Origin: an uncultured Paracoccus sp.
GTDB lineage: Bacteria; Pseudomonadota; Alphaproteobacteria; Rhodobacterales; Rhodobacteraceae
Reading direction: 5' to 3'
Assembly (NCBI RefSeq): GCF_937873615.1
Contig: NZ_CALMYP010000068.1
Span: 62,001-126,000 of the forward strand
Length of the DNA: 64,000 nucleotides
The notes below the pieces were generated by a model. That model searched no databases, was not told where the DNA came from, and saw only the letters and a program-made list of their open reading frames with translations. Of this stretch, positions 1 through 64,000 are shown one piece after another (the stretch's first letter is position 1; each line of letters opens with the position of its first letter). The position numbers and the translations under genes are program-made.

Positions 1-1
1 C

Positions 2-646
2 ATTCAACTGATTGTGCTCGCTGCAATTGCGGTGTTCCTGATCCTGCGCTTGCGCAATGTCCTGGGCACGCGCGACGGGTTTGAGCCAGATCAGCCTGAC
101 GAGCGCCCGGTCCAGCGTCGGCTGGAGGTGGTCGAGGATGACGATCCCCGTGCTGACGACAGCGACCTGTCCGATCATGTCGATCCGGCAAGTCCCGCCT
201 ATGCGGCCCTGGTCGAAATGAAGCGCGCTGAGCCCGCATTCTCGCTGACCGAATTCCTTGGCGGCGCGAAGCAGGCATATGAGATGATCATCGTCGCCTT
301 CGAAAAAGGCGATCTGGCCGAGATTCGCGCGTTCCTCTCTCCCGAAGTGGCACAGGCCTTCGAATCCGCGATCGAGGCGCGCCAGAATGCGGGCCTGACA
401 CCAGAGGTTCAGTTCCTCGGCACCCGTGAGACTGCGCTTGCGGCAGCGGAGTTCAACACCGCAAACGCCGTGGCCGAGCTTTCCGTCCGCTTTGTCGGAG
501 AGATCATCGTGGCCACCCGCGATGCTGCCGGCAATGTCGTCGATGGCGATCCGAAAACGCCACGCAAGCAGCGTGACACCTGGACCTTCGAGCGCGAGAT
601 GGGTGCCGCCGATCCGAACTGGCGGCTGGTCGCGACCGGGAACTGA
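2..646 (+). CDS. Tim44/TimA-like membrane-anchored protein, 5' end outside window
   Basis: The reading frame is open to the first base, so the true start lies upstream; a GTG at 14 is internal to the membrane segment. The visible N-terminus is a hydrophobic helix (VLAAIAVFLIL), followed by a charged acidic linker and a C-terminal alpha/beta domain of about 150 residues typical of Tim44-like proteins. Alphaproteobacterial members are inner-membrane proteins related to the mitochondrial import-motor anchor; their bacterial role is not settled. The stop overlaps the start of the Smr gene by one base (TGATG), so the two are likely cotranscribed. Confidence 0.75.
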   Translation: MQLIVLAAIAVFLILRLRNVLGTRDGFEPDQPDERPVQRRLEVVEDDDPRADDSDLSDHVDPASPAYAALVEMKRAEPAFSLTEFLGGAKQAYEMIIVAFEKGDLAEIRAFLSPEVAQAFESAIEARQNAGLTPEVQFLGTRETALAAAEFNTANAVAELSVRFVGEIIVATRDAAGNVVDGDPKTPRKQRDTWTFEREMGAADPNWRLVATGN

Positions 647-1242
647 TGGCACCTCGGCGCGGCCTGACGCCCGAGGATCGCGAGCTCTGGTTGCGCGTCA
701 CCCGGACAGCCACCCCGTTGGAGCCGAAGCGTCGCGCCGCTTTGCCGGATTACTCACCTTCGGCCAAGCCAGCGCCGAAGGCGGCGGCGCCGGATACCGC
801 GCGCCCTCTCTCGCCCGACTTCGCAATAGGCACCCGTCCGCGCCGCCTGCCCGGCCATGACCTTGCCCCCAGCCCGGCCGAGGCCTTGGCCAACCAGCCC
901 ATCCGCATGGATCACAAGACCCACAAGCAGATGAGCCGGGGCAAGTTGCGCCCCGAGGCGAAGCTGGACCTGCATGGCATGACCCTTGCCGAGGCCGGGC
1001 CGGAACTGGCGCGGTTCATCCTGTCCTGTCACGCGCGCGGCTTGCGGCTGGTGCTGGTCATTACCGGCAAGGGCAGCCGTGACGGAATCGAAGGTCCCTT
1101 GCCCGTCCGACGCGGCGCGTTGCGCCATCAGGTGCCGCATTGGCTGCATACGGCACCGCTATCCCACGCCGTCCAACAGGTTGCCCCGGCGCATCTGCGC
1201 CACGGCGGAACCGGCGCGTATTACGTCTATCTGCGCCGATAG
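646..1242 (+). CDS. Smr/MutS2-domain protein
   Basis: A 198-residue protein with a basic, low-complexity N-terminal half and a C-terminal Smr domain. The diagnostic LDLHGMT motif lies near residue 107 and a second conserved segment, VITGKGS, near residue 140, followed by the usual C-terminal GGTGAYYVYLRR. Smr domains of this stand-alone type bind or nick nucleic acid; the substrate here is unknown. Translation is probably coupled to the upstream Tim44-like gene through the TGATG junction. Confidence 0.85.
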   Translation: MAPRRGLTPEDRELWLRVTRTATPLEPKRRAALPDYSPSAKPAPKAAAPDTARPLSPDFAIGTRPRRLPGHDLAPSPAEALANQPIRMDHKTHKQMSRGKLRPEAKLDLHGMTLAEAGPELARFILSCHARGLRLVLVITGKGSRDGIEGPLPVRRGALRHQVPHWLHTAPLSHAVQQVAPAHLRHGGTGAYYVYLRR

Positions 1243-1249
1243 TCCGCAG

Positions 1250-1279
1250 GGGCGGTCGGATGGATGGGTTCGACCGCCC
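1250..1279. terminator. Convergent hairpin between smr and ettA
   Basis: Perfect 9-bp inverted repeat, gggcggtcg at 1250-1258 and cgaccgccc at 1271-1279, with a 12-base loop. It sits in the 45-bp gap between two convergent genes, the usual place for a bidirectional terminator. No strong T tract follows on either strand. Confidence 0.5.
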
Positions 1280-1287
1280 TGCTTGGT

Positions 1288-2943
1288 CTATCGCGTGAAC
1301 TTCTTGTATTTCACCCGCTTCGGCTCGACCGAATCCGGGCCGAGGCGGCGGATCTTGTCGGCTTCGTAATCCTCGAAGTTGCCTTCGAACCATTCGACAT
1401 GGGCGTCGCCCTCGAAGGCGAGGATATGGGTGCAGAGCCGGTCGAGGAAGAAGCGGTCGTGGCTGATGATGACCGCACAGCCGGCGAAATCGTCAAGCGC
1501 CGCTTCCAGCGCCTGCAGGGTTTCCACGTCCAGATCGTTGGTCGGTTCGTCGAGCAGCAGGACGTTTCCGCCGGATTTCAGAAGCTTGGCCATGTGGACG
1601 CGGTTGCGTTCACCGCCCGAAAGCTGGCCGACCTTCTTCTGCTGGTCGCCGCCCTTGAAGTTGAAGGCCGAGGCATAGGCACGGCTGTTCATCGACGCGT
1701 CACCAAGCTCGATCTGCTCGGCCCCGCCCGAGATTTCCTCCCACACCGTCTTGTCGCCGGCGAGGGCGTCGCGGCTCTGATCGACATAGGAAAGCTGGAC
1801 CGTGTCGCCATAGGTAACCTCGCCCGCATCGGGCTGTTCCTGGCCGGTCAGCATCCGGAACAGCGTCGATTTACCGGCACCGTTCGGGCCGATCACGCCG
1901 ACGATGCCGCCCGGCGGCAGCGAGAAGGAAAGATCCTCGATCAACAGCTTGTCGCCCATCGCCTTCTTGAGGCCCGCGACCTCGATCACCTTGCCGCCAA
2001 GGCGCTCGCCGTTCGGGATGATGATCTGCGCGCGGGACAGCTTCTCGCGCTCGGACTTGCCGGCCATCTCGTTATAGGCGTTGATCCGGGCCTTCTGCTT
2101 GGCCTGCCGCGCCTTGGCGCCGGCGCGGATCCATTCGAGTTCGCGTTCCAGCGTCTTCTGGCGGGCCTTGTCCTCGCGGGCTTCCTGTTCCAGCCGCTTG
2201 GCCTTCTGTTCCAGCCAGGCGGAATAATTGCCCTCGTAGGGGATGCCGCGACCACGGTCGAGTTCGAGGATCCAGCCGGTGATGTCGTCAAGGAAGTAAC
2301 GGTCATGGGTCACGACCAGGATGGTGCCGGGATATTCGATCAGGTGCTTTTGCAGCCAGGCGATGGTTTCGGCGTCCAGGTGGTTGGTCGGTTCGTCCAG
2401 CAGCAGCATGTCGGGCGCTTCCAGCAGCAGCTTGCACAGCGCGACCCGGCGGCGTTCCCCGCCCGAAAGCGTTGCAACATCGGCATCGTCGGGCGGGCAG
2501 CGCAAAGCCTCCATCGCCACGTCGATCTGGCTGTCCAGATCCCAGAGATTGCCGGCGTCGATTTCATCCTGAAGCGCCGCCATTTCCTCGGCGGTCTCGT
2601 CCGAGTAGTTCATCGCCAGCTCGTTATAGCGGTCCAGCTTGGCCTTCTTCTCGGCCACGCCCAGCATGACATTGTCGCGGACATTCAGCGACTCGTCCAG
2701 CTGCGGCTCCTGCGGCAGATAGCCGACGCGGGCGCCCTTGGCGGCCCAGGCCTCGCCGGTGAAATCCTTGTCCATGCCGGCCATGATCTTCAAAAGCGTC
2801 GATTTACCGGCACCGTTCACGCCGACGACGCCGATCTTGACGCCGGGCAGGAAGTTCAGGCGGATGTTTTCGAAGACCTTCTTGCCGCCGGCATAGGTCT
2901 TGGACACGCCGTCCATGTGATAGACGAATTCATAGGCTGCCAT
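1288..2943 (-). CDS. ettA: Energy-dependent translational throttle protein EttA (ABC-F ATPase)
   Basis: A 551-residue soluble protein with two ABC ATPase domains and no membrane segments, the ABC-F arrangement. Walker A of domain 1 is GVNGAGKST at 41-49, with signature LSGGERRR and Walker [12 protein letters not shown] following; the second domain repeats [17 protein letters not shown] and [11 protein letters not shown]. The charged linker between the domains ([20 protein letters not shown]) and the overall length fit EttA, which binds the ribosomal E site and links translation to the ATP/ADP ratio. The start at 2943 is chosen because AGGAG stands just before ATGGCAGCC; an in-frame start 15 bases upstream has no such site. 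Confidence 0.93.
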
Positions 2944-3080
2944 CGGAATCTCCTGCAAATGTTGCAGGCTATTTAGGCGATTGCCGCGCCGGTTGGAAGA
3001 TCAGCCAAGGCAGGCGGTGAAATTGGCCGGCAAGCCCTGTCAGCGGCGCCCACCATGAACCGGCAGGCTCACCGTCGAAA

Positions 3081-4445
3081 TCAGAGCCGGCCCCAGAGGT
3101 CGTATTCCCCGGCCTCGTCCACCGTCACCGAAACGATATCGCCGGGCTTCAGCGCCTCGAAGCCCTCGTCGATGAACAGGTTGCCGTCGATCTCGGGCGC
3201 GTCGGCCCTGGTGCGGCAGGTGGCGCCCTCGCCGTCGACCTCGTCCACGATCACCTCGATCCGCTGGCCGACCTTTGCCGCCAGCTTGGTCTCGCTGATC
3301 GCCTGCGCCTTCCGCATGAAGCGGTCCCAGCGGTCCTGTTTGACCTCCTCGGGCACATGATCGGGCAGGTCATTGGCCCGCGCGCCGGCGACGTTTTCGT
3401 ATTGGAAGCAGCCGACGCGGTCCAGCTGCGCCTCGTCCAGCCAGTCGAGCAGGGTCTGGAACTCCGCTTCCGTCTCACCGGGATAGCCGACGATGAAGGT
3501 CGAGCGCAGGGTGACATCGGGGCAATCGCTGCGCCAGGCGGCGATCTCGTCCAGCGTCTTCGCCGCCGCAGCCGGGCGGGCCATGCGCTTGAGCGTTTCG
3601 GGATGGGCGTGCTGGAAGGGAATGTCCAGATAGGGCAGCACCAGCCCTTCCGCCATCAGCGGGATCAGGTTGCGCACATGCGGATAGGGATAGACGTAAT
3701 GCAGCCGCACCCAGGCGCCGAGCGAGCCGAGGTCACGGGCAAGATCGGTGATATGGGCGCGGTGGCCGCGCGTCTCGGCATGTTTCAGGTCCACCCCATA
3801 GGCCGAGGTATCCTGCGAGATTACCAGCAGTTCTTTCACCCCGGCCTCGACCAGCTTTTCGGCCTCGCGGATCACCGCATGGGCGGGGCGGGAAACCAGC
3901 CGACCGCGCATGTCGGGGATGATGCAGAACTTGCAGTGATGATTGCAGCCTTCCGAGATCTTCAGATAGCTGTAATGGCGCGGCGTCAGGCTGACGCCGG
4001 ATGCCGGCAGCAGGTCGATGAAGGGATCGGGCGCGGGCGGCACCGCACCGTGGACGGCATCCAGCACCTGTTCGTATTGATGCGGGCCGGTGACGGCCAG
4101 GACCTTGGGATGGGCGCCGGTGATGTAATCGGGTTCGGCCCCCAGACAGCCGGTGACGATGACGCGGCCATTCGACGCCAGCGCCTCGCCGATGGCATCG
4201 AGGCTTTCGGCCTTGGCGCTGTCCAGAAAGCCGCAGGTATTCACGATCACCGCATCGGCACCGGCATAATCGGGGCTGATCGCATAGCCTTCGGCGCGCA
4301 GCCGGGTCAGGATGCGTTCGCTGTCGACAAGCGCCTTGGGGCAGCCGAGGCTGACCATGCCGATGGTCGGCTGGCCCTCGCGGCGTTCATCCGGGATGGT
4401 GGCGCGGGCGAGGTCGGGGCGGATGATTGGCGGGTTCTGGCTCAT
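3081..4445 (-). CDS. rimO: Ribosomal protein S12 methylthiotransferase RimO
   Basis: A 454-residue radical-SAM enzyme that methylthiolates the conserved aspartate of ribosomal protein S12. The N-terminal UPF0004 domain has its three cluster cysteines at about 35 (SLGCPKA), 71 (NTCGF) and 100 (VTGCLG). The radical-SAM CxxxCxxC motif is C167/C171/C174 in [11 protein letters not shown]. The segment [11 protein letters not shown] is characteristic of RimO rather than MiaB, and a C-terminal TRAM domain follows. The start at 4445 has AGGAG nine bases upstream. Confidence 0.94.
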
Positions 4446-4496
4446 CGCCGGACTCCTATGAGCGGCCCGGCGCAAAATCAAGCGAGCAAATGCGAA

Positions 4497-4520
4497 GCGG
4501 GCGGCCCCATGGCCGCCCGC
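4497..4520 (-). terminator. Strong hairpin downstream of the HdeD-like gene
   Basis: Perfect 10-bp stem, gcgggcggcc at 4497-4506 and ggccgcccgc at 4511-4520, with a 4-base loop, lying between the stop of the HdeD-like gene and rimO, both on the minus strand. On the minus strand the stem is followed by TTCGCATTTGC, a weak T-containing tail. It probably limits read-through into rimO. Confidence 0.65.
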
Positions 4521-4542
4521 CCCCGATTTCGTTCGGATCGCC

Positions 4543-5058
4543 TCAGCCGGTGGCTTCGCGCACCGAGGAGATGGCGATGATCGTGATCCCGTTCGAGATC
4601 AGCTCGACCGCCAGCAGGATGCCGAGGATCGAGGCCGCCGAGGCCGGGAAATTGCTGAAGATCATGACCGCCAGGATCACCGACAGCGCACCGCTGAGCA
4701 GCACCAGCCAGAAGGCCGGCGTCTGGCGCAGCGAGAAGGACAGAACCACCTTGAAGATGCCTTCCACAAGGAACATCGCGGCGACGGTCAGCGTCAGCGC
4801 CATGACCCCGACAAGCGGCTTGGCCAGAAGGTTGATACCCAGAAGAACCATCAGAAGACCGACCAGCAGCACCCAGATGCGACCGCCCCAACTGACCTGG
4901 CGGAACACCGCAAAGATCTGCAGGATGCCGATGATCAGGAAACCCCAGCCGGCGACCTGTTCGGCTGTCAACGTTGCCGCGAGCGGGTTTGCCAGCGCGA
5001 AAAAGCCCGCAAGAACCGACAGACAGCCCACGATAATCCAAAGAACCTTACCTGCCAT
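4543..5058 (-). CDS. HdeD-family (DUF308) membrane protein
   Basis: A 171-residue, strongly hydrophobic protein with about six predicted membrane helices arranged as short pairs, matching the DUF308/HdeD family. E. coli HdeD contributes to acid resistance; the function in alphaproteobacteria is not established. The start at 5058 (MAGKVLW) is preferred because GGAG lies upstream at good spacing; an upstream ATG at 5100 would add 14 polar residues. A strong hairpin follows the stop. Confidence 0.8.
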
Positions 5059-5239
5059 ATTCGAAGCTCCGATATAGTTGATGGTGCGAGATACTGACAT
5101 GTTTCGAACCGATTGGCGGCCCCGAAATCGCGTCGGTACCACCTTCGCCCGAAAGATGTAACAAAATTATCAATACCATCCCCGGGCGATCACGTAGCTG
5201 TGGCTTTTCAACGCAGCGGCGATGGCGCAGATTGCTGCC

Positions 5240-5707
5240 ATGAAACGCCACCTTGCTTACCTGCTTCTGCTGCTTCTGGTCCTGCCGGTCCCAACCAGCG
5301 CCGATATCATTCAGGGACACGGTTATATCGTGGTGAAGGATGATCGGGGCGGGAATGTTCTTGACATGGTGAAGACGCGCGCCCGGCTGGAAAACTCCGG
5401 CCAGAAGGTGTGGATCAGGGGCTATTGCCGCTCTGCCTGCACAATCCTGACGACAATGCGCAATGCCTGCCTCGGTCCCGGGGCAACCATCGGCTTTCAC
5501 GCGCCGCGACTGCCGAATACGCATATCATTCCGCCCCTCGTGCCAGAGATCATGGGCAGCTATTATCGCAACGGCATCCTGAAGCGCTGGAACGAGGAAT
5601 GGCGCTACAGCCTCGACATGGTGAAGATCAGCGCCCGGGAATATGTCCGGCTGGATCCGGCAACCAAGATCTGCCCGCCGGTGGCGCGGGATCCGCTGGC
5701 GCGCTAA
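5240..5707 (+). CDS. Small secreted ClpP/crotonase-like protein (COG3904-like)
   Basis: About 155 residues with a Sec signal peptide (basic MKRH, leucine-rich core, cleavage after about residue 21, PTSA). The mature part has GYCRSACT (C63, S65, C67), C77 and IGFHAPR (H87). This resembles periplasmic ClpP/SppA-like proteins, where the serine within a C-x-S-x-C pattern and a downstream histidine are candidate active-site residues. That is an inference from motif shape, and no function is known. ATG 5222 is an alternative start. The gene is divergent from the HdeD-like gene. Confidence 0.6.
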   Translation: MKRHLAYLLLLLLVLPVPTSADIIQGHGYIVVKDDRGGNVLDMVKTRARLENSGQKVWIRGYCRSACTILTTMRNACLGPGATIGFHAPRLPNTHIIPPLVPEIMGSYYRNGILKRWNEEWRYSLDMVKISAREYVRLDPATKICPPVARDPLAR

Positions 5708-5730
5708 GTCCGGCTGGATCCAACGCTCCT

Positions 5731-5746
5731 GGGCTGAAAACAGCCC
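5731..5746. terminator. Small hairpin between the secreted protein gene and epmA
   Basis: gggctg at 5731-5736 pairs with cagccc at 5741-5746 around an AAAA loop, in the 62-bp gap between two convergent genes. The stem is only 6 bp and lacks a T run, so termination is possible but not assured. Confidence 0.35.
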
Positions 5747-5769
5747 GAGACAGTCTTGCGGGTTTCGGC

Positions 5770-6822
5770 TTAACCGTGACCGGGATTTGGGACAGGTGCC
5801 CACATCACCGATTCGATGGACGGTGCTGAACATGCCAGCATCACCAGCCGGTCGAAACCCAGCGCGATGCCAGAGGCTTCGGGCATGATGTCCAACGCGT
5901 GCAGCAGATCCTCGTCCAGCGGATAGGTTTCGCCATAGATCCGGGCCTTCTCGGCCATGTCGGCCTGGAAACGGCGGCGCTGTTCGGCGGGATCGGTCAG
6001 CTCGCCGAAGCCATTCGCCAGTTCGACCCCGCAGGCATAAAGCTCAAACCGCTCCGAGACGCGCGGGTCGTCGGGACTGCGCCGCGCCAGTGCCGCCTCG
6101 GGCACCGGGTAGCGGTCGAGGATGGTGGCGCAGCCATGGCCCAGATGCGGCTCGACCCGCTCGGCAAGCGCGCGGGAAAACAGGTCTGACCATGTGTCCC
6201 CCTCGGCATGGCCGATCCCGGCGGCGCGCAGGCCTGCCGCCAATGCGTCGCGGTCGGTACTGCCATCCGGTGCAATCGTGGCCAGAAGGTCGATCCCGGC
6301 ATGTTCGGCAAAGGCCTCGGCCACGCTGACGCGTTCCGGGCTGGCATAGGGGTCGCAGGTGGCATCGCGCCAGCGGAACTCGCTCGTGCCGGTGGCCTCG
6401 GCGGCGAGCATCAGGAAATCGGCGCAATCCTCCATCAGCACGGTGTAATCGTCACCCACCCGATACCATTCCAGCATTGTGAACTCGGGATGATGCAGCG
6501 GCCCCCGCTCGCGATTGCGCCAGACGTGAGAGAAGGCGGCGATGCGGGTCTCGCCCGCGGCCAGCAGCTTCTTCATGGCGAATTCGGGCGAGGTGTGCAG
6601 ATACATCGCCCGCGCCACCCCGTCATTGCCGATCATCGAGGTGGCAAAACCGTGCAGATGGGTCTCGTTGCCGGGGCTGAGGGCGAGCGCGGCCGGATCG
6701 ACTTCCAGGAAGTCGTTCGCATCGAGCCAGCCGCGAATGGCGCGCTGGATGCGGTTTCGCGCCAGAAGCGCGGGTCGGCGGTCGGCATGGCGGTGGGGCT
6801 GCCACCATCGGGTATCGCTCAT
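5770..6822 (-). CDS. epmA: Elongation factor P--(R)-beta-lysine ligase EpmA
   Basis: A 350-residue class II lysyl-tRNA-synthetase-like protein lacking the N-terminal anticodon-binding domain, as in EpmA/PoxA/GenX. Class II motifs are visible: LHTSPEFAMKKLL, FRNRE-like VWRNRERGPLHHPEFTMLEWY, and a C-terminal GIALGFDRLVML. EpmA attaches beta-lysine to a conserved lysine of EF-P. The efp gene starts 89 bp away on the opposite strand and carries that lysine. The lysine 2,3-aminomutase partner EpmB is not in this window. Confidence 0.92.
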   Translation of the reverse strand: MSDTRWWQPHRHADRRPALLARNRIQRAIRGWLDANDFLEVDPAALALSPGNETHLHGFATSMIGNDGVARAMYLHTSPEFAMKKLLAAGETRIAAFSHVWRNRERGPLHHPEFTMLEWYRVGDDYTVLMEDCADFLMLAAEATGTSEFRWRDATCDPYASPERVSVAEAFAEHAGIDLLATIAPDGSTDRDALAAGLRAAGIGHAEGDTWSDLFSRALAERVEPHLGHGCATILDRYPVPEAALARRSPDDPRVSERFELYACGVELANGFGELTDPAEQRRRFQADMAEKARIYGETYPLDEDLLHALDIMPEASGIALGFDRLVMLACSAPSIESVMWAPVPNPGHG

Positions 6823-6910
6823 GGTTTCTCTGGCAATGCGGCAAATCATCGGATAGGGACGCTGGCAATGCGCTTACGCGCCACCCCGACAGTTCGCAAG
6901 GAATCCGCAG

Positions 6911-7477
6911 ATGAAAGTCATCGCCTCCAGCCTCCGCAAGGGCAATGTGGTCGAAATCGACGAACGCCTTTACGTCGTTCTCAAAGCCGAGAACTTCCAC
7001 CCCGGCAAGGGCACGCCGACGACCAGCGTCGACATGCGCCGCATCTCCGACGGGGTGAAGGTGACCGAGCGCTGGAAGACCACCGATCAGGTGGAAAAGG
7101 CCCATGTCGACGAGCGCAGCTATGACTATCTCTATAACGACGGCGAAGGCTTCCACTTCATGGAGCCGGAAAGCTATGAGCAGGTCACGGCCCCGGAAGA
7201 CGTGATCGGCGATCAGGCGGTCTATCTGCAGGAAGGGATGCGGGTCTTCCTGCAGGTCTTCAACGGCGTGCCGATCTCCATGGAACTGCCGCAGAAGATG
7301 ACCGTCGAGGTGACCGAGACCGAGCCGGTGGTGAAAGGCCAGACGGCGTCGTCTTCCTATAAGCCGGCGCAGGTCGATAACGGTCTGCGCGTCATGGTCC
7401 CGCCGCATATCGGCGTCGGCACCCGGATTGTCATCAATACCGGGGACAATTCCTATGTGGAGCGTGCGAAGGACTGA
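6911..7477 (+). CDS. efp: Elongation factor P
   Basis: A 188-residue protein with the three beta-barrel domains of EF-P. The modified tip loop reads [10 protein letters not shown] with lysine at residue 33, equivalent to E. coli K34, the substrate of EpmA. EF-P relieves ribosome stalling at proline stretches. AAGGA precedes the ATG. It is divergent from epmA and ends at a clear rho-independent terminator. Confidence 0.96.
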
Positions 7478-7500
7478 TCCTTCCTGCTGCTAAGGTTCAA

Positions 7501-7530
7501 GGGGGTGTCTGAATGGACGCCCCCTTTTCC
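7501..7530 (+). terminator. Rho-independent terminator of efp
   Basis: gggggtgtc at 7501-7509 pairs with gacgccccc at 7516-7524 (one G-T pair) around a 6-base loop and is followed directly by TTTTCC. It lies 24 bases after the efp stop. Confidence 0.85.
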
Positions 7531-7626
7531 GTCAGGCAAAGCGTCAGCCCAAAGTTCACGAAAACAGATGCTTGGCGTGGCGTCATTCGCCAATCGGCGA
7601 ATCCGCAGGGCGATTGCAGTCGATGC

Positions 7627-8505
7627 TCAGCCGGTTACGAACTCGTCGCGGCCGTAGCCTTGGATATAAAGCAGCGCGGTCAGGTCGGCATGGTCAATAC
7701 GCACGCCTGCCTGTGCCGCGACCAAGGGCTTGGCATGAAGCGCCACGCCGGTTCCAGCCAGCTGGATCATGCCCAGATCGTTCGCGCCATCGCCGACGAC
7801 GATGGCCTGTTGCGGCGTCATGCCGCGGGCGGCGGTAATTTCTTCCAATGCCTCGACCTTGGCCTCGCGGCCAAGGACGGGCAGGCCGACATGGCCGGTC
7901 AGCACACCCTGATCGGCCAGTAGCGCATTGGCCCGGTGCTCGTGAAACCCGAGCGCCTTGGCAATGGGGGCGGTGAAGGCGGTGAACCCGCCCGAGACGA
8001 GCGCGCAATAGGCGCCCTGGTCGCGCATGGTCGCGATCAACTCGCGCCCGCCGGGGGCCAGGGTGATACGCTCGTCCAGCACCTTCTGGATCACGCGCTC
8101 GTCCAGCCCGGCCAGCAGGCCCACGCGTTCGATCAGCGCCTCGTGGAAATTCAGCTCTCCGTTCATGGCGCGGGCGGTGATTTCGGCCACGCGCGGGCCG
8201 ACGCCGGCCTCGGCGGCCAGTTCGTCGATGCATTCCTGCTCGATCATGGTCGAATCCATGTCGGCCAGCAGCACCGCCTTGCGCCGACCGAGCGTCGGCT
8301 GAACGACCAGATCGAAGCCGGCAAGCCGGGTGTCATCGGCGATGGCCGCAGCATCGTCCGGCAATTGGTCGGTCGGGAATTCGGCGGCGATCCCCTCGGC
8401 CAGCCAGATCACATGTTTGCCGCCCATCAGGTCGCGCAGCGCCTCGACGCGGTCATGGGTCAGGTCGGCGCGCATCGGCGCGGCAAGGACGGTCACGGTA
8501 TGCAT
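7627..8505 (-). CDS. serB: Phosphoserine phosphatase SerB
   Basis: A 292-residue HAD hydrolase that removes phosphate from phosphoserine in serine synthesis. Motif I is ADMDST with D82 and D84, motif II SGGF at 171-174, and motif III/IV VVGDGANDLGM with D239 and D243. The N-terminal 75 residues form the small ACT-like region common in SerB. The start at 8505 (MHTVTVL) fits the family; the open frame upstream of it is the mirror of the divergent Kbp-like gene. Confidence 0.93.
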   Translation of the reverse strand: MHTVTVLAAPMRADLTHDRVEALRDLMGGKHVIWLAEGIAAEFPTDQLPDDAAAIADDTRLAGFDLVVQPTLGRRKAVLLADMDSTMIEQECIDELAAEAGVGPRVAEITARAMNGELNFHEALIERVGLLAGLDERVIQKVLDERITLAPGGRELIATMRDQGAYCALVSGGFTAFTAPIAKALGFHEHRANALLADQGVLTGHVGLPVLGREAKVEALEEITAARGMTPQQAIVVGDGANDLGMIQLAGTGVALHAKPLVAAQAGVRIDHADLTALLYIQGYGRDEFVTG

Positions 8506-8623
8506 GGCGGTTTCCCCGGCTGGTCTCGGGTGAAGCGGTATCGCAAACGGCGGCCCGGCGCCAGCCGGGGAACCGCCTGCGCGGCGGCGCGTTGTCCGCG
8601 AAGCTATGTGAAAGGACAAGTGG

Positions 8624-9118
8624 ATGGCTTTCTGGGATTTCATCAAGGATTCGGGCAAATCGGTCCTCGGTTCCGCCGAGGCGGCCGAAGCCAAGGCGCC
8701 CGCCGATGACAAGGCCGCCGCGCAGGCCGAGACCGACCGCAAGGTCAAGGCGCTGACCGCCGAGGTGAAAGCGCTCGGTCTGGATTCGGGCGATGTGCAC
8801 CTGACCCTGCGCGGCGATGTGGTGAAGGTCGAATCCAAGGGCGCGGATCGCGAGACCATGGAGAAGCTGATCCTGGCCATCGGCAATATCAAGGGCATCG
8901 CCCGGGTCGAGGCCGAGGTGCCGAAAGCGCCTGCCTCGGGCGGGGCGGCTGATGCGCCGGTCTTCCATACCGTCCAGAAGGGCGAGACGCTGTCGGCCAT
9001 TGCCAAGAAATATCTCGGCAATGCGAACCGCTATAACGACATCTTCAAGGCCAACCAGCCGATGCTGTCGGACCCGGACAAGATTTATCCGGGCCAGACC
9101 CTGCGCATTCCGCAATAG
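8624..9118 (+). CDS. kbp: BON-LysM protein, Kbp/YgaU homologue
   Basis: A 164-residue protein with an N-terminal FWDFIKDSGKSVLG amphipathic start, a BON domain (about 45-100, GNIKGIARVEAEV) and a C-terminal LysM domain (about 113-164) ending IYPGQTLRIPQ. The order and both end motifs match E. coli Kbp, a cytoplasmic potassium-binding protein. No signal peptide is present, which agrees with Kbp rather than a cell-wall LysM protein. An alanine-rich linker, absent from the shorter E. coli protein, separates the N-terminus from BON. Confidence 0.85.
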   Translation: MAFWDFIKDSGKSVLGSAEAAEAKAPADDKAAAQAETDRKVKALTAEVKALGLDSGDVHLTLRGDVVKVESKGADRETMEKLILAIGNIKGIARVEAEVPKAPASGGAADAPVFHTVQKGETLSAIAKKYLGNANRYNDIFKANQPMLSDPDKIYPGQTLRIPQ

Positions 9119-9151
9119 GCCGCGCGCCGATCTGACGCAGCGTCTTTGGAA

Positions 9152-9188
9152 CACGGGGCGGCCGTCGGGCTTGCCCCGTGCTTTGATT
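9152..9188 (+). terminator. Probable terminator after the Kbp-like gene
   Basis: cacggggc at 9152-9159 pairs with gccccgtg at 9173-9180 around a 13-base loop, followed by ctttgatt. It lies 33 bases after the stop and before the next gene's ribosome-binding site. Confidence 0.5.
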
Positions 9189-9250
9189 ATGCCTCATTGT
9201 TCAGGGCAAATCAGCCGGTCCACCGGGATCGGGGAAATTGGGGGGGAGTT

Positions 9251-11140
9251 ATGAGCGAGCACAGCCGTTTCTGTGGTATCGCGGATCGCGATGCGGTCGA
9301 GCAGGAAATGCCTTACGAGGCGCGCGACAACGCCCGGACGATCTATGAATTCCTCGGCCGCGTGGCCGAGCGCTTTCCGGAGCGGCCGGCGATTTCGTTC
9401 CAGCTGTTGTCGGGCCCGCGCGATCATGCCACGACGCTGAACTGGGGCGAGTTGCTGGAGCGGGTCACCGAAACCGCCAACTTGTTCCGCAAACTGGGCG
9501 TCGGGCCGGGCGATACCGTGGCCTATCTGCTGCCCAATACCATCGAGACGCCGGTCGTGCTGCTGGCCGGGGCGACGGCGGGGATCGTCAACCCGATCAA
9601 CCCGCTGCTGGAGCCCGAGCATATCGGCGGCATTCTTCGGTCCACCAATGCCAAGGTGCTGGTGACGCTGAAATCCTTCCCGAAAAGCGACATCGCCCAG
9701 AAGGCCGCCGCCGCCGTCGCCGAGGCGCCCAATGTCAAGCATGTGATCGAGATCGACCTGAACCGGCACCTGACCGGGCTGAAGAAATTCATCGTTCCGC
9801 TGGCGCGGCCGAAGGTCACCGTCAAGCATCACGCCAAGGTGCATGGTTTCGAGGCCGCGGTTTCGGCTGAGAACCACAACCGGCTGGATTTCGACGATCC
9901 GAAGCAGGACCGGGTTGCCGCCTATTTCCATACCGGCGGCACCACCGGCCTGCCGAAAGTGGCGCAGCACAAGTATTCAGGCATGATCTATAACGGCTTT
10001 CTGGGCGGCGCATTGCTGTTCAACGAGACCGACGTGCTGATGTGCCCGCTGCCGTTGTTCCATGTCTTCGCCGCCTATCCGGTGCTGATGAGCTGCATCG
10101 CCTCGGGCGCGCATATGGTCATGCCGACCCCCGCCGGCTATCGCGGCGATGGCGTCTTCGACAATTTCTGGAAGCTGATCGAACGCTGGCAGGTCAGTTT
10201 CCTGATTACCGTGCCGACGGCGATCTCGGCGCTGATGCAGCGGCCGGTGAACGCGGATGTCTCCTCGCTCAGGACGGCGATTTCCGGCTCGGCCCCGCTG
10301 CCGGTCGAGCTTTACAACCGCTTCAAGGCCGCGACCGGGGTCGAGATCGCCGAAGGCTATGGCCTGACCGAGGCGACCTGTCTGGTCAGTTGCAATCCGG
10401 TCGACGGCGTCAAGAAGGTGGGCTCGGTCGGCATTCCCTTGCCCTATACCCATGTGCGCATCCTGCGGAAGCTGCCCGAGGGTTTTGCCGAATGCGCAAC
10501 CGACGAGGTGGGCGAGATCTGCGTGGCCAATCCCGGCGTCTTCGAAGGCTCGACCTATACCGAAGCCGACAAGAACCACGATCTTTTCGCCGAGGGTCGG
10601 TTCCTGCGCACCGGCGATCTGGGGCGGATCGACGCCGATGGCTATCTCTGGATCACCGGGCGGGCCAAGGACCTGATCATTCGCGGCGGCCATAATATCG
10701 ACCCGGCCGAGATCGAGGATGCGCTGCTTTCGCATCCTGCCGTGGCCTTCGCCGGCGCCATCGGCCAGCCCGACGCCCGCGCCGGCGAATTGCCCTGCGC
10801 CTATGTCGAACTGGTCGGCGATGCGTCGGTCAGTGTCGAGGAGCTGTTGGAACATGCCCGCGCCAATATCCACGAGCGCGCGGCGGTGCCGAAACATCTG
10901 GAAATCCTGGATGAATTGCCGAAAACCGCTGTCGGCAAGATCTTCAAGCCCGACCTGCGCAAGAAGGCGATCAAGCGCGTCTATGACGCGGCCCTGGCCG
11001 AAACCGGCGCCAGCGTCGCCGAGGTGGTCGAGGACAAGAAGCGCGGGCTGGTGGCCAAGATCGCCCGGACCGAGGGCGTGGACGAAGCCGCCGTCGCCCG
11101 CACACTCGGCGAATTCACCCGCCCCTGGGACTGGGCCTGA
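9251..11140 (+). CDS. AMP-dependent acyl-CoA synthetase
   Basis: A 629-residue ANL-superfamily adenylating enzyme activating a carboxylic acid, probably a fatty acid, to its CoA thioester. Visible core motifs are the P-loop YFHTGGTTGLPKV (225-237), GYGLTEAT, TGDLGRIDADGYLWITGRAKD and the C-terminal PKTAVGKIFK with the catalytic lysine. The start at 9251 is fixed by gggggag just upstream; the open frame before it carries a terminator-like hairpin. The C-terminal extension of about 60 residues beyond the usual end is unassigned. The chain length of the substrate cannot be read from sequence. Confidence 0.88.
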   Translation: MSEHSRFCGIADRDAVEQEMPYEARDNARTIYEFLGRVAERFPERPAISFQLLSGPRDHATTLNWGELLERVTETANLFRKLGVGPGDTVAYLLPNTIETPVVLLAGATAGIVNPINPLLEPEHIGGILRSTNAKVLVTLKSFPKSDIAQKAAAAVAEAPNVKHVIEIDLNRHLTGLKKFIVPLARPKVTVKHHAKVHGFEAAVSAENHNRLDFDDPKQDRVAAYFHTGGTTGLPKVAQHKYSGMIYNGFLGGALLFNETDVLMCPLPLFHVFAAYPVLMSCIASGAHMVMPTPAGYRGDGVFDNFWKLIERWQVSFLITVPTAISALMQRPVNADVSSLRTAISGSAPLPVELYNRFKAATGVEIAEGYGLTEATCLVSCNPVDGVKKVGSVGIPLPYTHVRILRKLPEGFAECATDEVGEICVANPGVFEGSTYTEADKNHDLFAEGRFLRTGDLGRIDADGYLWITGRAKDLIIRGGHNIDPAEIEDALLSHPAVAFAGAIGQPDARAGELPCAYVELVGDASVSVEELLEHARANIHERAAVPKHLEILDELPKTAVGKIFKPDLRKKAIKRVYDAALAETGASVAEVVEDKKRGLVAKIARTEGVDEAAVARTLGEFTRPWDWA

Positions 11141-11216
11141 TCCATCGAAGCGGGCAGGATTGAAGGCGCGCGCGTCCAAACTGCCTGCGTGCGCGAACAG
11201 CTTGGGCGGGTCCGGT

Positions 11217-11891
11217 TCAGCCCGCCGCGCGACCGGCGGCGGATTTTTCGATCATGGCGGCATCGTCGGGATAGCCGAGCCCTTCGGCCATCTCGGCGAA
11301 GCGCAGAAGCCAATCATGTGACAGACTGTCGAGCGCATCCGGCGTGAAATGCGTGGCGCGCCTCTTGGGGCGAGAGTTGCGCCCGATCTCTTCACTTCGC
11401 CGCACAGGCCGGCCAACATAGTCGGCCAGAAGCGCGTCATCCTCTGGCCGGTCCACGCGATAGATCAATTGCGGCAGGAAGGACATGCACAGCTCATACC
11501 AGAGCGTATAGCTCATGACTGCGCTCTGGATGCCGTCCGGGTCTTCAGCCTCGGTCGGTAACGTGATCTCAAAGCGGTTCTTCAGGATCCTGGTCCGGAA
11601 GGAATAGCTGGCGGTATCGGAATTCTCGGGGATGATCGAATTGATGGCCGCCAAGGGTGAGCGGGCAACGCAGAAAATCCGGCTGAAATCCTCCAGTGGG
11701 CCAATCGCGTCGCCATAGGGGTTGCGATAGCGTTCAGCCGGCAGCATCCAGGAAACTAGCCCGTTGGGGCGCACATATTCGTGCCCGACTTCCAACCCGG
11801 AAGACTGCAACAGATAGGCGGTGAAGGCGGTGCCGCAGCGCGGATGGCCAAGCCCGACAAAGAAGTTCTTGCGGTGGTGAATGCAGGACAG
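11217..11891 (-). CDS. Sulfotransferase-like protein, start uncertain
   Basis: The frame encodes FFVGLGHPRCGTAFTAYLL, a P-loop close to the 5'-phosphosulfate-binding GxPRxGTS motif of sulfotransferases, then CVARSPLAAINSII, resembling the 3'-phosphate-binding RxPxxxxxS region. No in-frame ATG, GTG or TTG occurs between the P-loop and the upstream stop at 12051-12053. The first TTG, at 11808-11810, would delete the P-loop. I therefore place the start provisionally at CTG 11891, with AAGGGAG 8 bases upstream; ATT at 11882 is another option, and an upstream frameshift is a third. The neighbourhood suggests a polysaccharide-modifying role. It is divergent from the first glycosyltransferase gene. 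Confidence 0.55.
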   Translation of the reverse strand: MSCIHHRKNFFVGLGHPRCGTAFTAYLLQSSGLEVGHEYVRPNGLVSWMLPAERYRNPYGDAIGPLEDFSRIFCVARSPLAAINSIIPENSDTASYSFRTRILKNRFEITLPTEAEDPDGIQSAVMSYTLWYELCMSFLPQLIYRVDRPEDDALLADYVGRPVRRSEEIGRNSRPKRRATHFTPDALDSLSHDWLLRFAEMAEGLGYPDDAAMIEKSAAGRAAG

Positions 11892-12056
11892 TGTCCCGTC
11901 TCCCTTATCGTTCTCGGCCTGATATAGCGGGGCGGCAAGGCGCAGCGCAATCCTTGCGAGGGTTAAGCCTGTGCGCAGAAATAAGTGGCGGTGACTGGCG
12001 GCGCTGACTCCGTTCGGATAGACAGGCTGGAAGCGCAGGTTTGTCCGAGGTCATTT

Positions 12057-12875
12057 ATGCCGCTCGATCGTCGTCCCGTTGCCTCTCTCTGGATCGGAGA
12101 AGAGCTGCAATATCTCAACCAGCTTTGCCTGAAATCGCATCTGCTGCACGGCCATCCTGTGACGCTTTATTGCACCGACAAGCTGAAGAACCCCCCCGAG
12201 GGCGTCGAGGTCCGTCCGGCTTCCGAGATCATGGATATCGACATGCAACTGGTGGGCGATACCTCGGCCTCGTTCCTGTCGAATGTCTTCCGCTACAAGA
12301 TGATCCAGAAGACCGGCGCGATCTGGATCGATTGCGACGCCTTCTGCCACAAGCCTTTCCCCGACGAATGGGAATGGATCTTCGCCGGTCACGGTATGCG
12401 CGGGGCGCTGAATTGCGGCGTTGTCGGCCTGCCCCAGCAATGCGAGTTGATGGATCAGTTGCTGGATTACTATGACAACCTGCCCGACTATCCGGCCTGG
12501 TGGAACAAGCGTCAGCGCAAGCAGATGGACAAGCAGCGTGAAAAGGGCGACCTGTCGCATGGGGCGGCGATCTACAAGACCGAGCGCACGGCATTCGGTC
12601 CGCAGGCCTTCACATGGTTCGCCCAGCAGACCGGCGATATCGAACGCGCGATGACCTCGGACGTGCTCTATCCGGTGCCGTTCCAGTTGAACGACATCTT
12701 CTATGACCCGCATGGCAGGGTCGAAGGCTGGTTCACCGACGCGACCGTGTCCGTGCATCTTTACACCAATGGCACCAAGCCCTGGTGGCGCAAGAACCCG
12801 CCGCTGCCCAATTCCTATGCGGCGCGGATGTGCGAGCTGGTGGGCATCGACCCGACCCAGGCGCTGGAAAGCTGA
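12057..12875 (+). CDS. GT-A glycosyltransferase (DXD type)
   Basis: A 272-residue protein with the layout of sugar-binding-DXD/capsular glycosyltransferases: IWIDCDAF gives the metal-binding D92-x-D94, and a downstream ALNCGVVGLP segment matches the acceptor region. The start ATG at 12057 follows CCGAGG. The donor sugar cannot be deduced. It is the first gene of the plus-strand polysaccharide cluster, 36 bp ahead of the GT/methyltransferase fusion. Confidence 0.72.
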   Translation: MPLDRRPVASLWIGEELQYLNQLCLKSHLLHGHPVTLYCTDKLKNPPEGVEVRPASEIMDIDMQLVGDTSASFLSNVFRYKMIQKTGAIWIDCDAFCHKPFPDEWEWIFAGHGMRGALNCGVVGLPQQCELMDQLLDYYDNLPDYPAWWNKRQRKQMDKQREKGDLSHGAAIYKTERTAFGPQAFTWFAQQTGDIERAMTSDVLYPVPFQLNDIFYDPHGRVEGWFTDATVSVHLYTNGTKPWWRKNPPLPNSYAARMCELVGIDPTQALES

Positions 12876-12911
12876 TGACGGCCTTCGCAGGCGGCTTGGG
12901 GGACGGCTGAC

Positions 12912-14729
12912 ATGGCGTTGAAGCGGCATGTCAGCCCGCATGGCACGGTCATGGCCGTGTCGATGATGAAGGATGAGGCGCCCTACCTGCTGGAATGGTT
13001 CGCGCATCATCTGGCTGTCGGCTTTACCGATATCCTTGTCTATACCAATGACTGCACCGACGGCACGGTCGAGATGCTGCAGCGGCTGGAGGAGCTGGGC
13101 CTTGGCTATCACCGCCCGAACGATATTCCGGAGGGCATGAAGCCGCAGCCGTCGGCGCTGAATTACGCGCAGGACGAGCCGCTGGTTCAGGCGGCCGACT
13201 GGGTCATGATCTTCGACGCTGACGAGTTCCTGTCGGTCAACCATCCTTCGGGCCATCTCGACGGGATGCTGGATGACGCGGTGGCGCAGGGTGCCAACGG
13301 GATTATCGTGACCTGGCGCATCTTCGGTTCGGGTGGCGTGGTCGACTGGTCGCGCGACCCGGTGACCGAGCAATATACCCGCGCCGCGCCGCCGCTCTGG
13401 AACAAGGGCTGGGGCGTGAAGACGCTGTTCAAGTTCGACCCGGAATACTGGAAGCTTGGCATTCACCGGCCCTCGATCAAGAACAAGCACCTGAAGGACG
13501 GCTTTCCCGACACCGTGAAATGGCTGAACGGTTCGGGCCGACCGATGGAGGATTACTTCAAGTTCCGTGGCTGGCGCACGATCCGCCGCACGCTGGGTTA
13601 CGACTGGGCGCAGATGAACCATTACGCGGTGAAGTCCATCGACAGCTATGCCGTGCGTCGCTTCCGCGGCAATGTGAACAACAAGAAGGACAAGTATAAC
13701 GCCGATTACTGGTCGCTTCAGGACCGCAACGAGGTCGCCGATACCCGCATCCTGCGCCACGCCCCGCGCCGGGCCGAGATCATGGCCGAATTGCTGCAGG
13801 ATCCGGTCCTGTCGAAGCTGCATTACGCGGCACTGGAACGGGTCGAGGCGCGGCTGGAGGAATATCGCGGCTCCGAAGCCTATCAGGCCCTGCGCGACAG
13901 CCTGATCGAGGCCGGCAAGGTGCCGATCACCTCGGTCGAGGCGAAGCCGCCGCAGGCGCGCGACCCGGCCAAGATCGCTGCGCTGATGTCCGAGGTGGAG
14001 CGCAAGTCGAGCGAGAAGCCGGACGATGCCCGCAAGGACGCGCCGGTCTCGGGCTGGAACGCCATGGGTGCCGCGCTTTATCGCAGCGGGCGGATCAGGC
14101 TGTCGCCGGGTGATGCCGTGGAATGGGTGGAATCGCAGCGCGTGGCCCTGCCCTGCGATCCGCAGCTGTTCACCGAGGAAGCTTCGATGGCGGTGCTGGC
14201 CGGCAAGTTCGACCGTCGCCATGCCCGCAACATCGCTTCTTACCTTGCGGGCGGACGGCGCGTGCTGGACCTGGGCGCCGGGATCGGATTGCCCGCCATG
14301 ACCATGCTTCGCGCTCAGGATGGCATCACGCTGATGGTGCAGGACAGCCAGCCCGGCATTGCCGAGGCCGCCGCCCGCATCCGCGCCCGCAACGGGCTGG
14401 AGGATACGGCCCGGCTGCGCTTCGTCGACGGCCCGCTGGTCCTGCCAGGTGACGAGGGCGCTGCGGCTGGCGGGCTTGCCGCCTATCTGGGCGATTTCAG
14501 GCCCGATATCTTGCGTATCTCGACCCGTGCGGACCTCGTCGGGCAACATCTCGACGGGATCGATCTTTCGCGCCTGATACGCGTCGTTTTGCCTTTCGAC
14601 AGCCCCGAAGAGGCTGACGGTTTACGGCAGTCCTTCGGGCCGGTGCTGGAAGGACGGGGTTTCGTCGAGCGTGTCGAGGCCGCGGATTCGGGGTCCTTGC
14701 GATATGATCGCCTTGCCGAGAAAAATTGA
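12912..14729 (+). CDS. Fused GT-A glycosyltransferase and methyltransferase-like protein
   Basis: A 605-residue protein. Residues 1 to about 340 form a family-2-like glycosyltransferase (Glyco_tranf_2_4 type): MMKDEAPYLLEW near the start and FDADEF (101-106) as the metal-binding motif. A polar stretch (about 340-380, PPQARDPAKIAA and KSSEKPDDARK) links it to a C-terminal Rossmann domain with VLDLGAGIGLPAM (451-463), the SAM-binding motif I of methyltransferases. The C-terminal part lacks an obvious NPPF-type catalytic signature, so methylation is inferred. A single chain could couple sugar transfer with O-methylation or chain capping. Confidence 0.7.
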   Translation: MALKRHVSPHGTVMAVSMMKDEAPYLLEWFAHHLAVGFTDILVYTNDCTDGTVEMLQRLEELGLGYHRPNDIPEGMKPQPSALNYAQDEPLVQAADWVMIFDADEFLSVNHPSGHLDGMLDDAVAQGANGIIVTWRIFGSGGVVDWSRDPVTEQYTRAAPPLWNKGWGVKTLFKFDPEYWKLGIHRPSIKNKHLKDGFPDTVKWLNGSGRPMEDYFKFRGWRTIRRTLGYDWAQMNHYAVKSIDSYAVRRFRGNVNNKKDKYNADYWSLQDRNEVADTRILRHAPRRAEIMAELLQDPVLSKLHYAALERVEARLEEYRGSEAYQALRDSLIEAGKVPITSVEAKPPQARDPAKIAALMSEVERKSSEKPDDARKDAPVSGWNAMGAALYRSGRIRLSPGDAVEWVESQRVALPCDPQLFTEEASMAVLAGKFDRRHARNIASYLAGGRRVLDLGAGIGLPAMTMLRAQDGITLMVQDSQPGIAEAAARIRARNGLEDTARLRFVDGPLVLPGDEGAAAGGLAAYLGDFRPDILRISTRADLVGQHLDGIDLSRLIRVVLPFDSPEEADGLRQSFGPVLEGRGFVERVEAADSGSLRYDRLAEKN

Positions 14730-14762
14730 TAGAATGCAGGTAAGCGAGCACCTGGAAGGGCT

Positions 14763-15938
14763 ATGACGATGACGAATATTGCAGTGGCTGGGCTTGGCTA
14801 TGTCGGGCTTTCCAACGCCGTGCTTCTGGCGCAGCACAACCGGGTCACGGCACTGGATATCTCGGATGATCGGGTCAGGATGGTCAATGACCGCAAATCG
14901 CCCATCGAGGATGCCGAGATCACCGAATACCTCGCCAGCCACGATCTCGACCTGACGGCGACGCTCGACCCCAAGACCGCCTTCCACGATGCCGAATTCG
15001 TCGTCGTCTCGACCCCGACCAATTACGATGCGCGCACCAACCGTTTCGACACTTCCTCGGTCGAGGCGGTTCTGGCCGAGATTCAGCGCATCAACCCGAA
15101 TGCCGTGGCGGTCATCAAATCGACCATTCCGGTCGGCTTTGTTGAGCGGATCCGGGCCGAGATGGGTTGGGAAAACGTGATCTTCTCGCCCGAGTTCCTG
15201 CGCGAGGGCAAGGCACTCTATGACAACCTACACCCCTCGCGGATCGTCATTGGCGAAAGGTCCGACCGCGCCCGCCGTTTCGCTGACCTGCTGGCCGAGG
15301 GTGCCATTCGCAAGGACATGCCGGTGCTGTTCAGTGGCGCGGTCGAGGCCGAGGCGATCAAGCTGTTCTCGAACACCTATCTCGCGCTGCGCGTGGCCTA
15401 TTTCAACGAGTTGGACAGCTATGCCATCGCGCATAACCTGAACTCGCGCGAGATTATCGACGGGGTCTGCCTGGATCCGAGGATCGGCGATTTCTACAAC
15501 AATCCCAGCTTCGGTTATGGTGGTTACTGCCTGCCCAAGGATACCAAGCAACTTCTGGCCAATTACGACAAGGTTCCGCAGAACCTGATTTCGGCCATTG
15601 TCGAGTCGAACCGGACGCGGAAGGATTTCGTGTCCGACCAGATCGTCGCCAAGCGCCCGAAGATCGTCGGCGTTTACCGGCTGGTGATGAAGGCGGGGTC
15701 GGACAATTTCCGCGACAGCTCGATCCAGGGGATCATGAAGCGGATCAAGGCCAAGGGGATCGAGGTGATCGTCTATGAGCCGGTCCTGCAGGACGACCAT
15801 TTCTTCAACAGCCGGGTGGTCCGCGATCTGGACGCCTTCAAGGCCGAAAGCGATGTGATCCTGGCCAACCGGCTGTCGGACGATATCCGCGACGTGGCCG
15901 GGAAGGTCTATACGCGCGACCTTTTCGGGGTCGATTGA
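14763..15938 (+). CDS. ugd: UDP-glucose 6-dehydrogenase
   Basis: A 391-residue NAD-dependent enzyme oxidising UDP-glucose to UDP-glucuronate. The N-terminal Rossmann motif is GLGYVG (10-15), TPTNYD follows around 85, and the catalytic cysteine is C256 in GGYCLPKD. The size and short C-terminus match the E. coli Ugd/WecC-like short class. GGAAGG is 2 bases from the first ATG but 8 from ATG 14769, so translation may begin at 14769. It supplies glucuronate or its derivatives to the surface polysaccharide made by neighbours. Confidence 0.93.
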
Positions 15939-15947
15939 GGCGGCGGG

Positions 15948-16991
15948 ATGCGCATCCTCGCCGCCACCACCGTCCGCAACGAAGGACCCTACCTGCTGGA
16001 ATGGATCGCCTGGCATCGCCTGCTGGGGGTGACGGATTTCCTGTTTCATTCCAACGATTGCGACGATGGCAGCGACCGGCTGCTGGACCTTCTGGCCGAA
16101 CATGGCGTGATCCGGCACGAGACCCACCAGCCCCCGCCCGACAAATCCGTGCAATGGAGCGCCTTGCGCGCCGCATGGCGTCATGATCTGCGCAAGTCGA
16201 CCGACTGGATGCTGATCTCGGATCTGGATGAGTTTCCGGTCATCCATGTGGGCGAGGGGCGCTTTGCCGATCTGATGGCCGCGCTGCCCGAGGGGTGCGA
16301 TGCCGTGGCCCTGCCGTGGCGGCTGTTTGGGTCGAATGCGCAGATCGAGATTTCCGGGCGACCCGTCACGCAGGAATTCACCCGTTCGACCCCGGCAGTG
16401 ATGCACCACCCGATCGCGGCGACATTCTTCAAGTCACTGTTTCGACCTGCGGCCTTTCGCGCGCAGGGCGTGCACCGGCCCCGTCACCGGCCCGAAACCG
16501 AGCCGGTCTGGGCAGATGGCAGCGGTCGGCCATTGGCGGGGTTGATCGCCGGGAATGACAAGCGCCTGTCTCTGATCTCGACTAGGGACTATCGCCGGTT
16601 GGTCGAGCTGCATCATTACTCATTGCGCTCGGCCCAGGGCTTCATCGTCAAGTCGGACAGGGGTCTGCCGAACCGAACGAACAAGCCGATCGACCTCAGC
16701 TATTGGGTCGCGCGGAACTTCAATACCGAGGAGAACACATCTGCCGTGCGTCTCGGCCCCCGGCTGAATGAGGAGATCTCAACGCTTATGGCCCTGCCCG
16801 GCGTGGCGGAGCTTCATCAGGCAGCACTGGATTGGCACCGGGCGCGATTTGATGAATTGGTTCTGACGCCGGAAGGCTTTGACCTTTATGCACATATCCT
16901 GCTGGCGCAGGACAGCGCGGTTATGCCGATAGACAAGCAGGACGACCTGCTGCGGCTGTTTCCAAAGCTGCAGCGGGGATCTGACCTGTAA
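15948..16991 (+). CDS. GT-A family 2-like glycosyltransferase
   Basis: A 347-residue protein starting RILAATTVRNEGPYLLEW, closely parallel to the N-terminal half of the GT/methyltransferase fusion upstream (shared EAPYLLEW / EGPYLLEW, then a DxD motif SDLDEF at 91-96). The two are probably paralogous glycosyltransferases acting on the same glycan. It begins 9 bases after ugd and ends at the AT-rich island, which closes this transcription unit. Confidence 0.75.
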   Translation: MRILAATTVRNEGPYLLEWIAWHRLLGVTDFLFHSNDCDDGSDRLLDLLAEHGVIRHETHQPPPDKSVQWSALRAAWRHDLRKSTDWMLISDLDEFPVIHVGEGRFADLMAALPEGCDAVALPWRLFGSNAQIEISGRPVTQEFTRSTPAVMHHPIAATFFKSLFRPAAFRAQGVHRPRHRPETEPVWADGSGRPLAGLIAGNDKRLSLISTRDYRRLVELHHYSLRSAQGFIVKSDRGLPNRTNKPIDLSYWVARNFNTEENTSAVRLGPRLNEEISTLMALPGVAELHQAALDWHRARFDELVLTPEGFDLYAHILLAQDSAVMPIDKQDDLLRLFPKLQRGSDL

Positions 16992-17553
16992 AGCCTTGCC
17001 GAGCTGCTATTCCGGTGGCGGAACTGTGCCGCAAATGCGTGCGCAGGTGATTCGGACTGACGACATCTGCAATTCATTCATCGGAAGCATTCACATGACG
17101 GCGCTCACCCATAAAGTGAATAATTGTTAATATACCTGCACCTGTTCTGCAATAAATCTGAGGCGCAGAATTATTTTTCAATGCGCGCAAAATAATTCTT
17201 GATCCATTCCTATAACGCAAAATTGTTGTGCCGATTCGTGCGTTCTCCACCGATAGAAGAAAATAAAACACATTATATACAGTCACTTGCGGCTTTCTGT
17301 GGTCGTGGAATATCAGCGGTGAAGCGGCGAATTTCCGAAAGCGATTTCTGCGCAAAACATGTCATTTCTTGAAGTGGCCTCGGTATTTCCAGAGCTTTTT
17401 CTTGAGAAATGAGAGTGCTTACGGCAAACTTGACGATGTTTCACAGTTCGAATTTGCCCGTGTTATGTGTGATTTCGTTGTTCAGTCCGTGCCGCTGCTG
17501 TCGCGTGCCTTAATGGCCGTTTTGAATGCTGCTGCGGAAAGGCCGGTGCGGTC
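16992..17553. other. AT-rich intergenic island in the polysaccharide cluster
   Basis: About 560 bp without a gene I can support, clearly richer in A+T than its surroundings from about 17090 to 17400 (runs such as ttaatata, aaaataaaa, cattatata). It contains a perfect 11-bp inverted repeat at 17167-17199. Short open frames on both strands have no recognisable domains. The position, between two groups of polysaccharide genes of the same orientation, suggests a promoter/silencing region or a recombination junction. Confidence 0.7.
17167..17199. repeat. Perfect 11-bp inverted repeat
   Basis: agaattatttt at 17167-17177 is the exact reverse complement of aaaataattct at 17189-17199, separated by 11 bases (tcaatgcgcgc). 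It could be an operator or a cruciform. A terminator is less likely because the stem is AT-only and the T tract is inside the stem. Confidence 0.8.
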
Positions 17554-17970
17554 GTGACCTCGATATCGCACCACAAACAGCCGACGCGCTCGACATCGCA
17601 GACGATGCTGCGCTTCCTTGCGGTCGGCTTGGGAAATACTGCGTTTGGTTATTCTGTTTACGTGCTTGCCGTAGTTGCAGGGCTGACCCCGCAATTGGCG
17701 CTTATCCTGCAGTTCGTGTTGGGCGTGCTTTGGAACTATACCCTACATGCGCGGCTGGTCTTCTCGGTGAACGGCTGGACCCGGTTTCCGTTATATATTG
17801 GCGCCTATCTGCTGATCTACACAATCAATGCGACATCGCTGCGCATCCTGCTTGCCGAAGGTATCGGCCCGCTATTGGCGCAATTGTTGATCCTGCCCTT
17901 TATCGTCGCGCTGTCCTGGTTGCTGATCGGCCGTGTCATGGGCTTCCGGCATGTCGGGAGGGTGCGGTGA
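17554..17970 (+). CDS. gtrA: GtrA-family membrane protein (lipid-linked sugar flippase type)
   Basis: A 138-residue protein with four hydrophobic helices and the GtrA hallmark start RFLAVGLGNTAFGYSVY plus the FVLGVLWNYTLHARLVF segment. GtrA proteins are thought to flip polyprenyl-phosphate sugars across the inner membrane for O-antigen glycosylation. GTG 17554 (GGAAAGG upstream) is the called start; ATG 17605 is an alternative. Its stop overlaps the GTG of the next gene (GTGA), indicating tight coupling with the GT-C-like protein. Confidence 0.85.
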   Translation: MTSISHHKQPTRSTSQTMLRFLAVGLGNTAFGYSVYVLAVVAGLTPQLALILQFVLGVLWNYTLHARLVFSVNGWTRFPLYIGAYLLIYTINATSLRILLAEGIGPLLAQLLILPFIVALSWLLIGRVMGFRHVGRVR

Positions 17971-19592
17971 GCAGTTCTCGCACAGCAGCGCCAATGGCGC
18001 AGGTCCGGGGGCAGAGTATCGTCGTGGCGACGATGCTGGCTGTCGGACTGCTGGTCCTGGCCGCGCTTTATGGGCGGATCATGGGTTACGATCTGCGCCG
18101 GGATGAATTCATGTTCGTCCCGCCGGCGGCGCTTCTGGACGATCATGCACTTTATAGGGACCTCTTTTACAATCACGTTCCTTATTCTGCATGGCTGTTT
18201 CGCGCCGTGCATCAGGCCCTGCCCTGGCTGGGATTGCTGGCGGCGGCGCGGCTGACGGTGTTCCTTGCCTGGCTGCTGCTGCTTGGCGGCGCGGGCTGGG
18301 TTGGCTGGCGGCTGACGGGATCGGCGCTTGTCGCGGCGGTGGGTCCGCTCAGCCTGATTACGGCGGATGTCCTGCTGGGCCAGACCGGGATGGCGGCGAC
18401 GAACAATCTGCTGCCGCTGCCCTTCGCGCTTCTGGGCTTGGGCTTCTTTGCCGTGGCGCTTGCCGATCCGAGGCCGGGCTTCGGACAGCTTCTACTGGCC
18501 GGGGTCATGCTGTCCGTTGCGGCGGGCATGAAAGCCAGCGCCATCGCCTTTGTGCCCGCCGTGGCCATCGGCTGCTTTCTGGTGCCGCGCCAGCTGCCTT
18601 TCTCCGTGCGATTGCGGCATGTGGTTCTGCCGGTGGCGCTTGGCGGGGTCATCGGGGCGCTGCCGCTGTTCTGGTATGCGGCGACGGCGCCCGACCTCTT
18701 CTTTGCCCATATCCTTGGCTATCATTCCGGGCCGCATGTCGCCTATTGGCAGGCCAATGCCGCAAGCGAGCCGGGGCTGGCCCTGTCGCCCGCCGGCAAG
18801 TTGCAACTGTCCCTTTCGGTCTGGATGGTCGGGGCGACGCTGCTGGCGCTGTTTCTGGCGCTGCTTTGCCTGCTGCTGTCCTGGCGGGGCAAAAGGAATG
18901 CGCGGTCCGGCTCCAGCCTGGAGGCGGCGGCGGTGGTCGCGGCATCGGTCCTGACGGCGGCTGTGCTGGCTTTCGTGCCGACGCCGGGCTTTCCGCAATA
19001 TTACGCCGCCCCTCTGATCGGGCCGCCGATCCTGATCGCGCTGTCTTGCCGTGCCATGCCGGAAGACAGCTTCCGCCAGATCCGTCCCGCGCTTGGCGTG
19101 GCGATGCTGCTGATGGCGGTTTACGGCGCGCCCCGACTGGCGCTTGGCCTGAACGATCTGCGCCATCCCGACAGGCTGACCCCGGCAAGGCTGGAGCGCA
19201 GCGCCGATCTGCTGCGCGAGACGCTGGTGGCGGCGCGGCTGGACGGGGCCGGTCCGGTGGCGACGCTTTCGCCGCTTTATCCGCTGGCCGCCGGGCTGCC
19301 GATCTATCCCGAATTTTCGGCCGGGCCCTTCGCCTATCGGGTTGCGCCCCATACCGACGCCAGGCTGCGCGGGCTTTACGCCATGGCCGGCCCCGATGAT
19401 CTGCCGGCCCTGTTCAGCGCCACGCCCCCCGCCGCGATCCTGACCGGCTTCGATCCCGTGCTGGAAGCCCCGTTCGAGGATTACGCGCGGGCCAATGACT
19501 ACACGCTCATGGAGATGCCCCGGATCAGCGACCGTTATGGGAGCGCGCGGCTCTGGCTGGCATCCCCCGATCAGAGAGGAGAACGAGAATGA
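17967..19592 (+). CDS. Polytopic GT-C-like membrane glycosyltransferase
   Basis: A 541-residue protein with about ten or more hydrophobic helices. After the first helix it has YDLRRDEFMFVPPA; the D46-E47 pair in the first periplasmic loop is the position of the catalytic acid in GT-C enzymes of the ArnT/PMT type. A soluble C-terminal region of about 120 residues follows. The GTG start at 17967 overlaps the gtrA stop. Together with GtrA and the GtrB-like protein downstream it would be the periplasmic transferase that moves sugar from the lipid carrier to the glycan. Substrate unknown. Confidence 0.7.
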   Translation: MSSSRTAAPMAQVRGQSIVVATMLAVGLLVLAALYGRIMGYDLRRDEFMFVPPAALLDDHALYRDLFYNHVPYSAWLFRAVHQALPWLGLLAAARLTVFLAWLLLLGGAGWVGWRLTGSALVAAVGPLSLITADVLLGQTGMAATNNLLPLPFALLGLGFFAVALADPRPGFGQLLLAGVMLSVAAGMKASAIAFVPAVAIGCFLVPRQLPFSVRLRHVVLPVALGGVIGALPLFWYAATAPDLFFAHILGYHSGPHVAYWQANAASEPGLALSPAGKLQLSLSVWMVGATLLALFLALLCLLLSWRGKRNARSGSSLEAAAVVAASVLTAAVLAFVPTPGFPQYYAAPLIGPPILIALSCRAMPEDSFRQIRPALGVAMLLMAVYGAPRLALGLNDLRHPDRLTPARLERSADLLRETLVAARLDGAGPVATLSPLYPLAAGLPIYPEFSAGPFAYRVAPHTDARLRGLYAMAGPDDLPALFSATPPAAILTGFDPVLEAPFEDYARANDYTLMEMPRISDRYGSARLWLASPDQRGERE

Positions 19593-20404
19593 AGACGATC
19601 CTGCTTGCCGGCGGGCTTGGCTCTCGCCTCGCCGAGGAAACCGTGGCGATCCCGAAACCCATGGTCGAGGTCGGCGGTCGCCCCATCATCGCCCGGGTCA
19701 TGGATATCTACAGCCATTTCGGCCATAGCGAATTCATCGTGGCGGGCGGCTATAAATGCTTGATGTTGAAGAAATTCTTCGCGAATTATCACCTGATCGC
19801 CAATGATATCAGCGTCGATCTGGACTCGGGCGACCTGAAGCTCAGCCCGATCTCGGCCGGGGGCTGGAATGTCAGCGTGGTCGATACCGGCGCGCTGACC
19901 ATGACCAGCGGTCGCATCCGGCGGCTGCGCGACTGGATCGGGGACGAGACCTTCATGGTCACCTATTCGGACGGTCTGGGGAATGTCGATATCGCCAGCC
20001 TGCTCGAATTCCACCGGGCGCATGGCAAGCTGGCTACCGTTACCGCCGTGCAGCCGCCGGCCCGCTTCGGGAATATGGAGCTAGGCGCGAATGGTCAGGT
20101 CCAGGCCTTCACCGAGAAGGTGCGGCGCTATGAGACCTGGATCAATGGCGGCTTTTTCGTCTTCGAGCCGGGGATCTTCGACTATTTCACCGACGATACC
20201 GAACCGCTGGAACATGCGCCGATGGTCAAGCTGACCAGTGACGGCCAGCTCGTCGCCTACAAGCATTTCGGTTTCTGGCATCCGATGGACACGATCCGGG
20301 ACCGCAATGCGCTTAATGAAGTGTGCGATGCGGATCCGCCGCCCTGGCTGGATTTCGAGAATGTCGGGGCGGACGCGGCCTCGGCACCGAGGGCGGTGAT
20401 CTGA
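19589..20404 (+). CDS. rfbF: Glucose-1-phosphate cytidylyltransferase
   Basis: A 271-residue nucleotidyltransferase making CDP-glucose from CTP and glucose-1-phosphate. The N-terminus has LLAGGLGSRLAEET and PKPMVEVGGRPI, the substrate loops of this family; INGGFFVFEPGIFDY and HFGFWHPMDTIRDRN are typical of RfbF. The start overlaps the end of the GT-C-like gene (ATGA), and the stop overlaps rfbG. It begins the CDP-deoxysugar branch. Confidence 0.93.
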   Translation: MKTILLAGGLGSRLAEETVAIPKPMVEVGGRPIIARVMDIYSHFGHSEFIVAGGYKCLMLKKFFANYHLIANDISVDLDSGDLKLSPISAGGWNVSVVDTGALTMTSGRIRRLRDWIGDETFMVTYSDGLGNVDIASLLEFHRAHGKLATVTAVQPPARFGNMELGANGQVQAFTEKVRRYETWINGGFFVFEPGIFDYFTDDTEPLEHAPMVKLTSDGQLVAYKHFGFWHPMDTIRDRNALNEVCDADPPPWLDFENVGADAASAPRAVI

Positions 20405-21525
20405 TGAACATGCGCAATCAACCCGGTCGCGACCCGTTCAATGGCGCATTTCTCGGGCGGCGCATTCTTCTGACCGGGCATACCGGCTTCAAGGGCGGCT
20501 GGCTGACGCTTTGGCTTGACCGGCTGGGGGCGAAGCTGCGCGGCATTTCCCTGCCGCCGGAAACACAACCGGCACTTTTCGATCTGGCCAGGATCGGCGG
20601 GGCCTGCGACAGCCGCTATGCCGACATAAACGATGCCGCCGCGCTGACGGAGGCGGCGCAGGATTTCGCGCCTGAACTGGTCATCCATATGGCCGCCCAG
20701 GCCATCGTTCGCGACAGCTATGACATGCCTGTCCAGACCTTCGCCACCAATGTCACCGGCACCGCGAATGTGCTGGAGGTGGCGCGGAAATCGCCGGCCC
20801 TGCGCGGGATCATCGTCATCACCAGCGACAAATGCTATGAAAACAACGAATGGGACTGGGGCTATCGCGAGGTCGATCCGCTTGGCGGCTCGGACCCCTA
20901 CAGCGCCTCGAAGGCCTGCACGGAACTGGTTGCCCAGGCCTATCGCCGCTCGTTCTTCGCCAAGCCGGACGGGCCGCAACTGGCCTCGGTCCGGGCCGGC
21001 AATGTCATCGGCGGCGGCGATTGGGCGGCGCATCGACTGATCCCCGATATCGTTCGTGCCACCGCCCGGGGCGAACAGGTGGCGATCCGCAATCCTTCCA
21101 GCGTCCGGCCTTGGCAACATGTGCTGGAACCGCTGGCCGGCTACCTGACCGTAGCGGCGCGGCTGCTGGAACCGGATGCCGCCTCGGTCGCCGGGGCGTG
21201 GAATTTCGGCCCTGACAATGACGCCACCCTGCCGGTGGGCGAGATCTGCCGAAAGTTTGCCGATCTCTGGGGCGATAACGGGCCGCGCTTTGCCTTCGGT
21301 CATAACCCCGATGCCCCGCATGAGGCCGGGCTCCTGCGGCTCGACAGCACCAAGGCCCGGCTGCGGCTTGGCTGGCGTCCGCGCCTGACGATCACCGATG
21401 CGCTGCGGCTTTCGGCCGAATGGTATCGCGCCCATGCCGCCGGCGGCGACATGCAGGCGCTGACCCTGTCGCAGATTACCCAATACGAAGGGCTGATAAG
21501 GCCCGAAACCGCGATTGCAGGATAG
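20404..21525 (+). CDS. rfbG: CDP-glucose 4,6-dehydratase
   Basis: A 373-residue extended SDR that converts CDP-glucose to CDP-4-keto-6-deoxyglucose. NAD-binding motif TGHTGFKGGW at about 24-33, ITSDKCYEN in the middle and the catalytic YSASK (DPYSASKACTELV) are all present. AGNVIGGGDWA and PWQHVLEPLAGYL are family signatures. Start ATG 20404 overlaps the rfbF stop (TGATG). Confidence 0.95.
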   Translation: MNMRNQPGRDPFNGAFLGRRILLTGHTGFKGGWLTLWLDRLGAKLRGISLPPETQPALFDLARIGGACDSRYADINDAAALTEAAQDFAPELVIHMAAQAIVRDSYDMPVQTFATNVTGTANVLEVARKSPALRGIIVITSDKCYENNEWDWGYREVDPLGGSDPYSASKACTELVAQAYRRSFFAKPDGPQLASVRAGNVIGGGDWAAHRLIPDIVRATARGEQVAIRNPSSVRPWQHVLEPLAGYLTVAARLLEPDAASVAGAWNFGPDNDATLPVGEICRKFADLWGDNGPRFAFGHNPDAPHEAGLLRLDSTKARLRLGWRPRLTITDALRLSAEWYRAHAAGGDMQALTLSQITQYEGLIRPETAIAG

Positions 21526-21535
21526 GAGGCGAGAC

Positions 21536-22729
21536 ATGCGCGTGAATTACGGCCAGACCGTCCATGGTGAGGAAGAGATCGAAGCGGTGGTGCGCGTGCT
21601 GCGCGGCTCGACCCAGATGGGCAGGCATGTGCGAGAGATGCAGGACCGGGTCGCGGCGCTGTTCGACAAGCGCCACGGGATCATGGTGAATTCCGGCTCC
21701 TCAGCGAATTTCATTGCCGTGGCGCTTCTGGACCTGCCCGAGGGTTCCGAGGTAATCACCCCCGCCCTGACCTTCGCCACCACGGTTGCGCCCATCGTCC
21801 AGCACCGGCTGGTGCCAGCCTTCATCGACGCGGCGGACGGCACCTATAATGCCGATGTCGGCCAGATCGAGGCGATGATCGGCCCAAAGACCCGGGCGAT
21901 CATGATCCCCTCGCTGATCGGCAACCTGCCCGACTGGGTCCGCATCCGCGAGATCGCCGGCAAGCACGGCCTGACCGTGATCGAGGACAGCGCCGATACG
22001 CTGGGTGCGACCATTGGCGGGGTCTCGACCGGGGTGAACTCGGATATCTCGACGACCAGTTTCTATGGCAGTCATGTCATCAATGGCGCCGGAAATGGCG
22101 GGATGCTCTGCGTCAATGATGACGATCTGGCCCGGCGCGCGCTGCTTCTGCGCAGCTGGGGGCGGACCTCGTCGCTGTTTCAGGAGGGTAGCGAGGCGAT
22201 CGAGAACCGCTTCAATGTCGATCTCGACGGGATCAGCTATGATGCGAAATTCCTGTTCGAGGAACTGGGCTATAACCTAGAGCCGTCCGAGATCAGCGCC
22301 GCCTTCGGGCTGGTGCAGCTGGACAAGCTGAACCGCAATATCACCGCGCGAGAGAAGAACTTCGCCCAGCACCTTGCCTTCTTCCGCGCCTATGAGGACT
22401 GGTTCATCCTGCCCCGGCAATTGCCCGACAGCCGCACCGGCTGGCTGGCCTTCCCGCTGACCCTGCGCGAGGGCGCGCCCTTCACCCGTCGCGACATGCA
22501 GATCTGGCTTGAAAAGCGCGAGATCCAGACGCGGCCGGTCTTCACCGGCAATATCCTGCGTCAGCCCGCAATGAAGAAGGTCGAAAGCCGCACCCGGCCC
22601 GAGGGCTATCCGGTCGCGGATGCCGTCATGCGCGGCGGTATCCTGCTGGCCTGCCATCACGGGCTGGATCAGCCCCAGATCGACCATATGCACGATGCTT
22701 TCCGCGCATTCGCCCGCCAATTCGGCTAA
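21536..22729 (+). CDS. rfbH: RfbH/DdhC-like CDP-4-keto-6-deoxyglucose 3-dehydrase
   Basis: A 397-residue member of the DegT/DnrJ/EryC1 PLP-fold family. The lysine that binds PLP in aminotransferases is replaced by histidine, H180 in SFYGSHVINGAGNGG, exactly as in RfbH/ColD-type dehydrases, so deoxygenation at C3 rather than transamination is expected. AGGAGG lies just before ATG 21536. It is shorter than the roughly 430-residue enterobacterial enzymes. The [2Fe-2S] reductase (DdhD/E3) that normally feeds electrons to it is not in the window. Confidence 0.85.
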   Translation: MRVNYGQTVHGEEEIEAVVRVLRGSTQMGRHVREMQDRVAALFDKRHGIMVNSGSSANFIAVALLDLPEGSEVITPALTFATTVAPIVQHRLVPAFIDAADGTYNADVGQIEAMIGPKTRAIMIPSLIGNLPDWVRIREIAGKHGLTVIEDSADTLGATIGGVSTGVNSDISTTSFYGSHVINGAGNGGMLCVNDDDLARRALLLRSWGRTSSLFQEGSEAIENRFNVDLDGISYDAKFLFEELGYNLEPSEISAAFGLVQLDKLNRNITAREKNFAQHLAFFRAYEDWFILPRQLPDSRTGWLAFPLTLREGAPFTRRDMQIWLEKREIQTRPVFTGNILRQPAMKKVESRTRPEGYPVADAVMRGGILLACHHGLDQPQIDHMHDAFRAFARQFG

Positions 22730-22741
22730 GGAGAGACCCAG

Positions 22742-23995
22742 ATGACCGCAGAACCCCGTGACATGCTTCGCGAATGCCGCGCCTGTGGGTCAGGGCGGCT
22801 GCACCTGTTCCTGCCCATGGGCAACCATCCGCCCGCCAATATGTTCGTCCGGCCCGAGGATGCGGGCAAACCGCAACCGGCCTTTCCGCTGAACGCGCAG
22901 GCCTGTCTGGATTGCGGGCTGATTCAGGTCGCCGATCAGGTGCCGGAGGGGTTCTTTCGGCATTACCTCTATATCCCGTCCGGCGCGGCGACGATGCATG
23001 GCCATTTCGAAGGCCTCGCCCGGGTGCTGGCCGACAGGGCGGCAGGCGGGCTGATCGTCGATATCGGCTGCAATGACGGGTTGATGCTGGGCTTTGCCAA
23101 TGCCCTTGGCGCGCAGACGCTGGGGGTCGACCCGGCCGCCAATCTGGCCGAGGCGGCGGCCCGGAACGGGGTCGAGGTGCATGTCGCCTATTTCGGCCCC
23201 GAAACTGCGGATGAGCTGCGCGCCGCGCGCGGGCCGGCTCAGGTGATCTCGACCAGCAACACGCTGAACCATATTGGCGATCTCATGGGCTTCATGGACG
23301 GGATTAATCGGCTTCTGGCCGATGACGGCTGGTTCGTGGTCGAACTGCCCTGGGGGCTGGATATCCTGCGCGGCAACCAGTTCGACAATATCTATCACGA
23401 GCATATGTCGGAGATGAGCCTGAAATCCCTGGTCCGGCTGGCCGAGCGGAGCGGCATGGCGGTGGTCGATGTGACCCGGCTGCGGGTTCATGGCGGCTCG
23501 ATGCGGGTATTCATGCGCAAGACCGGTGCGGCGGGCGCCCCCTCGGCAGAGGTGCGGCACATGCTGGCCGCCGAAGACGAGGCCGGTATGAACGATGCCG
23601 CCACCTTTGCCGGCCTGGCGGATCATGCACGCCAGATCGGGACCGATCTGCGCGCACTTCTGGCCGGGCTGAAGGCGCAGGGGAAGACGATTGCCGGCTA
23701 TGGCGCCCCGGCCAAGGGCAATACGCTGTTGAATTATTTCCAGATCGGTCCCGAGACGCTGGATTTTCTGGTCGATCGTAATCCGTTGAAGCAGGGCATG
23801 TTGTCGCCCGGAACACTGATCCCGATCCACGACACTGCGGCCATTGCCGAACGTAAACCCGATTATCTGCTGGTCCTCGCCTGGAACTTCTTCGACGAGA
23901 TCCGGCAGCAACTTGCCGATTACGAAGCGGCGGGAGGGAGGTTTATCGTGCCGCTTCCGTCTCCGCATATCGTTCCCCAGGATGGCAGAGGATAA
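22742..23995 (+). CDS. Sugar C-methyltransferase (TylC3/NovU type)
   Basis: A 417-residue protein with the three-part structure of deoxysugar C-methyltransferases: an N-terminal zinc site (C12-x2-C15 and C55-x2-C58), a SAM-binding domain with VDIGCNDGLML (from about 106), and a C-terminal domain with GYGAPAKGNTLLNYF and DRNPLKQGMLSPGT. Family members methylate a carbon next to a 4-keto group. The gene follows rfbG and rfbH, so the substrate is probably a CDP-4-keto sugar and the product a branched-chain sugar. Confidence 0.88.
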   Translation: MTAEPRDMLRECRACGSGRLHLFLPMGNHPPANMFVRPEDAGKPQPAFPLNAQACLDCGLIQVADQVPEGFFRHYLYIPSGAATMHGHFEGLARVLADRAAGGLIVDIGCNDGLMLGFANALGAQTLGVDPAANLAEAAARNGVEVHVAYFGPETADELRAARGPAQVISTSNTLNHIGDLMGFMDGINRLLADDGWFVVELPWGLDILRGNQFDNIYHEHMSEMSLKSLVRLAERSGMAVVDVTRLRVHGGSMRVFMRKTGAAGAPSAEVRHMLAAEDEAGMNDAATFAGLADHARQIGTDLRALLAGLKAQGKTIAGYGAPAKGNTLLNYFQIGPETLDFLVDRNPLKQGMLSPGTLIPIHDTAAIAERKPDYLLVLAWNFFDEIRQQLADYEAAGGRFIVPLPSPHIVPQDGRG

Positions 23996-23998
23996 CCC

Positions 23999-24928
23999 AT
24001 GACCAGAACCCTGATCACCGGCGGAACAGGCTTCATCGGCTCGCATCTGGTGCGGGATTGCCTGCGGCGCGGCGATGAGGTCACCGTCCTCGCCCGGCCG
24101 GGCAGCGATGTCTGGCGGTTGGAGGGGGTGCTGGACCGGGTGACGATCTGCCGGCTGGATCCGCTCGACGTTCCGGCGCTGCGTGCGCTTCTGGCCGAAC
24201 GGCGGCCAGAGCGGGTGTTCCTGCTGGCTGCGGCGACCCGTTTCGATCGGAGGGATGGGCTGCACGACATGGAACTGGCGCTGCGCGCGAATGTCGAGCC
24301 GTTGCGGATCCTGCTGGACGAGCTTGCCGTGATGGCAGAGCCGCCGCGGTCGGTCATCCGCACCGGCACGCTGGCCGAGATCAGCAATGCCGGGGCCGAG
24401 CCCGGCAGTCTTTATGGGCTCTCGATCCTGATGGGCACGCATCTGCTGAGGATCTGGCGCGAATGGACCGGGATTCCTGCCGTTACCGCGCGGCTCGGTC
24501 TGACTTACGGTGGCGATCAGTCGCCTGACTTCTTCGTGCCGGGTGCCATTGCCGGTGCACTGCAGGGCGGCGCGGTGTCACCCCGCCATCCAGCCGCGCT
24601 GCGCGACCTTCTGCATGTCGACGATGCAGTGGCGGCGCTGCAACTGATCGCCGGTCACACGAGCATGCTGCCGGCGGTGGTCAATGTCTCGACCGGCGCG
24701 CCGTACCGGCTGGGCGACGTTGCCGCCCTGATCGCCGAGATTACCGGACAATCGCTTGAGATAGCGGTGGCAGAGGCGGGCGCGGGGGATATCGTCTCGG
24801 CCCCGCCTTCGCCTGAACTTGCCGCCCTTGGCTGGACGCCGCGCGTTCCCCTGCTTGATGGGCTGGCGAGGGTCCTCGACTGGGAAAGTGATTGCCGCCT
24901 CACCAAGAACAAGAGATTTGCGCAATGA
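23999..24928 (+). CDS. NAD-dependent epimerase/dehydratase-like SDR with altered active site
   Basis: A 309-residue extended SDR. The nucleotide-binding motif TGGTGFIGSHLV (from about 7) is intact. The catalytic YxxxK is altered: the tyrosine Y139 is present in SLYGLSILMG but residue 143 is isoleucine. By context it should reduce or epimerise the 4-keto sugar made by RfbG/RfbH and the methyltransferase. The missing lysine suggests an unusual mechanism, a binding role, or use of another residue. Its ATGA stop overlaps the next gene. Confidence 0.8.
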   Translation: MTRTLITGGTGFIGSHLVRDCLRRGDEVTVLARPGSDVWRLEGVLDRVTICRLDPLDVPALRALLAERRPERVFLLAAATRFDRRDGLHDMELALRANVEPLRILLDELAVMAEPPRSVIRTGTLAEISNAGAEPGSLYGLSILMGTHLLRIWREWTGIPAVTARLGLTYGGDQSPDFFVPGAIAGALQGGAVSPRHPAALRDLLHVDDAVAALQLIAGHTSMLPAVVNVSTGAPYRLGDVAALIAEITGQSLEIAVAEAGAGDIVSAPPSPELAALGWTPRVPLLDGLARVLDWESDCRLTKNKRFAQ

Positions 24929-25908
24929 GCATGCTCTCGATTCTCGTTCCCGCCTATAATGAGGAAGGCAATGTCCGCGAGTGCCATGCGCGCATTGCCG
25001 CGGTTCTGGACGGGCTGCCCGATGAGCAGGCCGAGATCATCTTCACCGACAATCACTCGACCGACCGCACCTTCGCGATCCTGTCGGAAATCGCGGCACA
25101 GGATCCGCGCGTCCGCGTCTTCCGCTTCTCGCGCAATGTCGGTTACCAGAATTCGGTCATGTATGCCTACAAGATGGCGCGGGGCGATTGCGCGATCCAG
25201 CTGGATTGCGACCTGCAGGACCCGCCGGAACTGATCCCGCAGATGCTCGACCTGTGGCGGCAGGGCAATCAGGTGGTCTATGGCATCCGACGCAAGCTGC
25301 CCGACGGGCCGGTGGTGGCGGCGCTACGGCGCGGCTTCTACTGGTTCATCGACCGGATCAGCAATGACGACCTGCCCCGCAATGCCGGCGAGTTCCGGCT
25401 GACCGACCGGGTGATCCTCGACCAGATCCGGGTCAGCGAGGATCGCTCGCCCTATATGCGCGGCATGATCTCGGCCATGGGGTTCACGCAGGTCGGCTTC
25501 GACTATGACCGCGCCGCGCGCAAGGTGGGCGAATCGAAATTCCCGCTAAAGGCGATGATCTCGCTGGCCGTGGACGGAATGGTGAACCACTCGCTGGTGC
25601 CCCTGCGGCTGGCCTCGACCGTGTCGCTTTTCGTCGGGCTGATTACCTTCCTGATCCTGCTTTTCTATCTGATCGGCAAGCTGCTGTTCGGACAGGACTG
25701 GCCGCCCGGCTTCGCGACGCTGGTCATTCTGCTGCTGATGTCGATGACGCTGAACGCGATGTTTCTGGGCATCCTCGGCGAATATATCGGGCGCATCTTC
25801 ATGCAGACCAAGAACCTTAATGCGCCGGTGGTCGAGGCGACGGTGAATGTCGAAGCCGAGGCGGTCGAAGTGTCGCAGCCGCCCCTGCGTTTTCCGGTGT
25901 CACGCTGA
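24925..25908 (+). CDS. gtrB: GtrB-like polyprenyl-phosphate glycosyltransferase
   Basis: A 327-residue family-2 glycosyltransferase starting SILVPAYNEEGNV, with LDCDLQDPPE (D94, D96) as the metal/nucleotide motif and two C-terminal membrane helices (about 225-255 and 270-295), the layout of DPM/GtrB enzymes. Such enzymes transfer a sugar from a nucleotide donor to polyprenyl phosphate on the cytoplasmic face. Placed right after the CDP-sugar genes, its donor may be the CDP-branched sugar, although known GtrB enzymes use UDP or GDP sugars. Confidence 0.85.
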   Translation: MSMLSILVPAYNEEGNVRECHARIAAVLDGLPDEQAEIIFTDNHSTDRTFAILSEIAAQDPRVRVFRFSRNVGYQNSVMYAYKMARGDCAIQLDCDLQDPPELIPQMLDLWRQGNQVVYGIRRKLPDGPVVAALRRGFYWFIDRISNDDLPRNAGEFRLTDRVILDQIRVSEDRSPYMRGMISAMGFTQVGFDYDRAARKVGESKFPLKAMISLAVDGMVNHSLVPLRLASTVSLFVGLITFLILLFYLIGKLLFGQDWPPGFATLVILLLMSMTLNAMFLGILGEYIGRIFMQTKNLNAPVVEATVNVEAEAVEVSQPPLRFPVSR

Positions 25909-25947
25909 CTGTTGGCATAATCTGACGGCGCTTTGATTCGCGAAGGG

Positions 25948-25976
25948 CTGACCTTCACGAAAAAGCCCCGTATAGA
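25948..25976 (+). promoter_or_regulatory. Sigma-70-like promoter of nrnC-kdsD-lptCAB
   Basis: CTGACC at 25948-25953 and TATAGA at 25971-25976 are separated by 17 bases, each matching four of six consensus positions. The start of transcription would fall about 15 bases before nrnC, separating this unit from the polysaccharide cluster. Confidence 0.45.
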
Positions 25977-25997
25977 CAGCCCAAAGCGGAGCATCAC

Positions 25998-26612
25998 ATG
26001 ACCATTCATCTCTATCAGAACGACCTGCCCGACGGGCTGGACCTTGGTCCCGTGGTGGCCATCGACACCGAGACGATGGGCCTCGACCCGCGCCGCGACC
26101 GGCTGTGTCTTGTGCAGATGTCTTCGGGCGACGGCGATGCGCATCTGGTGCAGATCGCGAAGGGCCAGACCGACGCGCCCAACCTGACCCGTATGCTGGC
26201 CGATCCCGGCGTCTTGAAGCTGTTCCATTTCGGGCGTTTCGACATTGCCGCGCTGGAAAACACCTTCGGCGTGGTGACGGCGCCGGTCTGGTGCACGAAG
26301 ATCGCCTCGAAACTGGTGCGCACCTATACCGACCGGCACGGGCTGAAATACCTTCTGCAATCGCTGAGCGATGTCGACATCTCCAAGCAGCAGCAGACAT
26401 CCGACTGGGGCGCCGAGGAGCTGACCCCGGCGCAGCTGGAATATGCGGCTTCGGATGTGCTCTATCTTCACCGGCTGAAAGAGGTGCTGGAGGCTATGCT
26501 CCACCGCGAGGGACGTGCCGAACTGGCGCAGGCTTGCTTCGATTTCCTTCCCACCCGCGCGCATCTGGACTTGCTGGGCTGGGGGGATGAAAACGACATC
26601 TTCCATCACTAG
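25998..26612 (+). CDS. nrnC: NrnC-type 3'-5' exoribonuclease (RNase D-like)
   Basis: A 204-residue DEDD exonuclease domain alone, without the HRDC domains of true RNase D; this is the NrnC architecture of alphaproteobacteria. Metal ligands are visible as D23/E25 (AIDTET), D82 (FHFGRFDIAAL) and the ExoIII YAASDVLYL. NrnC degrades very short RNAs, including dinucleotides such as pGpG, replacing oligoribonuclease. It stands just before kdsD, a common neighbour in Rhodobacterales. Confidence 0.9.
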   Translation: MTIHLYQNDLPDGLDLGPVVAIDTETMGLDPRRDRLCLVQMSSGDGDAHLVQIAKGQTDAPNLTRMLADPGVLKLFHFGRFDIAALENTFGVVTAPVWCTKIASKLVRTYTDRHGLKYLLQSLSDVDISKQQQTSDWGAEELTPAQLEYAASDVLYLHRLKEVLEAMLHREGRAELAQACFDFLPTRAHLDLLGWGDENDIFHH

Positions 26613-26621
26613 ATCAGCCAG

Positions 26622-27566
26622 ATGAGCAGCTATCTCGACACCGCCCGCCGCGTCATCGCGACCGAGACCGAAGGTCTCAACCTGCTGGCCGCCGGGCTTG
26701 GCGACAGTTTCGACCGCGCGGTCGAGACGATCTTGGCCGCGCGCGGTCGCGTCGTCGTATCCGGCATGGGCAAATCGGGCCATATCGGTCGCAAGATCGC
26801 GGCCACGCTGGCCTCGACCGGGACGCCGGCGCAATTCGTCCCCCCCGCCGAGGCGAGCCATGGCGATCTCGGTATGGTGGCCGAGGGCGATGTGGCAATC
26901 GTGCTGTCGAATTCCGGCGAAACGCCCGAACTGGCGGATATCATCGCCCATACCCGGCGCTTCAACATTCCGCTGATCGGGGTGGCCAGCCGCGAAGGCT
27001 CGACCCTGATCCGGCAATCCGACGTGGCGCTGATCCTGCCGGCGGCCCCCGAAGCCTGCGGCAAGGGCATCGTGCCGACGACCTCGACCACGATGACGCT
27101 GGCGCTTGGCGATGCGCTGGCGGTAGCACTGATGGAGCATCGCCGCTTCACGCCCGAACATTTCCGCACCTTCCATCCCGGCGGCAAGCTGGGCGCGCAG
27201 CTGTCGCGGGTCCGCGACCTGATGCACGAGGATATGCCGCTGGTGGGCGAGACCACACCGATGACCGAGGCGCTTCTGGAAATCAGCCAGCGCGGTTACG
27301 GCGTGACCGGCGTGACCGACGCCGGGGGGGAGTTGGTCGGGATCATCACCGATGGCGACCTTCGCCGGCACATGGACGGGCTTCTGGATCGCAGCGCAGC
27401 CGAGGTGATGACGCCAAAGCCCCGCACCATCCGCCCCGATCAACTGGCCGAGGCGGCGCTGTCGGAAATGCAGTCGCGCAAGATCACCTGCCTTTTCGCG
27501 GTCGAGGGCGGTCAGCCGCGCGGCATCCTGCATATCCATGACTGCCTCAGGGCCGGGATCGTCTGA
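26622..27566 (+). CDS. kdsD: Arabinose-5-phosphate isomerase (KpsF/GutQ family)
   Basis: A 314-residue SIS-domain isomerase (about 35-175: SGMGKSGHIGRKIA, SNSGETPEL, PTTSTTMTLALGDALA) followed by two CBS domains. It converts ribulose-5-phosphate to arabinose-5-phosphate, the first precursor of Kdo. The stop overlaps the lptC start (TGATG). The location ahead of lptCAB ties Kdo supply to LPS export. Confidence 0.94.
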   Translation: MSSYLDTARRVIATETEGLNLLAAGLGDSFDRAVETILAARGRVVVSGMGKSGHIGRKIAATLASTGTPAQFVPPAEASHGDLGMVAEGDVAIVLSNSGETPELADIIAHTRRFNIPLIGVASREGSTLIRQSDVALILPAAPEACGKGIVPTTSTTMTLALGDALAVALMEHRRFTPEHFRTFHPGGKLGAQLSRVRDLMHEDMPLVGETTPMTEALLEISQRGYGVTGVTDAGGELVGIITDGDLRRHMDGLLDRSAAEVMTPKPRTIRPDQLAEAALSEMQSRKITCLFAVEGGQPRGILHIHDCLRAGIV

Positions 27567-28132
27567 TGCGGTCCCGGGTGGTGGCATGGCTGCGCGTCCT
27601 GCTGCCGCTGGCTGCGCTGGCGATCCTGTCGACGCTGGTCCTGCTGCCAAACGCGCCCGATCCCGATGCGGCGATCCCCTATGCCGATGTCGATGCCGAG
27701 GCGCTGGCGCGCGATCCGCGCATGACCCAGCCCCGGTTTTCCGGTGTGGCCAAAGACGGTGCGGCGGTGACGCTGATCGCCGAAACCGCCAGCCCGACCG
27801 AGGGTCACGATGCCAATGCCGAGCGGCTGCGCATGACCTGGCGCGCCGCTGACGGGCTGGCCGCCGATCTGACCGCCCCCTATGGCGCGCTCGAAGGTGT
27901 CATGATCCGGCTGAATGGCGGGGTCAGGGTGACTACCTCGAACGGCTGGGCGATGACGGTGCCGGTGCTGAATACCGATACCGAAAGCGGTCTGATGATC
28001 GGCGAAGGGGGCATGACCGCTTTCGCCCCTTTCGGTCGTGTCGATGCAGAGCGGATGGAGATTTCGCGCAATGCCGATGGCCAGCATGTTCTGAATTTAT
28101 CCGGCGGTGTCCGTCTGTTATATCAACCCTGA
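27566..28132 (+). CDS. lptC: LPS export protein LptC
   Basis: A 188-residue protein with one N-terminal membrane helix (about 8-27) and a periplasmic beta-jellyroll region. Members are weakly conserved in sequence; the assignment rests on topology, length, weak LptC similarity (AETASPTEG and MTAFAPFGRVDAE) and the position between kdsD and lptA. LptC takes LPS from LptB2FG and passes it to LptA. Confidence 0.85.
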   Translation: MRSRVVAWLRVLLPLAALAILSTLVLLPNAPDPDAAIPYADVDAEALARDPRMTQPRFSGVAKDGAAVTLIAETASPTEGHDANAERLRMTWRAADGLAADLTAPYGALEGVMIRLNGGVRVTTSNGWAMTVPVLNTDTESGLMIGEGGMTAFAPFGRVDAERMEISRNADGQHVLNLSGGVRLLYQP

Positions 28133-28153
28133 TCCGCCCGGAAAGGAAAGCCG

Positions 28154-28642
28154 ATGCGCCGCATTCCCAGCCTTGCCCTGCTTGTTACGCTGATGGCAGC
28201 TCTGCCGGTCGTATCGCAGACCGTGCCCTTCGGCGGCACCCCGGCCGATACCAACGCGCCGGTCGAGGTTTCGGCCGACAACATGGTGGTGAACCAGGCC
28301 AGCGGGCAGGCCGAACTGACCGGCAAGGTGCTGATTGCACAGGGCGATATGCGGCTTGCCGCCGACAGGGTGGTGGTGAATTACGATTCTCAGGACAGAA
28401 GCCGCATCTCCAGCCTCGATGCGACCGGCAATGTCACGCTGGTTCAGGCCGGCGACGCAGCCGAATCGGAACATGCCGTCTATGAGGTCGCGACCGGTCT
28501 GGTGACGCTGACCGGCGATGTGCTGGTGACTCAGGGCGAGAACGTGATGTCGGGTGACAAGATCGTCGTCAACCTGACCGATAACACCGCGCAGGCCACG
28601 GGGCGCGTGCGCACCATCCTGCAACCGGGCTCCACCCAATGA
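28154..28642 (+). CDS. lptA: LPS transport periplasmic protein LptA
   Basis: A 162-residue protein with a signal peptide (about 1-21, ending VVSQT) and OstA-like repeats: [37 protein letters not shown] and [19 protein letters not shown]. LptA polymerises into the periplasmic bridge that carries LPS to LptDE. The stop overlaps lptB by 4 bp. Confidence 0.93.
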
Positions 28643-29382
28643 GCGAGACCGGCGAAGACCGCAAGCTTGTCGTCCGCAAGCTGCGCAAATCCTATCGCAA
28701 GCGCCCGGTGATCCGCGATGTCTCGATGGACCTGGCCCAGGGCGAGGTGGTGGCGCTTCTGGGGCCGAACGGATCGGGCAAGACCACCTGCTTCTATTGC
28801 ATCGCCGGTCTGGTCGCGCCCGATTCCGGCAGCGTCCATATCGATGGCGTCGATGCCACCGGCCTGCCGATGTTCCGCCGCGCCCGGCTGGGCATCGGCT
28901 ATCTGCCGCAGGAGATGTCGATCTTTCGCGGGCTGACGGTCGAGCAGAACATCATGGCCGTGCTGGAGGTGGCAGAGCGCGATTCGCACCACCGCCGCGA
29001 CCGGCTGGAGGAGTTGCTGGGCGAGTTTTCCATCGGTCATATCCGCAATGCTTCGGCCATGGCACTTTCGGGGGGCGAGCGGCGCCGGGCCGAGATCGCG
29101 CGTTGTCTGGCCTCGAACCCGAAATACCTGCTGCTGGACGAACCCTTCGCCGGGGTCGACCCGATTGCCGTGGCCGATATCCGCGCCCTCGTCCACGACC
29201 TGAAATCTCGCGGTATCGGCGTTCTGATCACCGATCACAACGTCCGCGAGACGCTGGGGATCGTCGACCGCGCCTATATCCTGCATGACGGCCATGTGCT
29301 GATGTCCGGCACAACCGCGGAAATCGTGGCCGATCCCCGCGTTCGAGAGGTTTATCTGGGTCAGGCCTTCACACTGGCCTGA
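28639..29382 (+). CDS. lptB: LPS export ABC transporter ATPase LptB
   Basis: A 247-residue ABC ATPase with Walker [12 protein letters not shown] (41-51), the Q-loop [13 protein letters not shown], signature [17 protein letters not shown] and Walker [13 protein letters not shown]. It powers LPS extraction with LptFG, which are not in this window. It is the last gene of the kdsD-lptCAB unit; hpf follows after 145 bp with its own promoter-like sequence. Confidence 0.95.
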
Positions 29383-29437
29383 CGACCGGCAGTTGATTTC
29401 AGGCCCGTCTTCGGGCGGCGGTTCTGCGCCCAGATCG

Positions 29438-29466
29438 TTGACAGTCCCGCGGCCCGGTCGCAGACT
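29438..29466 (+). promoter_or_regulatory. Candidate promoter of hpf
   Basis: A perfect TTGACA at 29438-29443 is followed after 17 bases by CAGACT at 29461-29466, a weak -10. It lies about 60 bases before the hpf start. A small hairpin (gcccg 29403-29407 / cgggc 29412-29416) separates it from lptB. Confidence 0.4.
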
Positions 29467-29527
29467 GATCCGGACCGGAGCAGCCCCGATGCGCAGGCCC
29501 GGGGGCCCGGCAGCGAAAGGAAAAACG

Positions 29528-30106
29528 ATGCGTTACCAGATCAGTGGAAAACAGATCGACATTGGCGAGGCCCTGAGCCAGCACGTAGAGACGGAGCTGG
29601 GTGAGACCGTGGGGAAATACTCGCAGCGCCCGACCGAGGCCATCGTCACATTCTCGAAGAAGGCGCATATGCTGGTTTGTGACGCGCTCGTTCATCTTTC
29701 CACAGGTCTGACGGTGCAGGCCAAGGGCGAGGATCCCGAGATCTACGCCGCTTTCGAATCGGCCCGCGAGCGTATGGACAAGCAGCTGCGCCGCTACAAG
29801 CGCCGGTTGAAAGATCACCATAAGGACAGGTCCGAACCGGTTGAATACGGCGCCGCCGGCCTGTATGTGCTGCCCGCCGACGAAGACGAGTGGGAATCGC
29901 AGGACGCAGGCGGTCTTCAACCCGTCATCGTCGCGGAAATGGAAGCGCGCGTGCCGACCCTTTCGGTCGGCGATGCGGTGATGCAGATGGAACTGGCCGG
30001 GGCTCCGCTTCTGGTGTTCCGCAACGAGAAACATGGGGGCGTGAATGTCGTCCATCGCCGGGATGACGGAAATATCGGCTGGATCGACCCGCGCAACATC
30101 AGCTAA
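29528..30106 (+). CDS. hpf: Long-form ribosome hibernation promoting factor
   Basis: A 192-residue protein. The N-terminal S30AE/RaiA fold runs to about residue 105 (MRYQISGKQIDIGEALSQHV start), followed by a linker and a C-terminal domain ending NVVHRRDDGNIGWIDPRNIS, the dimerisation module of long HPF that makes 100S ribosomes. ATG 29528 follows AAAGGAAAAACG. In many alphaproteobacteria rpoN sits directly upstream; here lptB does. Confidence 0.93.
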   Translation: MRYQISGKQIDIGEALSQHVETELGETVGKYSQRPTEAIVTFSKKAHMLVCDALVHLSTGLTVQAKGEDPEIYAAFESARERMDKQLRRYKRRLKDHHKDRSEPVEYGAAGLYVLPADEDEWESQDAGGLQPVIVAEMEARVPTLSVGDAVMQMELAGAPLLVFRNEKHGGVNVVHRRDDGNIGWIDPRNIS

Positions 30107-30127
30107 TCGCCGCTGATCGCGGTGGCC

Positions 30128-30155
30128 ATCCCGGATCGCCTGTGCGGTCCGGGAT
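30128..30155 (+). other. Intercistronic hairpin between hpf and ptsN
   Basis: atcccgga at 30128-30135 pairs with tccgggat at 30148-30155, and the inner cgc/gcg extends the stem to 12 bp with one T-G pair around a ctgt loop. No T tract follows, so RNA stabilisation or processing is more likely than termination. It ends 13 bases before ptsN. Confidence 0.6.
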
Positions 30156-30168
30156 AGTGGGAAATCAT

Positions 30169-30639
30169 ATGGGAATGCAGCTTAGCACGATCGTCAAACC
30201 CGGCGCCGTTCGCGCCTATCCTCAGGCCAGTTCCAAGAAGCGGCTGTTCCAGGATATCGCCGAGATGGGCGCCCAGCTTTACGGGCTGGATGCCAGCCAG
30301 ACGCTGGATGCGCTTCAGGAACGCGAAAGCCTCGGGCCGACCGGGGTCGGCAACGGGGTGGCCTTGCCCCATGCCCGGCTGCATACGCTGGATCATGTGG
30401 CCGGGATCTTCATCAAGCTGGACAAGCCGCTGGATTTCGACGCTGTCGACCGCCAGCCCGTCGACCTGATCTTCGCGCTGTTTGCGCCCAAGGGCAGCGG
30501 TGTCGAGCATCTGAAGGCGCTGGCTCTGGTGTCGCGCACATTGCGCGATCCTGACCTGCGCGCCAAGCTGCGGGCGAATTCGGACCCTGCCGCGCTTCAT
30601 GCGATCCTGACCTCGGGGCAGGGGGTGCAGGCCGCCTGA
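30169..30639 (+). CDS. ptsN: PTS IIA-like nitrogen regulatory protein PtsN
   Basis: A 156-residue EIIA(Fru/Ntr)-type domain with the phosphorylated histidine in GNGVALPHARL (H68 from the chosen start). PtsN acts in the nitrogen phosphotransferase chain PtsP-PtsO-PtsN and typically affects potassium transport and envelope functions. Start ATG 30169 has GGGAAA upstream; ATG 30175 is an alternative. It forms a unit with hpf, a widespread proteobacterial pairing. Confidence 0.92.
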   Translation: MGMQLSTIVKPGAVRAYPQASSKKRLFQDIAEMGAQLYGLDASQTLDALQERESLGPTGVGNGVALPHARLHTLDHVAGIFIKLDKPLDFDAVDRQPVDLIFALFAPKGSGVEHLKALALVSRTLRDPDLRAKLRANSDPAALHAILTSGQGVQAA

Positions 30640-30640
30640 T

Positions 30641-30669
30641 TTGGTTTTGAACCGATTCGGCCCTATAGT
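30641..30669 (+). promoter_or_regulatory. Promoter of the 63-codon gene
   Basis: TTGGTT at 30641-30646 and TATAGT at 30664-30669 are 17 bases apart; the -10 matches five of six consensus bases. Transcription would start near 30676, just before the strong GAGGAGG site. Confidence 0.5.
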
Positions 30670-30696
30670 CGTTGAACCCCTGAGGAGGAGTATTCG

Positions 30697-30888
30697 ATGA
30701 CCAAGACAGTTACGGATCATGAGCGCAGCACCGGCAGTGGCCGTGTCCGCGCCTATGTCAGCCAGGACCGTCAGTCCGGCACCCATCCTGCAGTAACCGC
30801 CCTGCATCGCCGCCCGCATGAGCGCGAGGGCGATGACAGCCGCAAGACCAGCGAATACGCCCGGATCGAGCGCGGCCACGAAGTCTGA
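30697..30888 (+). CDS. Small, highly charged protein of unknown function
   Basis: A 63-residue open frame rich in Arg, His, Glu and Asp with no membrane segment, cysteine or recognised domain. Evidence that it is expressed is contextual: GAGGAGG stands at good distance from the ATG and a promoter-like pair lies upstream. It is the only sense ORF in the gap between ptsN and the convergent mutY. Function unknown. Confidence 0.6.
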   Translation: MTKTVTDHERSTGSGRVRAYVSQDRQSGTHPAVTALHRRPHEREGDDSRKTSEYARIERGHEV

Positions 30889-30900
30889 GCCGCGCCGGGT

Positions 30901-31923
30901 CTAGTTCTGTCGCAGGGTCTCTTCGACCCGCGCCCAGACCTTCCGCATCAGCCCCGGCAGATCGCTGGGCGAAAAATCGCGGCGTGGCATCCAGATGCCG
31001 CGCTGCGGATTGCCGGTCGCGTGTGCCAGCATGACCTGAAGTTCCAGCGCGAAATGCGTGAAAACATGGGTCACATGGCCCAGTTCCTGCCATTCGGCAT
31101 CAAGCGGCGGGGGCAGGTCGCTGCCATCCCAGCCGGTCGAGGGGAAGGCCAACGTGCCGCCCAGCAGGCCCTTTGGCGGGCGCTGCTCCAGCAGGACGGC
31201 ATCCTCGTTCAGCACCACCCAGGCGATGCCTTGCCGCCGGGGCTTCGCCGCTTTCGGTGCCCGTCGCGGCAATTCGGCAGCGATGCCGGCCCGCCGCGCG
31301 GCGCAGGTGTCATTGAGCGGGCAGATGCCACAGGCCGGGCTGCGCGGGGTGCAGATCGTGGCACCCAGATCCATCATCGCCTGCGCGAAATCGCCGGGCC
31401 GCTGTTGCGGGGTCAGGGTTCCCGCCAGCCGGGTCAGTTCGGGCTTGGCGGCGGGCAGGGGCGTTTCCACCGCGAAAAGGCGGGCGACGACGCGCTCGAC
31501 ATTGCCGTCGACCACCGTTTCGGGCTGGTCGAAGGCGATGGCGGCAATTGCGGCCGAAGTATAGGGACCGATGCCGGGCAGCGCCTGCAGGGCGGCGCGG
31601 TCGGTCGGAAAGCGCCCGCCTGCCGCCGCCACCTCGCGCGCGCAGGCCCGCAGGTTGCGCGCCCTCGCGTAATAGCCAAGCCCGGCCCATTCCGCCATGA
31701 CCCGGGCATCATCTGCCGCCGCCAATGCTTCAACGCTGGGCCAGAGCGTGGTGAAACGCTCGAAATAGGCCTTTACGGCGGCGACCGTGGTCTGTTGCAG
31801 CATGATCTCGGACAGCCAGACGCGGTAAGGATCGGCCCGGCCCTGACCGGGCGGCACCCGCCAGGGCAGGGCGCGGGCGTGGCGGTCATACCAGTTCAGC
31901 AGTTTCCCCGAGAGATCACGCAT
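30901..31923 (-). CDS. mutY: A/G-specific adenine glycosylase MutY
   Basis: A 340-residue base-excision repair enzyme removing adenine opposite 8-oxoguanine. The HhH-GPD domain holds the catalytic E39 (LSEIMLQQT), the LPGIGPYTS hairpin and catalytic D139 (VVDGNVERV). The [4Fe-4S] cysteines are C191, C198, C201 and C207. A C-terminal NUDIX-like domain for 8-oxoG recognition contains the VFTHFALEL segment. It is divergent from the DciA-like gene. Confidence 0.95.
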   Translation of the reverse strand: MRDLSGKLLNWYDRHARALPWRVPPGQGRADPYRVWLSEIMLQQTTVAAVKAYFERFTTLWPSVEALAAADDARVMAEWAGLGYYARARNLRACAREVAAAGGRFPTDRAALQALPGIGPYTSAAIAAIAFDQPETVVDGNVERVVARLFAVETPLPAAKPELTRLAGTLTPQQRPGDFAQAMMDLGATICTPRSPACGICPLNDTCAARRAGIAAELPRRAPKAAKPRRQGIAWVVLNEDAVLLEQRPPKGLLGGTLAFPSTGWDGSDLPPPLDAEWQELGHVTHVFTHFALELQVMLAHATGNPQRGIWMPRRDFSPSDLPGLMRKVWARVEETLRQN

Positions 31924-32007
31924 GGATCACGCGTTTTTTGAACAGGCTCACTGGCATCCCCGCACCGGCTTGGTAAACTGCCCCCGTCTTAGCCGCAGGA
32001 GCGCCTG

Positions 32008-32532
32008 ATGTCACAGCCCCGCCGCCGTTCGCGCGGATTTCGGCAGGCCGCCAGTCTGGTGGCCGAACCGATCCGTCATGCGGCCGAGGGGCGTGGCTTC
32101 GCGGTCGCGCGCCTGCTGACCCATTGGCCCGAGATCGCCGGACCGGAAGTCGCCACCCGTGCCCGGCCGGTCAAGATCGCCCATGGCCGAGGCAGTTTCG
32201 GGGCGACGTTGACCCTTTTGACCACCGGGGCGGCGGCACCCTTGCTGGAAATGCAGCTGCCGGCGATCCGCGACCGGGTGAATGCCTGCTATGGCTATAA
32301 CGCCATTTCGCGCATCGTCCTGACCCAGACCGCGCCGACCGGCTTTGCCGAAGGTCAGGCGCAGTTCGACGCGGCGCCCGCGCCGTCGCGCCCCCCCGAT
32401 CCCGACACCCGCCGCGCCGCCGAGGCGATGGCAGCGGGTATCACCGACCCTGCATTGCAGGCCGCAGTCACGCGGCTGGCCATGCTCAAGCTGTCCCGCA
32501 AGGACAGAACCAACCGAAAGGCCCCCAGATGA
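32008..32532 (+). CDS. DUF721/DciA-like protein
   Basis: A 174-residue protein with the DUF721 region in its N-terminal two thirds (LLTHWPEIAGPEVATRARPV, then ALTLL and MQLPAIRDRVNACYGYNAISRI). DUF721 includes DciA, the loader/operator of the replicative helicase DnaB in most bacteria. The C-terminal tail is alanine- and arginine-rich. It overlaps dsbA by 4 bp (ATGA), the order mutY / DUF721 / dsbA being usual in Rhodobacterales. Confidence 0.82.
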   Translation: MSQPRRRSRGFRQAASLVAEPIRHAAEGRGFAVARLLTHWPEIAGPEVATRARPVKIAHGRGSFGATLTLLTTGAAAPLLEMQLPAIRDRVNACYGYNAISRIVLTQTAPTGFAEGQAQFDAAPAPSRPPDPDTRRAAEAMAAGITDPALQAAVTRLAMLKLSRKDRTNRKAPR

Positions 32533-33227
32533 GCTTCGATCTTCGTTTCGACATTCGCCACGTCATTTCCGCCTCGCTGATCTCGGCGGCGCTGGCGATG
32601 CCGGCGCTGGCACAGGATGCGGCCCCCGCAGCCGAAGGCGCGGCCACCGGCGAAGCCGCCCCTGCCGCCGCCGATCAGGCCGCGACCCCGGCCCTGATCG
32701 AGGATCAGTTCCTGGGCGAGGAAAGCGCGCCGTTGACCATCTACGAATATGCCAGCTTCACCTGCTCGCATTGCGCGGCATTCCATCAGGACGTATTTCC
32801 GACGCTGAAATCGGAATATATCGACACCGGCAAGGTCCGCTTCGCGCAGCGCGATGTCTATTTCGATCAGGTCGGTCTCTGGGCCGGGATTCTCGCCCAT
32901 TGCGACGAGACGAAATATTACCCCGTCGCCGGGATGCTGATGGACGAGCAGGCCGATTGGCTGAGTGCCAAGGATGGCGAGGCTCTGGTGGCCAACCTGC
33001 GCAAGATCGGCGCCAAGGCCGGCATGACCGCCGAACAGGTCGATACCTGCTGGAACGACACCGCCCGCGTCGAAAGCCTTGTCGCGACCTTCCAGAAGAA
33101 CATGGAAGAGCACGAGATCGAGGGCACGCCGACCTTCGTCATGGGCGGCGAGATCGTGCAGAACCAGGCCTGGGGCGACATGAAGGCCATCATCGACGCC
33201 AAGCTGGCGGAAGCGCCGGCCAATTGA
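32529..33227 (+). CDS. DsbA-family thiol oxidoreductase, secreted
   Basis: A 232-residue protein with a signal peptide (about 1-29, MPALAQD), a low-complexity Ala/Glu stretch (30-55) and a thioredoxin-fold domain with active site CSHC (C79, C82) in YASFTCSHC and a cis-proline region EGTPTF. It is the DsbA type with an inserted helical domain that oxidises or isomerises periplasmic disulfides. The ATGA overlap couples it to the DUF721 gene, and its stop overlaps the next start. Confidence 0.9.
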   Translation: MSFDLRFDIRHVISASLISAALAMPALAQDAAPAAEGAATGEAAPAAADQAATPALIEDQFLGEESAPLTIYEYASFTCSHCAAFHQDVFPTLKSEYIDTGKVRFAQRDVYFDQVGLWAGILAHCDETKYYPVAGMLMDEQADWLSAKDGEALVANLRKIGAKAGMTAEQVDTCWNDTARVESLVATFQKNMEEHEIEGTPTFVMGGEIVQNQAWGDMKAIIDAKLAEAPAN

Positions 33228-34366
33228 TGACCCCGCTCGCCGGCCTCAAGGTTGTCGAGCTTGCCCGAATCCTGGCCGGTCCATGGGCCGGCCAGATTCT
33301 CGGCGATCTGGGTGCCGAGGTAATCAAGGTCGAGGCCCCCGAGGGCGACGACACCCGTCGCTGGGGACCGCCCTTCATCGACAGGACCGGGCCGGATGGC
33401 AGCGCCGACCGCACGGCGGCCTATTTCCATGCCGCCAATCGTGGCAAGCGATCTGCCACCGCCGATTTCCGCAGCCCGGAGGGCCGGCAGAAGGTCCGCG
33501 ATCTGGTGGCCGATGCGGATATCCTGATCGAGAATTTCAAGGTCGGCGGGCTGGCGAAATACGGGCTGGATTACCCAAGCCTTGCGGCGCTGAATCCGCG
33601 CCTGATCTATTGCAGCGTGACCGGCTTCGGCCAGACCGGCCCCTATGCCCATCGCGCGGGCTACGACTATATCATTCAGGGCATGTCCGGGCTGATGAGC
33701 GTGACCGGCGAACCTTCGGGCCAGCCGCAGAAGGTCGGCGTGGCGGTCACCGATATCTTCACCGGGGTCTATGCAGCGACGGCGATCCTGGCTGCCGTGC
33801 ATCAGCGCCAGACGACCGGGCGCGGCCAGCATATCGACATGGCGCTTCTGGATGTGGCGGTCTCGGTCATGGCCAATCAGGCGATGAATTACCTGGCCAC
33901 CGGCACGGCACCGCAGCGGATGGGCAATGCGCATCCGAATCTGGTGCCCTATGCGGTCTTCGACTGTGCCGATGGCTGGATCATCATCGCCACCGGCAAT
34001 GACGGGCAGTATCGGCGGCTTTGCGAGGTGCTGGGCCTGCCGGCACTGGCAAGCGCGCCCGATTACGCCACCAATGCCGACCGCATCCGCAACCGCGAGG
34101 CGTTGACGGCGGGTTTGCAGGCGGTGACGCGGGGATGGGCGCGGGACGCGCTTCTGGCGGCGTTGGAGGCGCGCGGCATTCCCGCCGGGCCGATCAACGA
34201 CATGGGCGATGTCTTCGCCGATCCGCAGGTCATCGCGCGCGGGCTGCGCATCGCCCCCGGCGGGGTGCCTGGCGTGCGGCTGCCGGTGGTCTTCTCGGAT
34301 GCGGAACTGGCGAGCGACCGGCCCTCGCCCGCGCTCGGTCAGGACGACGTGCCGATCAGCGGCTGA
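33227..34366 (+). CDS. CaiB/BaiF-family CoA transferase
   Basis: A 379-residue class III CoA transferase. The N-terminal [31 protein letters not shown] and the FGQTGPY motif are diagnostic; the catalytic aspartate is D176 in VAVTDIFTG. Substrates cannot be inferred. The start overlaps the dsbA stop (TGATG). The gene ends in a 28-bp tail-to-tail overlap with lpxK. Confidence 0.9.
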
Positions 34367-35340
34367 AGCAACCGGTCGAGCGGTGTCCAATCCGCCAGTT
34401 CCAGCCGCACCGGCAGGGCCAGCACATTGCGGCGGAAAGCCTCGGGCAGGCGCACGGCGTCCTTTTCGGTCGTGACCAGCTGTGCGCCGGTCAGCCGCGC
34501 CTCGGTTTCCAGCCGTTGCAGCAGGGCGGGGGTGAAGGGCTGATGATCGTCAAGCGCCTCGCCCCGGACCAGATCGGCACCGAGATCGCGCAGTGTGGCG
34601 AAGAATTTTTCCGGGTGACCGATGCCGGCGAAGGCCAGAACGCGATGGCCGGCCCAGTCGATGCCGGTCTGCAGCGGATGCAGCGCGCCCTTGAGATGCG
34701 GCAGATTCAGCTCATGGCCCCAATTGTCCGAAAACCGGTCCTGCATGGCCGGCAGACCGATCGAGATCACCGCGTCGGCGCGCTTCAGCCCGGTGCCGAC
34801 CGGCTCGCGCAGGGGGCCGGCAGGGATGCAGAGCCCGTTGCCGAAGCCCTTGGCGGCATCGACGACGACCAGCGACAGGTCATGCACCAGCGAAGGGTCC
34901 TGAAAACCGTCGTCCAGCAGGATCAGTTGTGCGCCATCGGCTATGGCCGCGCGCGCGCCCTCAAGCCGGCTGTCCGCGACCCAGACCGGGGCGAAGGCCG
35001 ACATCAGCAGCGGCTCGTCGCCGGTCTCAGATGCGCTGTGGCTGCGTTCATCGACACGGGTCGGCTGGGTCATGGTGCCGCCATAGCCGCGGCTGACGAT
35101 CTGCACCGCCACACCCTGCGCCTGCAGCCGTTGCGCCAGCGCGATGACGGTCGGGGTCTTGCCGGTGCCGCCGGCATTGATATTGCCGACGCAGATCACC
35201 GGCACGCCCAGCTTCTGCCGGCTGCCCCGCGCCAGCCGCCGCGCCGTGGCACCGGCGTAAAGCGAACCGAGCGGGCGCAGCAGTTGCGCGGCCAGAACCG
35301 GCGGGCGGCGGAACCAGAAGGCGGGGGCGCGGCGGCTCAT
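34339..35340 (-). CDS. lpxK: Tetraacyldisaccharide 4'-kinase LpxK
   Basis: A 333-residue inner-membrane-associated kinase that phosphorylates the 4' position of the lipid A precursor. The P-loop is unusually placed, as in all LpxK, in [12 protein letters not shown] (53-64), preceded by a hydrophobic N-terminal helix. LLDDGFQ and the C-terminal TEKDAVRLP are family motifs. Its start overlaps the Kdo-transferase-like gene by 4 bp. Confidence 0.95.
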
Positions 35341-36581
35341 GCGGGTTCTCCTTGGATGGTGTCGCGGATGGCATGGGCGATGCGATTGGCGACCCCCGCC
35401 CCACCGGTCGAGACCGCCCAGGCGTTGCTGGCCAGCAGCGCCGCCTGATCGGGTGCCAGCAGCGTCAGCACGGCCTGCGGCAGGGCGGTCGCATCCTCGA
35501 TCCGCCGGGCGGCACCGGCCCCGTCGAGCTGGGCCCATTCGGCACCATAGGCCCCGTCCTGCGGCCCGTGGATCACCGCCGATCCCAGCGAGGCGGCCTC
35601 GAACGGGTCGCGCGCCGCTTCGGTCGGGCCGGCCAGCGTCGTGCCCATGAAGCACAGCGGTGCCAGCCGATACCACAGGCCCATCTCGAAACTGTCATCG
35701 ACGAGGTAGACATTGACCTCCTCGGTCGGGTCCTCGTCGAGGCTGCGCTGCGCCACCACCAGCCCGGCCTCGGTCATTGCTTCGGCCATGGCATCGGTCC
35801 CGCGCGGGTCGGCTGGCATCAGGATCAGCATGGCGCGGTGGCTATAGCTGAGCACGGTCAGCTGTGCCGCAATCACTGCCTCCAGCTCGGCCATATTGAC
35901 GGTGGAGGCCAGCCAGAGCTGGCGGCCCTGAAAGGCTTCGGCCAGCGATTGCCGCTCGGCCTCGTTGTGATGCAGGGGTTCGCGGGTCAGGGTGATCGGG
36001 CCGGTGACCTCGACCCGGGCGTCATCGGCCCCAAGGCTCAGCGCCGCGTCGCGGCTGGCGAGATCGGGCAGCAGAAGCAGGCTCAGCTGTGTAAGGGGGG
36101 AACGGCGGCGCAGCCCGGGCAGCGACCAGCGTTGCGGCGGCGCGCTCAGCCGGGCCTCGGTCAGGATCACCGGGATCCCGCGATCATGCGCGGCGCCGAT
36201 CAGCGCCGCTGGCAGATCGGGGCCGATCAACAGCACAGCGCGGGGCTCCATCGCGTCGAGACAGGTGGAAAGCGGGCCGGCCTCGGTTCCGGGATCGGGG
36301 ATGGCGACGACGCCGCGCGTGCCGATATCGGCGGGGCTGTCCGCCACGCGGCTGACCGCGATCTGAAGACCGGCGCGCCGCATCTGCATCAGAAGCTGGA
36401 TCAGCGTCGGCGGCAGCGCCGTATCGTCCGCCGCGCTCTGGCCATGGCCGGCGCCGATGCGCATCCAGACAAGCGGCCCTTCGCCTGTGGGCAGCGCGAA
36501 TTCCGGCAGTGGGGCTGCGGGGCTGGCCGGATCGCCCAGCCAGCGCCCGATCAGGCCCCGCATCCCACCGGGGGGCGTCAT
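35337..36581 (-). CDS. Divergent Kdo transferase-like glycosyltransferase (WaaA family)
   Basis: A 414-residue GT-B protein aligned by context and pattern with WaaA: an N-terminal domain with LLGPDLP- and EARLS-like segments, and a C-terminal domain with [30 protein letters not shown] close to the WaaA nucleotide-binding region. Two features are unusual. The N-terminal membrane anchor is missing, and the catalytic-glutamate motif HAxSVGE is replaced by RIGAGHGQ. It may act on another sugar or acceptor, or be a partner of a standard WaaA elsewhere. It lies between DUF4170 and lpxK. Confidence 0.75.
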
Positions 36582-36829
36582 CAGATGCCCAGTTCCGCCG
36601 TCGGGCTGGTCTCGCGGCCCTCATCCATCAGACGGTGCAGATGGGCGATGAAGTAACGCGTCTGGGCGCTGTCGACGGTGCGCTGCGCGGCACCTTTCCA
36701 GGCGGCATGGGCCGAGGCGTAATCGGGGAAGACGCCGATCACCTCGATGGCCGAGGTGTCGCGGAACTCGCTCCCTTCCAGGTCGATCAATTCGCCCCCG
36801 AAAACGAGGTGCAAACGCTGCTGCGTCAT
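36581..36829 (-). CDS. DUF4170 family protein
   Basis: An 82-residue protein, no signal or membrane segment, matching DUF4170: LVFGGELIDL, VIGVFPDYASAHAAWKGAAQRTVD and AHLHRLMDE. Members are confined largely to alphaproteobacteria and sit beside the Kdo transferase-like gene, as here with a TGATG-type overlap. The function is unknown; a role in LPS assembly is suggested only by linkage. Confidence 0.82.
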   Translation of the reverse strand: MTQQRLHLVFGGELIDLEGSEFRDTSAIEVIGVFPDYASAHAAWKGAAQRTVDSAQTRYFIAHLHRLMDEGRETSPTAELGI

Positions 36830-36862
36830 GGGAATTTCTCCTGCTGTTGTCCTGCGCGGAAC

Positions 36863-37582
36863 CTAAGCCCCGGAGGCCGGCTGTGCAATCACGCTCTCGG
36901 CCCGGGTCAGGGCTGCGGCGATCATCGGGGGTGCCTCGGGCGACAGGCCGATGGGCGGCAGGCAGGTGCCGGTAAAGCCAGCCTCGGTCAGGGCTTCGGG
37001 GATATCGTCGGTGACGTGATCGGCGCGGGTGGCGAAAAGCGGCAATGCGATCACATGCGCGCCGAGGTCTTTTGCCGCATCCTTCAGAAACGGTGCCTCC
37101 TCGATGAAGCCGGTGACGACCCGGCCGAAGCGGGGGCGCAGAAGCTCGGCCATCTCCTCGGTGCCCTCGGCTGATGCCCGCGCGCGTTGCGAGCCATGGG
37201 CGATCAGAAGCAGCGTCACCTGTTGCGCGTTCCAGCCGGCGGCCCTCGCCGCATCGCCGATCGTGCGCCGGCAGAGGTCCGGCAGGCCGGGATCGCGCCC
37301 GAAGGGGCGCAGCACACAGGCATCTGGTGCGCCCGCCTTTGCCAGCCGGCGCGGCAATTCGGTGCCGGTGAACCAGCCCGCCGCCATGAACATCGGATAG
37401 ACCATCGCGCCGGGTGCGGCGGCAATCGCCCGCTCCAACGCGCCGGGCTTGGCCAGCGTTGCGCCGATCACCCGCCTGTCGCCCTGTGCTGCAACGGCGG
37501 CGGCCAGAGCCTCGACCGCCTGCTGTTGCGGTTCGGGGTCCGAGGGCTGGCCATGGGCGACGATGATGGCGGGGCGGGTCAT
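36863..37582 (-). CDS. CbiX/SirB-family chelatase-like protein
   Basis: A 239-residue protein with two CbiX-like halves: VAHGQPS near residue 8 and LLIAHGSQRA near residue 126. Histidines in these positions bind the metal in cobalt- or ferrochelatases of the sirohydrochlorin type. No other cobalamin or siroheme gene is nearby, so the metal and tetrapyrrole are unknown. Confidence 0.72.
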   Translation of the reverse strand: MTRPAIIVAHGQPSDPEPQQQAVEALAAAVAAQGDRRVIGATLAKPGALERAIAAAPGAMVYPMFMAAGWFTGTELPRRLAKAGAPDACVLRPFGRDPGLPDLCRRTIGDAARAAGWNAQQVTLLLIAHGSQRARASAEGTEEMAELLRPRFGRVVTGFIEEAPFLKDAAKDLGAHVIALPLFATRADHVTDDIPEALTEAGFTGTCLPPIGLSPEAPPMIAAALTRAESVIAQPASGA

Positions 37583-37661
37583 GCTGGTATCCGGGCTTTG
37601 GATTGGCTAGGTCTCCTCCAACCAATCACGCGTTGGGCGTGATCTCAAGACGGAGGCGCAG

Positions 37662-38342
37662 ATGTCGGGGTGGAGCGAGCTTGCATTGGCCTTCGCGCTG
37701 TTTCTGGCTGCCCATATCATCCCCATGCGGCCCAGATTGAAGGCAGCGCTGATCCGGCGTTTCGGTCGCGGCGGCTATATCGCCGGGTTCAGTATCCTGT
37801 CGCTCGGGCTGCTCTACTGGCTGCTGATGGCGGCGGGGCGGGCGCCCTATGTCGAGATCTGGCCGCAAGCCGAGTGGCAGCGCTGGCTGGCCAATATCGC
37901 CATGCCGCTGGCGATCCTGCTGACGGTCTTTGCGGTCGGGGCGAAGAACCCCTTCGCCTTCGGTGGCCATGCCGAGGGGTTTGACCCCGCCCGCCCCGGC
38001 ATTGTCGGGCTGACCCGTCATCCGTTGATGTGGGCATTCGCCATCTGGGCCGGGGTGCATCTGCTGGCCAATGGCGATCTGGCCCATGTCCTGCTTTATG
38101 CCCCGCTTCTGGCCTTCGCCCTGTCCGGCGTTTTCGCGGCCGAGGCGCGGGCGCGGGCATCGCTGCCGGATTTTGCGCGGCTGGCGGCGCATAGCTCGCT
38201 CTGGCCCGGGGCGGCGCTGATTACCGGGCGGTGGTGCCCGCACGGTGTTCCGTCAATCCCGCGCCTGATCGTGGCGGTGCTGGTCTGGGCGGCGCTTCTG
38301 CATTTTCACGCGCCGCTGATCGGGGTGTCGCCGCTGCCCTGA
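37662..38342 (+). CDS. NnrU family membrane protein
   Basis: A 226-residue protein with about six hydrophobic helices, matching NnrU: LAAHIIPMRP, RRFGRGGYIAGFSILSLG, and GIVGLTRHPLMWAFAIWAGVHLLANGD. NnrU was found beside denitrification genes; members resemble isoprenylcysteine-methyltransferase-fold proteins. No denitrification gene is near it here. It overlaps the FAD oxidoreductase gene tail-to-tail by 37 bp. Confidence 0.85.
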   Translation: MSGWSELALAFALFLAAHIIPMRPRLKAALIRRFGRGGYIAGFSILSLGLLYWLLMAAGRAPYVEIWPQAEWQRWLANIAMPLAILLTVFAVGAKNPFAFGGHAEGFDPARPGIVGLTRHPLMWAFAIWAGVHLLANGDLAHVLLYAPLLAFALSGVFAAEARARASLPDFARLAAHSSLWPGAALITGRWCPHGVPSIPRLIVAVLVWAALLHFHAPLIGVSPLP

Positions 38343-39370
38343 AGGCGGAAGCCCTCGGGCAGGTCGTCGCGCCCCTCCAGCACCAGATCGGCCATGCACC
38401 GCGCCAGTGCCGGGGCCATGCCGAAGCCGATCTTGAAGCCGCCGTTCAGCACGAATTGCCCCGGCCTGCCCGGCCAAGGCCCGGCCAGCGGCGCACGCGA
38501 TTTCGCCCGGGGACGGATCCCGGCCCAACGCGTCACCACCTTCGTCCCGGCAAGCGCGGGGCAAAGCAACCTCGCGCTGTCGATCACATCTTCCAGCAGG
38601 GCATCCGTGCCGGGATGATCGAAGCTGTTTTCCGAGGTCGAGCCGATGCCGACCGTTCCGTCGGCATGGGGAACGATATGCAGCCCGCCGGCATAGACCT
38701 GCGGCGCGTCGGGCGCATTGTATGCCAGCGCCGCGCTTTGCCCTTTCACGCCCTGACCGACCTTGCGGCCAAGATCCTCGCCCAATTGTGCCAGCCCTTC
38801 GGTGCCGGTGGCCCAGATGGCGGGACCGTCAATTTCGCTGATGTCGGCCCGCTGGCCGATCATGATATCGCCGCCCCGGCTGCGAATGGCCGCAGCCAGC
38901 GCTGCCCCCGCCGCGCGGGGCGACAGCCGTGCCGTCAGGTCGTCCATCAGCCACCAGCCATCCGGGCTGTCGGGGCAAAGCGGCCCGCCGGGCCTGTCCT
39001 GCGTCAGCCACATGCGCGCGGCATTGCCCCAGAAGCGGCCCGCACCTTCGATCCGCGCCTTCAGCTTCGGCAGATCCGCCGCCGCGACCGGCTGCACCCG
39101 GCCAGTGCGGGCGTAACCCGGGTCCATGCCGCCGGCCTCGGCCACCTCGGTCCAGAAGCCCTGCGCCGAGAGCAGGCTTTCCAGCTGGAACTGCTTCTTA
39201 GCGTTCCAGCCATCCGGCGCATGGGGCGCCAGCGCCCCCACCGTTCCGCCCGATGAGCCCGCGCCAATCCCCTCGGCCTCGATCACGCGGACGTGGTGGC
39301 CGCGCTTTGCGATCTCCCATGCCAGCGACAGCCCCGCGATGCCCGCGCCGATCACGCTGATGCTTGCCAT
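38306..39370 (-). CDS. FAD-dependent oxidoreductase, possible MnmC(o) half
   Basis: A 354-residue DAO-family flavoprotein with the dinucleotide motif VIGAGIAGLSLAWEI at its N-terminus, VIEAEGIGAGSSGGTVGALAPH, and the C-terminal GRPGQFVLNGGFKIGFGMAP. The APHAPDGWNAKKQFQLESLL region resembles the oxidase part of MnmC, which removes the carboxymethyl group from cmnm5(s2)U34 in tRNA. It faces mnmD 45 bp away, the two halves of MnmC as separate divergent genes. A general glycine/D-amino acid oxidase cannot be excluded. Confidence 0.75.
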   Translation of the reverse strand: MASISVIGAGIAGLSLAWEIAKRGHHVRVIEAEGIGAGSSGGTVGALAPHAPDGWNAKKQFQLESLLSAQGFWTEVAEAGGMDPGYARTGRVQPVAAADLPKLKARIEGAGRFWGNAARMWLTQDRPGGPLCPDSPDGWWLMDDLTARLSPRAAGAALAAAIRSRGGDIMIGQRADISEIDGPAIWATGTEGLAQLGEDLGRKVGQGVKGQSAALAYNAPDAPQVYAGGLHIVPHADGTVGIGSTSENSFDHPGTDALLEDVIDSARLLCPALAGTKVVTRWAGIRPRAKSRAPLAGPWPGRPGQFVLNGGFKIGFGMAPALARCMADLVLEGRDDLPEGFRLQGSGDTPISGA

Positions 39371-39415
39371 TGCCGCCCTCTTTCGCCAGTTCTGCCAGGG
39401 AAGGAGTTAACCCCG

Positions 39416-40072
39416 ATGACCACAAAGGACCAGTCGCCGGATCTGGAATGGCGCGATGGCGGTGTGCCCGTCTCGACGCGTTTCGACGATCCCTATTTCA
39501 GCCTTGCCGGCGGGCTGGCCGAGACGCGCCATGTCTTTCTGGCCGGCAACGACCTGCCGGCGCGGCTGCGACCGGGCTTTCAGGTGGCCGAACTGGGCTT
39601 CGGCACCGGGCTGAACCTGCTGGCTCTGGCGGAGCTGGCACAGGTGCCGATCCGCTTCACCAGTTTCGAGGCCTTTCCGATGGCGCTCGATCAACTGGAA
39701 CGCGCCCATGCCGCCTTTCCCGGTCTTGCCGCCCTGTCCGAGGCGTTGCGCCGGGGCTACGCAGCCCGCCATTTCTGGCTGGGTCAGGTCGAGGTCGAAC
39801 TGATTGTCGGCGATGCGCGCGACACGCTGCCCGCATGGCAAGGCATGGCCGATGCCTGGTTCCTCGACGGCTTCTCACCGGCCCGCAACCCCGAGCTTTG
39901 GGAGCCCGCGCTGATGGGCGAGGTCGGGGCCCATACCGTCCCGGGCGGCACCTTCGCCACCTATTCCGCTGCCGGCCATGTCCGGCGCGCGCTGGAGGCG
40001 GCGGGTTTCGCGGTCGAACGCGCGCCGGGCCATGCCGGCAAGCGCCATATGAGCCGGGGTCGCAGGCTTTAG
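39416..40072 (+). CDS. mnmD: tRNA 5-methylaminomethyl-2-thiouridine methyltransferase MnmD
   Basis: A 218-residue SAM methyltransferase equal to the MnmC(m) half. GFGTGLNLL (61-69) binds SAM and DAWFLDGFSPARNPELW is the family's catalytic motif. The N-terminal DGGVPVSTRFDDPYFS is typical. AAGGAG precedes ATG 39416; the upstream extension of the frame is unlikely to be translated. It makes mnm5(s2)U34 in wobble positions of tRNAs. Its stop overlaps the transglycosylase gene tail by 4 bp. Confidence 0.92.
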   Translation: MTTKDQSPDLEWRDGGVPVSTRFDDPYFSLAGGLAETRHVFLAGNDLPARLRPGFQVAELGFGTGLNLLALAELAQVPIRFTSFEAFPMALDQLERAHAAFPGLAALSEALRRGYAARHFWLGQVEVELIVGDARDTLPAWQGMADAWFLDGFSPARNPELWEPALMGEVGAHTVPGGTFATYSAAGHVRRALEAAGFAVERAPGHAGKRHMSRGRRL

Positions 40073-42234
40073 CCGCCGGTCGAGATTCCGGCGGCGCTGC
40101 TGGCCGGGCGCGGCATGGGCCGGACCGCGGGCGGAGCGGCGGGGGCTGCCGCCTCATTGCGGTCGAAGGCCGTGGCCTCGGGCGACAGCGGATCGCCCTC
40201 GCGCGGCGGGCGGCGCGACTGGGTCAGCACCTCGGCCAGGGTCTGGCGCGGCTTCGGCGGCGGCGGGATGTAGCCGTCGCCGGTCAGGTCCTTCGTCGGT
40301 GTCAGTGCAACCGGCTGGCCGGCGATGCGCGCGCGATAGATCGGCAGGGCCTCGGTCACGCGCATGACATAGTTGCGGGTCTCGTCGAAGGGGATCATCT
40401 CGACCCAGTCCACGGGATCGGCGCCGCTGCGGATATCGCCAAAGCGTTCCGTCCATTGCCGCGACCGGCCCGGCCCGGCGTTATAGCCCGCCGCGACAAG
40501 CGCCGAGGATGGCCCGAACCGGTCGCGCAGGGTCTGCAGGTAAGCCGTGCCGAGCCTCGCATTGTAATAAGGATCCGAGGTCAGGGCGGCGCGGTCGTAA
40601 TGAAGCCCCAGCTTCTCGGCCATCTGCTGCGCCGTGCCGGGCATCAACTGCATCAGCCCGAGCGCGCCGACATGCGAGGATACGGTGTGGTTGAACTCCG
40701 ATTCCTGGCGCGAGATCGACATGACCAGCTCCGGCGGCAGGTCCAGCTTCTCATGCTCCAGCCCGGTCAGCGGGAAATAGGCCGCCGGATAGACCGCGCC
40801 CCGCGCCGCCGCCCGCTTGGCCAGACGCAGCGCGTGCCAGGGATAGCGCATTTCCAACGCCAGCCGGGCCATCCGCCCGATATCCTCGGGCGCGGCGGTT
40901 TCCGACAGGTGCAGGAAGAAGCGCTGTCCCAGATCGGGCTGGCCGGCGGCAAAGGCGAAGACGCCGGCCTGAAACACCTCGTTCTCGCGCAGGGCGGAGC
41001 GTCGCCATTGCGGCAGCGCGGCCTCGGCCCGGCCAGGGATGGACAGCGCCGGATCGGTGGGCGCGCCGATGCGTTCGGCGGCAAGCTGGCCGTAATAGGC
41101 CGTCTGCATGGTCGCCGCATGTTCGAAGGCCTTGCGCGCGGCCTCGGCATCGCCCGCCGCCTCATGCGCGCGGCCCAGCCAGTAATAGGCGCGGGACTGG
41201 CTGATGACGCTGCTGGTCTGTTCGCCGAGATGGCCGAAATGCTGCAAGGCCCGGTCCGGCGCGCCGCCGCGCAGGGCTGCATAGCCGGCGAGGAACTCCA
41301 TTTCGGCGAATTCCTCGGTTCCGGGCGTCAGGAAATGCGGGGCGGCCAGATCTTCGGCAAGCTTCCAGTTCCCGTCGCGCAGCGCGGCGCGGGCATAGTC
41401 GGCGCGCATCGCCGCCCAGAGCTCGGGGTCGCGCAGGCTTTCGGCCGAGGTTGAGCGTTCCAGCATCAACTCGCGCGCCAGATCGTGCATCTTGGCCTTC
41501 ACCCGCCATTGAAACCGATCCATCGCCAGGCCGGCATCGGCCTGCTGATCGGCGGGCAGGGCAAGGATCAGATCGTCGATGCCGCCGCGCCGGGCCTGAG
41601 TCGCGATCCGCGCCTCGGCAAGCGGGCGCGCCTTGTCGGACATGCCGGCCAGACCGGACTGGGCGTCCTGCCAGTCCTGCCGGTCCAGAGCCGCGAAGAC
41701 GCGGCTGTCATAGGGCTGCGGCGACAGGTCCTTGATCTGATCGCCATGCGCGGCGAGAAAGGCGGTCTGTTCAACCGGGCTCATCGGCAGGGTTTCCCAG
41801 GCCCAGAGCGCCTTGGCCGCGGCACCCTTGGCATCGGTCTTTTCCAGCGCGTCGATCAGGATACCGGCGGCGGTGGCGGTTCCGGGTTCGTGACCCGCGA
41901 ACCACGCGACCACATCGGCGGCGGGTGTTGCGGTCGACAGCCTGGCATCGCCGCGCTGATAAAGCAGGTCCATCCCCGGCCAGTCGGCATGGTCGCGCGC
42001 GAAGGACAGGTAATCCGCGAAGCTGCCCTCTCCTGCGCGCAGGGCCTGCCATTCGACCAGATTTTCGGCGACCGGCCCAGATTTCGCGGCGGATGCGCGG
42101 GCCATGGGCCAGTTCTTCGCCCCGGCGGCGGTCAGGGCCGTTGCCATCTCGGGCAGCGACTCGGCCCGGGCGGGCAGGGTGCCCGCCAGCGCCATAATCG
42201 CGGCGCAGAGCATGTTTCTAATCGGATACATCAT
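40069..42234 (-). CDS. slt: Soluble lytic murein transglycosylase (Slt)
   Basis: A 721-residue secreted enzyme: signal peptide (about 1-22, [10 protein letters not shown]), a long alpha-superhelical U-domain with many TPR-like helices, then a C-terminal SLT domain with catalytic E511 in [18 protein letters not shown] and YNAGPGR. It cleaves peptidoglycan glycan strands to 1,6-anhydro-muropeptides. A proline-rich tail follows the domain. Two adjacent ATG codons at 42234 and 42231 are both possible starts. Confidence 0.9.
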
Positions 42235-42346
42235 CCCGCCCAATCTGTGGCGAAGCCCCGCCGCCTGCAATTCACAAGCTTGGCAATTGCCCCGCCTGCG
42301 TCTAGTGTCCCGCAAGTTTTCAACCTTCATGCAACAGGAGCGTGTC

Positions 42347-43222
42347 ATGTTCAAAGGGTCCTTGCCCGCATTGATCACCCCGTTCGACCCGAACGGCGAG
42401 CTGGATCTGGACACGCTGAAGAAATTCGTCGAATGGCAGATCGAACAGGGCAGCACCGGGCTGGTGCCCTGCGGAACCACCGGCGAATCCCCGACGCTGA
42501 GCCATGACGAGCATCGCAAAGTCGTCGAAGAGGTCATCCGCGTCGCCGATGGCCGGGTGCCGGTGATCGCGGGGGCGGGCTCGAATTCCACCCGCGAGGC
42601 GATCGGGCTGGTGCAGCATGCCGAAAGCGTGGGGGCCTCTGGTGCCCTGGTGGTGACGCCCTATTACAACAAGCCGACCCAGGCCGGGCTGATCGCGCAT
42701 TACACCGCGATCCACGAGGCGACGAACCTGCCCATCGTGATCTACAATATTCCCGGCCGCTCTGTCGTCGACATGCTGCCCGAGACGATGGGCGAGTTGG
42801 CGGCGCTGCCGCGCATCGTCGGCGTCAAGGACGCGACCGGCAAGCTGGAACGCGTCAGCCAGCAGCGCATCGCCTGCGGGACCGATTTCATCCAGCTTTC
42901 GGGCGAGGATGCGACGGCGCTTGGTTTCAACGCCCATGGTGGCGTCGGCTGCATCAGCGTCACCGCCAATGTCGCGCCGAAGCTCTGTGCCGAGTTTCAG
43001 GCGGCGACGCTGGCCGGCGACTATGCGAAAGCGCTGGAATTGCAGGACAAGCTGATGCCGCTGCATGTGGCGATCTTCCTGGAGCCGGGGCTGGTCGGCG
43101 CGAAATACGCGCTGTCGAGGCTGGGCATCGGGAACGAGCGTGTGCGCCTGCCGCTGGTGGGCCTGACCCAGTCCGCAAAGACCCGCATCGAAGAGGCGAT
43201 GCGCCACGCCGGGCTGATCTGA
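42347..43222 (+). CDS. dapA: 4-hydroxy-tetrahydrodipicolinate synthase DapA
   Basis: A 291-residue TIM-barrel aldolase condensing pyruvate with aspartate semialdehyde in lysine/diaminopimelate synthesis. The Schiff-base lysine is K161 (GVKDATG), with Y133 (IYNIPGRS) and T44/T45 (CGTTGE) of the proton relay. AGGAG precedes ATG 42347. Divergent from slt. The asd gene supplying its substrate is at 56609-57757. Confidence 0.96.
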
Positions 43223-43230
43223 TCTGATCG

Positions 43231-43252
43231 GGTCCGGCGATCACGCCGGACC
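43231..43252. terminator. Convergent hairpin between dapA and mrpG
   Basis: Perfect 9-bp stem, ggtccggcg at 43231-43239 and cgccggacc at 43244-43252, loop ATCA, in the 41-bp gap between convergent dapA and mrpG. It probably terminates both units, although neither side has a T run. Confidence 0.6.
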
Positions 43253-43263
43253 GACGCAATTGC

Positions 43264-43668
43264 TCAATCGCCTTCGTGCTTCAGGCGCGAATCGGCGCCG
43301 TCATCCATCAGGCTCGGTGCGTCCGAAAGCGTCGCCCAGCCGGTGCCGGCGCCGGTCGGGGGCAGTTCTTCCTTGCTCCAGTGCCGGAAGATATTCGCCT
43401 TGGCGATCATCAGGCCGGTCACCGGTGCGGTCAGGAAGATGAACAGCGTAATCAACAGCTCATGCCAGCTGACATGGCCGTTGAACCAGGCGAAATAGAT
43501 CATCGAGGCGATCAGGACCGAACCCACCCCAAGCGTCGCGGCCTTGGTCGGCGCATGCAGGCGGGTCATCGGCTCTGGCAGCTTGACCAGCCCGTAGGAG
43601 CCGACGAAGCCGAAGATTCCGCTGATGACCAGAAGCGCGGTGACGAGGATTTCGAAGAACAGATCCAT
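43264..43668 (-). CDS. mrpG: Na+/H+ antiporter Mrp subunit G
   Basis: A 134-residue protein with three hydrophobic helices and the MnhG/PhaG signature GLVKLPEPMTRLHAPTKAAT. It is the last gene of the mrp operon. A polar C-terminal tail of about 35 residues is longer than usual. The subunit is required for the assembled antiporter but is not itself the ion path. Confidence 0.92.
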   Translation of the reverse strand: MDLFFEILVTALLVISGIFGFVGSYGLVKLPEPMTRLHAPTKAATLGVGSVLIASMIYFAWFNGHVSWHELLITLFIFLTAPVTGLMIAKANIFRHWSKEELPPTGAGTGWATLSDAPSLMDDGADSRLKHEGD

Positions 43669-43679
43669 GCGATTTCCCC

Positions 43680-43949
43680 TTACTCGATGATATTGCCGCG
43701 CAGCATGAATTTCGCATAGGCCACCGTCGAGACGAAGCCGACCATGGCGAACAGCAGCGTCGCCTCGAAATACATGGCCGAGCCCTGACGGATGCCGAAC
43801 AGCGTCAGCAGGGCGATCATGTTGATGGCCATCGTATCCAGCGCCAGAATCCTGTCTGGCACGCCCGGCGCGACCACCACCCGGTAGAGGTTGAACAGCA
43901 GCGCGATACCGTAGCAGCCGAAGGCGAAAAGCAGCGCATATTCGATCAT
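43680..43949 (-). CDS. mrpF: Mrp antiporter subunit F
   Basis: An 89-residue protein of three membrane helices with GVPDRILALDTMAINMIALL, the conserved core of MrpF/PhaF. ATG 43949 overlaps the mrpE stop by 4 bp and is chosen over a longer frame that runs into mrpE. Confidence 0.92.
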   Translation of the reverse strand: MIEYALLFAFGCYGIALLFNLYRVVVAPGVPDRILALDTMAINMIALLTLFGIRQGSAMYFEATLLFAMVGFVSTVAYAKFMLRGNIIE

Positions 43950-44434
43950 GAGAAGATCTCCATCAGGCGTGCCTCGTAGCGGGACTTGATATCGACCACG
44001 ACGCTGTCGGGGTCGGGTGCGTGCAGGCAATGGACCAGCAGCGCGTGACCGCATTCCGACAGGTCGCAACTGACCGTGCCGGGCGTCAGGGTGATGGTGC
44101 CGGCAAGGACCGAGATCGCCTCGGGAGAGCGCAGTTCCAGCGGAATCGCGATCCAGGCCGGCTTCAGGTCGCGATTTGACTTGAACAGCACGATCTTCGC
44201 CACCTCGATATTGGCGACGATGATATCCCAGATCACCAGCAGGAAATAGGCGATCAGCTTCCAGCCGAAGCGGAGCGTCGGGCGTTGCGGCCAGTAAGGC
44301 GCGATGAAGGCCGGGATCAGGATCGACAGGATCAGCCCGAAGACCAGCGAGCCCCAGCGGAAGTCATTGACCAGCAGAAGCCAGATGATGACCAGCAGGA
44401 CCGAGAGGTAAGGGTGAGGGAAAAGCCGTCTCAT
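43946..44434 (-). CDS. mrpE: Mrp antiporter subunit E
   Basis: A 162-residue protein with two or three N-terminal helices and a cytoplasmic C-terminal domain bearing the MrpE signature LTPGTVSCDLS and LLVHCL. It overlaps both neighbours by 4 bp, as expected for a subunit made in fixed ratio. Confidence 0.93.
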   Translation of the reverse strand: MRRLFPHPYLSVLLVIIWLLLVNDFRWGSLVFGLILSILIPAFIAPYWPQRPTLRFGWKLIAYFLLVIWDIIVANIEVAKIVLFKSNRDLKPAWIAIPLELRSPEAISVLAGTITLTPGTVSCDLSECGHALLVHCLHAPDPDSVVVDIKSRYEARLMEIFS

Positions 44435-46032
44435 TGCCGCGCGCCCTCCTGCTCGATGAGGACCGAGTTGACATAGGGTGCCGTATCGAAAAGCTGATCG
44501 GCAATGGCGTCGGTCATGTTCAGTGCCGGGCGGGCGAAGATGGTCAGAAGCACCAGACCCGCCAGCAGCGCGCCGGTGGCGACGAAGGTCAGGCCGGGCG
44601 AAACCGCGTCGCCGATGTCCTGCACATGCTCATCCGGTTCCAGCTTGGGCGGGATCGGGCCGGTGGGCCTGGGTTTGCCTTCGGCCTTGGCCTGCTGCTC
44701 GATCCGTTGCAGCTGGAAGGGCAGCCAGAACAGGGTCGAGCCGGCCCGGCCGAAGCCCACGATGGCGAAAAGCGAGGTGATCAGGATCGTCGACCAGATG
44801 CCGATCCACCAGGCATCGGGGCGGGTGACATCGAGGATCAGCAGCTTGCCGATGAAGCCCGACAGCGGCGGCATCCCGGCAATGGCGATGGCGGTCATGA
44901 AGAACATGGCCGCGATCAGCCCGCTGTTGCGGATCTTCGGGCGCAGGGTCAGCCACAGCTCGCCATTGCGGCGGGCAGCGACCATGTCGGCGATCAGGAA
45001 CAGCGCCGCCGCCGACAGTGTCGAATGGATGGTGTAATAAAGCGCCGCCGAGATCGAGGCCGGCGTGAACATCGACACGGCAATGACCAGCGTCCCGATC
45101 GAGGCAACCGCCGACATTGCCGCGACCCGGCCAAGATGCCGGCCACCCAGCACCCCGATCTGGCCGATCACCAGCGTGATCAGCGCCGCCGGCAGCAGCA
45201 TGTCGGCGATCAGATGCTCGACCAGCGAATCGCCGGGGAAAACCAGCGTATAGAAGCGGATGATGGCGTAGATGCCGACCTTCGACATGATCGCGAAAAG
45301 CGCCGCGACCGGACCCGGCGCATTGGCATAGGTCGAGGGCAGCCAGAAATGCAGCGGCACGAGGGCGGCCTTGATGGCGAAGACCAGCATCAGCAGAACC
45401 GCGCCGGTGCGCAGCAGCGCGGTATCCTGCGCCGGCATCTCGGCCACCTTGATCGCCAGATCGGCCATGTTCAGCGTGCCGGTGACCGCGTAAAGCGTGC
45501 CGAGCGCGGCCAGGAACAGGGTCGAACCCAGCAGGTTGATGATGACGTATTGCACACCGGCGCGCAGCCTCAGCCCGCCGCCGCCATGGATCATCAGACC
45601 GTAGGAGGCGATCAGCAGCACCTCGAAGAAGACGAACAGGTTGAAGGCGTCCCCGGTCAGGAAGGCGCCCATGACCCCCATCATCTGGAACTGCCAGAGC
45701 GCGTGGAAATGCCAGCCCTTGCGGTCCCAGCCGGAACCTATGGCGTAAAGCTGCACGATCAGCGCCAGAAAGGCCGCCAGGACCAGCATCAGCGCCGCCA
45801 GACGGTCCAGCATCAGCACGATGCCGAAGGGTGCCTGCCAGTTGCCGAGGCGATAGACGAAGACCTCGCCGCTGCTGGCGTAATAGGCCAGATACAGCGC
45901 CACCCCCAGCAGGATCGCCGATCCGGCGGTCGAGAAGACCCGCTGCAACAGCATGTCGTGTCGCATCCAGAGGATGATGAGGCCGCCGATCAGCGCCGGC
46001 AGGACGACGGGGGCAATGATGAAATGGTTCAT
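44431..46032 (-). CDS. mrpD: Mrp antiporter subunit D
   Basis: A 533-residue, fourteen-helix type protein homologous to respiratory complex I subunits NuoM/NuoN. The conserved glutamate of the proton channel lies in FFEVLLIASYGLM and key lysines in KAALVPLHFWLPSTYANAPGPVAA. With MrpA it forms the proton/cation pathway. A polar tail with KPRPTGPIPPKLEPDEHVQD precedes the last helix. Confidence 0.94.
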   Translation of the reverse strand: MNHFIIAPVVLPALIGGLIILWMRHDMLLQRVFSTAGSAILLGVALYLAYYASSGEVFVYRLGNWQAPFGIVLMLDRLAALMLVLAAFLALIVQLYAIGSGWDRKGWHFHALWQFQMMGVMGAFLTGDAFNLFVFFEVLLIASYGLMIHGGGGLRLRAGVQYVIINLLGSTLFLAALGTLYAVTGTLNMADLAIKVAEMPAQDTALLRTGAVLLMLVFAIKAALVPLHFWLPSTYANAPGPVAALFAIMSKVGIYAIIRFYTLVFPGDSLVEHLIADMLLPAALITLVIGQIGVLGGRHLGRVAAMSAVASIGTLVIAVSMFTPASISAALYYTIHSTLSAAALFLIADMVAARRNGELWLTLRPKIRNSGLIAAMFFMTAIAIAGMPPLSGFIGKLLILDVTRPDAWWIGIWSTILITSLFAIVGFGRAGSTLFWLPFQLQRIEQQAKAEGKPRPTGPIPPKLEPDEHVQDIGDAVSPGLTFVATGALLAGLVLLTIFARPALNMTDAIADQLFDTAPYVNSVLIEQEGARQ

Positions 46033-46391
46033 TCGCTGTCGCCCCCGGTTTCACGCCGGTCTGAATCGGGCATGTCGATATAGTCATCGCCGCCCTCGAT
46101 ATAGGCGCCGAGCGCCAGCAGCACGACGACCGCCGTCATCCCGAAGGAAATCACGATGGCGGTCAGGGTCAGGGCCTGCGGCAGAGGGTCGGTGTAATCG
46201 GTCAGCGGTGCGTGGCCATGCAGGATCGGCGGCTTGTCGATGGCCAGCCGACCGGTGGCGACCAGAAACAGGTTGATCGCATAGGACAGCATGGTCATGC
46301 CGATCACGGTCGGGAAGGTGCGCAGGCGCAGCACCAGATAGATGCCGGCCGCCGTCATGGCGCCGATGGCAATTGCGACGAGTGCTTCCAT
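46029..46391 (-). CDS. mrpC: Mrp antiporter subunit C
   Basis: A 120-residue NuoK-like protein with three helices: GAMTAAGIYLVLRLRTFPTVIGMTMLSYAINLFL, then LPQALTLTAIVISFGMTAVVVLLA. The family signature DPLPQALTLTAIVI is complete. Overlaps mrpA (1 bp) and mrpD (4 bp). Confidence 0.93.
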   Translation of the reverse strand: MEALVAIAIGAMTAAGIYLVLRLRTFPTVIGMTMLSYAINLFLVATGRLAIDKPPILHGHAPLTDYTDPLPQALTLTAIVISFGMTAVVVLLALGAYIEGGDDYIDMPDSDRRETGGDSE

Positions 46392-49261
46392 CAGACCGCC
46401 CCCCCATGTGCAGGCTCGCCCGCGGGTTCATCGTCCCGCGACGGGTCGATATCCATCGGCTCGACGTTCACCGGCTCTCCGGCGCGGCGAGAGATGCGCG
46501 ACAGCGAGTTCAGCGCCAGCATCACCGCGCCCAGCACACAAAGGAACACGCCGAGATCGAAGGCCATGGCCGTGGCAAGCTCGAACTCCTCCAGGAATGG
46601 CAGTTTCACATAGCCGTAATTCGAGGTCAGGAACGGCAGACCCCACAACCAGGCACCGATCCCGGTCGCGGCGGCGACGACGACGCCGGCACCGATCATG
46701 GCGTGGAAGGGAACGCGCTGACGCTCCTGCGCCCAGGCGAAGCCCGAGGCCATGTATTGCATCAGCAGCGAGATGGCGACGATCAGACCGGCGATGAAAC
46801 CGCCGCCGGGCTGGTTGTGGCCGCGCAGGAAGATGAACAGGCCCACGGTCAGCGAGATCGGCAGGATCAGCCGCGTCGCCACCACCAGCAGCAGCGGGTG
46901 ACGGTCGCCGGCCCGGCGCTGATCGCGGCGCCAATTGGCCAGCCGGCGCGAGGATTTGCCCTTCAGCAGGGTCTCGGTCATGGCATAGATGACCAGGGCG
47001 GCGATGCCCAGCACGGTGATCTCGCCGAACGTATCATAGCCCCGGAAGTCCACCAGAATGACGTTGACGACATTGTCGCCGCCGCCGAGCGAGTGGCTGT
47101 TTTCCAGGTGATATTTCGAGATCGTCTCAAACGCGAAATCGCTGCGCATGATCGCATAGGCGAGGCCACCGAAACCCAGACCGACCGCCGTTGCGATCAG
47201 TGCATCGGCACCGCGACGCAGGTTGCCCGTCTCGACCCAGGTGCGCTTGGGCAGGAAGTTCAGCGCCAGCAGCATCAGCATCACTGTCGCCACCTCGACC
47301 GAGATCTGGGTCAGGGCAAGGTCCGGCGCCGAGACGTAGATAAACCCGCAGGAAACGATCAGCCCGACGATTCCGATCAGCACCAGGGCCAGCAGGCGGT
47401 TGCGATGGAAGGCCACCATGCAGCCGGTGGCCACGATCAGCAGGACGAAACCGATCAGGGCGACCGGCTCGATCGGCAGCATCTCTCGGCTCATCGGGCT
47501 AGTGGCGCCGGTGGCCCAGGCGAAGGTGCCGGCCATGACGATGGTGATCGCCATCATGCTGGCGCCGCGCGCCAGCCTGCCGTCATGCAGCATGTCATTG
47601 GTAACCTGTGACCAACGCGCGGCACGGCGGATGATGGCGTCGAAGATGGACTTGGCCTCTGGCCGGGGGGCGTCGTCCCACAGCTCCTGCAGCGGCCTGT
47701 GGAAAAAGACCAGCAGCGCACCGCCAAGCGTGGCGATGCCCGAGGTAATCAGCGCCGTATTGACGCCATGCCACAGCGCCAGATGCGGATGGGTATGCAG
47801 CCCTGTCACCGCATCGGCCGAGGCCGTCACCAGCCAGCCGACCATGGTCATCGGCATCAGCCCGATCAGCACCACCAGCACGATCAGGAAGGCCGGACTC
47901 AACCACAGGCCGGGGCCGGGATCATGCGGATGATGGGGGTATTCCCTGCGCTCTGGCCCCAGGAAGACCTGCACGATGAAGCGGAAGGAATACCCGACCG
48001 AGAAGGTCGCGGCCACGGCGGCCACGATCAGGAACAGGTTCGCATAGCCGCCCCAGACGGTATGGGCGACTTCTTCCAGCATCATCTCTTTCGACATGAA
48101 GCCGTTCAGCGGCGGGATCCCGGCCATGGACAGCGCCGCGATGGTGCCGATGGTGAAGGTGATCGGCATCAGCTTGCGCAACCCGCCGAGCAAGCGGACC
48201 GAGCGCGTGCCGGCCTCGTGATCGACGATGCCGGCGGTCATGAAGAGCGCCGCCTTGAAGGTGGCGTGGTTGATGATATGGAAGACGGCGGCAATCGCCC
48301 CGGCCTCGGTCCCCAGCCCCAGCAGCATGGTGACCATGCCCAGATGGCTGACCGTCGAGAAGGCGAGGATCGCCTTCAGGTCGTCCTTGAACAGCGCGAT
48401 CACCGCGCCGATCAGCATGGTCAGAAGACCGGTGGTGGCGACGATATAGAACCATTCCGGCGTGCCCGACAGCACCGGCCACAGCCGCGCCATCAGGAAC
48501 AGACCCGCCTTCACCATGGTGGCGCTGTGCAGATAGGCCGAGACCGGCGTCGGCGCGGCCATGGCGTGCGGCAGCCAGAAATGGAAGGGGAATTGTGCCG
48601 ATTTGGTGAACGCCCCGCAAAGGATCAGCAGCAGCGCCGGCAGGTAATAGGGCGAGGCCTGGATCGCCTCCTTCGCCTGCAGGATCTCGCCGATATTGTA
48701 GCTGCCGGCGATATTGCCGAGGATCAGCATCCCCGCGATCATCGCAAGGCCGCCCATGCCGGTGACGGTCAGCGCCATGCGCGCGCCTTGCCGGCCCTCG
48801 GGCAGGTGCTTCCAGTAACCGATCAGCAGGAAGGACGACAGCGAGGTCAGCTCCCAGAAGATCAGCAGCAGCAGGATGTTATCCGACAGCACGATGCCGA
48901 CCATCGCGCCCTGAAACAGCATCAGATAGGTGTAGAACTGCCCGACCGGGTCTTCCTTGGACAGATAGTAACGCGCATAGAGGATGATCAGCAGCCCGAT
49001 CCCGAGGATCAGGATCCCGAACAGAAGGCTCAGCCCGTCGATTCGGAAGCTGGCATTCAGCCCGATCTGCGGCAGCCAGGTGATATCGGCGGTGACGACA
49101 CCGCCGGCCATCACGGTCGGGATATGCAGGCAAAGGCCGATCAGTGCCAGCGCGGTCGCGGTGGCGCAGGCGGATGCCGCGACATTGCGCCCCGAGCGGA
49201 TCAGCAATCCCGGCAGAAGGGCGCCCAAAAAGGGCAGCACTGCGATCAGGGCTGGCGACAT
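46391..49261 (-). CDS. mrpA: Mrp antiporter subunit A fused to subunit B (PhaAB type)
   Basis: A 956-residue protein. The N-terminal two thirds are NuoL-like, with [49 protein letters not shown] and SAATMV-type channel motifs; a DUF4040/MbhE-like region follows. The C-terminal part carries an MrpB domain: [20 protein letters not shown] and [19 protein letters not shown]. No separate mrpB exists, so this is a six-gene, A/B-fused Mrp operon. GGAGG stands directly before ATG 49261. The complex exchanges Na+ or K+ for H+ and gives alkali and salt tolerance. Confidence 0.94.
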
Positions 49262-49363
49262 CTGTCCTCCTCGTTGTCTTTTTCCTTTTTTGTCAAGGAA
49301 CGGGGGGGCAGTGTCAAGCAAGCCCCGGCTTGGAAGCGGGGGACAAAAGGACTCTTTCCCGAT

Positions 49364-49378
49364 GTTCGCGTTTCGTGC
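49364..49378 (+). promoter_or_regulatory. LexA-like operator upstream of ruvC
   Basis: GTTC-N7-GTGC at 49364-49378 differs at one base from the alphaproteobacterial LexA box GTTC-N7-GTTC. It lies 35 bases before ruvC. In alphaproteobacteria ruvCAB is commonly part of the SOS regulon, which supports the reading. Confidence 0.5.
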
Positions 49379-49413
49379 TAGGTTTCGGGAAAAGCAGGCA
49401 AAGAGGGCAGGGC

Positions 49414-49923
49414 ATGAGGGTTCTGGGTATCGATCCCGGTTTGCAGAACATGGGCTGGGGCGTGATCGAGCTTGACGGCCCGCGCCTGCGCCATATCGCC
49501 AATGGCGTCATCCATTCTGACAGGGGCGAGCTGGGCGAGCGCCTGCTGCGGCTTTATCGCGGGCTGTCGGCGGTCATCATTGCCCATGCACCGACGGCGG
49601 CGGCGGTGGAACAGACCTTCGTCAACAAGGACGCGGTCGGCACGCTGAAACTGGGTCAGGCGCGCGGCATCGCCCTTCTGGCACCGGCCGAGGCCGGGTT
49701 GGAGATCGGCGAATACGCCCCGAACGCGGTCAAGAAGGCGGTGGTCGGCGTCGGTCATGCCGACAAGGAACAGGTTCAGCACATGGTCCGCCACCAACTG
49801 CCCGGCGTCAGCTTCGACAGCGCCGATGCTGCCGATGCGCTCGCCATCGCCATCTGTCACGCCCATCACCTGCAGTCGCGGGCCATCCGCATCAAGCCGC
49901 AGCAGCGGAGGATCAGCGCATGA
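49414..49923 (+). CDS. ruvC: Holliday junction endonuclease RuvC
   Basis: A 169-residue resolvase. The four acidic catalytic residues are all in place with E. coli numbering: D7 (GIDPGL), E66 (AVEQTF), D138 and D141 (SADAADALA). RuvC nicks four-way junctions moved by RuvAB. ATG 49414 follows a GAGGGCAGG purine stretch. It overlaps ruvA by 4 bp. Divergent from mrpA. Confidence 0.96.
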
Positions 49924-50591
49924 TCGGCCGTATCGCAGGCGTGATCCTGCACCGGGCCACCGATCATGTCCTGATCGACGTGCGCGGGGTGGGTTACATC
50001 GTCCATGTCAGCGAACGCACCGCCGCCGGCCTGCCGCCCGTGGGTCAGGCGCTGGCGCTTTATACCGACCTTCTGGTGCGCGAGGACCTGTTGCAGCTTT
50101 TCGGCTTCCCGACCCTGCTGGAGAAGGAATGGCACAAGCTTCTGACCTCGGTGCAGGGGATCGGGGCCAAGGCGTCGCTGGCGGTTCTGGGCACGCTCGG
50201 GGCCGAAGGGCTGGGCCGGGCGATTGCGCTTGGCGACTGGTCGGCGGTCAGGAAGGCGCCGGGCGTCGGGCCGAAACTGGCGCAGCGCGTGGTGCTGGAG
50301 CTGAAGGACAAGGCCCCCTCGGTCATGGCCATGGGCGGGGCGCTGACGGTGGATGCGGGCGCGCCGGTCATCGAGACCGACACGCCCGCGCCTGCGGCCC
50401 CGGCCCCGGTGGCGAAAGCCCCGCCGGCTTCCGCCGCCGCGCAATCCGAGGCGCTGTCGGCGCTGACCAATCTGGGCTATAACCCCTCGGAAGCGGCAAG
50501 CGCCGTGGCGCAGGCGGCGGCAGCCGAACCGGAGGCGGCCATGCCCGCCTTGATTCGGGCGGCGCTGCGGTCATTGGCGCCGAAGGAATAG
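49920..50591 (+). CDS. ruvA: Holliday junction branch-migration protein RuvA
   Basis: A 223-residue protein with the OB-fold domain ([29 protein letters not shown]), two helix-hairpin-helix motifs ([13 protein letters not shown] and [19 protein letters not shown]) and the C-terminal RuvB-binding domain ([20 protein letters not shown]). The linker before domain III is Ala/Pro-rich and longer than in E. coli. Confidence 0.95.
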
Positions 50592-50616
50592 CCCTTGCGA
50601 AAGATGAAGACGCCCC

Positions 50617-51654
50617 ATGGCCGCCCCTGATCCGACCCTTCGCCCCGATCCGCTGCCCGAGGACGAGCCGGGCCGTGCGCTGCGCCCGCAGGCGCTGTCG
50701 GAATTCGTCGGTCAGGCCGAGGCGCGGGCCAATCTTTCGGTCTTCATCGAAAGCGCCCGCCGACGGGGCGAGGCGATGGATCACACGCTGTTTCACGGCC
50801 CCCCCGGCCTCGGCAAGACCACGCTGGCGCAGATCATGGCGCGCGAGCTGGGGGTGAATTTCAAGATGACCTCCGGCCCGGTGCTGGCGCGGGCGGGGGA
50901 TCTGGCCGCGATCCTGACCAACCTCGAAGCCCGCGACGTTCTGTTCATCGACGAGATCCACCGCATGAACCCGGCGGTGGAGGAGGTGCTTTACCCGGCG
51001 ATGGAGGATTTCGAGCTGGACCTGATGATCGGCGAAGGCCCGGCCGCGCGGACCGTGCGGATCGAGTTGCAGCCCTTCACGCTGGTCGGGGCCACCACCC
51101 GCCTCGGCCTGCTGACGACGCCCCTGCGCGACCGTTTCGGCATCCCGACCCGGCTGCAATTCTATACCGTCGAGGAGCTGGACCTGATCGTCCGTCGCGG
51201 GGCGCGGCTGATGGGCTACGATTCCGATCCCGATGGCACCCGAGAGATCGCCCGCCGCGCCCGTGGCACCCCGCGTATCGCCGGGCGCCTGCTGCGCCGC
51301 GTGGCGGATTTCGCGCTTGTCGAGGGCGATGGCCGCATCTCGCGCGCCATTGCCGACAGCGCGCTGACCCGGCTGGGGGTGGACGATCTGGGCCTTGACG
51401 GTGCCGACCGCCGCTATCTGGGCCTGATCGCCGAGAATTACGGCGGCGGCCCGGTCGGGGTCGAGACGATCTCGGCGGCGCTGTCGGAAAGCCGCGACGC
51501 GATCGAGGAGGTGATCGAGCCTTACCTGCTGCAGCAGGGCCTGATCGCAAGGACGCCGCGCGGGCGGATGCTGGCGGCGAAGGGCTGGCGGCATCTGGGG
51601 CTGGACGCACCGAAAGCGCCGCAGCAGGCGGGGCTGTTCGAGGGCGATGGATGA
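50617..51654 (+). CDS. ruvB: Holliday junction DNA helicase RuvB
   Basis: A 345-residue AAA+ motor. Walker A GPPGLGKT is at 61-68, Walker B with IDEIHRM at 111-117, sensor 1 GATTRLG and the C-terminal winged helix [17 protein letters not shown]. The frame ends in ATGA, overlapping the next gene by 4 bp, so that unknown gene is part of the ruv transcript. Confidence 0.96.
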
Positions 51655-53306
51655 AGGTTGCTGATTTCGGTGATCTGACGAAGGCAGAGGCGGGGCTGAT
51701 CGCGCATCTGCAAGGCGGCGGGGCATGGGATTTTGAAGCATCCGAGGGCGTTCCGCCCAAAGACGCACCGGCCGATTTGCATATCCGCGCCAGCCTGATC
51801 CGGGCGCTGATCCTGAAGAAGATTGAGGACTGCGCGCTTCCCGAGCGGGGCTTGCGCATTCGGGGTGCCTATATCCTCGGCGATGGTGACACGCGGGGGG
51901 AAAACCGTGGACTCGATCTTGAAGGCGCGTCAATCGACTGCGATCTGGCTTTGCTATCCTGTCGGTTTGCGAACAAGATCTTGCTGCGAAATGCGCAGAT
52001 CAAGAACCTTTTCCTGAACGGCAGCGCGCTCGATAATGCGCTGTCGGCGGATGGCCTCACTGTCAAAGGCAACGTGTTACTGCGCAAAGTCGAGGCGGCG
52101 GGAGAGATACGGCTTCTCGGCGCGACGATTGGTGGCGATCTGGGATGCATCGGCGCAAAGCTGATTGGGACGGGTGATGCGCTGTTAGCGGATCGTCTCG
52201 ATATCAAAGGCAGCGTGTTTCTCCGTGAGGTCGAAGCGGCGGGAGGGATACTACTTGTCGGCGCGATGATTGGTGGCAATCTGGAATGCGAGGCCGTAAA
52301 GCTGAATGCGACGGGTAGGCCGCTAATTGCGGATGGGGCCACGATTGCCGGGGCGTTTTTCTGGCGTGACGGGGCGCTCAGCAAAGGCGCCATCGATCTG
52401 ACGGCTGCCACAATTGGCACGATCAATGACGCCCCCGCTTGCTGGCCAGACGAGTTAGTTTTGGATCGCTGTCGCTATGGTGCATTTACGGGATTTGGCG
52501 TGTCAGGTCGCGAGCGGATCGACTGGCTGTCACGGATGAAGCCGAAGAAATACGGCTATGACTTCTGGCCGCAGCCCTATGAGGAATGCGCGCGCGCGCT
52601 GCGCGAGGCCGGGCATGGCAGCGATGCGCGCGAGGTTCTGATCGAGAAGGAGCGGTTGCAGCGCAAGGCCTGGCGTGCGGTGCTTCAGCGACAGCTGGAT
52701 GCCGCACGGGCAGGTCGGGACGCGGGCGATGCGGGCAAGGGCTTTCGCCCGGAGAATGACAAGGTTGTAAGCGCGTGGCTGCGGCTGTGGTGGGCCCGGT
52801 TTGTGGATTGGCTGCTCGAATGGTCGGTGGCCTTCGGGCGCAGGCCGGGACGGGCGGCGATCTGGCTTTTGCTGGCGCTCGGGCTTGGTGCGATGATCTT
52901 TGCGCGCGCCGCCGGCTTCGGCGAAATCAAACCCAACCTGCCGCAGATACAACGCGCGCCGGAATGGGTGGCTTGCGCGGAAAACCCCGATCTGACGGGT
53001 CTTCCCGAGGCTGCGCGGGGTCCTTACACATCGCGCGCGCGGCCGGGTGAAGACCAGCTAATCTGCTTCCTGCGCCAGCCAGAGGCCGCGTCCTATCCGC
53101 GCTTTAACGCATTGGTCTATTCGGCCGATACGCTGCTGCCGGTGATCGCGATGGAGATGCAGTCCTACTGGATCCCCGATGACAGCAAGCCGATTGGCCG
53201 GTGGGCGCGGCTGTATCTGTGGCTGCATATCGCGGCGGGATGGGGGTTGACCCTGTTAGCGGTGGCCGGCTTCTCGGGCCTGATCAAGACGGATAACACC
53301 AAATGA
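51651..53306 (+). CDS. Beta-helix repeat protein with C-terminal membrane domain, unknown function
   Basis: A 551-residue protein. Residues about 65-260 form right-handed beta-helix-like coils with hydrophobic positions every few residues; two 47-residue units (131-177 and 178-224) are near-identical in pattern ([14 protein letters not shown] / [26 protein letters not shown] / [12 protein letters not shown]) and a third, degraded copy follows. Residues 300-395 are helical and charged. Membrane helices lie at about 402-420 and 522-546, flanking [23 protein letters not shown], which looks like a re-entrant pore-type segment. It resembles pentapeptide-like membrane proteins seen in other alphaproteobacteria. 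No catalytic motif is visible. It overlaps ruvB and the thioesterase gene by 4 bp each. Confidence 0.75.
52041..52322 (+). repeat. Tandem 141-bp coding repeat
   Basis: Two 141-bp units (52041-52181 and 52182-52322) encode residues 131-177 and 178-224 of the beta-helix protein. Stretches such as gaggtcgaagcggcgggag and ggcgcgatgattggtggcaa recur nearly unchanged, suggesting fairly recent duplication. Confidence 0.75.
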
Positions 53307-53713
53307 ACGATATCGACACGCGCATTCGCGACAGTTTCGGCAAGCAGAGCATGATGCGGACGCTGGGGGCGGAAGTTCTCAGTGTCGAGGCGGGGCGGGT
53401 GGTGATTACCGCGCCGATCCTGCCCACCAGCCTGCAGCAGCAGGGGGCGGGCCATGCGGGGCTGGCCTTTTCCATCGGCGATTCGGCGGCGGGTTACGCG
53501 GCGCTGACCACCCTGCCCGAGGGGGCCGAGGTGATGACGGTCGAGATGAAGATCAACCTGATGTCGCCCGCGCTTGGCGACCGGCTGGTGGCCGAGGGCC
53601 GGGTGATCCGCGCCGGTCGCCGGATCGTCGTCGTCGGCGCGGATGTCTTTGCCGAGACCGGCGGTGCCCGCAAGCATGTGGCCATGCTGCAAGGCACCAT
53701 GATCCCGGTCTAG
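53303..53713 (+). CDS. PaaI-family acyl-CoA thioesterase
   Basis: A 136-residue hotdog-fold protein with QQGAGHAGLAFSIGDSAAGYAAL, the PaaI pattern in which the loop before the central helix (HAGLAFSIGD, aspartate included) forms the active site. It hydrolyses a CoA thioester of unknown nature. The 4-bp overlap with the beta-helix gene makes it the last cistron of the ruv unit. Confidence 0.87.
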   Translation: MNDIDTRIRDSFGKQSMMRTLGAEVLSVEAGRVVITAPILPTSLQQQGAGHAGLAFSIGDSAAGYAALTTLPEGAEVMTVEMKINLMSPALGDRLVAEGRVIRAGRRIVVVGADVFAETGGARKHVAMLQGTMIPV

Positions 53714-53732
53714 GCACTCAGGCTTCAGGGGC

Positions 53733-54218
53733 TCAGGCGCGCTCCAGCAGCGCCTCGCCGCCGGAAATGTCGCATTGGCCGGGCGAGTCCTCGACATTCA
53801 TCGCGGTGATGGTGCCGTCCTCGACCAGCATGGCGTAACGCTTGGAGCGGCCCAGAAGGCCCGCCGGCGGGGCGTCGAAGCCCATGCCCATGGCCTTGGT
53901 GAAGCTGCCATCGGCATCGCCGAGGAAGGTCAGCCCGGCCTTGTCGGCGCCGGTCGATTGCGCCCAGGCCCCCATCACGAAGGGGTCGTTCACGCTGATG
54001 CAGACGATCCGGTCGACGCCCTTGGCGCGGAACTGGTCGGCGGTGCGGATGAAGCTTGGCACATGCGCGGTGGTGCAGGTGCCGGTATAGGCGCCGGGCA
54101 GCGCGAAGATCGCCACGCGGCCTTTGGCGTAATCGGCCAGATCGACCTCGGCCGGGCCGTTTTCGGTCATTTGCAGCAGTTTGCCCGCGGGCAGTTTGTC
54201 GCCTTCACCAAGTGCCAT
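53733..54218 (-). CDS. Peroxiredoxin (Prx5/AHP-like)
   Basis: A 161-residue thiol peroxidase reducing hydroperoxides. The peroxidatic cysteine is C48 in PGAYTGTCTTAHVPSF, matching the Prx5 motif PGAFTPxC. A second cysteine lies near the C-terminus (SPGQCDIS), which may serve as resolving residue. Members often use glutathione/glutaredoxin. Its stop is 19 bp from the convergent thioesterase gene. Confidence 0.9.
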   Translation of the reverse strand: MALGEGDKLPAGKLLQMTENGPAEVDLADYAKGRVAIFALPGAYTGTCTTAHVPSFIRTADQFRAKGVDRIVCISVNDPFVMGAWAQSTGADKAGLTFLGDADGSFTKAMGMGFDAPPAGLLGRSKRYAMLVEDGTITAMNVEDSPGQCDISGGEALLERA

Positions 54219-54281
54219 GATGCGCTTCCTTCTGTTTGAGAATGCCCTCAGCCTAGCCCATGGCTGGGCCGGCGCAAAGGG

Positions 54282-56311
<2,030 letters not shown>

Positions 56312-56312
<1 letters not shown>

Positions 56313-56605
56313 CAGTAACCGTAGAAGAAGCCCGCGTTATTCGCCAGGCCCTGGCGGATGACGATGATGATGATGAAGACCACCAGTGGTGCCAGATCCA
56401 GCCCGCCGGTATTGGGCAGGATGCGGCGGATCGGGCCGTAAAGCGGCTCCAGCATGCGGTTGAGCCCGTCCCAGAGCTGATAGACCAACGGCTGGCGCAG
56501 GTTCAGCACCTGGAAATTGATCAGCCAGGACATGATGATATGGGCGATCATCACGAACCAGACGACGTTCAGGATCAGCATGATGGCCTGGAAAAGCGTG
56601 GTCAT
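56312..56605 (-). CDS. yggT: YggT family membrane protein
   Basis: A 97-residue protein with two membrane helices at each end of a conserved cytoplasmic loop, LNRMLEPLYGPIRRILPNTGGLDLAPLVVFI, the YggT signature. Members are linked to osmotic tolerance and cell-envelope assembly, but the function is not defined. It lies between asd and recQ with near-zero spacing, suggesting one transcript. Confidence 0.9.
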
Positions 56606-56608
56606 GGA

Positions 56609-57757
56609 TCAGCCCTCGATCAGGATGCGCATCATGCGGCGCAGCGGCTCGGCCGCGCCCCACAGAAGCTGGTCGCCGACGGTGAAGGCGCCGATATGGT
56701 CCGGCCCCATGGCCAGCTTGCGGATGCGCCCGACCGGGATGTTCAGCGTGCCGGTGACCGCGACCGGGGTCAGGTCGCGCATCGAGGCTTCCTTCTCGTT
56801 CGGGACCACCTTCACCCAGTCGTTATCCTCGGCGATCATCGCCTCGATCTCGTCCACCGGCAGGTCACGCTTCAGCTTGAAGGTCAGCGCCTGGCTGTGG
56901 CAGCGCATGGCGCCGATGCGGATGCAGAAGCCATCAACCGGGATCGCGGCGGCGTTCGAGCCGACGAGCGCATCGGGGCCGAGGCCGAGGATCTTGTTGG
57001 TCTCGGCCATGCCCTTCCATTCTTCCTTGGACATGCCGTCGCCCAGATCCTTGTCGATCCAGGGGATCAGGCTGCCGCCCAGCACGGCGCCGAACTGCGC
57101 CGATTCCTCGGTACCCTGCATTGCCTTCTGGCGGGCCAGCACCTTGCGGTCGATCTCAAGGATCGCCGATTTCGGATCGTCGAGCAGATCGCGGACCTCG
57201 GCATTCAGGCTGCCATACTGGGTCAGCAGCTCTCGCATGTGCTTGGCGCCGCCGCCCGAGGCCGCCTGATAGGTCTGGGTCGACATCCATTCGACCAGCC
57301 CGGCCTTGTACAGCGCGCCCACGCCCATCAGCATGCAGGAGACGGTGCAGTTGCCGCCGATCCAGTTGCGGTTGCCGGCGGCCATGGCGTCATCGATCAC
57401 CGGGCGGTTCACCGGATCGAGCACGATCAGCGCGTCTTTTTCCATGCGCAGGGTCGACGCCGCGTCGATCCAGTGGCCGTTCCAGCCCTCGGCGCGCAGC
57501 TTCGCGAAGACCTCGGAGGTGTAATCCCCGCCCTGACAGGTCAGGACGATGTCGCAGGATTTCAGCGCCTGAAGGTCAAAGGCATCGGCCAGCGGTTCGT
57601 CGCCCATCGGGGCCTTGCCGCCGGCATTGGAAGTCGAGAAGAACACCGGCTCGATCAGCGCGAAGTCGCCTTCGGCCGCCATGCGGTCCATCAGGACCGA
57701 TCCTACCATGCCCCGCCAGCCGACCAGGCCGACGCGCGGCGTTCCATTCATCGCCAT
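56609..57757 (-). CDS. asd: Aspartate-semialdehyde dehydrogenase (E. coli-type)
   Basis: A 382-residue enzyme reducing aspartyl phosphate to the semialdehyde for Lys/DAP, Met and Thr synthesis. The NADP motif is [13 protein letters not shown], the catalytic cysteine C137 in [11 protein letters not shown]. This GGNC form and length match the enterobacterial class rather than the shorter class with a SNC(T/S) site. ATG 57757 is the called start; ATG 57751 is possible. Confidence 0.94.
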
Positions 57758-57884
57758 CGCTCATACTCCGCGCAGAATTCCTGCCCTGCACTAAGCCAGA
57801 GGGGGCTGGCGTGCAAGCTTGCGCAACGTCCGAGTTGACACCGCGGGTCGCGCTGTTACCCCCACCGCAACAGGAGGTGCGCCG

Positions 57885-58451
57885 ATGTATCCGCTGATCC
57901 GCTTTGCCAAGGAAGTGCTCAAGTTCCGGAATGCGCCGAAGTTGGGGCCGCTGGAGACCCATGTCTCGACCCATCGCTGCTGGCCGTGGGATCTGGACCC
58001 GTGGATCGAGCTGAACAACGGCCGCACGCTGACGCTTTACGATCTGGGCCGGCTGCCGCTGGCGATGCGCACCGGGCTGAGCGCGGTTCTGCGCCAGACC
58101 GGCTGGGGGATCACGGTCGCCGGCAATACCACGCGCTATCGCCGCCGCATCCGCGCCTTCAACCGTTTTACCATGCTGTCGCGGATGATCGGCTGGGATC
58201 ATCGCTTCTTCTATATCGAGCAGTCGATGTGGCGAAATGGCGAGTGCTGCAACCACATGCTGCTGCGCATGGCCTGCACCGGTCCGAAAGGGATCGTCCC
58301 GCCCGAGGAGGTCTGTGCGGCGATGGGTACCGATCCGCAATCCCCGGCGCTGCCCGGTTGGGTGCAGGGCTGGATCGAGGCCGATGCGCTGCGTCCCTGG
58401 CCGCCGCATATCCCCGAGGATGCGCGCGCCGCACTGGACGCGCAGGGCTGA
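57885..58451 (+). CDS. Thioesterase-superfamily (4HBT-like) protein
   Basis: A 188-residue hotdog-type protein. STHRCWPWDLDPWIELNNGRTLTLYDLGR matches the 4HBT_2-like segment with the DxD...NNGR pattern at the active-site helix. The closest described relatives are acyl-CoA thioesterases of the THEM6/YbgC-like group; the substrate is unknown. AGGAGG precedes ATG 57885. Divergent from asd. Confidence 0.75.
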   Translation: MYPLIRFAKEVLKFRNAPKLGPLETHVSTHRCWPWDLDPWIELNNGRTLTLYDLGRLPLAMRTGLSAVLRQTGWGITVAGNTTRYRRRIRAFNRFTMLSRMIGWDHRFFYIEQSMWRNGECCNHMLLRMACTGPKGIVPPEEVCAAMGTDPQSPALPGWVQGWIEADALRPWPPHIPEDARAALDAQG

Positions 58452-58528
58452 ATTTCGGACAGATCAAGGCTTTGCGACGAAAAGACAGTTGCCAATCAGG
58501 CACCAGTCCGGCCTTATCGCAGGGAAGC

Positions 58529-59905
58529 ATGGGACAGGCTGGAACGACCTTGAATCGCAAACGCATCTGGGGCTGGTGGTTTTTCGACTGGGCTGGCCAG
58601 CCTTACCACACGTTGCTGGTCTCGTTCATTTTCTCGATCTACTATTCCGAGGTCGCCAAGCGCGAGTTCATCTCTCGGGGTCTCGACGCCACCCAGGCGG
58701 GGGTGCAGGCGCAGGCGCTCTGGGGGGACGGGCTGGCGATCGGCGGGGTCTGCATCGCCCTTCTTGCGCCGGTCCTTGGGGCGGTCGCGGATTCGACCGG
58801 GCGCCGGTTGCCCTGGGTCTGGTTCTTCTCGGGGCTGATCGTGATCGGTGCTTCGGGCCTGTGGTGGCTGACGCCGACCGATCCGAACCTTTGGCAGGCG
58901 GTGTTTTTCTTCGGCCTCGGCCTTGTCGGGATCGAGATGGCGACGATCTTCACCAATGCGCTTCTGCCCGGCCTTGCCCCCAAGGAGGAGGTCGGTCGCA
59001 TCTCGGGATCGGGCTTCGCCTTCGGCTACCTTGGTGGGCTGGTGGCACTGGCGATCATGCTGCTGTTCTTCGCCGAAGGTCAGACCGGCACCACCATGGC
59101 CGGCATTGCGCCGATCTTCGGGCTGGACCCGGCGCTGCGCGAAGGGACGCGCTTCGTCGGCCCCTTCACCGCGATCTGGTATGTTCTTTTCATGGTTCCC
59201 TTCGCGCTCTGGGTGCGCGAGGCACCGGGGCAGGGCCGTCCGCTGCGCCTGCGCGCGGCGATGGGCGAGCTTGGCCGACTGCTGGCCAGCCTGCCAAGCC
59301 GGGGCAGCCTGCTCAGCTGGCTTATATCGTCCATGCTGTCGCGCGATGCGCTGAACGGGCTTTATCTGTTCGGCGGGGTCTATGCCGGCACGGTGCTGGG
59401 CTGGTCGGTGCTGATGTCGGGCGCCTTCGGCATCGTCAGCGTGATCTCGGCGGCGGCGATTTCCTGGCTGGGCGGCAAGGCCGACCGGCGCCATGGTCCG
59501 AAGCCAGTCGTCATCGCCGCGATCCTGATGCTGACGCTGGTTTGCGTGATCGTGATCGGGATGGATCGCGACAGCATCTTCGGCATCCCGCTCGGCCCCG
59601 GCTCAAAGCTGCCGGACGTGGTCTTCTTCTTCTGCGGGGCGCTGATCGGCGGGGCCGGGGGCGCCATGCAGGCGGCATCGCGGACGCTGACCGTGCGCCA
59701 TACGTCGGAAGAACGCGCGACCGAGATTTTCGGACTTTATGCGCTCTCCGGCAAGGCCACGGCCTTCCTTGCCCCCTTCTCCATCGCCCGCGTGACCGAG
59801 ATCAGCGGCAGCCAGAGGATCGGCATCTCTCCGCTGATCGTGATGTTCCTTCTGGCGCTATTCCTGTTACATTGGGTCAACAAGAATGGAGAGGCAGAGC
59901 AGTGA
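58529..59905 (+). CDS. MFS transporter, UMF1/Atg22-like
   Basis: A 458-residue twelve-helix protein with the family start KRIWGWWFFDWAGQPYHTL and GAVADSTGRRLPWVW in loop 2-3. Atg22-like proteins export amino acids from vacuoles in yeast; the bacterial substrate is unknown. ATG 58529 is the first plausible start after the preceding gene. Its stop overlaps the mepA GTG (GTGA). Confidence 0.85.
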   Translation: MGQAGTTLNRKRIWGWWFFDWAGQPYHTLLVSFIFSIYYSEVAKREFISRGLDATQAGVQAQALWGDGLAIGGVCIALLAPVLGAVADSTGRRLPWVWFFSGLIVIGASGLWWLTPTDPNLWQAVFFFGLGLVGIEMATIFTNALLPGLAPKEEVGRISGSGFAFGYLGGLVALAIMLLFFAEGQTGTTMAGIAPIFGLDPALREGTRFVGPFTAIWYVLFMVPFALWVREAPGQGRPLRLRAAMGELGRLLASLPSRGSLLSWLISSMLSRDALNGLYLFGGVYAGTVLGWSVLMSGAFGIVSVISAAAISWLGGKADRRHGPKPVVIAAILMLTLVCVIVIGMDRDSIFGIPLGPGSKLPDVVFFFCGALIGGAGGAMQAASRTLTVRHTSEERATEIFGLYALSGKATAFLAPFSIARVTEISGSQRIGISPLIVMFLLALFLLHWVNKNGEAEQ

Positions 59906-60783
59906 TCCGCAAATTCATCCTGACCGTGGCCGCGATTGCCGGCCTGGCCATGCCCGCCATGGCCGACCCCTTGGCGAAAGATGTGTTCGGCAACGAGCCC
60001 GGCCCGACCGGCGGCGCCCCCGTTGCCATCGGCAGCTATTCCAAGGGCTGTGTATCCGGCGCCGTGCAACTGCCCGAGACCGGGCCGACCTGGCAGGCCA
60101 TGCGCCTGTCGCGCAACCGCAACTGGGCCCATCCCGAGATGGTCAAGTTTGTCATGGGCCTGTCGCAGGCGGCCACCAAGATGGGTTGGCGCGGGCTTTA
60201 TGTCGGCGACATGAGCCAGATGCGCGGCGGCCCGATGATATCGGGCCACGCCAGTCACCAGCTTGGCCTTGATGTCGATATCTGGATGCTGCCGCCCTCC
60301 TCGCTGAACCTGTCGCGGTCGCAGCGCGAGAATATCTCCTCGATCAGCGTGGTCTCGAAGAATGGGCTGAGCGTGAACGGCAACTGGTCTTCTTCTCATG
60401 CCGCGATCATCCAGTCGGCGGCGATGGACCCGCGCGTCGACCGTATCTTCCTCGATGCGGCGATCAAGGTGGCGATGTGCGATGCCAATCGCAACCGTGG
60501 CGCCTGGTTGCAGAAGCTGCGCCCGACGCCGAACCACGATTACCATTTCCATGTCCGGCTGAACTGCCCGGCCGGTAGCCCAAGCTGTTCGAACCCGGCC
60601 TCGCCGGTTGCGGCGCTGTCCGGCAATGACAATGGCTGCGGTGCGGCAAGGCAGGAACTGGCCTATCGCGCCAGACCCTCGACCCGGCCCAAGGGCAAGC
60701 CGAACCCGAATTACCGCCACCCCCGCAGCTTCCGGCTGAGCGAGATGCCGCGTCAATGCCAGGCTGTCGCCACCGCTCGCTGA
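59902..60783 (+). CDS. mepA: Penicillin-insensitive murein endopeptidase MepA
   Basis: A 293-residue periplasmic LAS-type zinc peptidase cutting D-Ala-mDAP cross-links. Signal peptide ends near PAMAD (about residue 22). The zinc ligands lie in SGHASHQLGLDVDIW (HxxxxxxxD pattern) and YHFHVRLNC (HxH). GTG 59902 overlaps the stop of the transporter gene. C-terminal cysteines could form disulfides. Confidence 0.93.
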   Translation: MIRKFILTVAAIAGLAMPAMADPLAKDVFGNEPGPTGGAPVAIGSYSKGCVSGAVQLPETGPTWQAMRLSRNRNWAHPEMVKFVMGLSQAATKMGWRGLYVGDMSQMRGGPMISGHASHQLGLDVDIWMLPPSSLNLSRSQRENISSISVVSKNGLSVNGNWSSSHAAIIQSAAMDPRVDRIFLDAAIKVAMCDANRNRGAWLQKLRPTPNHDYHFHVRLNCPAGSPSCSNPASPVAALSGNDNGCGAARQELAYRARPSTRPKGKPNPNYRHPRSFRLSEMPRQCQAVATAR

Positions 60784-61649
60784 TCTTCGGCGTCCTGCTG
60801 TCGACATTGGCCCTGCCGGCATTCGGCAAGGCCAGTGTCGAATATGTGGGAACCTATGTCTGGTCGCTGCCGGAAGCCGATTTCGGCGGCTTTTCCGCCA
60901 TCGAGATCAGCGAAGATGGCAGTCGCTTCCATATCCTTTCGGACCGCGCCCAGATCCGCTGGGGCGAGGTCGAACGCGATGCCGCCGGGCGCATTCGCGG
61001 CCTGGCGATGTCGGGCCGCGCGCGCCTGCAGGACAGCAAGGGCCAGATGCTTGAGCCCGGTTGGCTGGGCGACAGCGAGGGGCTGGCCACGGCCCCCGAT
61101 GGCGGCTTCTGGGTCAGTTTCGAAGGCCTGGACCGCGTCGCCTATTATGCCGATCCCGACCGGCCCGCGACCCGCCTGCCGGTGCCTGACGCTTTCGAGA
61201 AACTGCCGATCAATCGCGGGCTGGAAGCCCTTGCCGTCGATGCCGAGGGCAGCCTTTTCACCATCCCCGAGCTGATCGGCGAAGGTGCCGACAGCTTCCC
61301 GGTCTGGCGCTATCGCGGGGGCAAATGGGATCAGCCTTTCCGCTTGCCGGGCTCGTCCAAATGGCAGGCGGTGGGTGCCGATATCGGCCCCGACGGGCGG
61401 CTTTACCTGCTGGAACGTCATTTCCGCGGGCTTCTGGGCTTCCAGTCGCGGGTGCGCCGCTTCGTCATGGGCGATGACGGTTTGTCGGATGAGGAAGTGC
61501 TGCTGGAAAGCTCGACCCTGCAATATGACAATCTCGAAGGCATTTCCGCCTGGAGCGATGGGATCGGCATTCGCCTGACCATGGTCTCGGACGATAATTT
61601 CCTGGCCGTGCAGCGGACCGAGCTGGTTGAATACCGCGTGTTAAACTGA
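60756..61649 (+). CDS. Esterase-like/phytase-like secreted protein
   Basis: A 297-residue protein with a signal peptide (about 1-25, ALPAFGKAS) and a beta-propeller-like body of the esterase-like activity of phytase family: GGFSAIEISEDGSRFHILSDR, DSEGLATAPDGGFWVSFE, NRGLEALAVDAEGSLF and LEGISAWSDG, each a propeller blade with an acidic turn. Activity is not established. It starts inside the 3' end of mepA (28-bp overlap). Confidence 0.82.
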   Translation: MPGCRHRSLIFGVLLSTLALPAFGKASVEYVGTYVWSLPEADFGGFSAIEISEDGSRFHILSDRAQIRWGEVERDAAGRIRGLAMSGRARLQDSKGQMLEPGWLGDSEGLATAPDGGFWVSFEGLDRVAYYADPDRPATRLPVPDAFEKLPINRGLEALAVDAEGSLFTIPELIGEGADSFPVWRYRGGKWDQPFRLPGSSKWQAVGADIGPDGRLYLLERHFRGLLGFQSRVRRFVMGDDGLSDEEVLLESSTLQYDNLEGISAWSDGIGIRLTMVSDDNFLAVQRTELVEYRVLN

Positions 61650-62564
61650 CCGGTCGTCCTGCACGGGCGGGGTGTTGGGGGCAAACCAGTTCAGAAACGC
61701 CCTGAGCCGCGCCGTCATTCGCATCCGTGCCGGGTAGGAAAGGTGGAATTGCAGCGGTGACGGGCGGTATTCCGCCAGCAACTCGACCAACTCGCCATTG
61801 CGGATGGCCCCGGCTTCCAGCGGAAGAAAGCTTTGCGCGATGACGCGGCCGGCCCGCAGGACTGTCTCGAGCGTTGCCAGATCGTCCAGCACCAGTGCCG
61901 CCGGCAGGTCCAACTCCAGCCGTTCTGCGCCGCGCAGGAAGCTCAGCGGTTCCGGTCGCGCGCGGCCGGGCAAGCGATACCGTGCCAGCCGATGCGCCAT
62001 CAGCGCCTCGGGCCGGTCGGGCTGGCCGTGGCGGGCCAGATAATTCGGGCTGGCCAGCAGGCAGCGTTGCAAGGGCGGCCCGATCGGGACCGAGACCATA
62101 TCGCCGTCCGGTGCATCCCGCAGGCCGATCCCGGCGTCATGGCCGCCTTTGACAATATCCGTGACGCGATCCTCGCCGGACAGGTCCAGCCGGATCGCCG
62201 GAAAGGCTTCCATGAAGCCGGGCAGTTTCGGCCGGATGCAGGTCTCGGCTGCCAGCGAGGACAGGGCGATGCGCAGCGGCCCTTCGACCTGCCCGCCCGG
62301 GTCACGCACGCCCTGCATGGCCTCGCTCAGCCGCGCAAGCGGCGCGTCGATCTCGGCCAGCAGCCGGGTTCCCGCTTCGGTCAGGCGCATCGAGCGGCTG
62401 GTGCGCGTGATCAGCTGCACGCCGAGTTGATCTTCCAGCGCCCGGATGGCCTGCGACACCGCCGAAGGCGTCACCCCCAGCCGGCCCGCGGCAATGCTGA
62501 AACTGCCGAGCGTCGCCACGGCGCGAAAGACGGGCAGGCCGGCGAGGATGCGGGATTCATTCAT
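61641..62564 (-). CDS. LysR-family transcriptional regulator
   Basis: A 307-residue regulator: helix-turn-helix in the N-terminal 60 residues (GSFSIAAGRLGVTPSAVSQAIRALE), followed by a periplasmic-binding-protein-like sensor domain. The effector and targets are unknown; the divergent gene is the queuosine-precursor transporter 269 bp away. It overlaps the phytase-like gene tail by 9 bp. Confidence 0.93.
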   Translation of the reverse strand: MNESRILAGLPVFRAVATLGSFSIAAGRLGVTPSAVSQAIRALEDQLGVQLITRTSRSMRLTEAGTRLLAEIDAPLARLSEAMQGVRDPGGQVEGPLRIALSSLAAETCIRPKLPGFMEAFPAIRLDLSGEDRVTDIVKGGHDAGIGLRDAPDGDMVSVPIGPPLQRCLLASPNYLARHGQPDRPEALMAHRLARYRLPGRARPEPLSFLRGAERLELDLPAALVLDDLATLETVLRAGRVIAQSFLPLEAGAIRNGELVELLAEYRPSPLQFHLSYPARMRMTARLRAFLNWFAPNTPPVQDDRSV

Positions 62565-62593
62565 GCAGTATCTCTAATGGATACACCGACAAT

Positions 62594-62602
62594 TGTGGAT
62601 AA
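62594..62602 (-). promoter_or_regulatory. Perfect DnaA box
   Basis: tgtggataa at 62594-62602 is the reverse complement of the consensus DnaA box TTATCCACA. It lies 30 bp upstream of the LysR gene in an AT-rich pocket of the 269-bp divergent region. The rest of this region (62603-62833) shows no recognised riboswitch, RNA gene or clear promoter. Confidence 0.55.
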
Positions 62603-62833
62603 AAACTAACAAAGCAAGCGTCCAGACCGGATGGGGCGGCTTTTCGGCTCGGCATTGGTGCAGACCCTGCCCAAACCCCTTTCTGTCAGAGCAGGGAGAA
62701 TCCGTCTATTGCCGCCTTTCCGGCTCGACAAAGCGCAAAGCGGCATTGACTCGGGCCTGCCCCTGTCCTATCGCCGCCCCGTCCCGATGATCGGGGCCGA
62801 GTTGTTCCGCTACCTTGTAAAACGGAAAATCAA

Positions 62834-63448
62834 ATGACCCGCTTTCTTCCCGGCGTTATCGCCATGGCCATCATTGTCGTGGCCTCGAATATCCTCGTCC
62901 AATATCAGCTCGGCGCCTGGCTGACCTGGGGGGCGATCACCTATCCTTTCGCCTTCCTGGTCACGGATGTGATGAACCGCGTCTATGGGCCTGCGGCGGC
63001 GCGGCGCGTCGTGCTGGCGGGCTTTGTCATCGGCGTTGCCTGCTCGTTGATTGCCGCAGGCATGGACAAGACGACGCTGCGAATCGCCATTGCCTCGGGC
63101 ACGGCCTTCCTGCTGGCGCAATTGCTGGACATCACCGTCTTCAACGCCTTGCGCGCCAATGGCGGCTGGTGGAAGGCGCCGCTGCTGTCGTCCTTCTTCG
63201 GCTCGGCGCTGGATACGGCGCTGTTCTTCTCGATCGCCTTCGCCAGCCAGTTCAGCTTCATCGACCCTGCCGACAACGTGTCCTGGGCGAATGAACTGGT
63301 CCCGCTGATCGGTTTCGGGCCGGATGCGCCGGTCTGGGCATCGCTGGCGACGGCAGACTGGATAATGAAAATGCTGCTCGCTTTGCTGGCATTGGTGCCC
63401 TTCCGCATCATTGTCCGCAATATCTTGCGTCAGCCGGCAGTATTTTGA
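62834..63448 (+). CDS. yhhQ: Queuosine precursor transporter (YhhQ/VUT family)
   Basis: A 204-residue membrane protein with about six helices and the VUT signature YPFAFLVTDVMNRVYGPAAARRVV. E. coli YhhQ imports queuosine precursors preQ0/preQ1. FFGSALDTALFFSIAF is a second conserved helix. The ribosome-binding site is weak (CGGAAAATCAA). No preQ1 riboswitch consensus was found upstream. Confidence 0.92.
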   Translation: MTRFLPGVIAMAIIVVASNILVQYQLGAWLTWGAITYPFAFLVTDVMNRVYGPAAARRVVLAGFVIGVACSLIAAGMDKTTLRIAIASGTAFLLAQLLDITVFNALRANGGWWKAPLLSSFFGSALDTALFFSIAFASQFSFIDPADNVSWANELVPLIGFGPDAPVWASLATADWIMKMLLALLALVPFRIIVRNILRQPAVF

Positions 63449-63454
63449 GTTGAC

Positions 63455-63463
63455 TTATCCACA
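63455..63463 (+). promoter_or_regulatory. Perfect DnaA box overlapping a -35-like element
   Basis: TTATCCACA at 63455-63463 is an exact DnaA consensus box, 7 bases past the yhhQ stop. TTGACT at 63450-63455 overlaps it by one base and could be the -35 of the micro-ORF transcript, which would place that transcript under DnaA influence. Confidence 0.55.
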
Positions 63464-63514
63464 AGCTGTGGCACGCTTCCCTTACGTGGCAACATATTGA
63501 AAGGAGGTGGTCCA

Positions 63515-63571
63515 GTGTCGAGAGTGATATTGGAGAGAGGTGTTGGGACAGTCAGGGGGGCCGCGGCCTAA
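63515..63571 (+). CDS. 18-codon micro-ORF, putative leader peptide
   Basis: GTG at 63515 is preceded by AAAGGAGGTGG, close to the full complement of the 16S rRNA 3' end, so ribosome loading should be strong. The frame encodes MSRVILERGVGTVRGAAA and stops at TAA 63569-63571. No similarity was recognised. It is followed by two small hairpins and a strong terminator, so it may be a regulatory leader or an expressed micropeptide. Confidence 0.5.
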   Translation: MSRVILERGVGTVRGAAA

Positions 63572-63582
63572 GGGCAAACCTG

Positions 63583-63686
63583 AGGGTTAGAAACCCTGGC
63601 TGGGACGGACGGATCTTCGATCCCTAACCGGACCATCTCCGTAGATCTCGCGGGCCGCCGCCTTTGGCGCGGCCCGTTTCTATTTT
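63583..63686 (+). terminator. Structured RNA end with rho-independent terminator
   Basis: Two short hairpins (agggtt 63583-63588 / aaccct 63592-63597; ggatc 63611-63615 / gatcc 63619-63623) precede a strong terminator: cgggccgc 63651-63658 pairs with gcggcccg 63669-63676, with an inner gcc-ttt-ggc, followed by tttctatttt. A transcript of about 200 bases ending here is likely. Confidence 0.7.
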
Positions 63687-63734
63687 CCTGCGCCAATTTA
63701 CCTTCGCTTAGGAGGTCCGCGCTATCAGGGTGCC

Positions 63735-64000
63735 ATGCAGACGGTCGGCCTTCTTCAATCAAATACCTCGGTTCCTGCGCTGCGATGGCGGCGTCGGGTC
63801 ATGGTGGTCGACAAAAGTGCCGCCCAACGCCGGCAACTCGCAATCCATCTGGCCCATGCCGATTACGAGGTCGTCGAAGCGGCGACAGCGACCGAAGCGC
63901 TGGAGCTTTGTCGCGAGCGGATGCCGGATTTCATCCTGTCCGGCTGGATGATGGAGGGTATGACCGGCCCGGAACTCTGTCGCGAAATCCGCAAGACCCG
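63735..64000 (+). CDS. Receiver-domain protein with degenerate phosphorylation site, 3' end outside window
   Basis: The first 88 residues form a short lead-in and a REC domain (VMVVDKSAAQRRQLAIHLAHADYEVVEAATATEALEL). The usual acidic pair is reduced to one aspartate (VVDK, D26), and the phospho-acceptor position in LSGWMMEGMTG is glycine (G70) instead of aspartate. It is therefore probably phosphorylation-independent. AGGAGG lies 19 bases before the ATG, rather far. The output domain is outside the window. Confidence 0.8.
   Translation, partial: MQTVGLLQSNTSVPALRWRRRVMVVDKSAAQRRQLAIHLAHADYEVVEAATATEALELCRERMPDFILSGWMMEGMTGPELCREIRKT

Follow-up and report, generated by a model that had tools for sequence, protein, structure and literature searches.

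A predicted eight-gene unit for making and attaching a branched CDP-sugar, with an RfbH-like protein lacking iron-sulfur cysteines

We analyzed a 64,000-nucleotide stretch of Paracoccus DNA (the window) and identified an eight-gene unit (17554-25908) that we read as a "make and attach" system, combining CDP-sugar synthesis, C3 deoxygenation, C-methylation and transfer to an envelope glycan. We give this reading a probability of about 55%. The likely product is probably an unusual CDP-linked, oxygen-depleted sugar with a methyl branch, which would be passed to the envelope glycan. Judged from sequence, the unit probably employs an iron-sulfur-free form of a known deoxygenating enzyme in a CDP-sugar setting. 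The product, the position of its methyl group (C3 or C5) and the acceptor glycan are those that we infer for the unit.

Layout and conservation of the unit

The preliminary description had reported a branch of five contiguous genes separated by 0-12 bp: rfbF, rfbG, an rfbH-like gene (21536-22729, labeled H* hereafter), a C-methyltransferase gene and a gene of the SDR family. These five genes are real, and all are intact open reading frames on the + strand. Their tight packing holds as well, with successive gaps of -1, 10, 12 and 3 bp and a one-base overlap of rfbF with rfbG. However, they constitute only the middle of a larger unit, which includes Gtr-type genes and is ordered gtrA, large membrane protein, rfbF, rfbG, H*, C-methyltransferase, SDR and gtrB-like gene. 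The three additional genes are tied in by 4-bp overlaps (gtrA/membrane protein, membrane protein/rfbF and SDR/GT2). The promoter of the unit is presumed to lie in the intergenic stretch before gtrA (16992..17553; 562 bp), whose GC-content is low (0.468 vs. 0.649 for the whole window).

We compared the gene order across 42 related loci, 15 of which lack the methyltransferase. The genes rfbF, rfbG and H* occur in that order in 41 of the 42 loci, so chance is not at issue. The exact eight-gene order was found in 16/42 loci and the same order minus the methyltransferase in 8/42. Among the other members, gtrB is present in 39/42 loci, the SDR in 37/42, the membrane protein in 36/42 and gtrA in 30/42, this last count resting on a loose threshold of 28 bits. 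H*, the methyltransferase and the SDR stand in succession in 25/42 loci; in at least three of these, the methyltransferase is separated from H* by an extra gene or by a 1-kb gap.

Predicted CDP-sugar synthesis and the RfbH-like protein

The gene rfbF (19589..20404, + strand) matches the glucose-1-phosphate cytidylyltransferase family above its curated cut-off (TIGR02623; 306.2 bits vs. 300.25), and so does rfbG (20404..21525, + strand) for the CDP-glucose 4,6-dehydratase family (TIGR02622; 457.6 bits vs. 278.45). The closest solved structure to RfbG is also a CDP-glucose 4,6-dehydratase (E = 2.2e-111). Because both proteins pass these cut-offs, CDP-4-keto-6-deoxyglucose is the likely intermediate of the pathway, in agreement with the preliminary description. 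RfbF would convert glucose-1-phosphate to CDP-glucose and RfbG would convert CDP-glucose to CDP-4-keto-6-deoxyglucose, two steps that are strongly indicated by the curated families.

The product of H* (21536..22729, + strand) appears to be an RfbH-like PLP/PMP 3-dehydratase without Fe-S cysteines. Its earlier designation as an RfbH-type dehydrase agrees with its overall similarity: the best solved matches are E1/DdhC (198.1 bits) and ColD (144.6 bits), which places it closer to E1 by sequence. However, the protein scores 306.3 bits against the RfbH/E1 model NF011936, under the cut-off of 423, and its Fe-S cysteines are absent. Its homologues in loci L052 (297.6 bits) and L056 (297.7 bits) also fall under this cut-off, and the Cys-type RfbH proteins of L055 and L072 reach 730.3 and 724.4 bits, respectively. 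We compared 61 H* sequences, a set that includes near-copies (L071 and L043 are alike in motif, and some genomes may be repeated). The broken H* reading frame of L049 was omitted from this comparison and from the H* tree. All 61 sequences carry a histidine in place of the PLP-binding lysine (His180 in the window, aligned with His220 of E1), and none has a cysteine in the Fe-S stretch, where the three Cys-type comparators L055, L072 and L073 have 3, 4 and 3 cysteines, respectively. The loop past the histidine is one residue longer in H* than in E1.

According to the review PMC8987622, ColD is free of a cluster, has a histidine at the same place and does not require E3. The same source presents the His-for-Lys substitution as what chiefly sets the 3-dehydratases apart from aminotransferases; in it, E1 and ColD are reported to lack transferase activity, and SpnQ is reported to show it without a reductase. 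Because H* keeps the histidine, lacks the [2Fe-2S] cysteines in 61/61 sequences and scores under the RfbH cut-off, a ColD-like, reductase-free loss of the C3 oxygen appears the likeliest. The concern raised in the preliminary description that a reductase partner is missing would then be largely answered, since H* resembles an enzyme that needs no E3. The neighbors of H* point to a CDP-sugar rather than to the GDP-sugar setting of ColD, with rfbF and rfbG adjoining in 41/42 loci; we infer the substrate from these neighbors because of the missed cut-off and the longer loop. The residues are consistent with a reaction in which a PMP Schiff base would form, the 3-OH would be lost with the help of the histidine, and hydrolysis would yield CDP-4-keto-3,6-dideoxyglucose. 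An amino donor, for instance glutamate, would regenerate PMP, and neither an Fe-S cluster nor an E3 reductase would be needed.

Two other views of H* are disfavored: a canonical Fe-S RfbH awaiting its missing reductase, given the absence of the cysteines in 61/61 sequences, and a plain sugar aminotransferase, given that the PLP lysine is a histidine. We also searched for an E3-like gene, using as query a gene of L072 that passes no curated model and whose name rests on its place and domains. This query gave no match at E<=1e-5 in the 42 genome and 5 plasmid H* loci, but the Cys-type loci L055 and L073 gave none either, which makes this result weak; the sole match among the loci searched was L072 itself. 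With two of the three Cys-type loci likewise devoid of a match, we did not take the failure to find E3 as showing that the enzyme works without a reductase. The window genome contains five weak matches to the query (best E = 1.7e-8), and other electron donors may therefore exist.

Proposed methylation, final reduction and transfer of the sugar

The gene row was confirmed to include a C-methyltransferase of the TylC3 type. The protein (22742..23995, + strand), a TylC3/TcaB9-type SAM-dependent sugar C-methyltransferase, contains the zinc-binding, SAM and C-terminal domains (PF08421, PF13489 and PF08484), all over cut-off, matches ten solved TylC3/TcaB9-type sequences (E from 1.5e-84 to 5.2e-81) and preserves the YHEH motif. 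It is found in 27 of the 42 loci, counting L036, whose contig ends within the gene and which was left out of the methyltransferase tree. Within Paracoccus, P. aurantiacus TK008 (L010) carries the unit, and P. isoporae DSM 22220 (L012) is without the methyltransferase. Among the genomes of the 15 loci without it, 14 present no homologue elsewhere at E<=1e-20. Its presence or absence requires at least nine changes on the H* tree (45 labeled rows), and two copies look damaged: that of L011 is short and without the NTLNHIGD motif, possibly from an assembly fault, and that of L043 reads FDTLCHER for FDxxYHEH. The gaps among loci, the changes on the tree and the apparently damaged copies led us to reject the idea that the pathway always includes the methyltransferase; the methyl branch is an optional feature of the unit.

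The suggestion that the RfbH-type enzyme and the methyltransferase act on one molecule received indirect support. Besides the succession of the genes in 25/42 loci, the H*-linked methyltransferases make up a single branch (99*) that leaves out six relatives without H*. On plasmids, a methyltransferase match of at least 59% identity occurs in 17 records, all of which are among the 23 that have an H* match of at least 72%. Family and genomic linkage suggest that the enzyme methylates the carbon beside the 4-ketone, most likely the new C3 CH2.

The SDR (23999..24928, + strand; PF01370, 87.9 bits) is presumed to catalyze the last step, reduction of the 4-ketone, and this is the weakest step of the pathway. 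The protein is an extended SDR with the Gly motif, Tyr139 and Thr124, but the catalytic lysine of YxxxK, a point overlooked in the preliminary description, is replaced by Ile143. A role as 4-keto reductase is doubtful because position 143 is a lysine in 0/38 sequences and the alignment contains no Lys-rich column anywhere. These 38 sequences exclude L028, L032 and L050, where the site, read separately, is not a lysine either, and L036, L042, L044, L047 and L049, which have no same-strand SDR match; the row of L045 is shortened. The protein could instead be an epimerase, have a binding function or be inactive, with a different reductase finishing the sugar or with the 4-keto sugar itself being transferred. 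This explanation is possible, all the more as the SDRs of two Cys-type rfbH clusters retain YxxxK (3/3). On the other side, the Gly motif, Ser/Thr124, Tyr139 and Arg33 are kept in 38/38 sequences, and the SDR adjoins gtrB in 37/42 loci. The AlphaFold2 model is also confident (pLDDT 92.9) and presents an extended-SDR fold similar to those of nucleotide-sugar epimerases and dehydratases and of one 4-keto reductase, a comparison of folds that does not separate reductases from epimerases.

The remaining alternatives concern H* and the methyltransferase. Each enzyme might use CDP-4-keto-6-deoxyglucose separately, yielding a CDP-3,6-dideoxyhexose and a CDP-3-C-methyl-6-deoxyhexose. Absence of the methyltransferase from 15/42 loci, and from the rest of 14/15 such genomes, indicates that H* works without it, and vinelose, a 3-C-methyl-6-deoxy sugar, has been isolated as a CDP derivative. 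An rfbF and C-methyltransferase pair without H* is also found in S. meliloti 1021 (SMb21416-SMb21418; PMC4053727). Nevertheless, we consider two sugars unlikely, since the unit has a single gtrB and a single SDR, the H*-linked methyltransferases branch separately and H* accompanies all 17 of the plasmid methyltransferase matches of at least 59% identity. It is less probable still that H* is another PMP/PLP enzyme catalyzing a transamination or an isomerization. The plasmid annotation as a DegT aminotransferase, the score under the RfbH cut-off and the relatives in Rhodococcus and Embleya (47-48% identical), around which our thresholds gave no rfbF/rfbG match in the 8 kb to each side, would all fit such an activity. 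The histidine found in 61/61 sequences argues against it, as this substitution marks the 3-dehydratases (PMC8987622). Finally, the methyl group could be added to C5 by a NovU-type reaction, giving a 5-C-methyl (gem-dimethyl) 3,6-dideoxy sugar. C3- and C5-methyltransferases have the same domains, but the ten solved matches, a set without NovU, all bear the name of a 3-C-methyltransferase or of TcaB9, which we take to be a C3 enzyme; methylation at C5 seems very improbable.

The flanking genes suggest transfer through a polyprenyl carrier. The gtrB-like GT2 glycosyltransferase (24925..25908, + strand; PF00535, 102.8 bits), whose best NCBIfam match is PgfS (193 bits, under the cut-off of 500), presumably loads the sugar from CDP onto polyprenyl phosphate, and the small membrane protein encoded by gtrA (17554..17970, + strand; PF04138 GtrA_DPMS_TM, 45.2 bits, cut-off 26.1) is the presumed flippase of the polyprenyl-linked sugar. 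Following the Gtr pattern, the large membrane protein (17967..19592, + strand; start GTG at 17967 or ATG at 17994), a presumed GT-C glycosyltransferase, would then attach the sugar to the envelope glycan in the periplasm. For this protein, no Pfam family scored over its cut-off; its homologue in Roseibium (L052) matches PMT_2 at 29.5 bits (cut-off 26.1). Same-strand homologues occur in 32/42 loci, and their alignment omits L013, L027, L028, L048 and the loci without a same-strand match.

A fuller version of our reading is offered tentatively, as one that may well prove wrong. The unit would be a movable and self-contained envelope-glycosylation unit leading to a CDP-3,6-dideoxy-3-C-methylhexose by means of a CDP-sugar 3-dehydratase from a class that is free of Fe-S and independent of a reductase, a specialized C-methyltransferase and a lysine-less SDR acting as 4-ketoreductase with a changed catalytic set (the invariant Arg121 and Glu127 being candidates), followed by Gtr-type transfer.

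Implications and comparison with known systems

If our main reading is correct, C3 deoxygenation of CDP-sugars is possible without the Fe-S/E3 electron chain of which E1 is the textbook example, and various Alphaproteobacteria possess genes that are labeled "DegT aminotransferase" but encode dehydratases. Paracoccus, roseobacters, sphingomonads and some of the rhizobia would be predicted to have a branched 3,6-dideoxy sugar in their glycans, and one unit would bear both the synthesis and the transfer of the sugar. The group of SDRs without the catalytic lysine also raises a clean mechanistic question. The preliminary description knew of no pathway with exactly the enzyme set RfbF-RfbG-H*-C-methyltransferase-SDR; we found none either, nor any publication pairing rfbH with a C-methyltransferase or naming vinelose, in a search of the open-licence literature, which is weak evidence of absence. 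One paper describes 3-C-methyl-branched monosaccharides as "quite uncommon" (PMC9912281), and another cites 3-C-methyl-D-rhamnose in the LPS of Phyllobacterium trifolii (PMC5644692).

Among known systems, the S. meliloti genes SMb21416-SMb21418 (rfbF-type, SDR and C-methyltransferase) resemble the unit by an rfbF near a TylC3-like methyltransferase (PMC4053727). We take the stretch of 15 kb that we analyzed in strain 1021 to be this locus, judged by gene order. It contains rfbF and the methyltransferase but no H* match, its methyltransferase is only 39% identical to that of the window and its intervening SDR gene has no match to the RfbG of the window at E<=1e-5. In contrast, pSymB of strain ABS7 contains H* and lacks the methyltransferase, and these two differences led us to set S. 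meliloti aside as a stand-in for the entire unit. Gtr glycosylation units share GtrA, a GtrB-like GT2 and a large membrane protein with our unit, which differs in that its Gtr genes enclose a CDP-sugar pathway and in that its transferase is not assignable by Pfam. Described TylC3/TcaB9 sugar C-3'-methyltransferases share the three-domain build, and the YHEH motif is present in the window protein; their substrates are dTDP sugars with a substituent at C3, whereas the substrate proposed here is a CDP sugar already without its 3-OH. ColD, the GDP-4-keto-6-deoxymannose 3-dehydratase, resembles H* by its histidine, its lack of Fe-S cysteines and its independence from a reductase, which is presumed for H*, but its substrate derives from GDP-mannose, whereas H* lies among CDP-glucose genes and is nearer to E1 by sequence. 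The CDP-3,6-dideoxyhexose pathways of E1/DdhC (RfbH) share with our unit the adjacent rfbF and rfbG and a DegT-family protein with histidine for the PLP lysine; unlike E1, H* has no [2Fe-2S] cysteines, falls under the RfbH cut-off and has no E3-like gene found nearby.

Organization and distribution of the gene unit

The five contiguous plus-strand genes reported in the preliminary description (19589..24928) are all intact and are separated by gaps of -1, 10, 12 and 3 bp: rfbF, rfbG, the RfbH-like DegT-family gene H* (21536..22729), a C-methyltransferase gene and an SDR gene. They are linked by 4-bp overlaps to gtrA (17554-17970; PF04138) and a gene encoding a large membrane protein (17967-19592) on the 5' side, and to a gtrB-like GT2 gene (24925-25908) on the 3' side. 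A low-GC intergenic stretch of 562 bp (16992-17553; 46.8% GC) precedes gtrA. Further upstream (12912-16991), a gene for a UDP-glucose-type nucleotide-sugar dehydrogenase and a pair of glycosyltransferase genes matching PF13704 suggest a wider polysaccharide locus.

Downstream, 89 bp separate the unit from an RNase D-like gene with a 3'-5' exonuclease domain, which is followed by a SIS-CBS gene (KdsD-like), one that matches no Pfam family, one resembling LptA and, in the LptB position, one for an ABC ATPase (together 25998-29382). These genes were characterized by domain matches, and the gene names are our own reading. These neighbors make an LPS setting plausible for the unit, but the exonuclease and KdsD-like genes were found beside it in no loci other than L009-L012, its closest relatives in Paracoccus and 4 of the 58 loci examined, many of which are short-flanked.

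The window belongs to a genome of 3.86 Mb (74 contigs), and the closest homologues of its H* occur in Paracoccus. Counting this genome, homologues of H* (E<=1e-90) were detected in 11 of 385 genomes sampled across the class and in 4/149 genomes of the family, and the methyltransferase (E<=1e-100) was detected in 2 of 289 genomes. Related units are also carried by plasmids of Roseibium, Leisingera and Sinorhizobium. This patchy spread and the changes of replicon fit horizontal movement of the unit.

Core genes and a variable tailoring step

We compared 42 genome loci picked by H* similarity. The order rfbF-rfbG-H* was found in 41 of them, gtrB in 39 and the SDR gene in 37. The membrane-protein gene was found in 36 loci, 32 of which have it on the same strand; gtrA, for which the threshold was loose, was found in 30, including 26 same-strand cases. 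The C-methyltransferase gene was present in 27 loci; the full eight-gene order was observed in 16, and an otherwise identical order without the methyltransferase in eight. Among the 15 genomes with a methyltransferase-free locus, 14 had no methyltransferase homologue elsewhere (E<=1e-20), the exception being the genome of L047, with a 34%-identical match containing one internal stop. On the H* tree, which was built by a quick method and leaves 11 forks open, the state of this gene (present or absent) switches at least nine times.

Two of the methyltransferase genes appear to be damaged: one is shortened and misses one conserved motif (L011:7227-8291), and the other presents changed YHEH residues (L043:8380-9747). 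Where the gene is missing or displaced, H* adjoins a PF08241 methyltransferase gene (L025:7215-8111) or an acyltransferase-3 gene (L026:7203-8306); the gene adjoining H* at L043:7185-8351 appears similar to the latter. These replacements hint that decorations are interchangeable at this site. Together with the damaged copies and the partial presence of the methyltransferase, they indicate that rfbFGH*-SDR and the Gtr genes form the core of the unit and that the tailoring step is variable.

On pSymB of S. meliloti ABS7, the membrane-protein and gtrB matches are each in two pieces (L051:3517-5128 and 10134-10945) and these genes may be broken. The open frame of H* is split in two pieces in a contig of a Legionella sp. 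(L049:5983-9025), followed by a gene reading like a fused acetyltransferase-aminotransferase.

Likely intermediate and possible substrate sharing

RfbF and RfbG both pass curated equivalog cut-offs and the solved structures closest to RfbG are CDP-glucose 4,6-dehydratases; the intermediate is therefore likely CDP-4-keto-6-deoxyglucose. In S. meliloti 1021, an SDR gene sits between rfbF and the C-methyltransferase gene (L076:5890-6937) and does not match the RfbG of the window (E<=1e-5). PMC4053727 prints ddhB, CDP-glucose 4,6-dehydratase, for the gene that we equate with it by gene order, a name that may be wrong judging from the sequence.

The preliminary description considered that H* and the C-methyltransferase (METHYLTRANSFERASE) might act on the same molecule, and indirect evidence suggests that they do share a substrate. 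In the methyltransferase tree, a quick reconstruction whose long branches call for caution, the 27 H*-linked sequences (the window and 26 loci) lie on one side of a branch (99*). On the other side lie six relatives whose surrounding stretches gave no H* match, although one of these stretches (L075) spans 4 kb and could have an H* farther away. Among the plasmid matches listed (the best 40 of 135 records for the methyltransferase and the best 30 of 852 for H*), each of the 17 records whose methyltransferase match is at least 59% identical also belongs to the 23 whose H* match is at least 72% identical, the next methyltransferase match reaches 41%, and 6/23 H* records present no methyltransferase match of at least 59%. 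The separate branch and the plasmid co-occurrence favor a common substrate, but the two enzymes could conceivably be used in parallel.

Predicted chemistry of H*

H* matches PF01041 (DegT family) with 245.7 bits. Its best solved relative is E1 (RfbH/DdhC, the Fe-S 3-dehydratase; 198.1 bits), followed by ColD (a Fe-S-free 3-dehydratase acting on a GDP-sugar; 144.6 bits). His180 of H* aligns with the His of E1 that the E1 variant 3bb8 replaces by Lys, and H* has no cysteine opposite the [2Fe-2S] stretch. This His is kept and the stretch is devoid of Cys in all 61 H* sequences (the window, 41 genome loci, five plasmid loci and 14 further loci), some being near-copies; three Cys-type RfbH present 3, 4 and 3 Cys in the same stretch. 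Against the RfbH model (cut-off 423), three H* proteins score 298-306 bits and two Cys-type proteins 724 and 730. According to the review PMC8987622, the catalytic Lys is replaced by His in E1, SpnQ and ColD, and the cluster is carried by E1 and SpnQ and absent from ColD; ColD hydrolyses the intermediate, with PMP renewed by glutamate, and E1 requires its reductase partner E3. Following this rule, the presence of His and the absence of Cys predict that H* should act like ColD, on a CDP-sugar. Two actinobacterial relatives with 47-48% identity (L053:7992-9215 and L054:8001-9194) are also His-type and Cys-free; no rfbF or rfbG match was found within 8 kb on either side of them, and they possibly use a different substrate.

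We searched for E3 using the E3-like gene that adjoins rfbF in the Cys-type cluster L072. It matched nothing in any of the H* loci, whether the 42 from genomes or the five from plasmids. The other Cys-type loci (L055 and L073) did not yield any match either, and the query reaches the cut-off of no curated model. The missing E3 therefore lends weak support to a reductase-free action, for which the argument rests on the cysteines. The window genome contains five weak matches to this query (best E 1.7e-8), the best of them being PaaE-like, with a piece that scored below the PaaE model cut-off.

The branched CDP-deoxysugar pathway initially proposed is upheld in outline and can be sharpened: H* would deoxygenate the CDP-sugar at C3 without a reductase, and the sugar would be handed on by Gtr-type transfer after optional methyl branching. 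The product, the methyl position, the SDR chemistry, the carrier lipid and the acceptor glycan are putative. The open-licence literature searched does not contradict the earlier statement that no such pathway has been described. Based on these residues, H* is expected to act like ColD, which lacks the Fe-S cluster and has His for Lys, and it differs from E1, in which the [2Fe-2S] cysteines are present.
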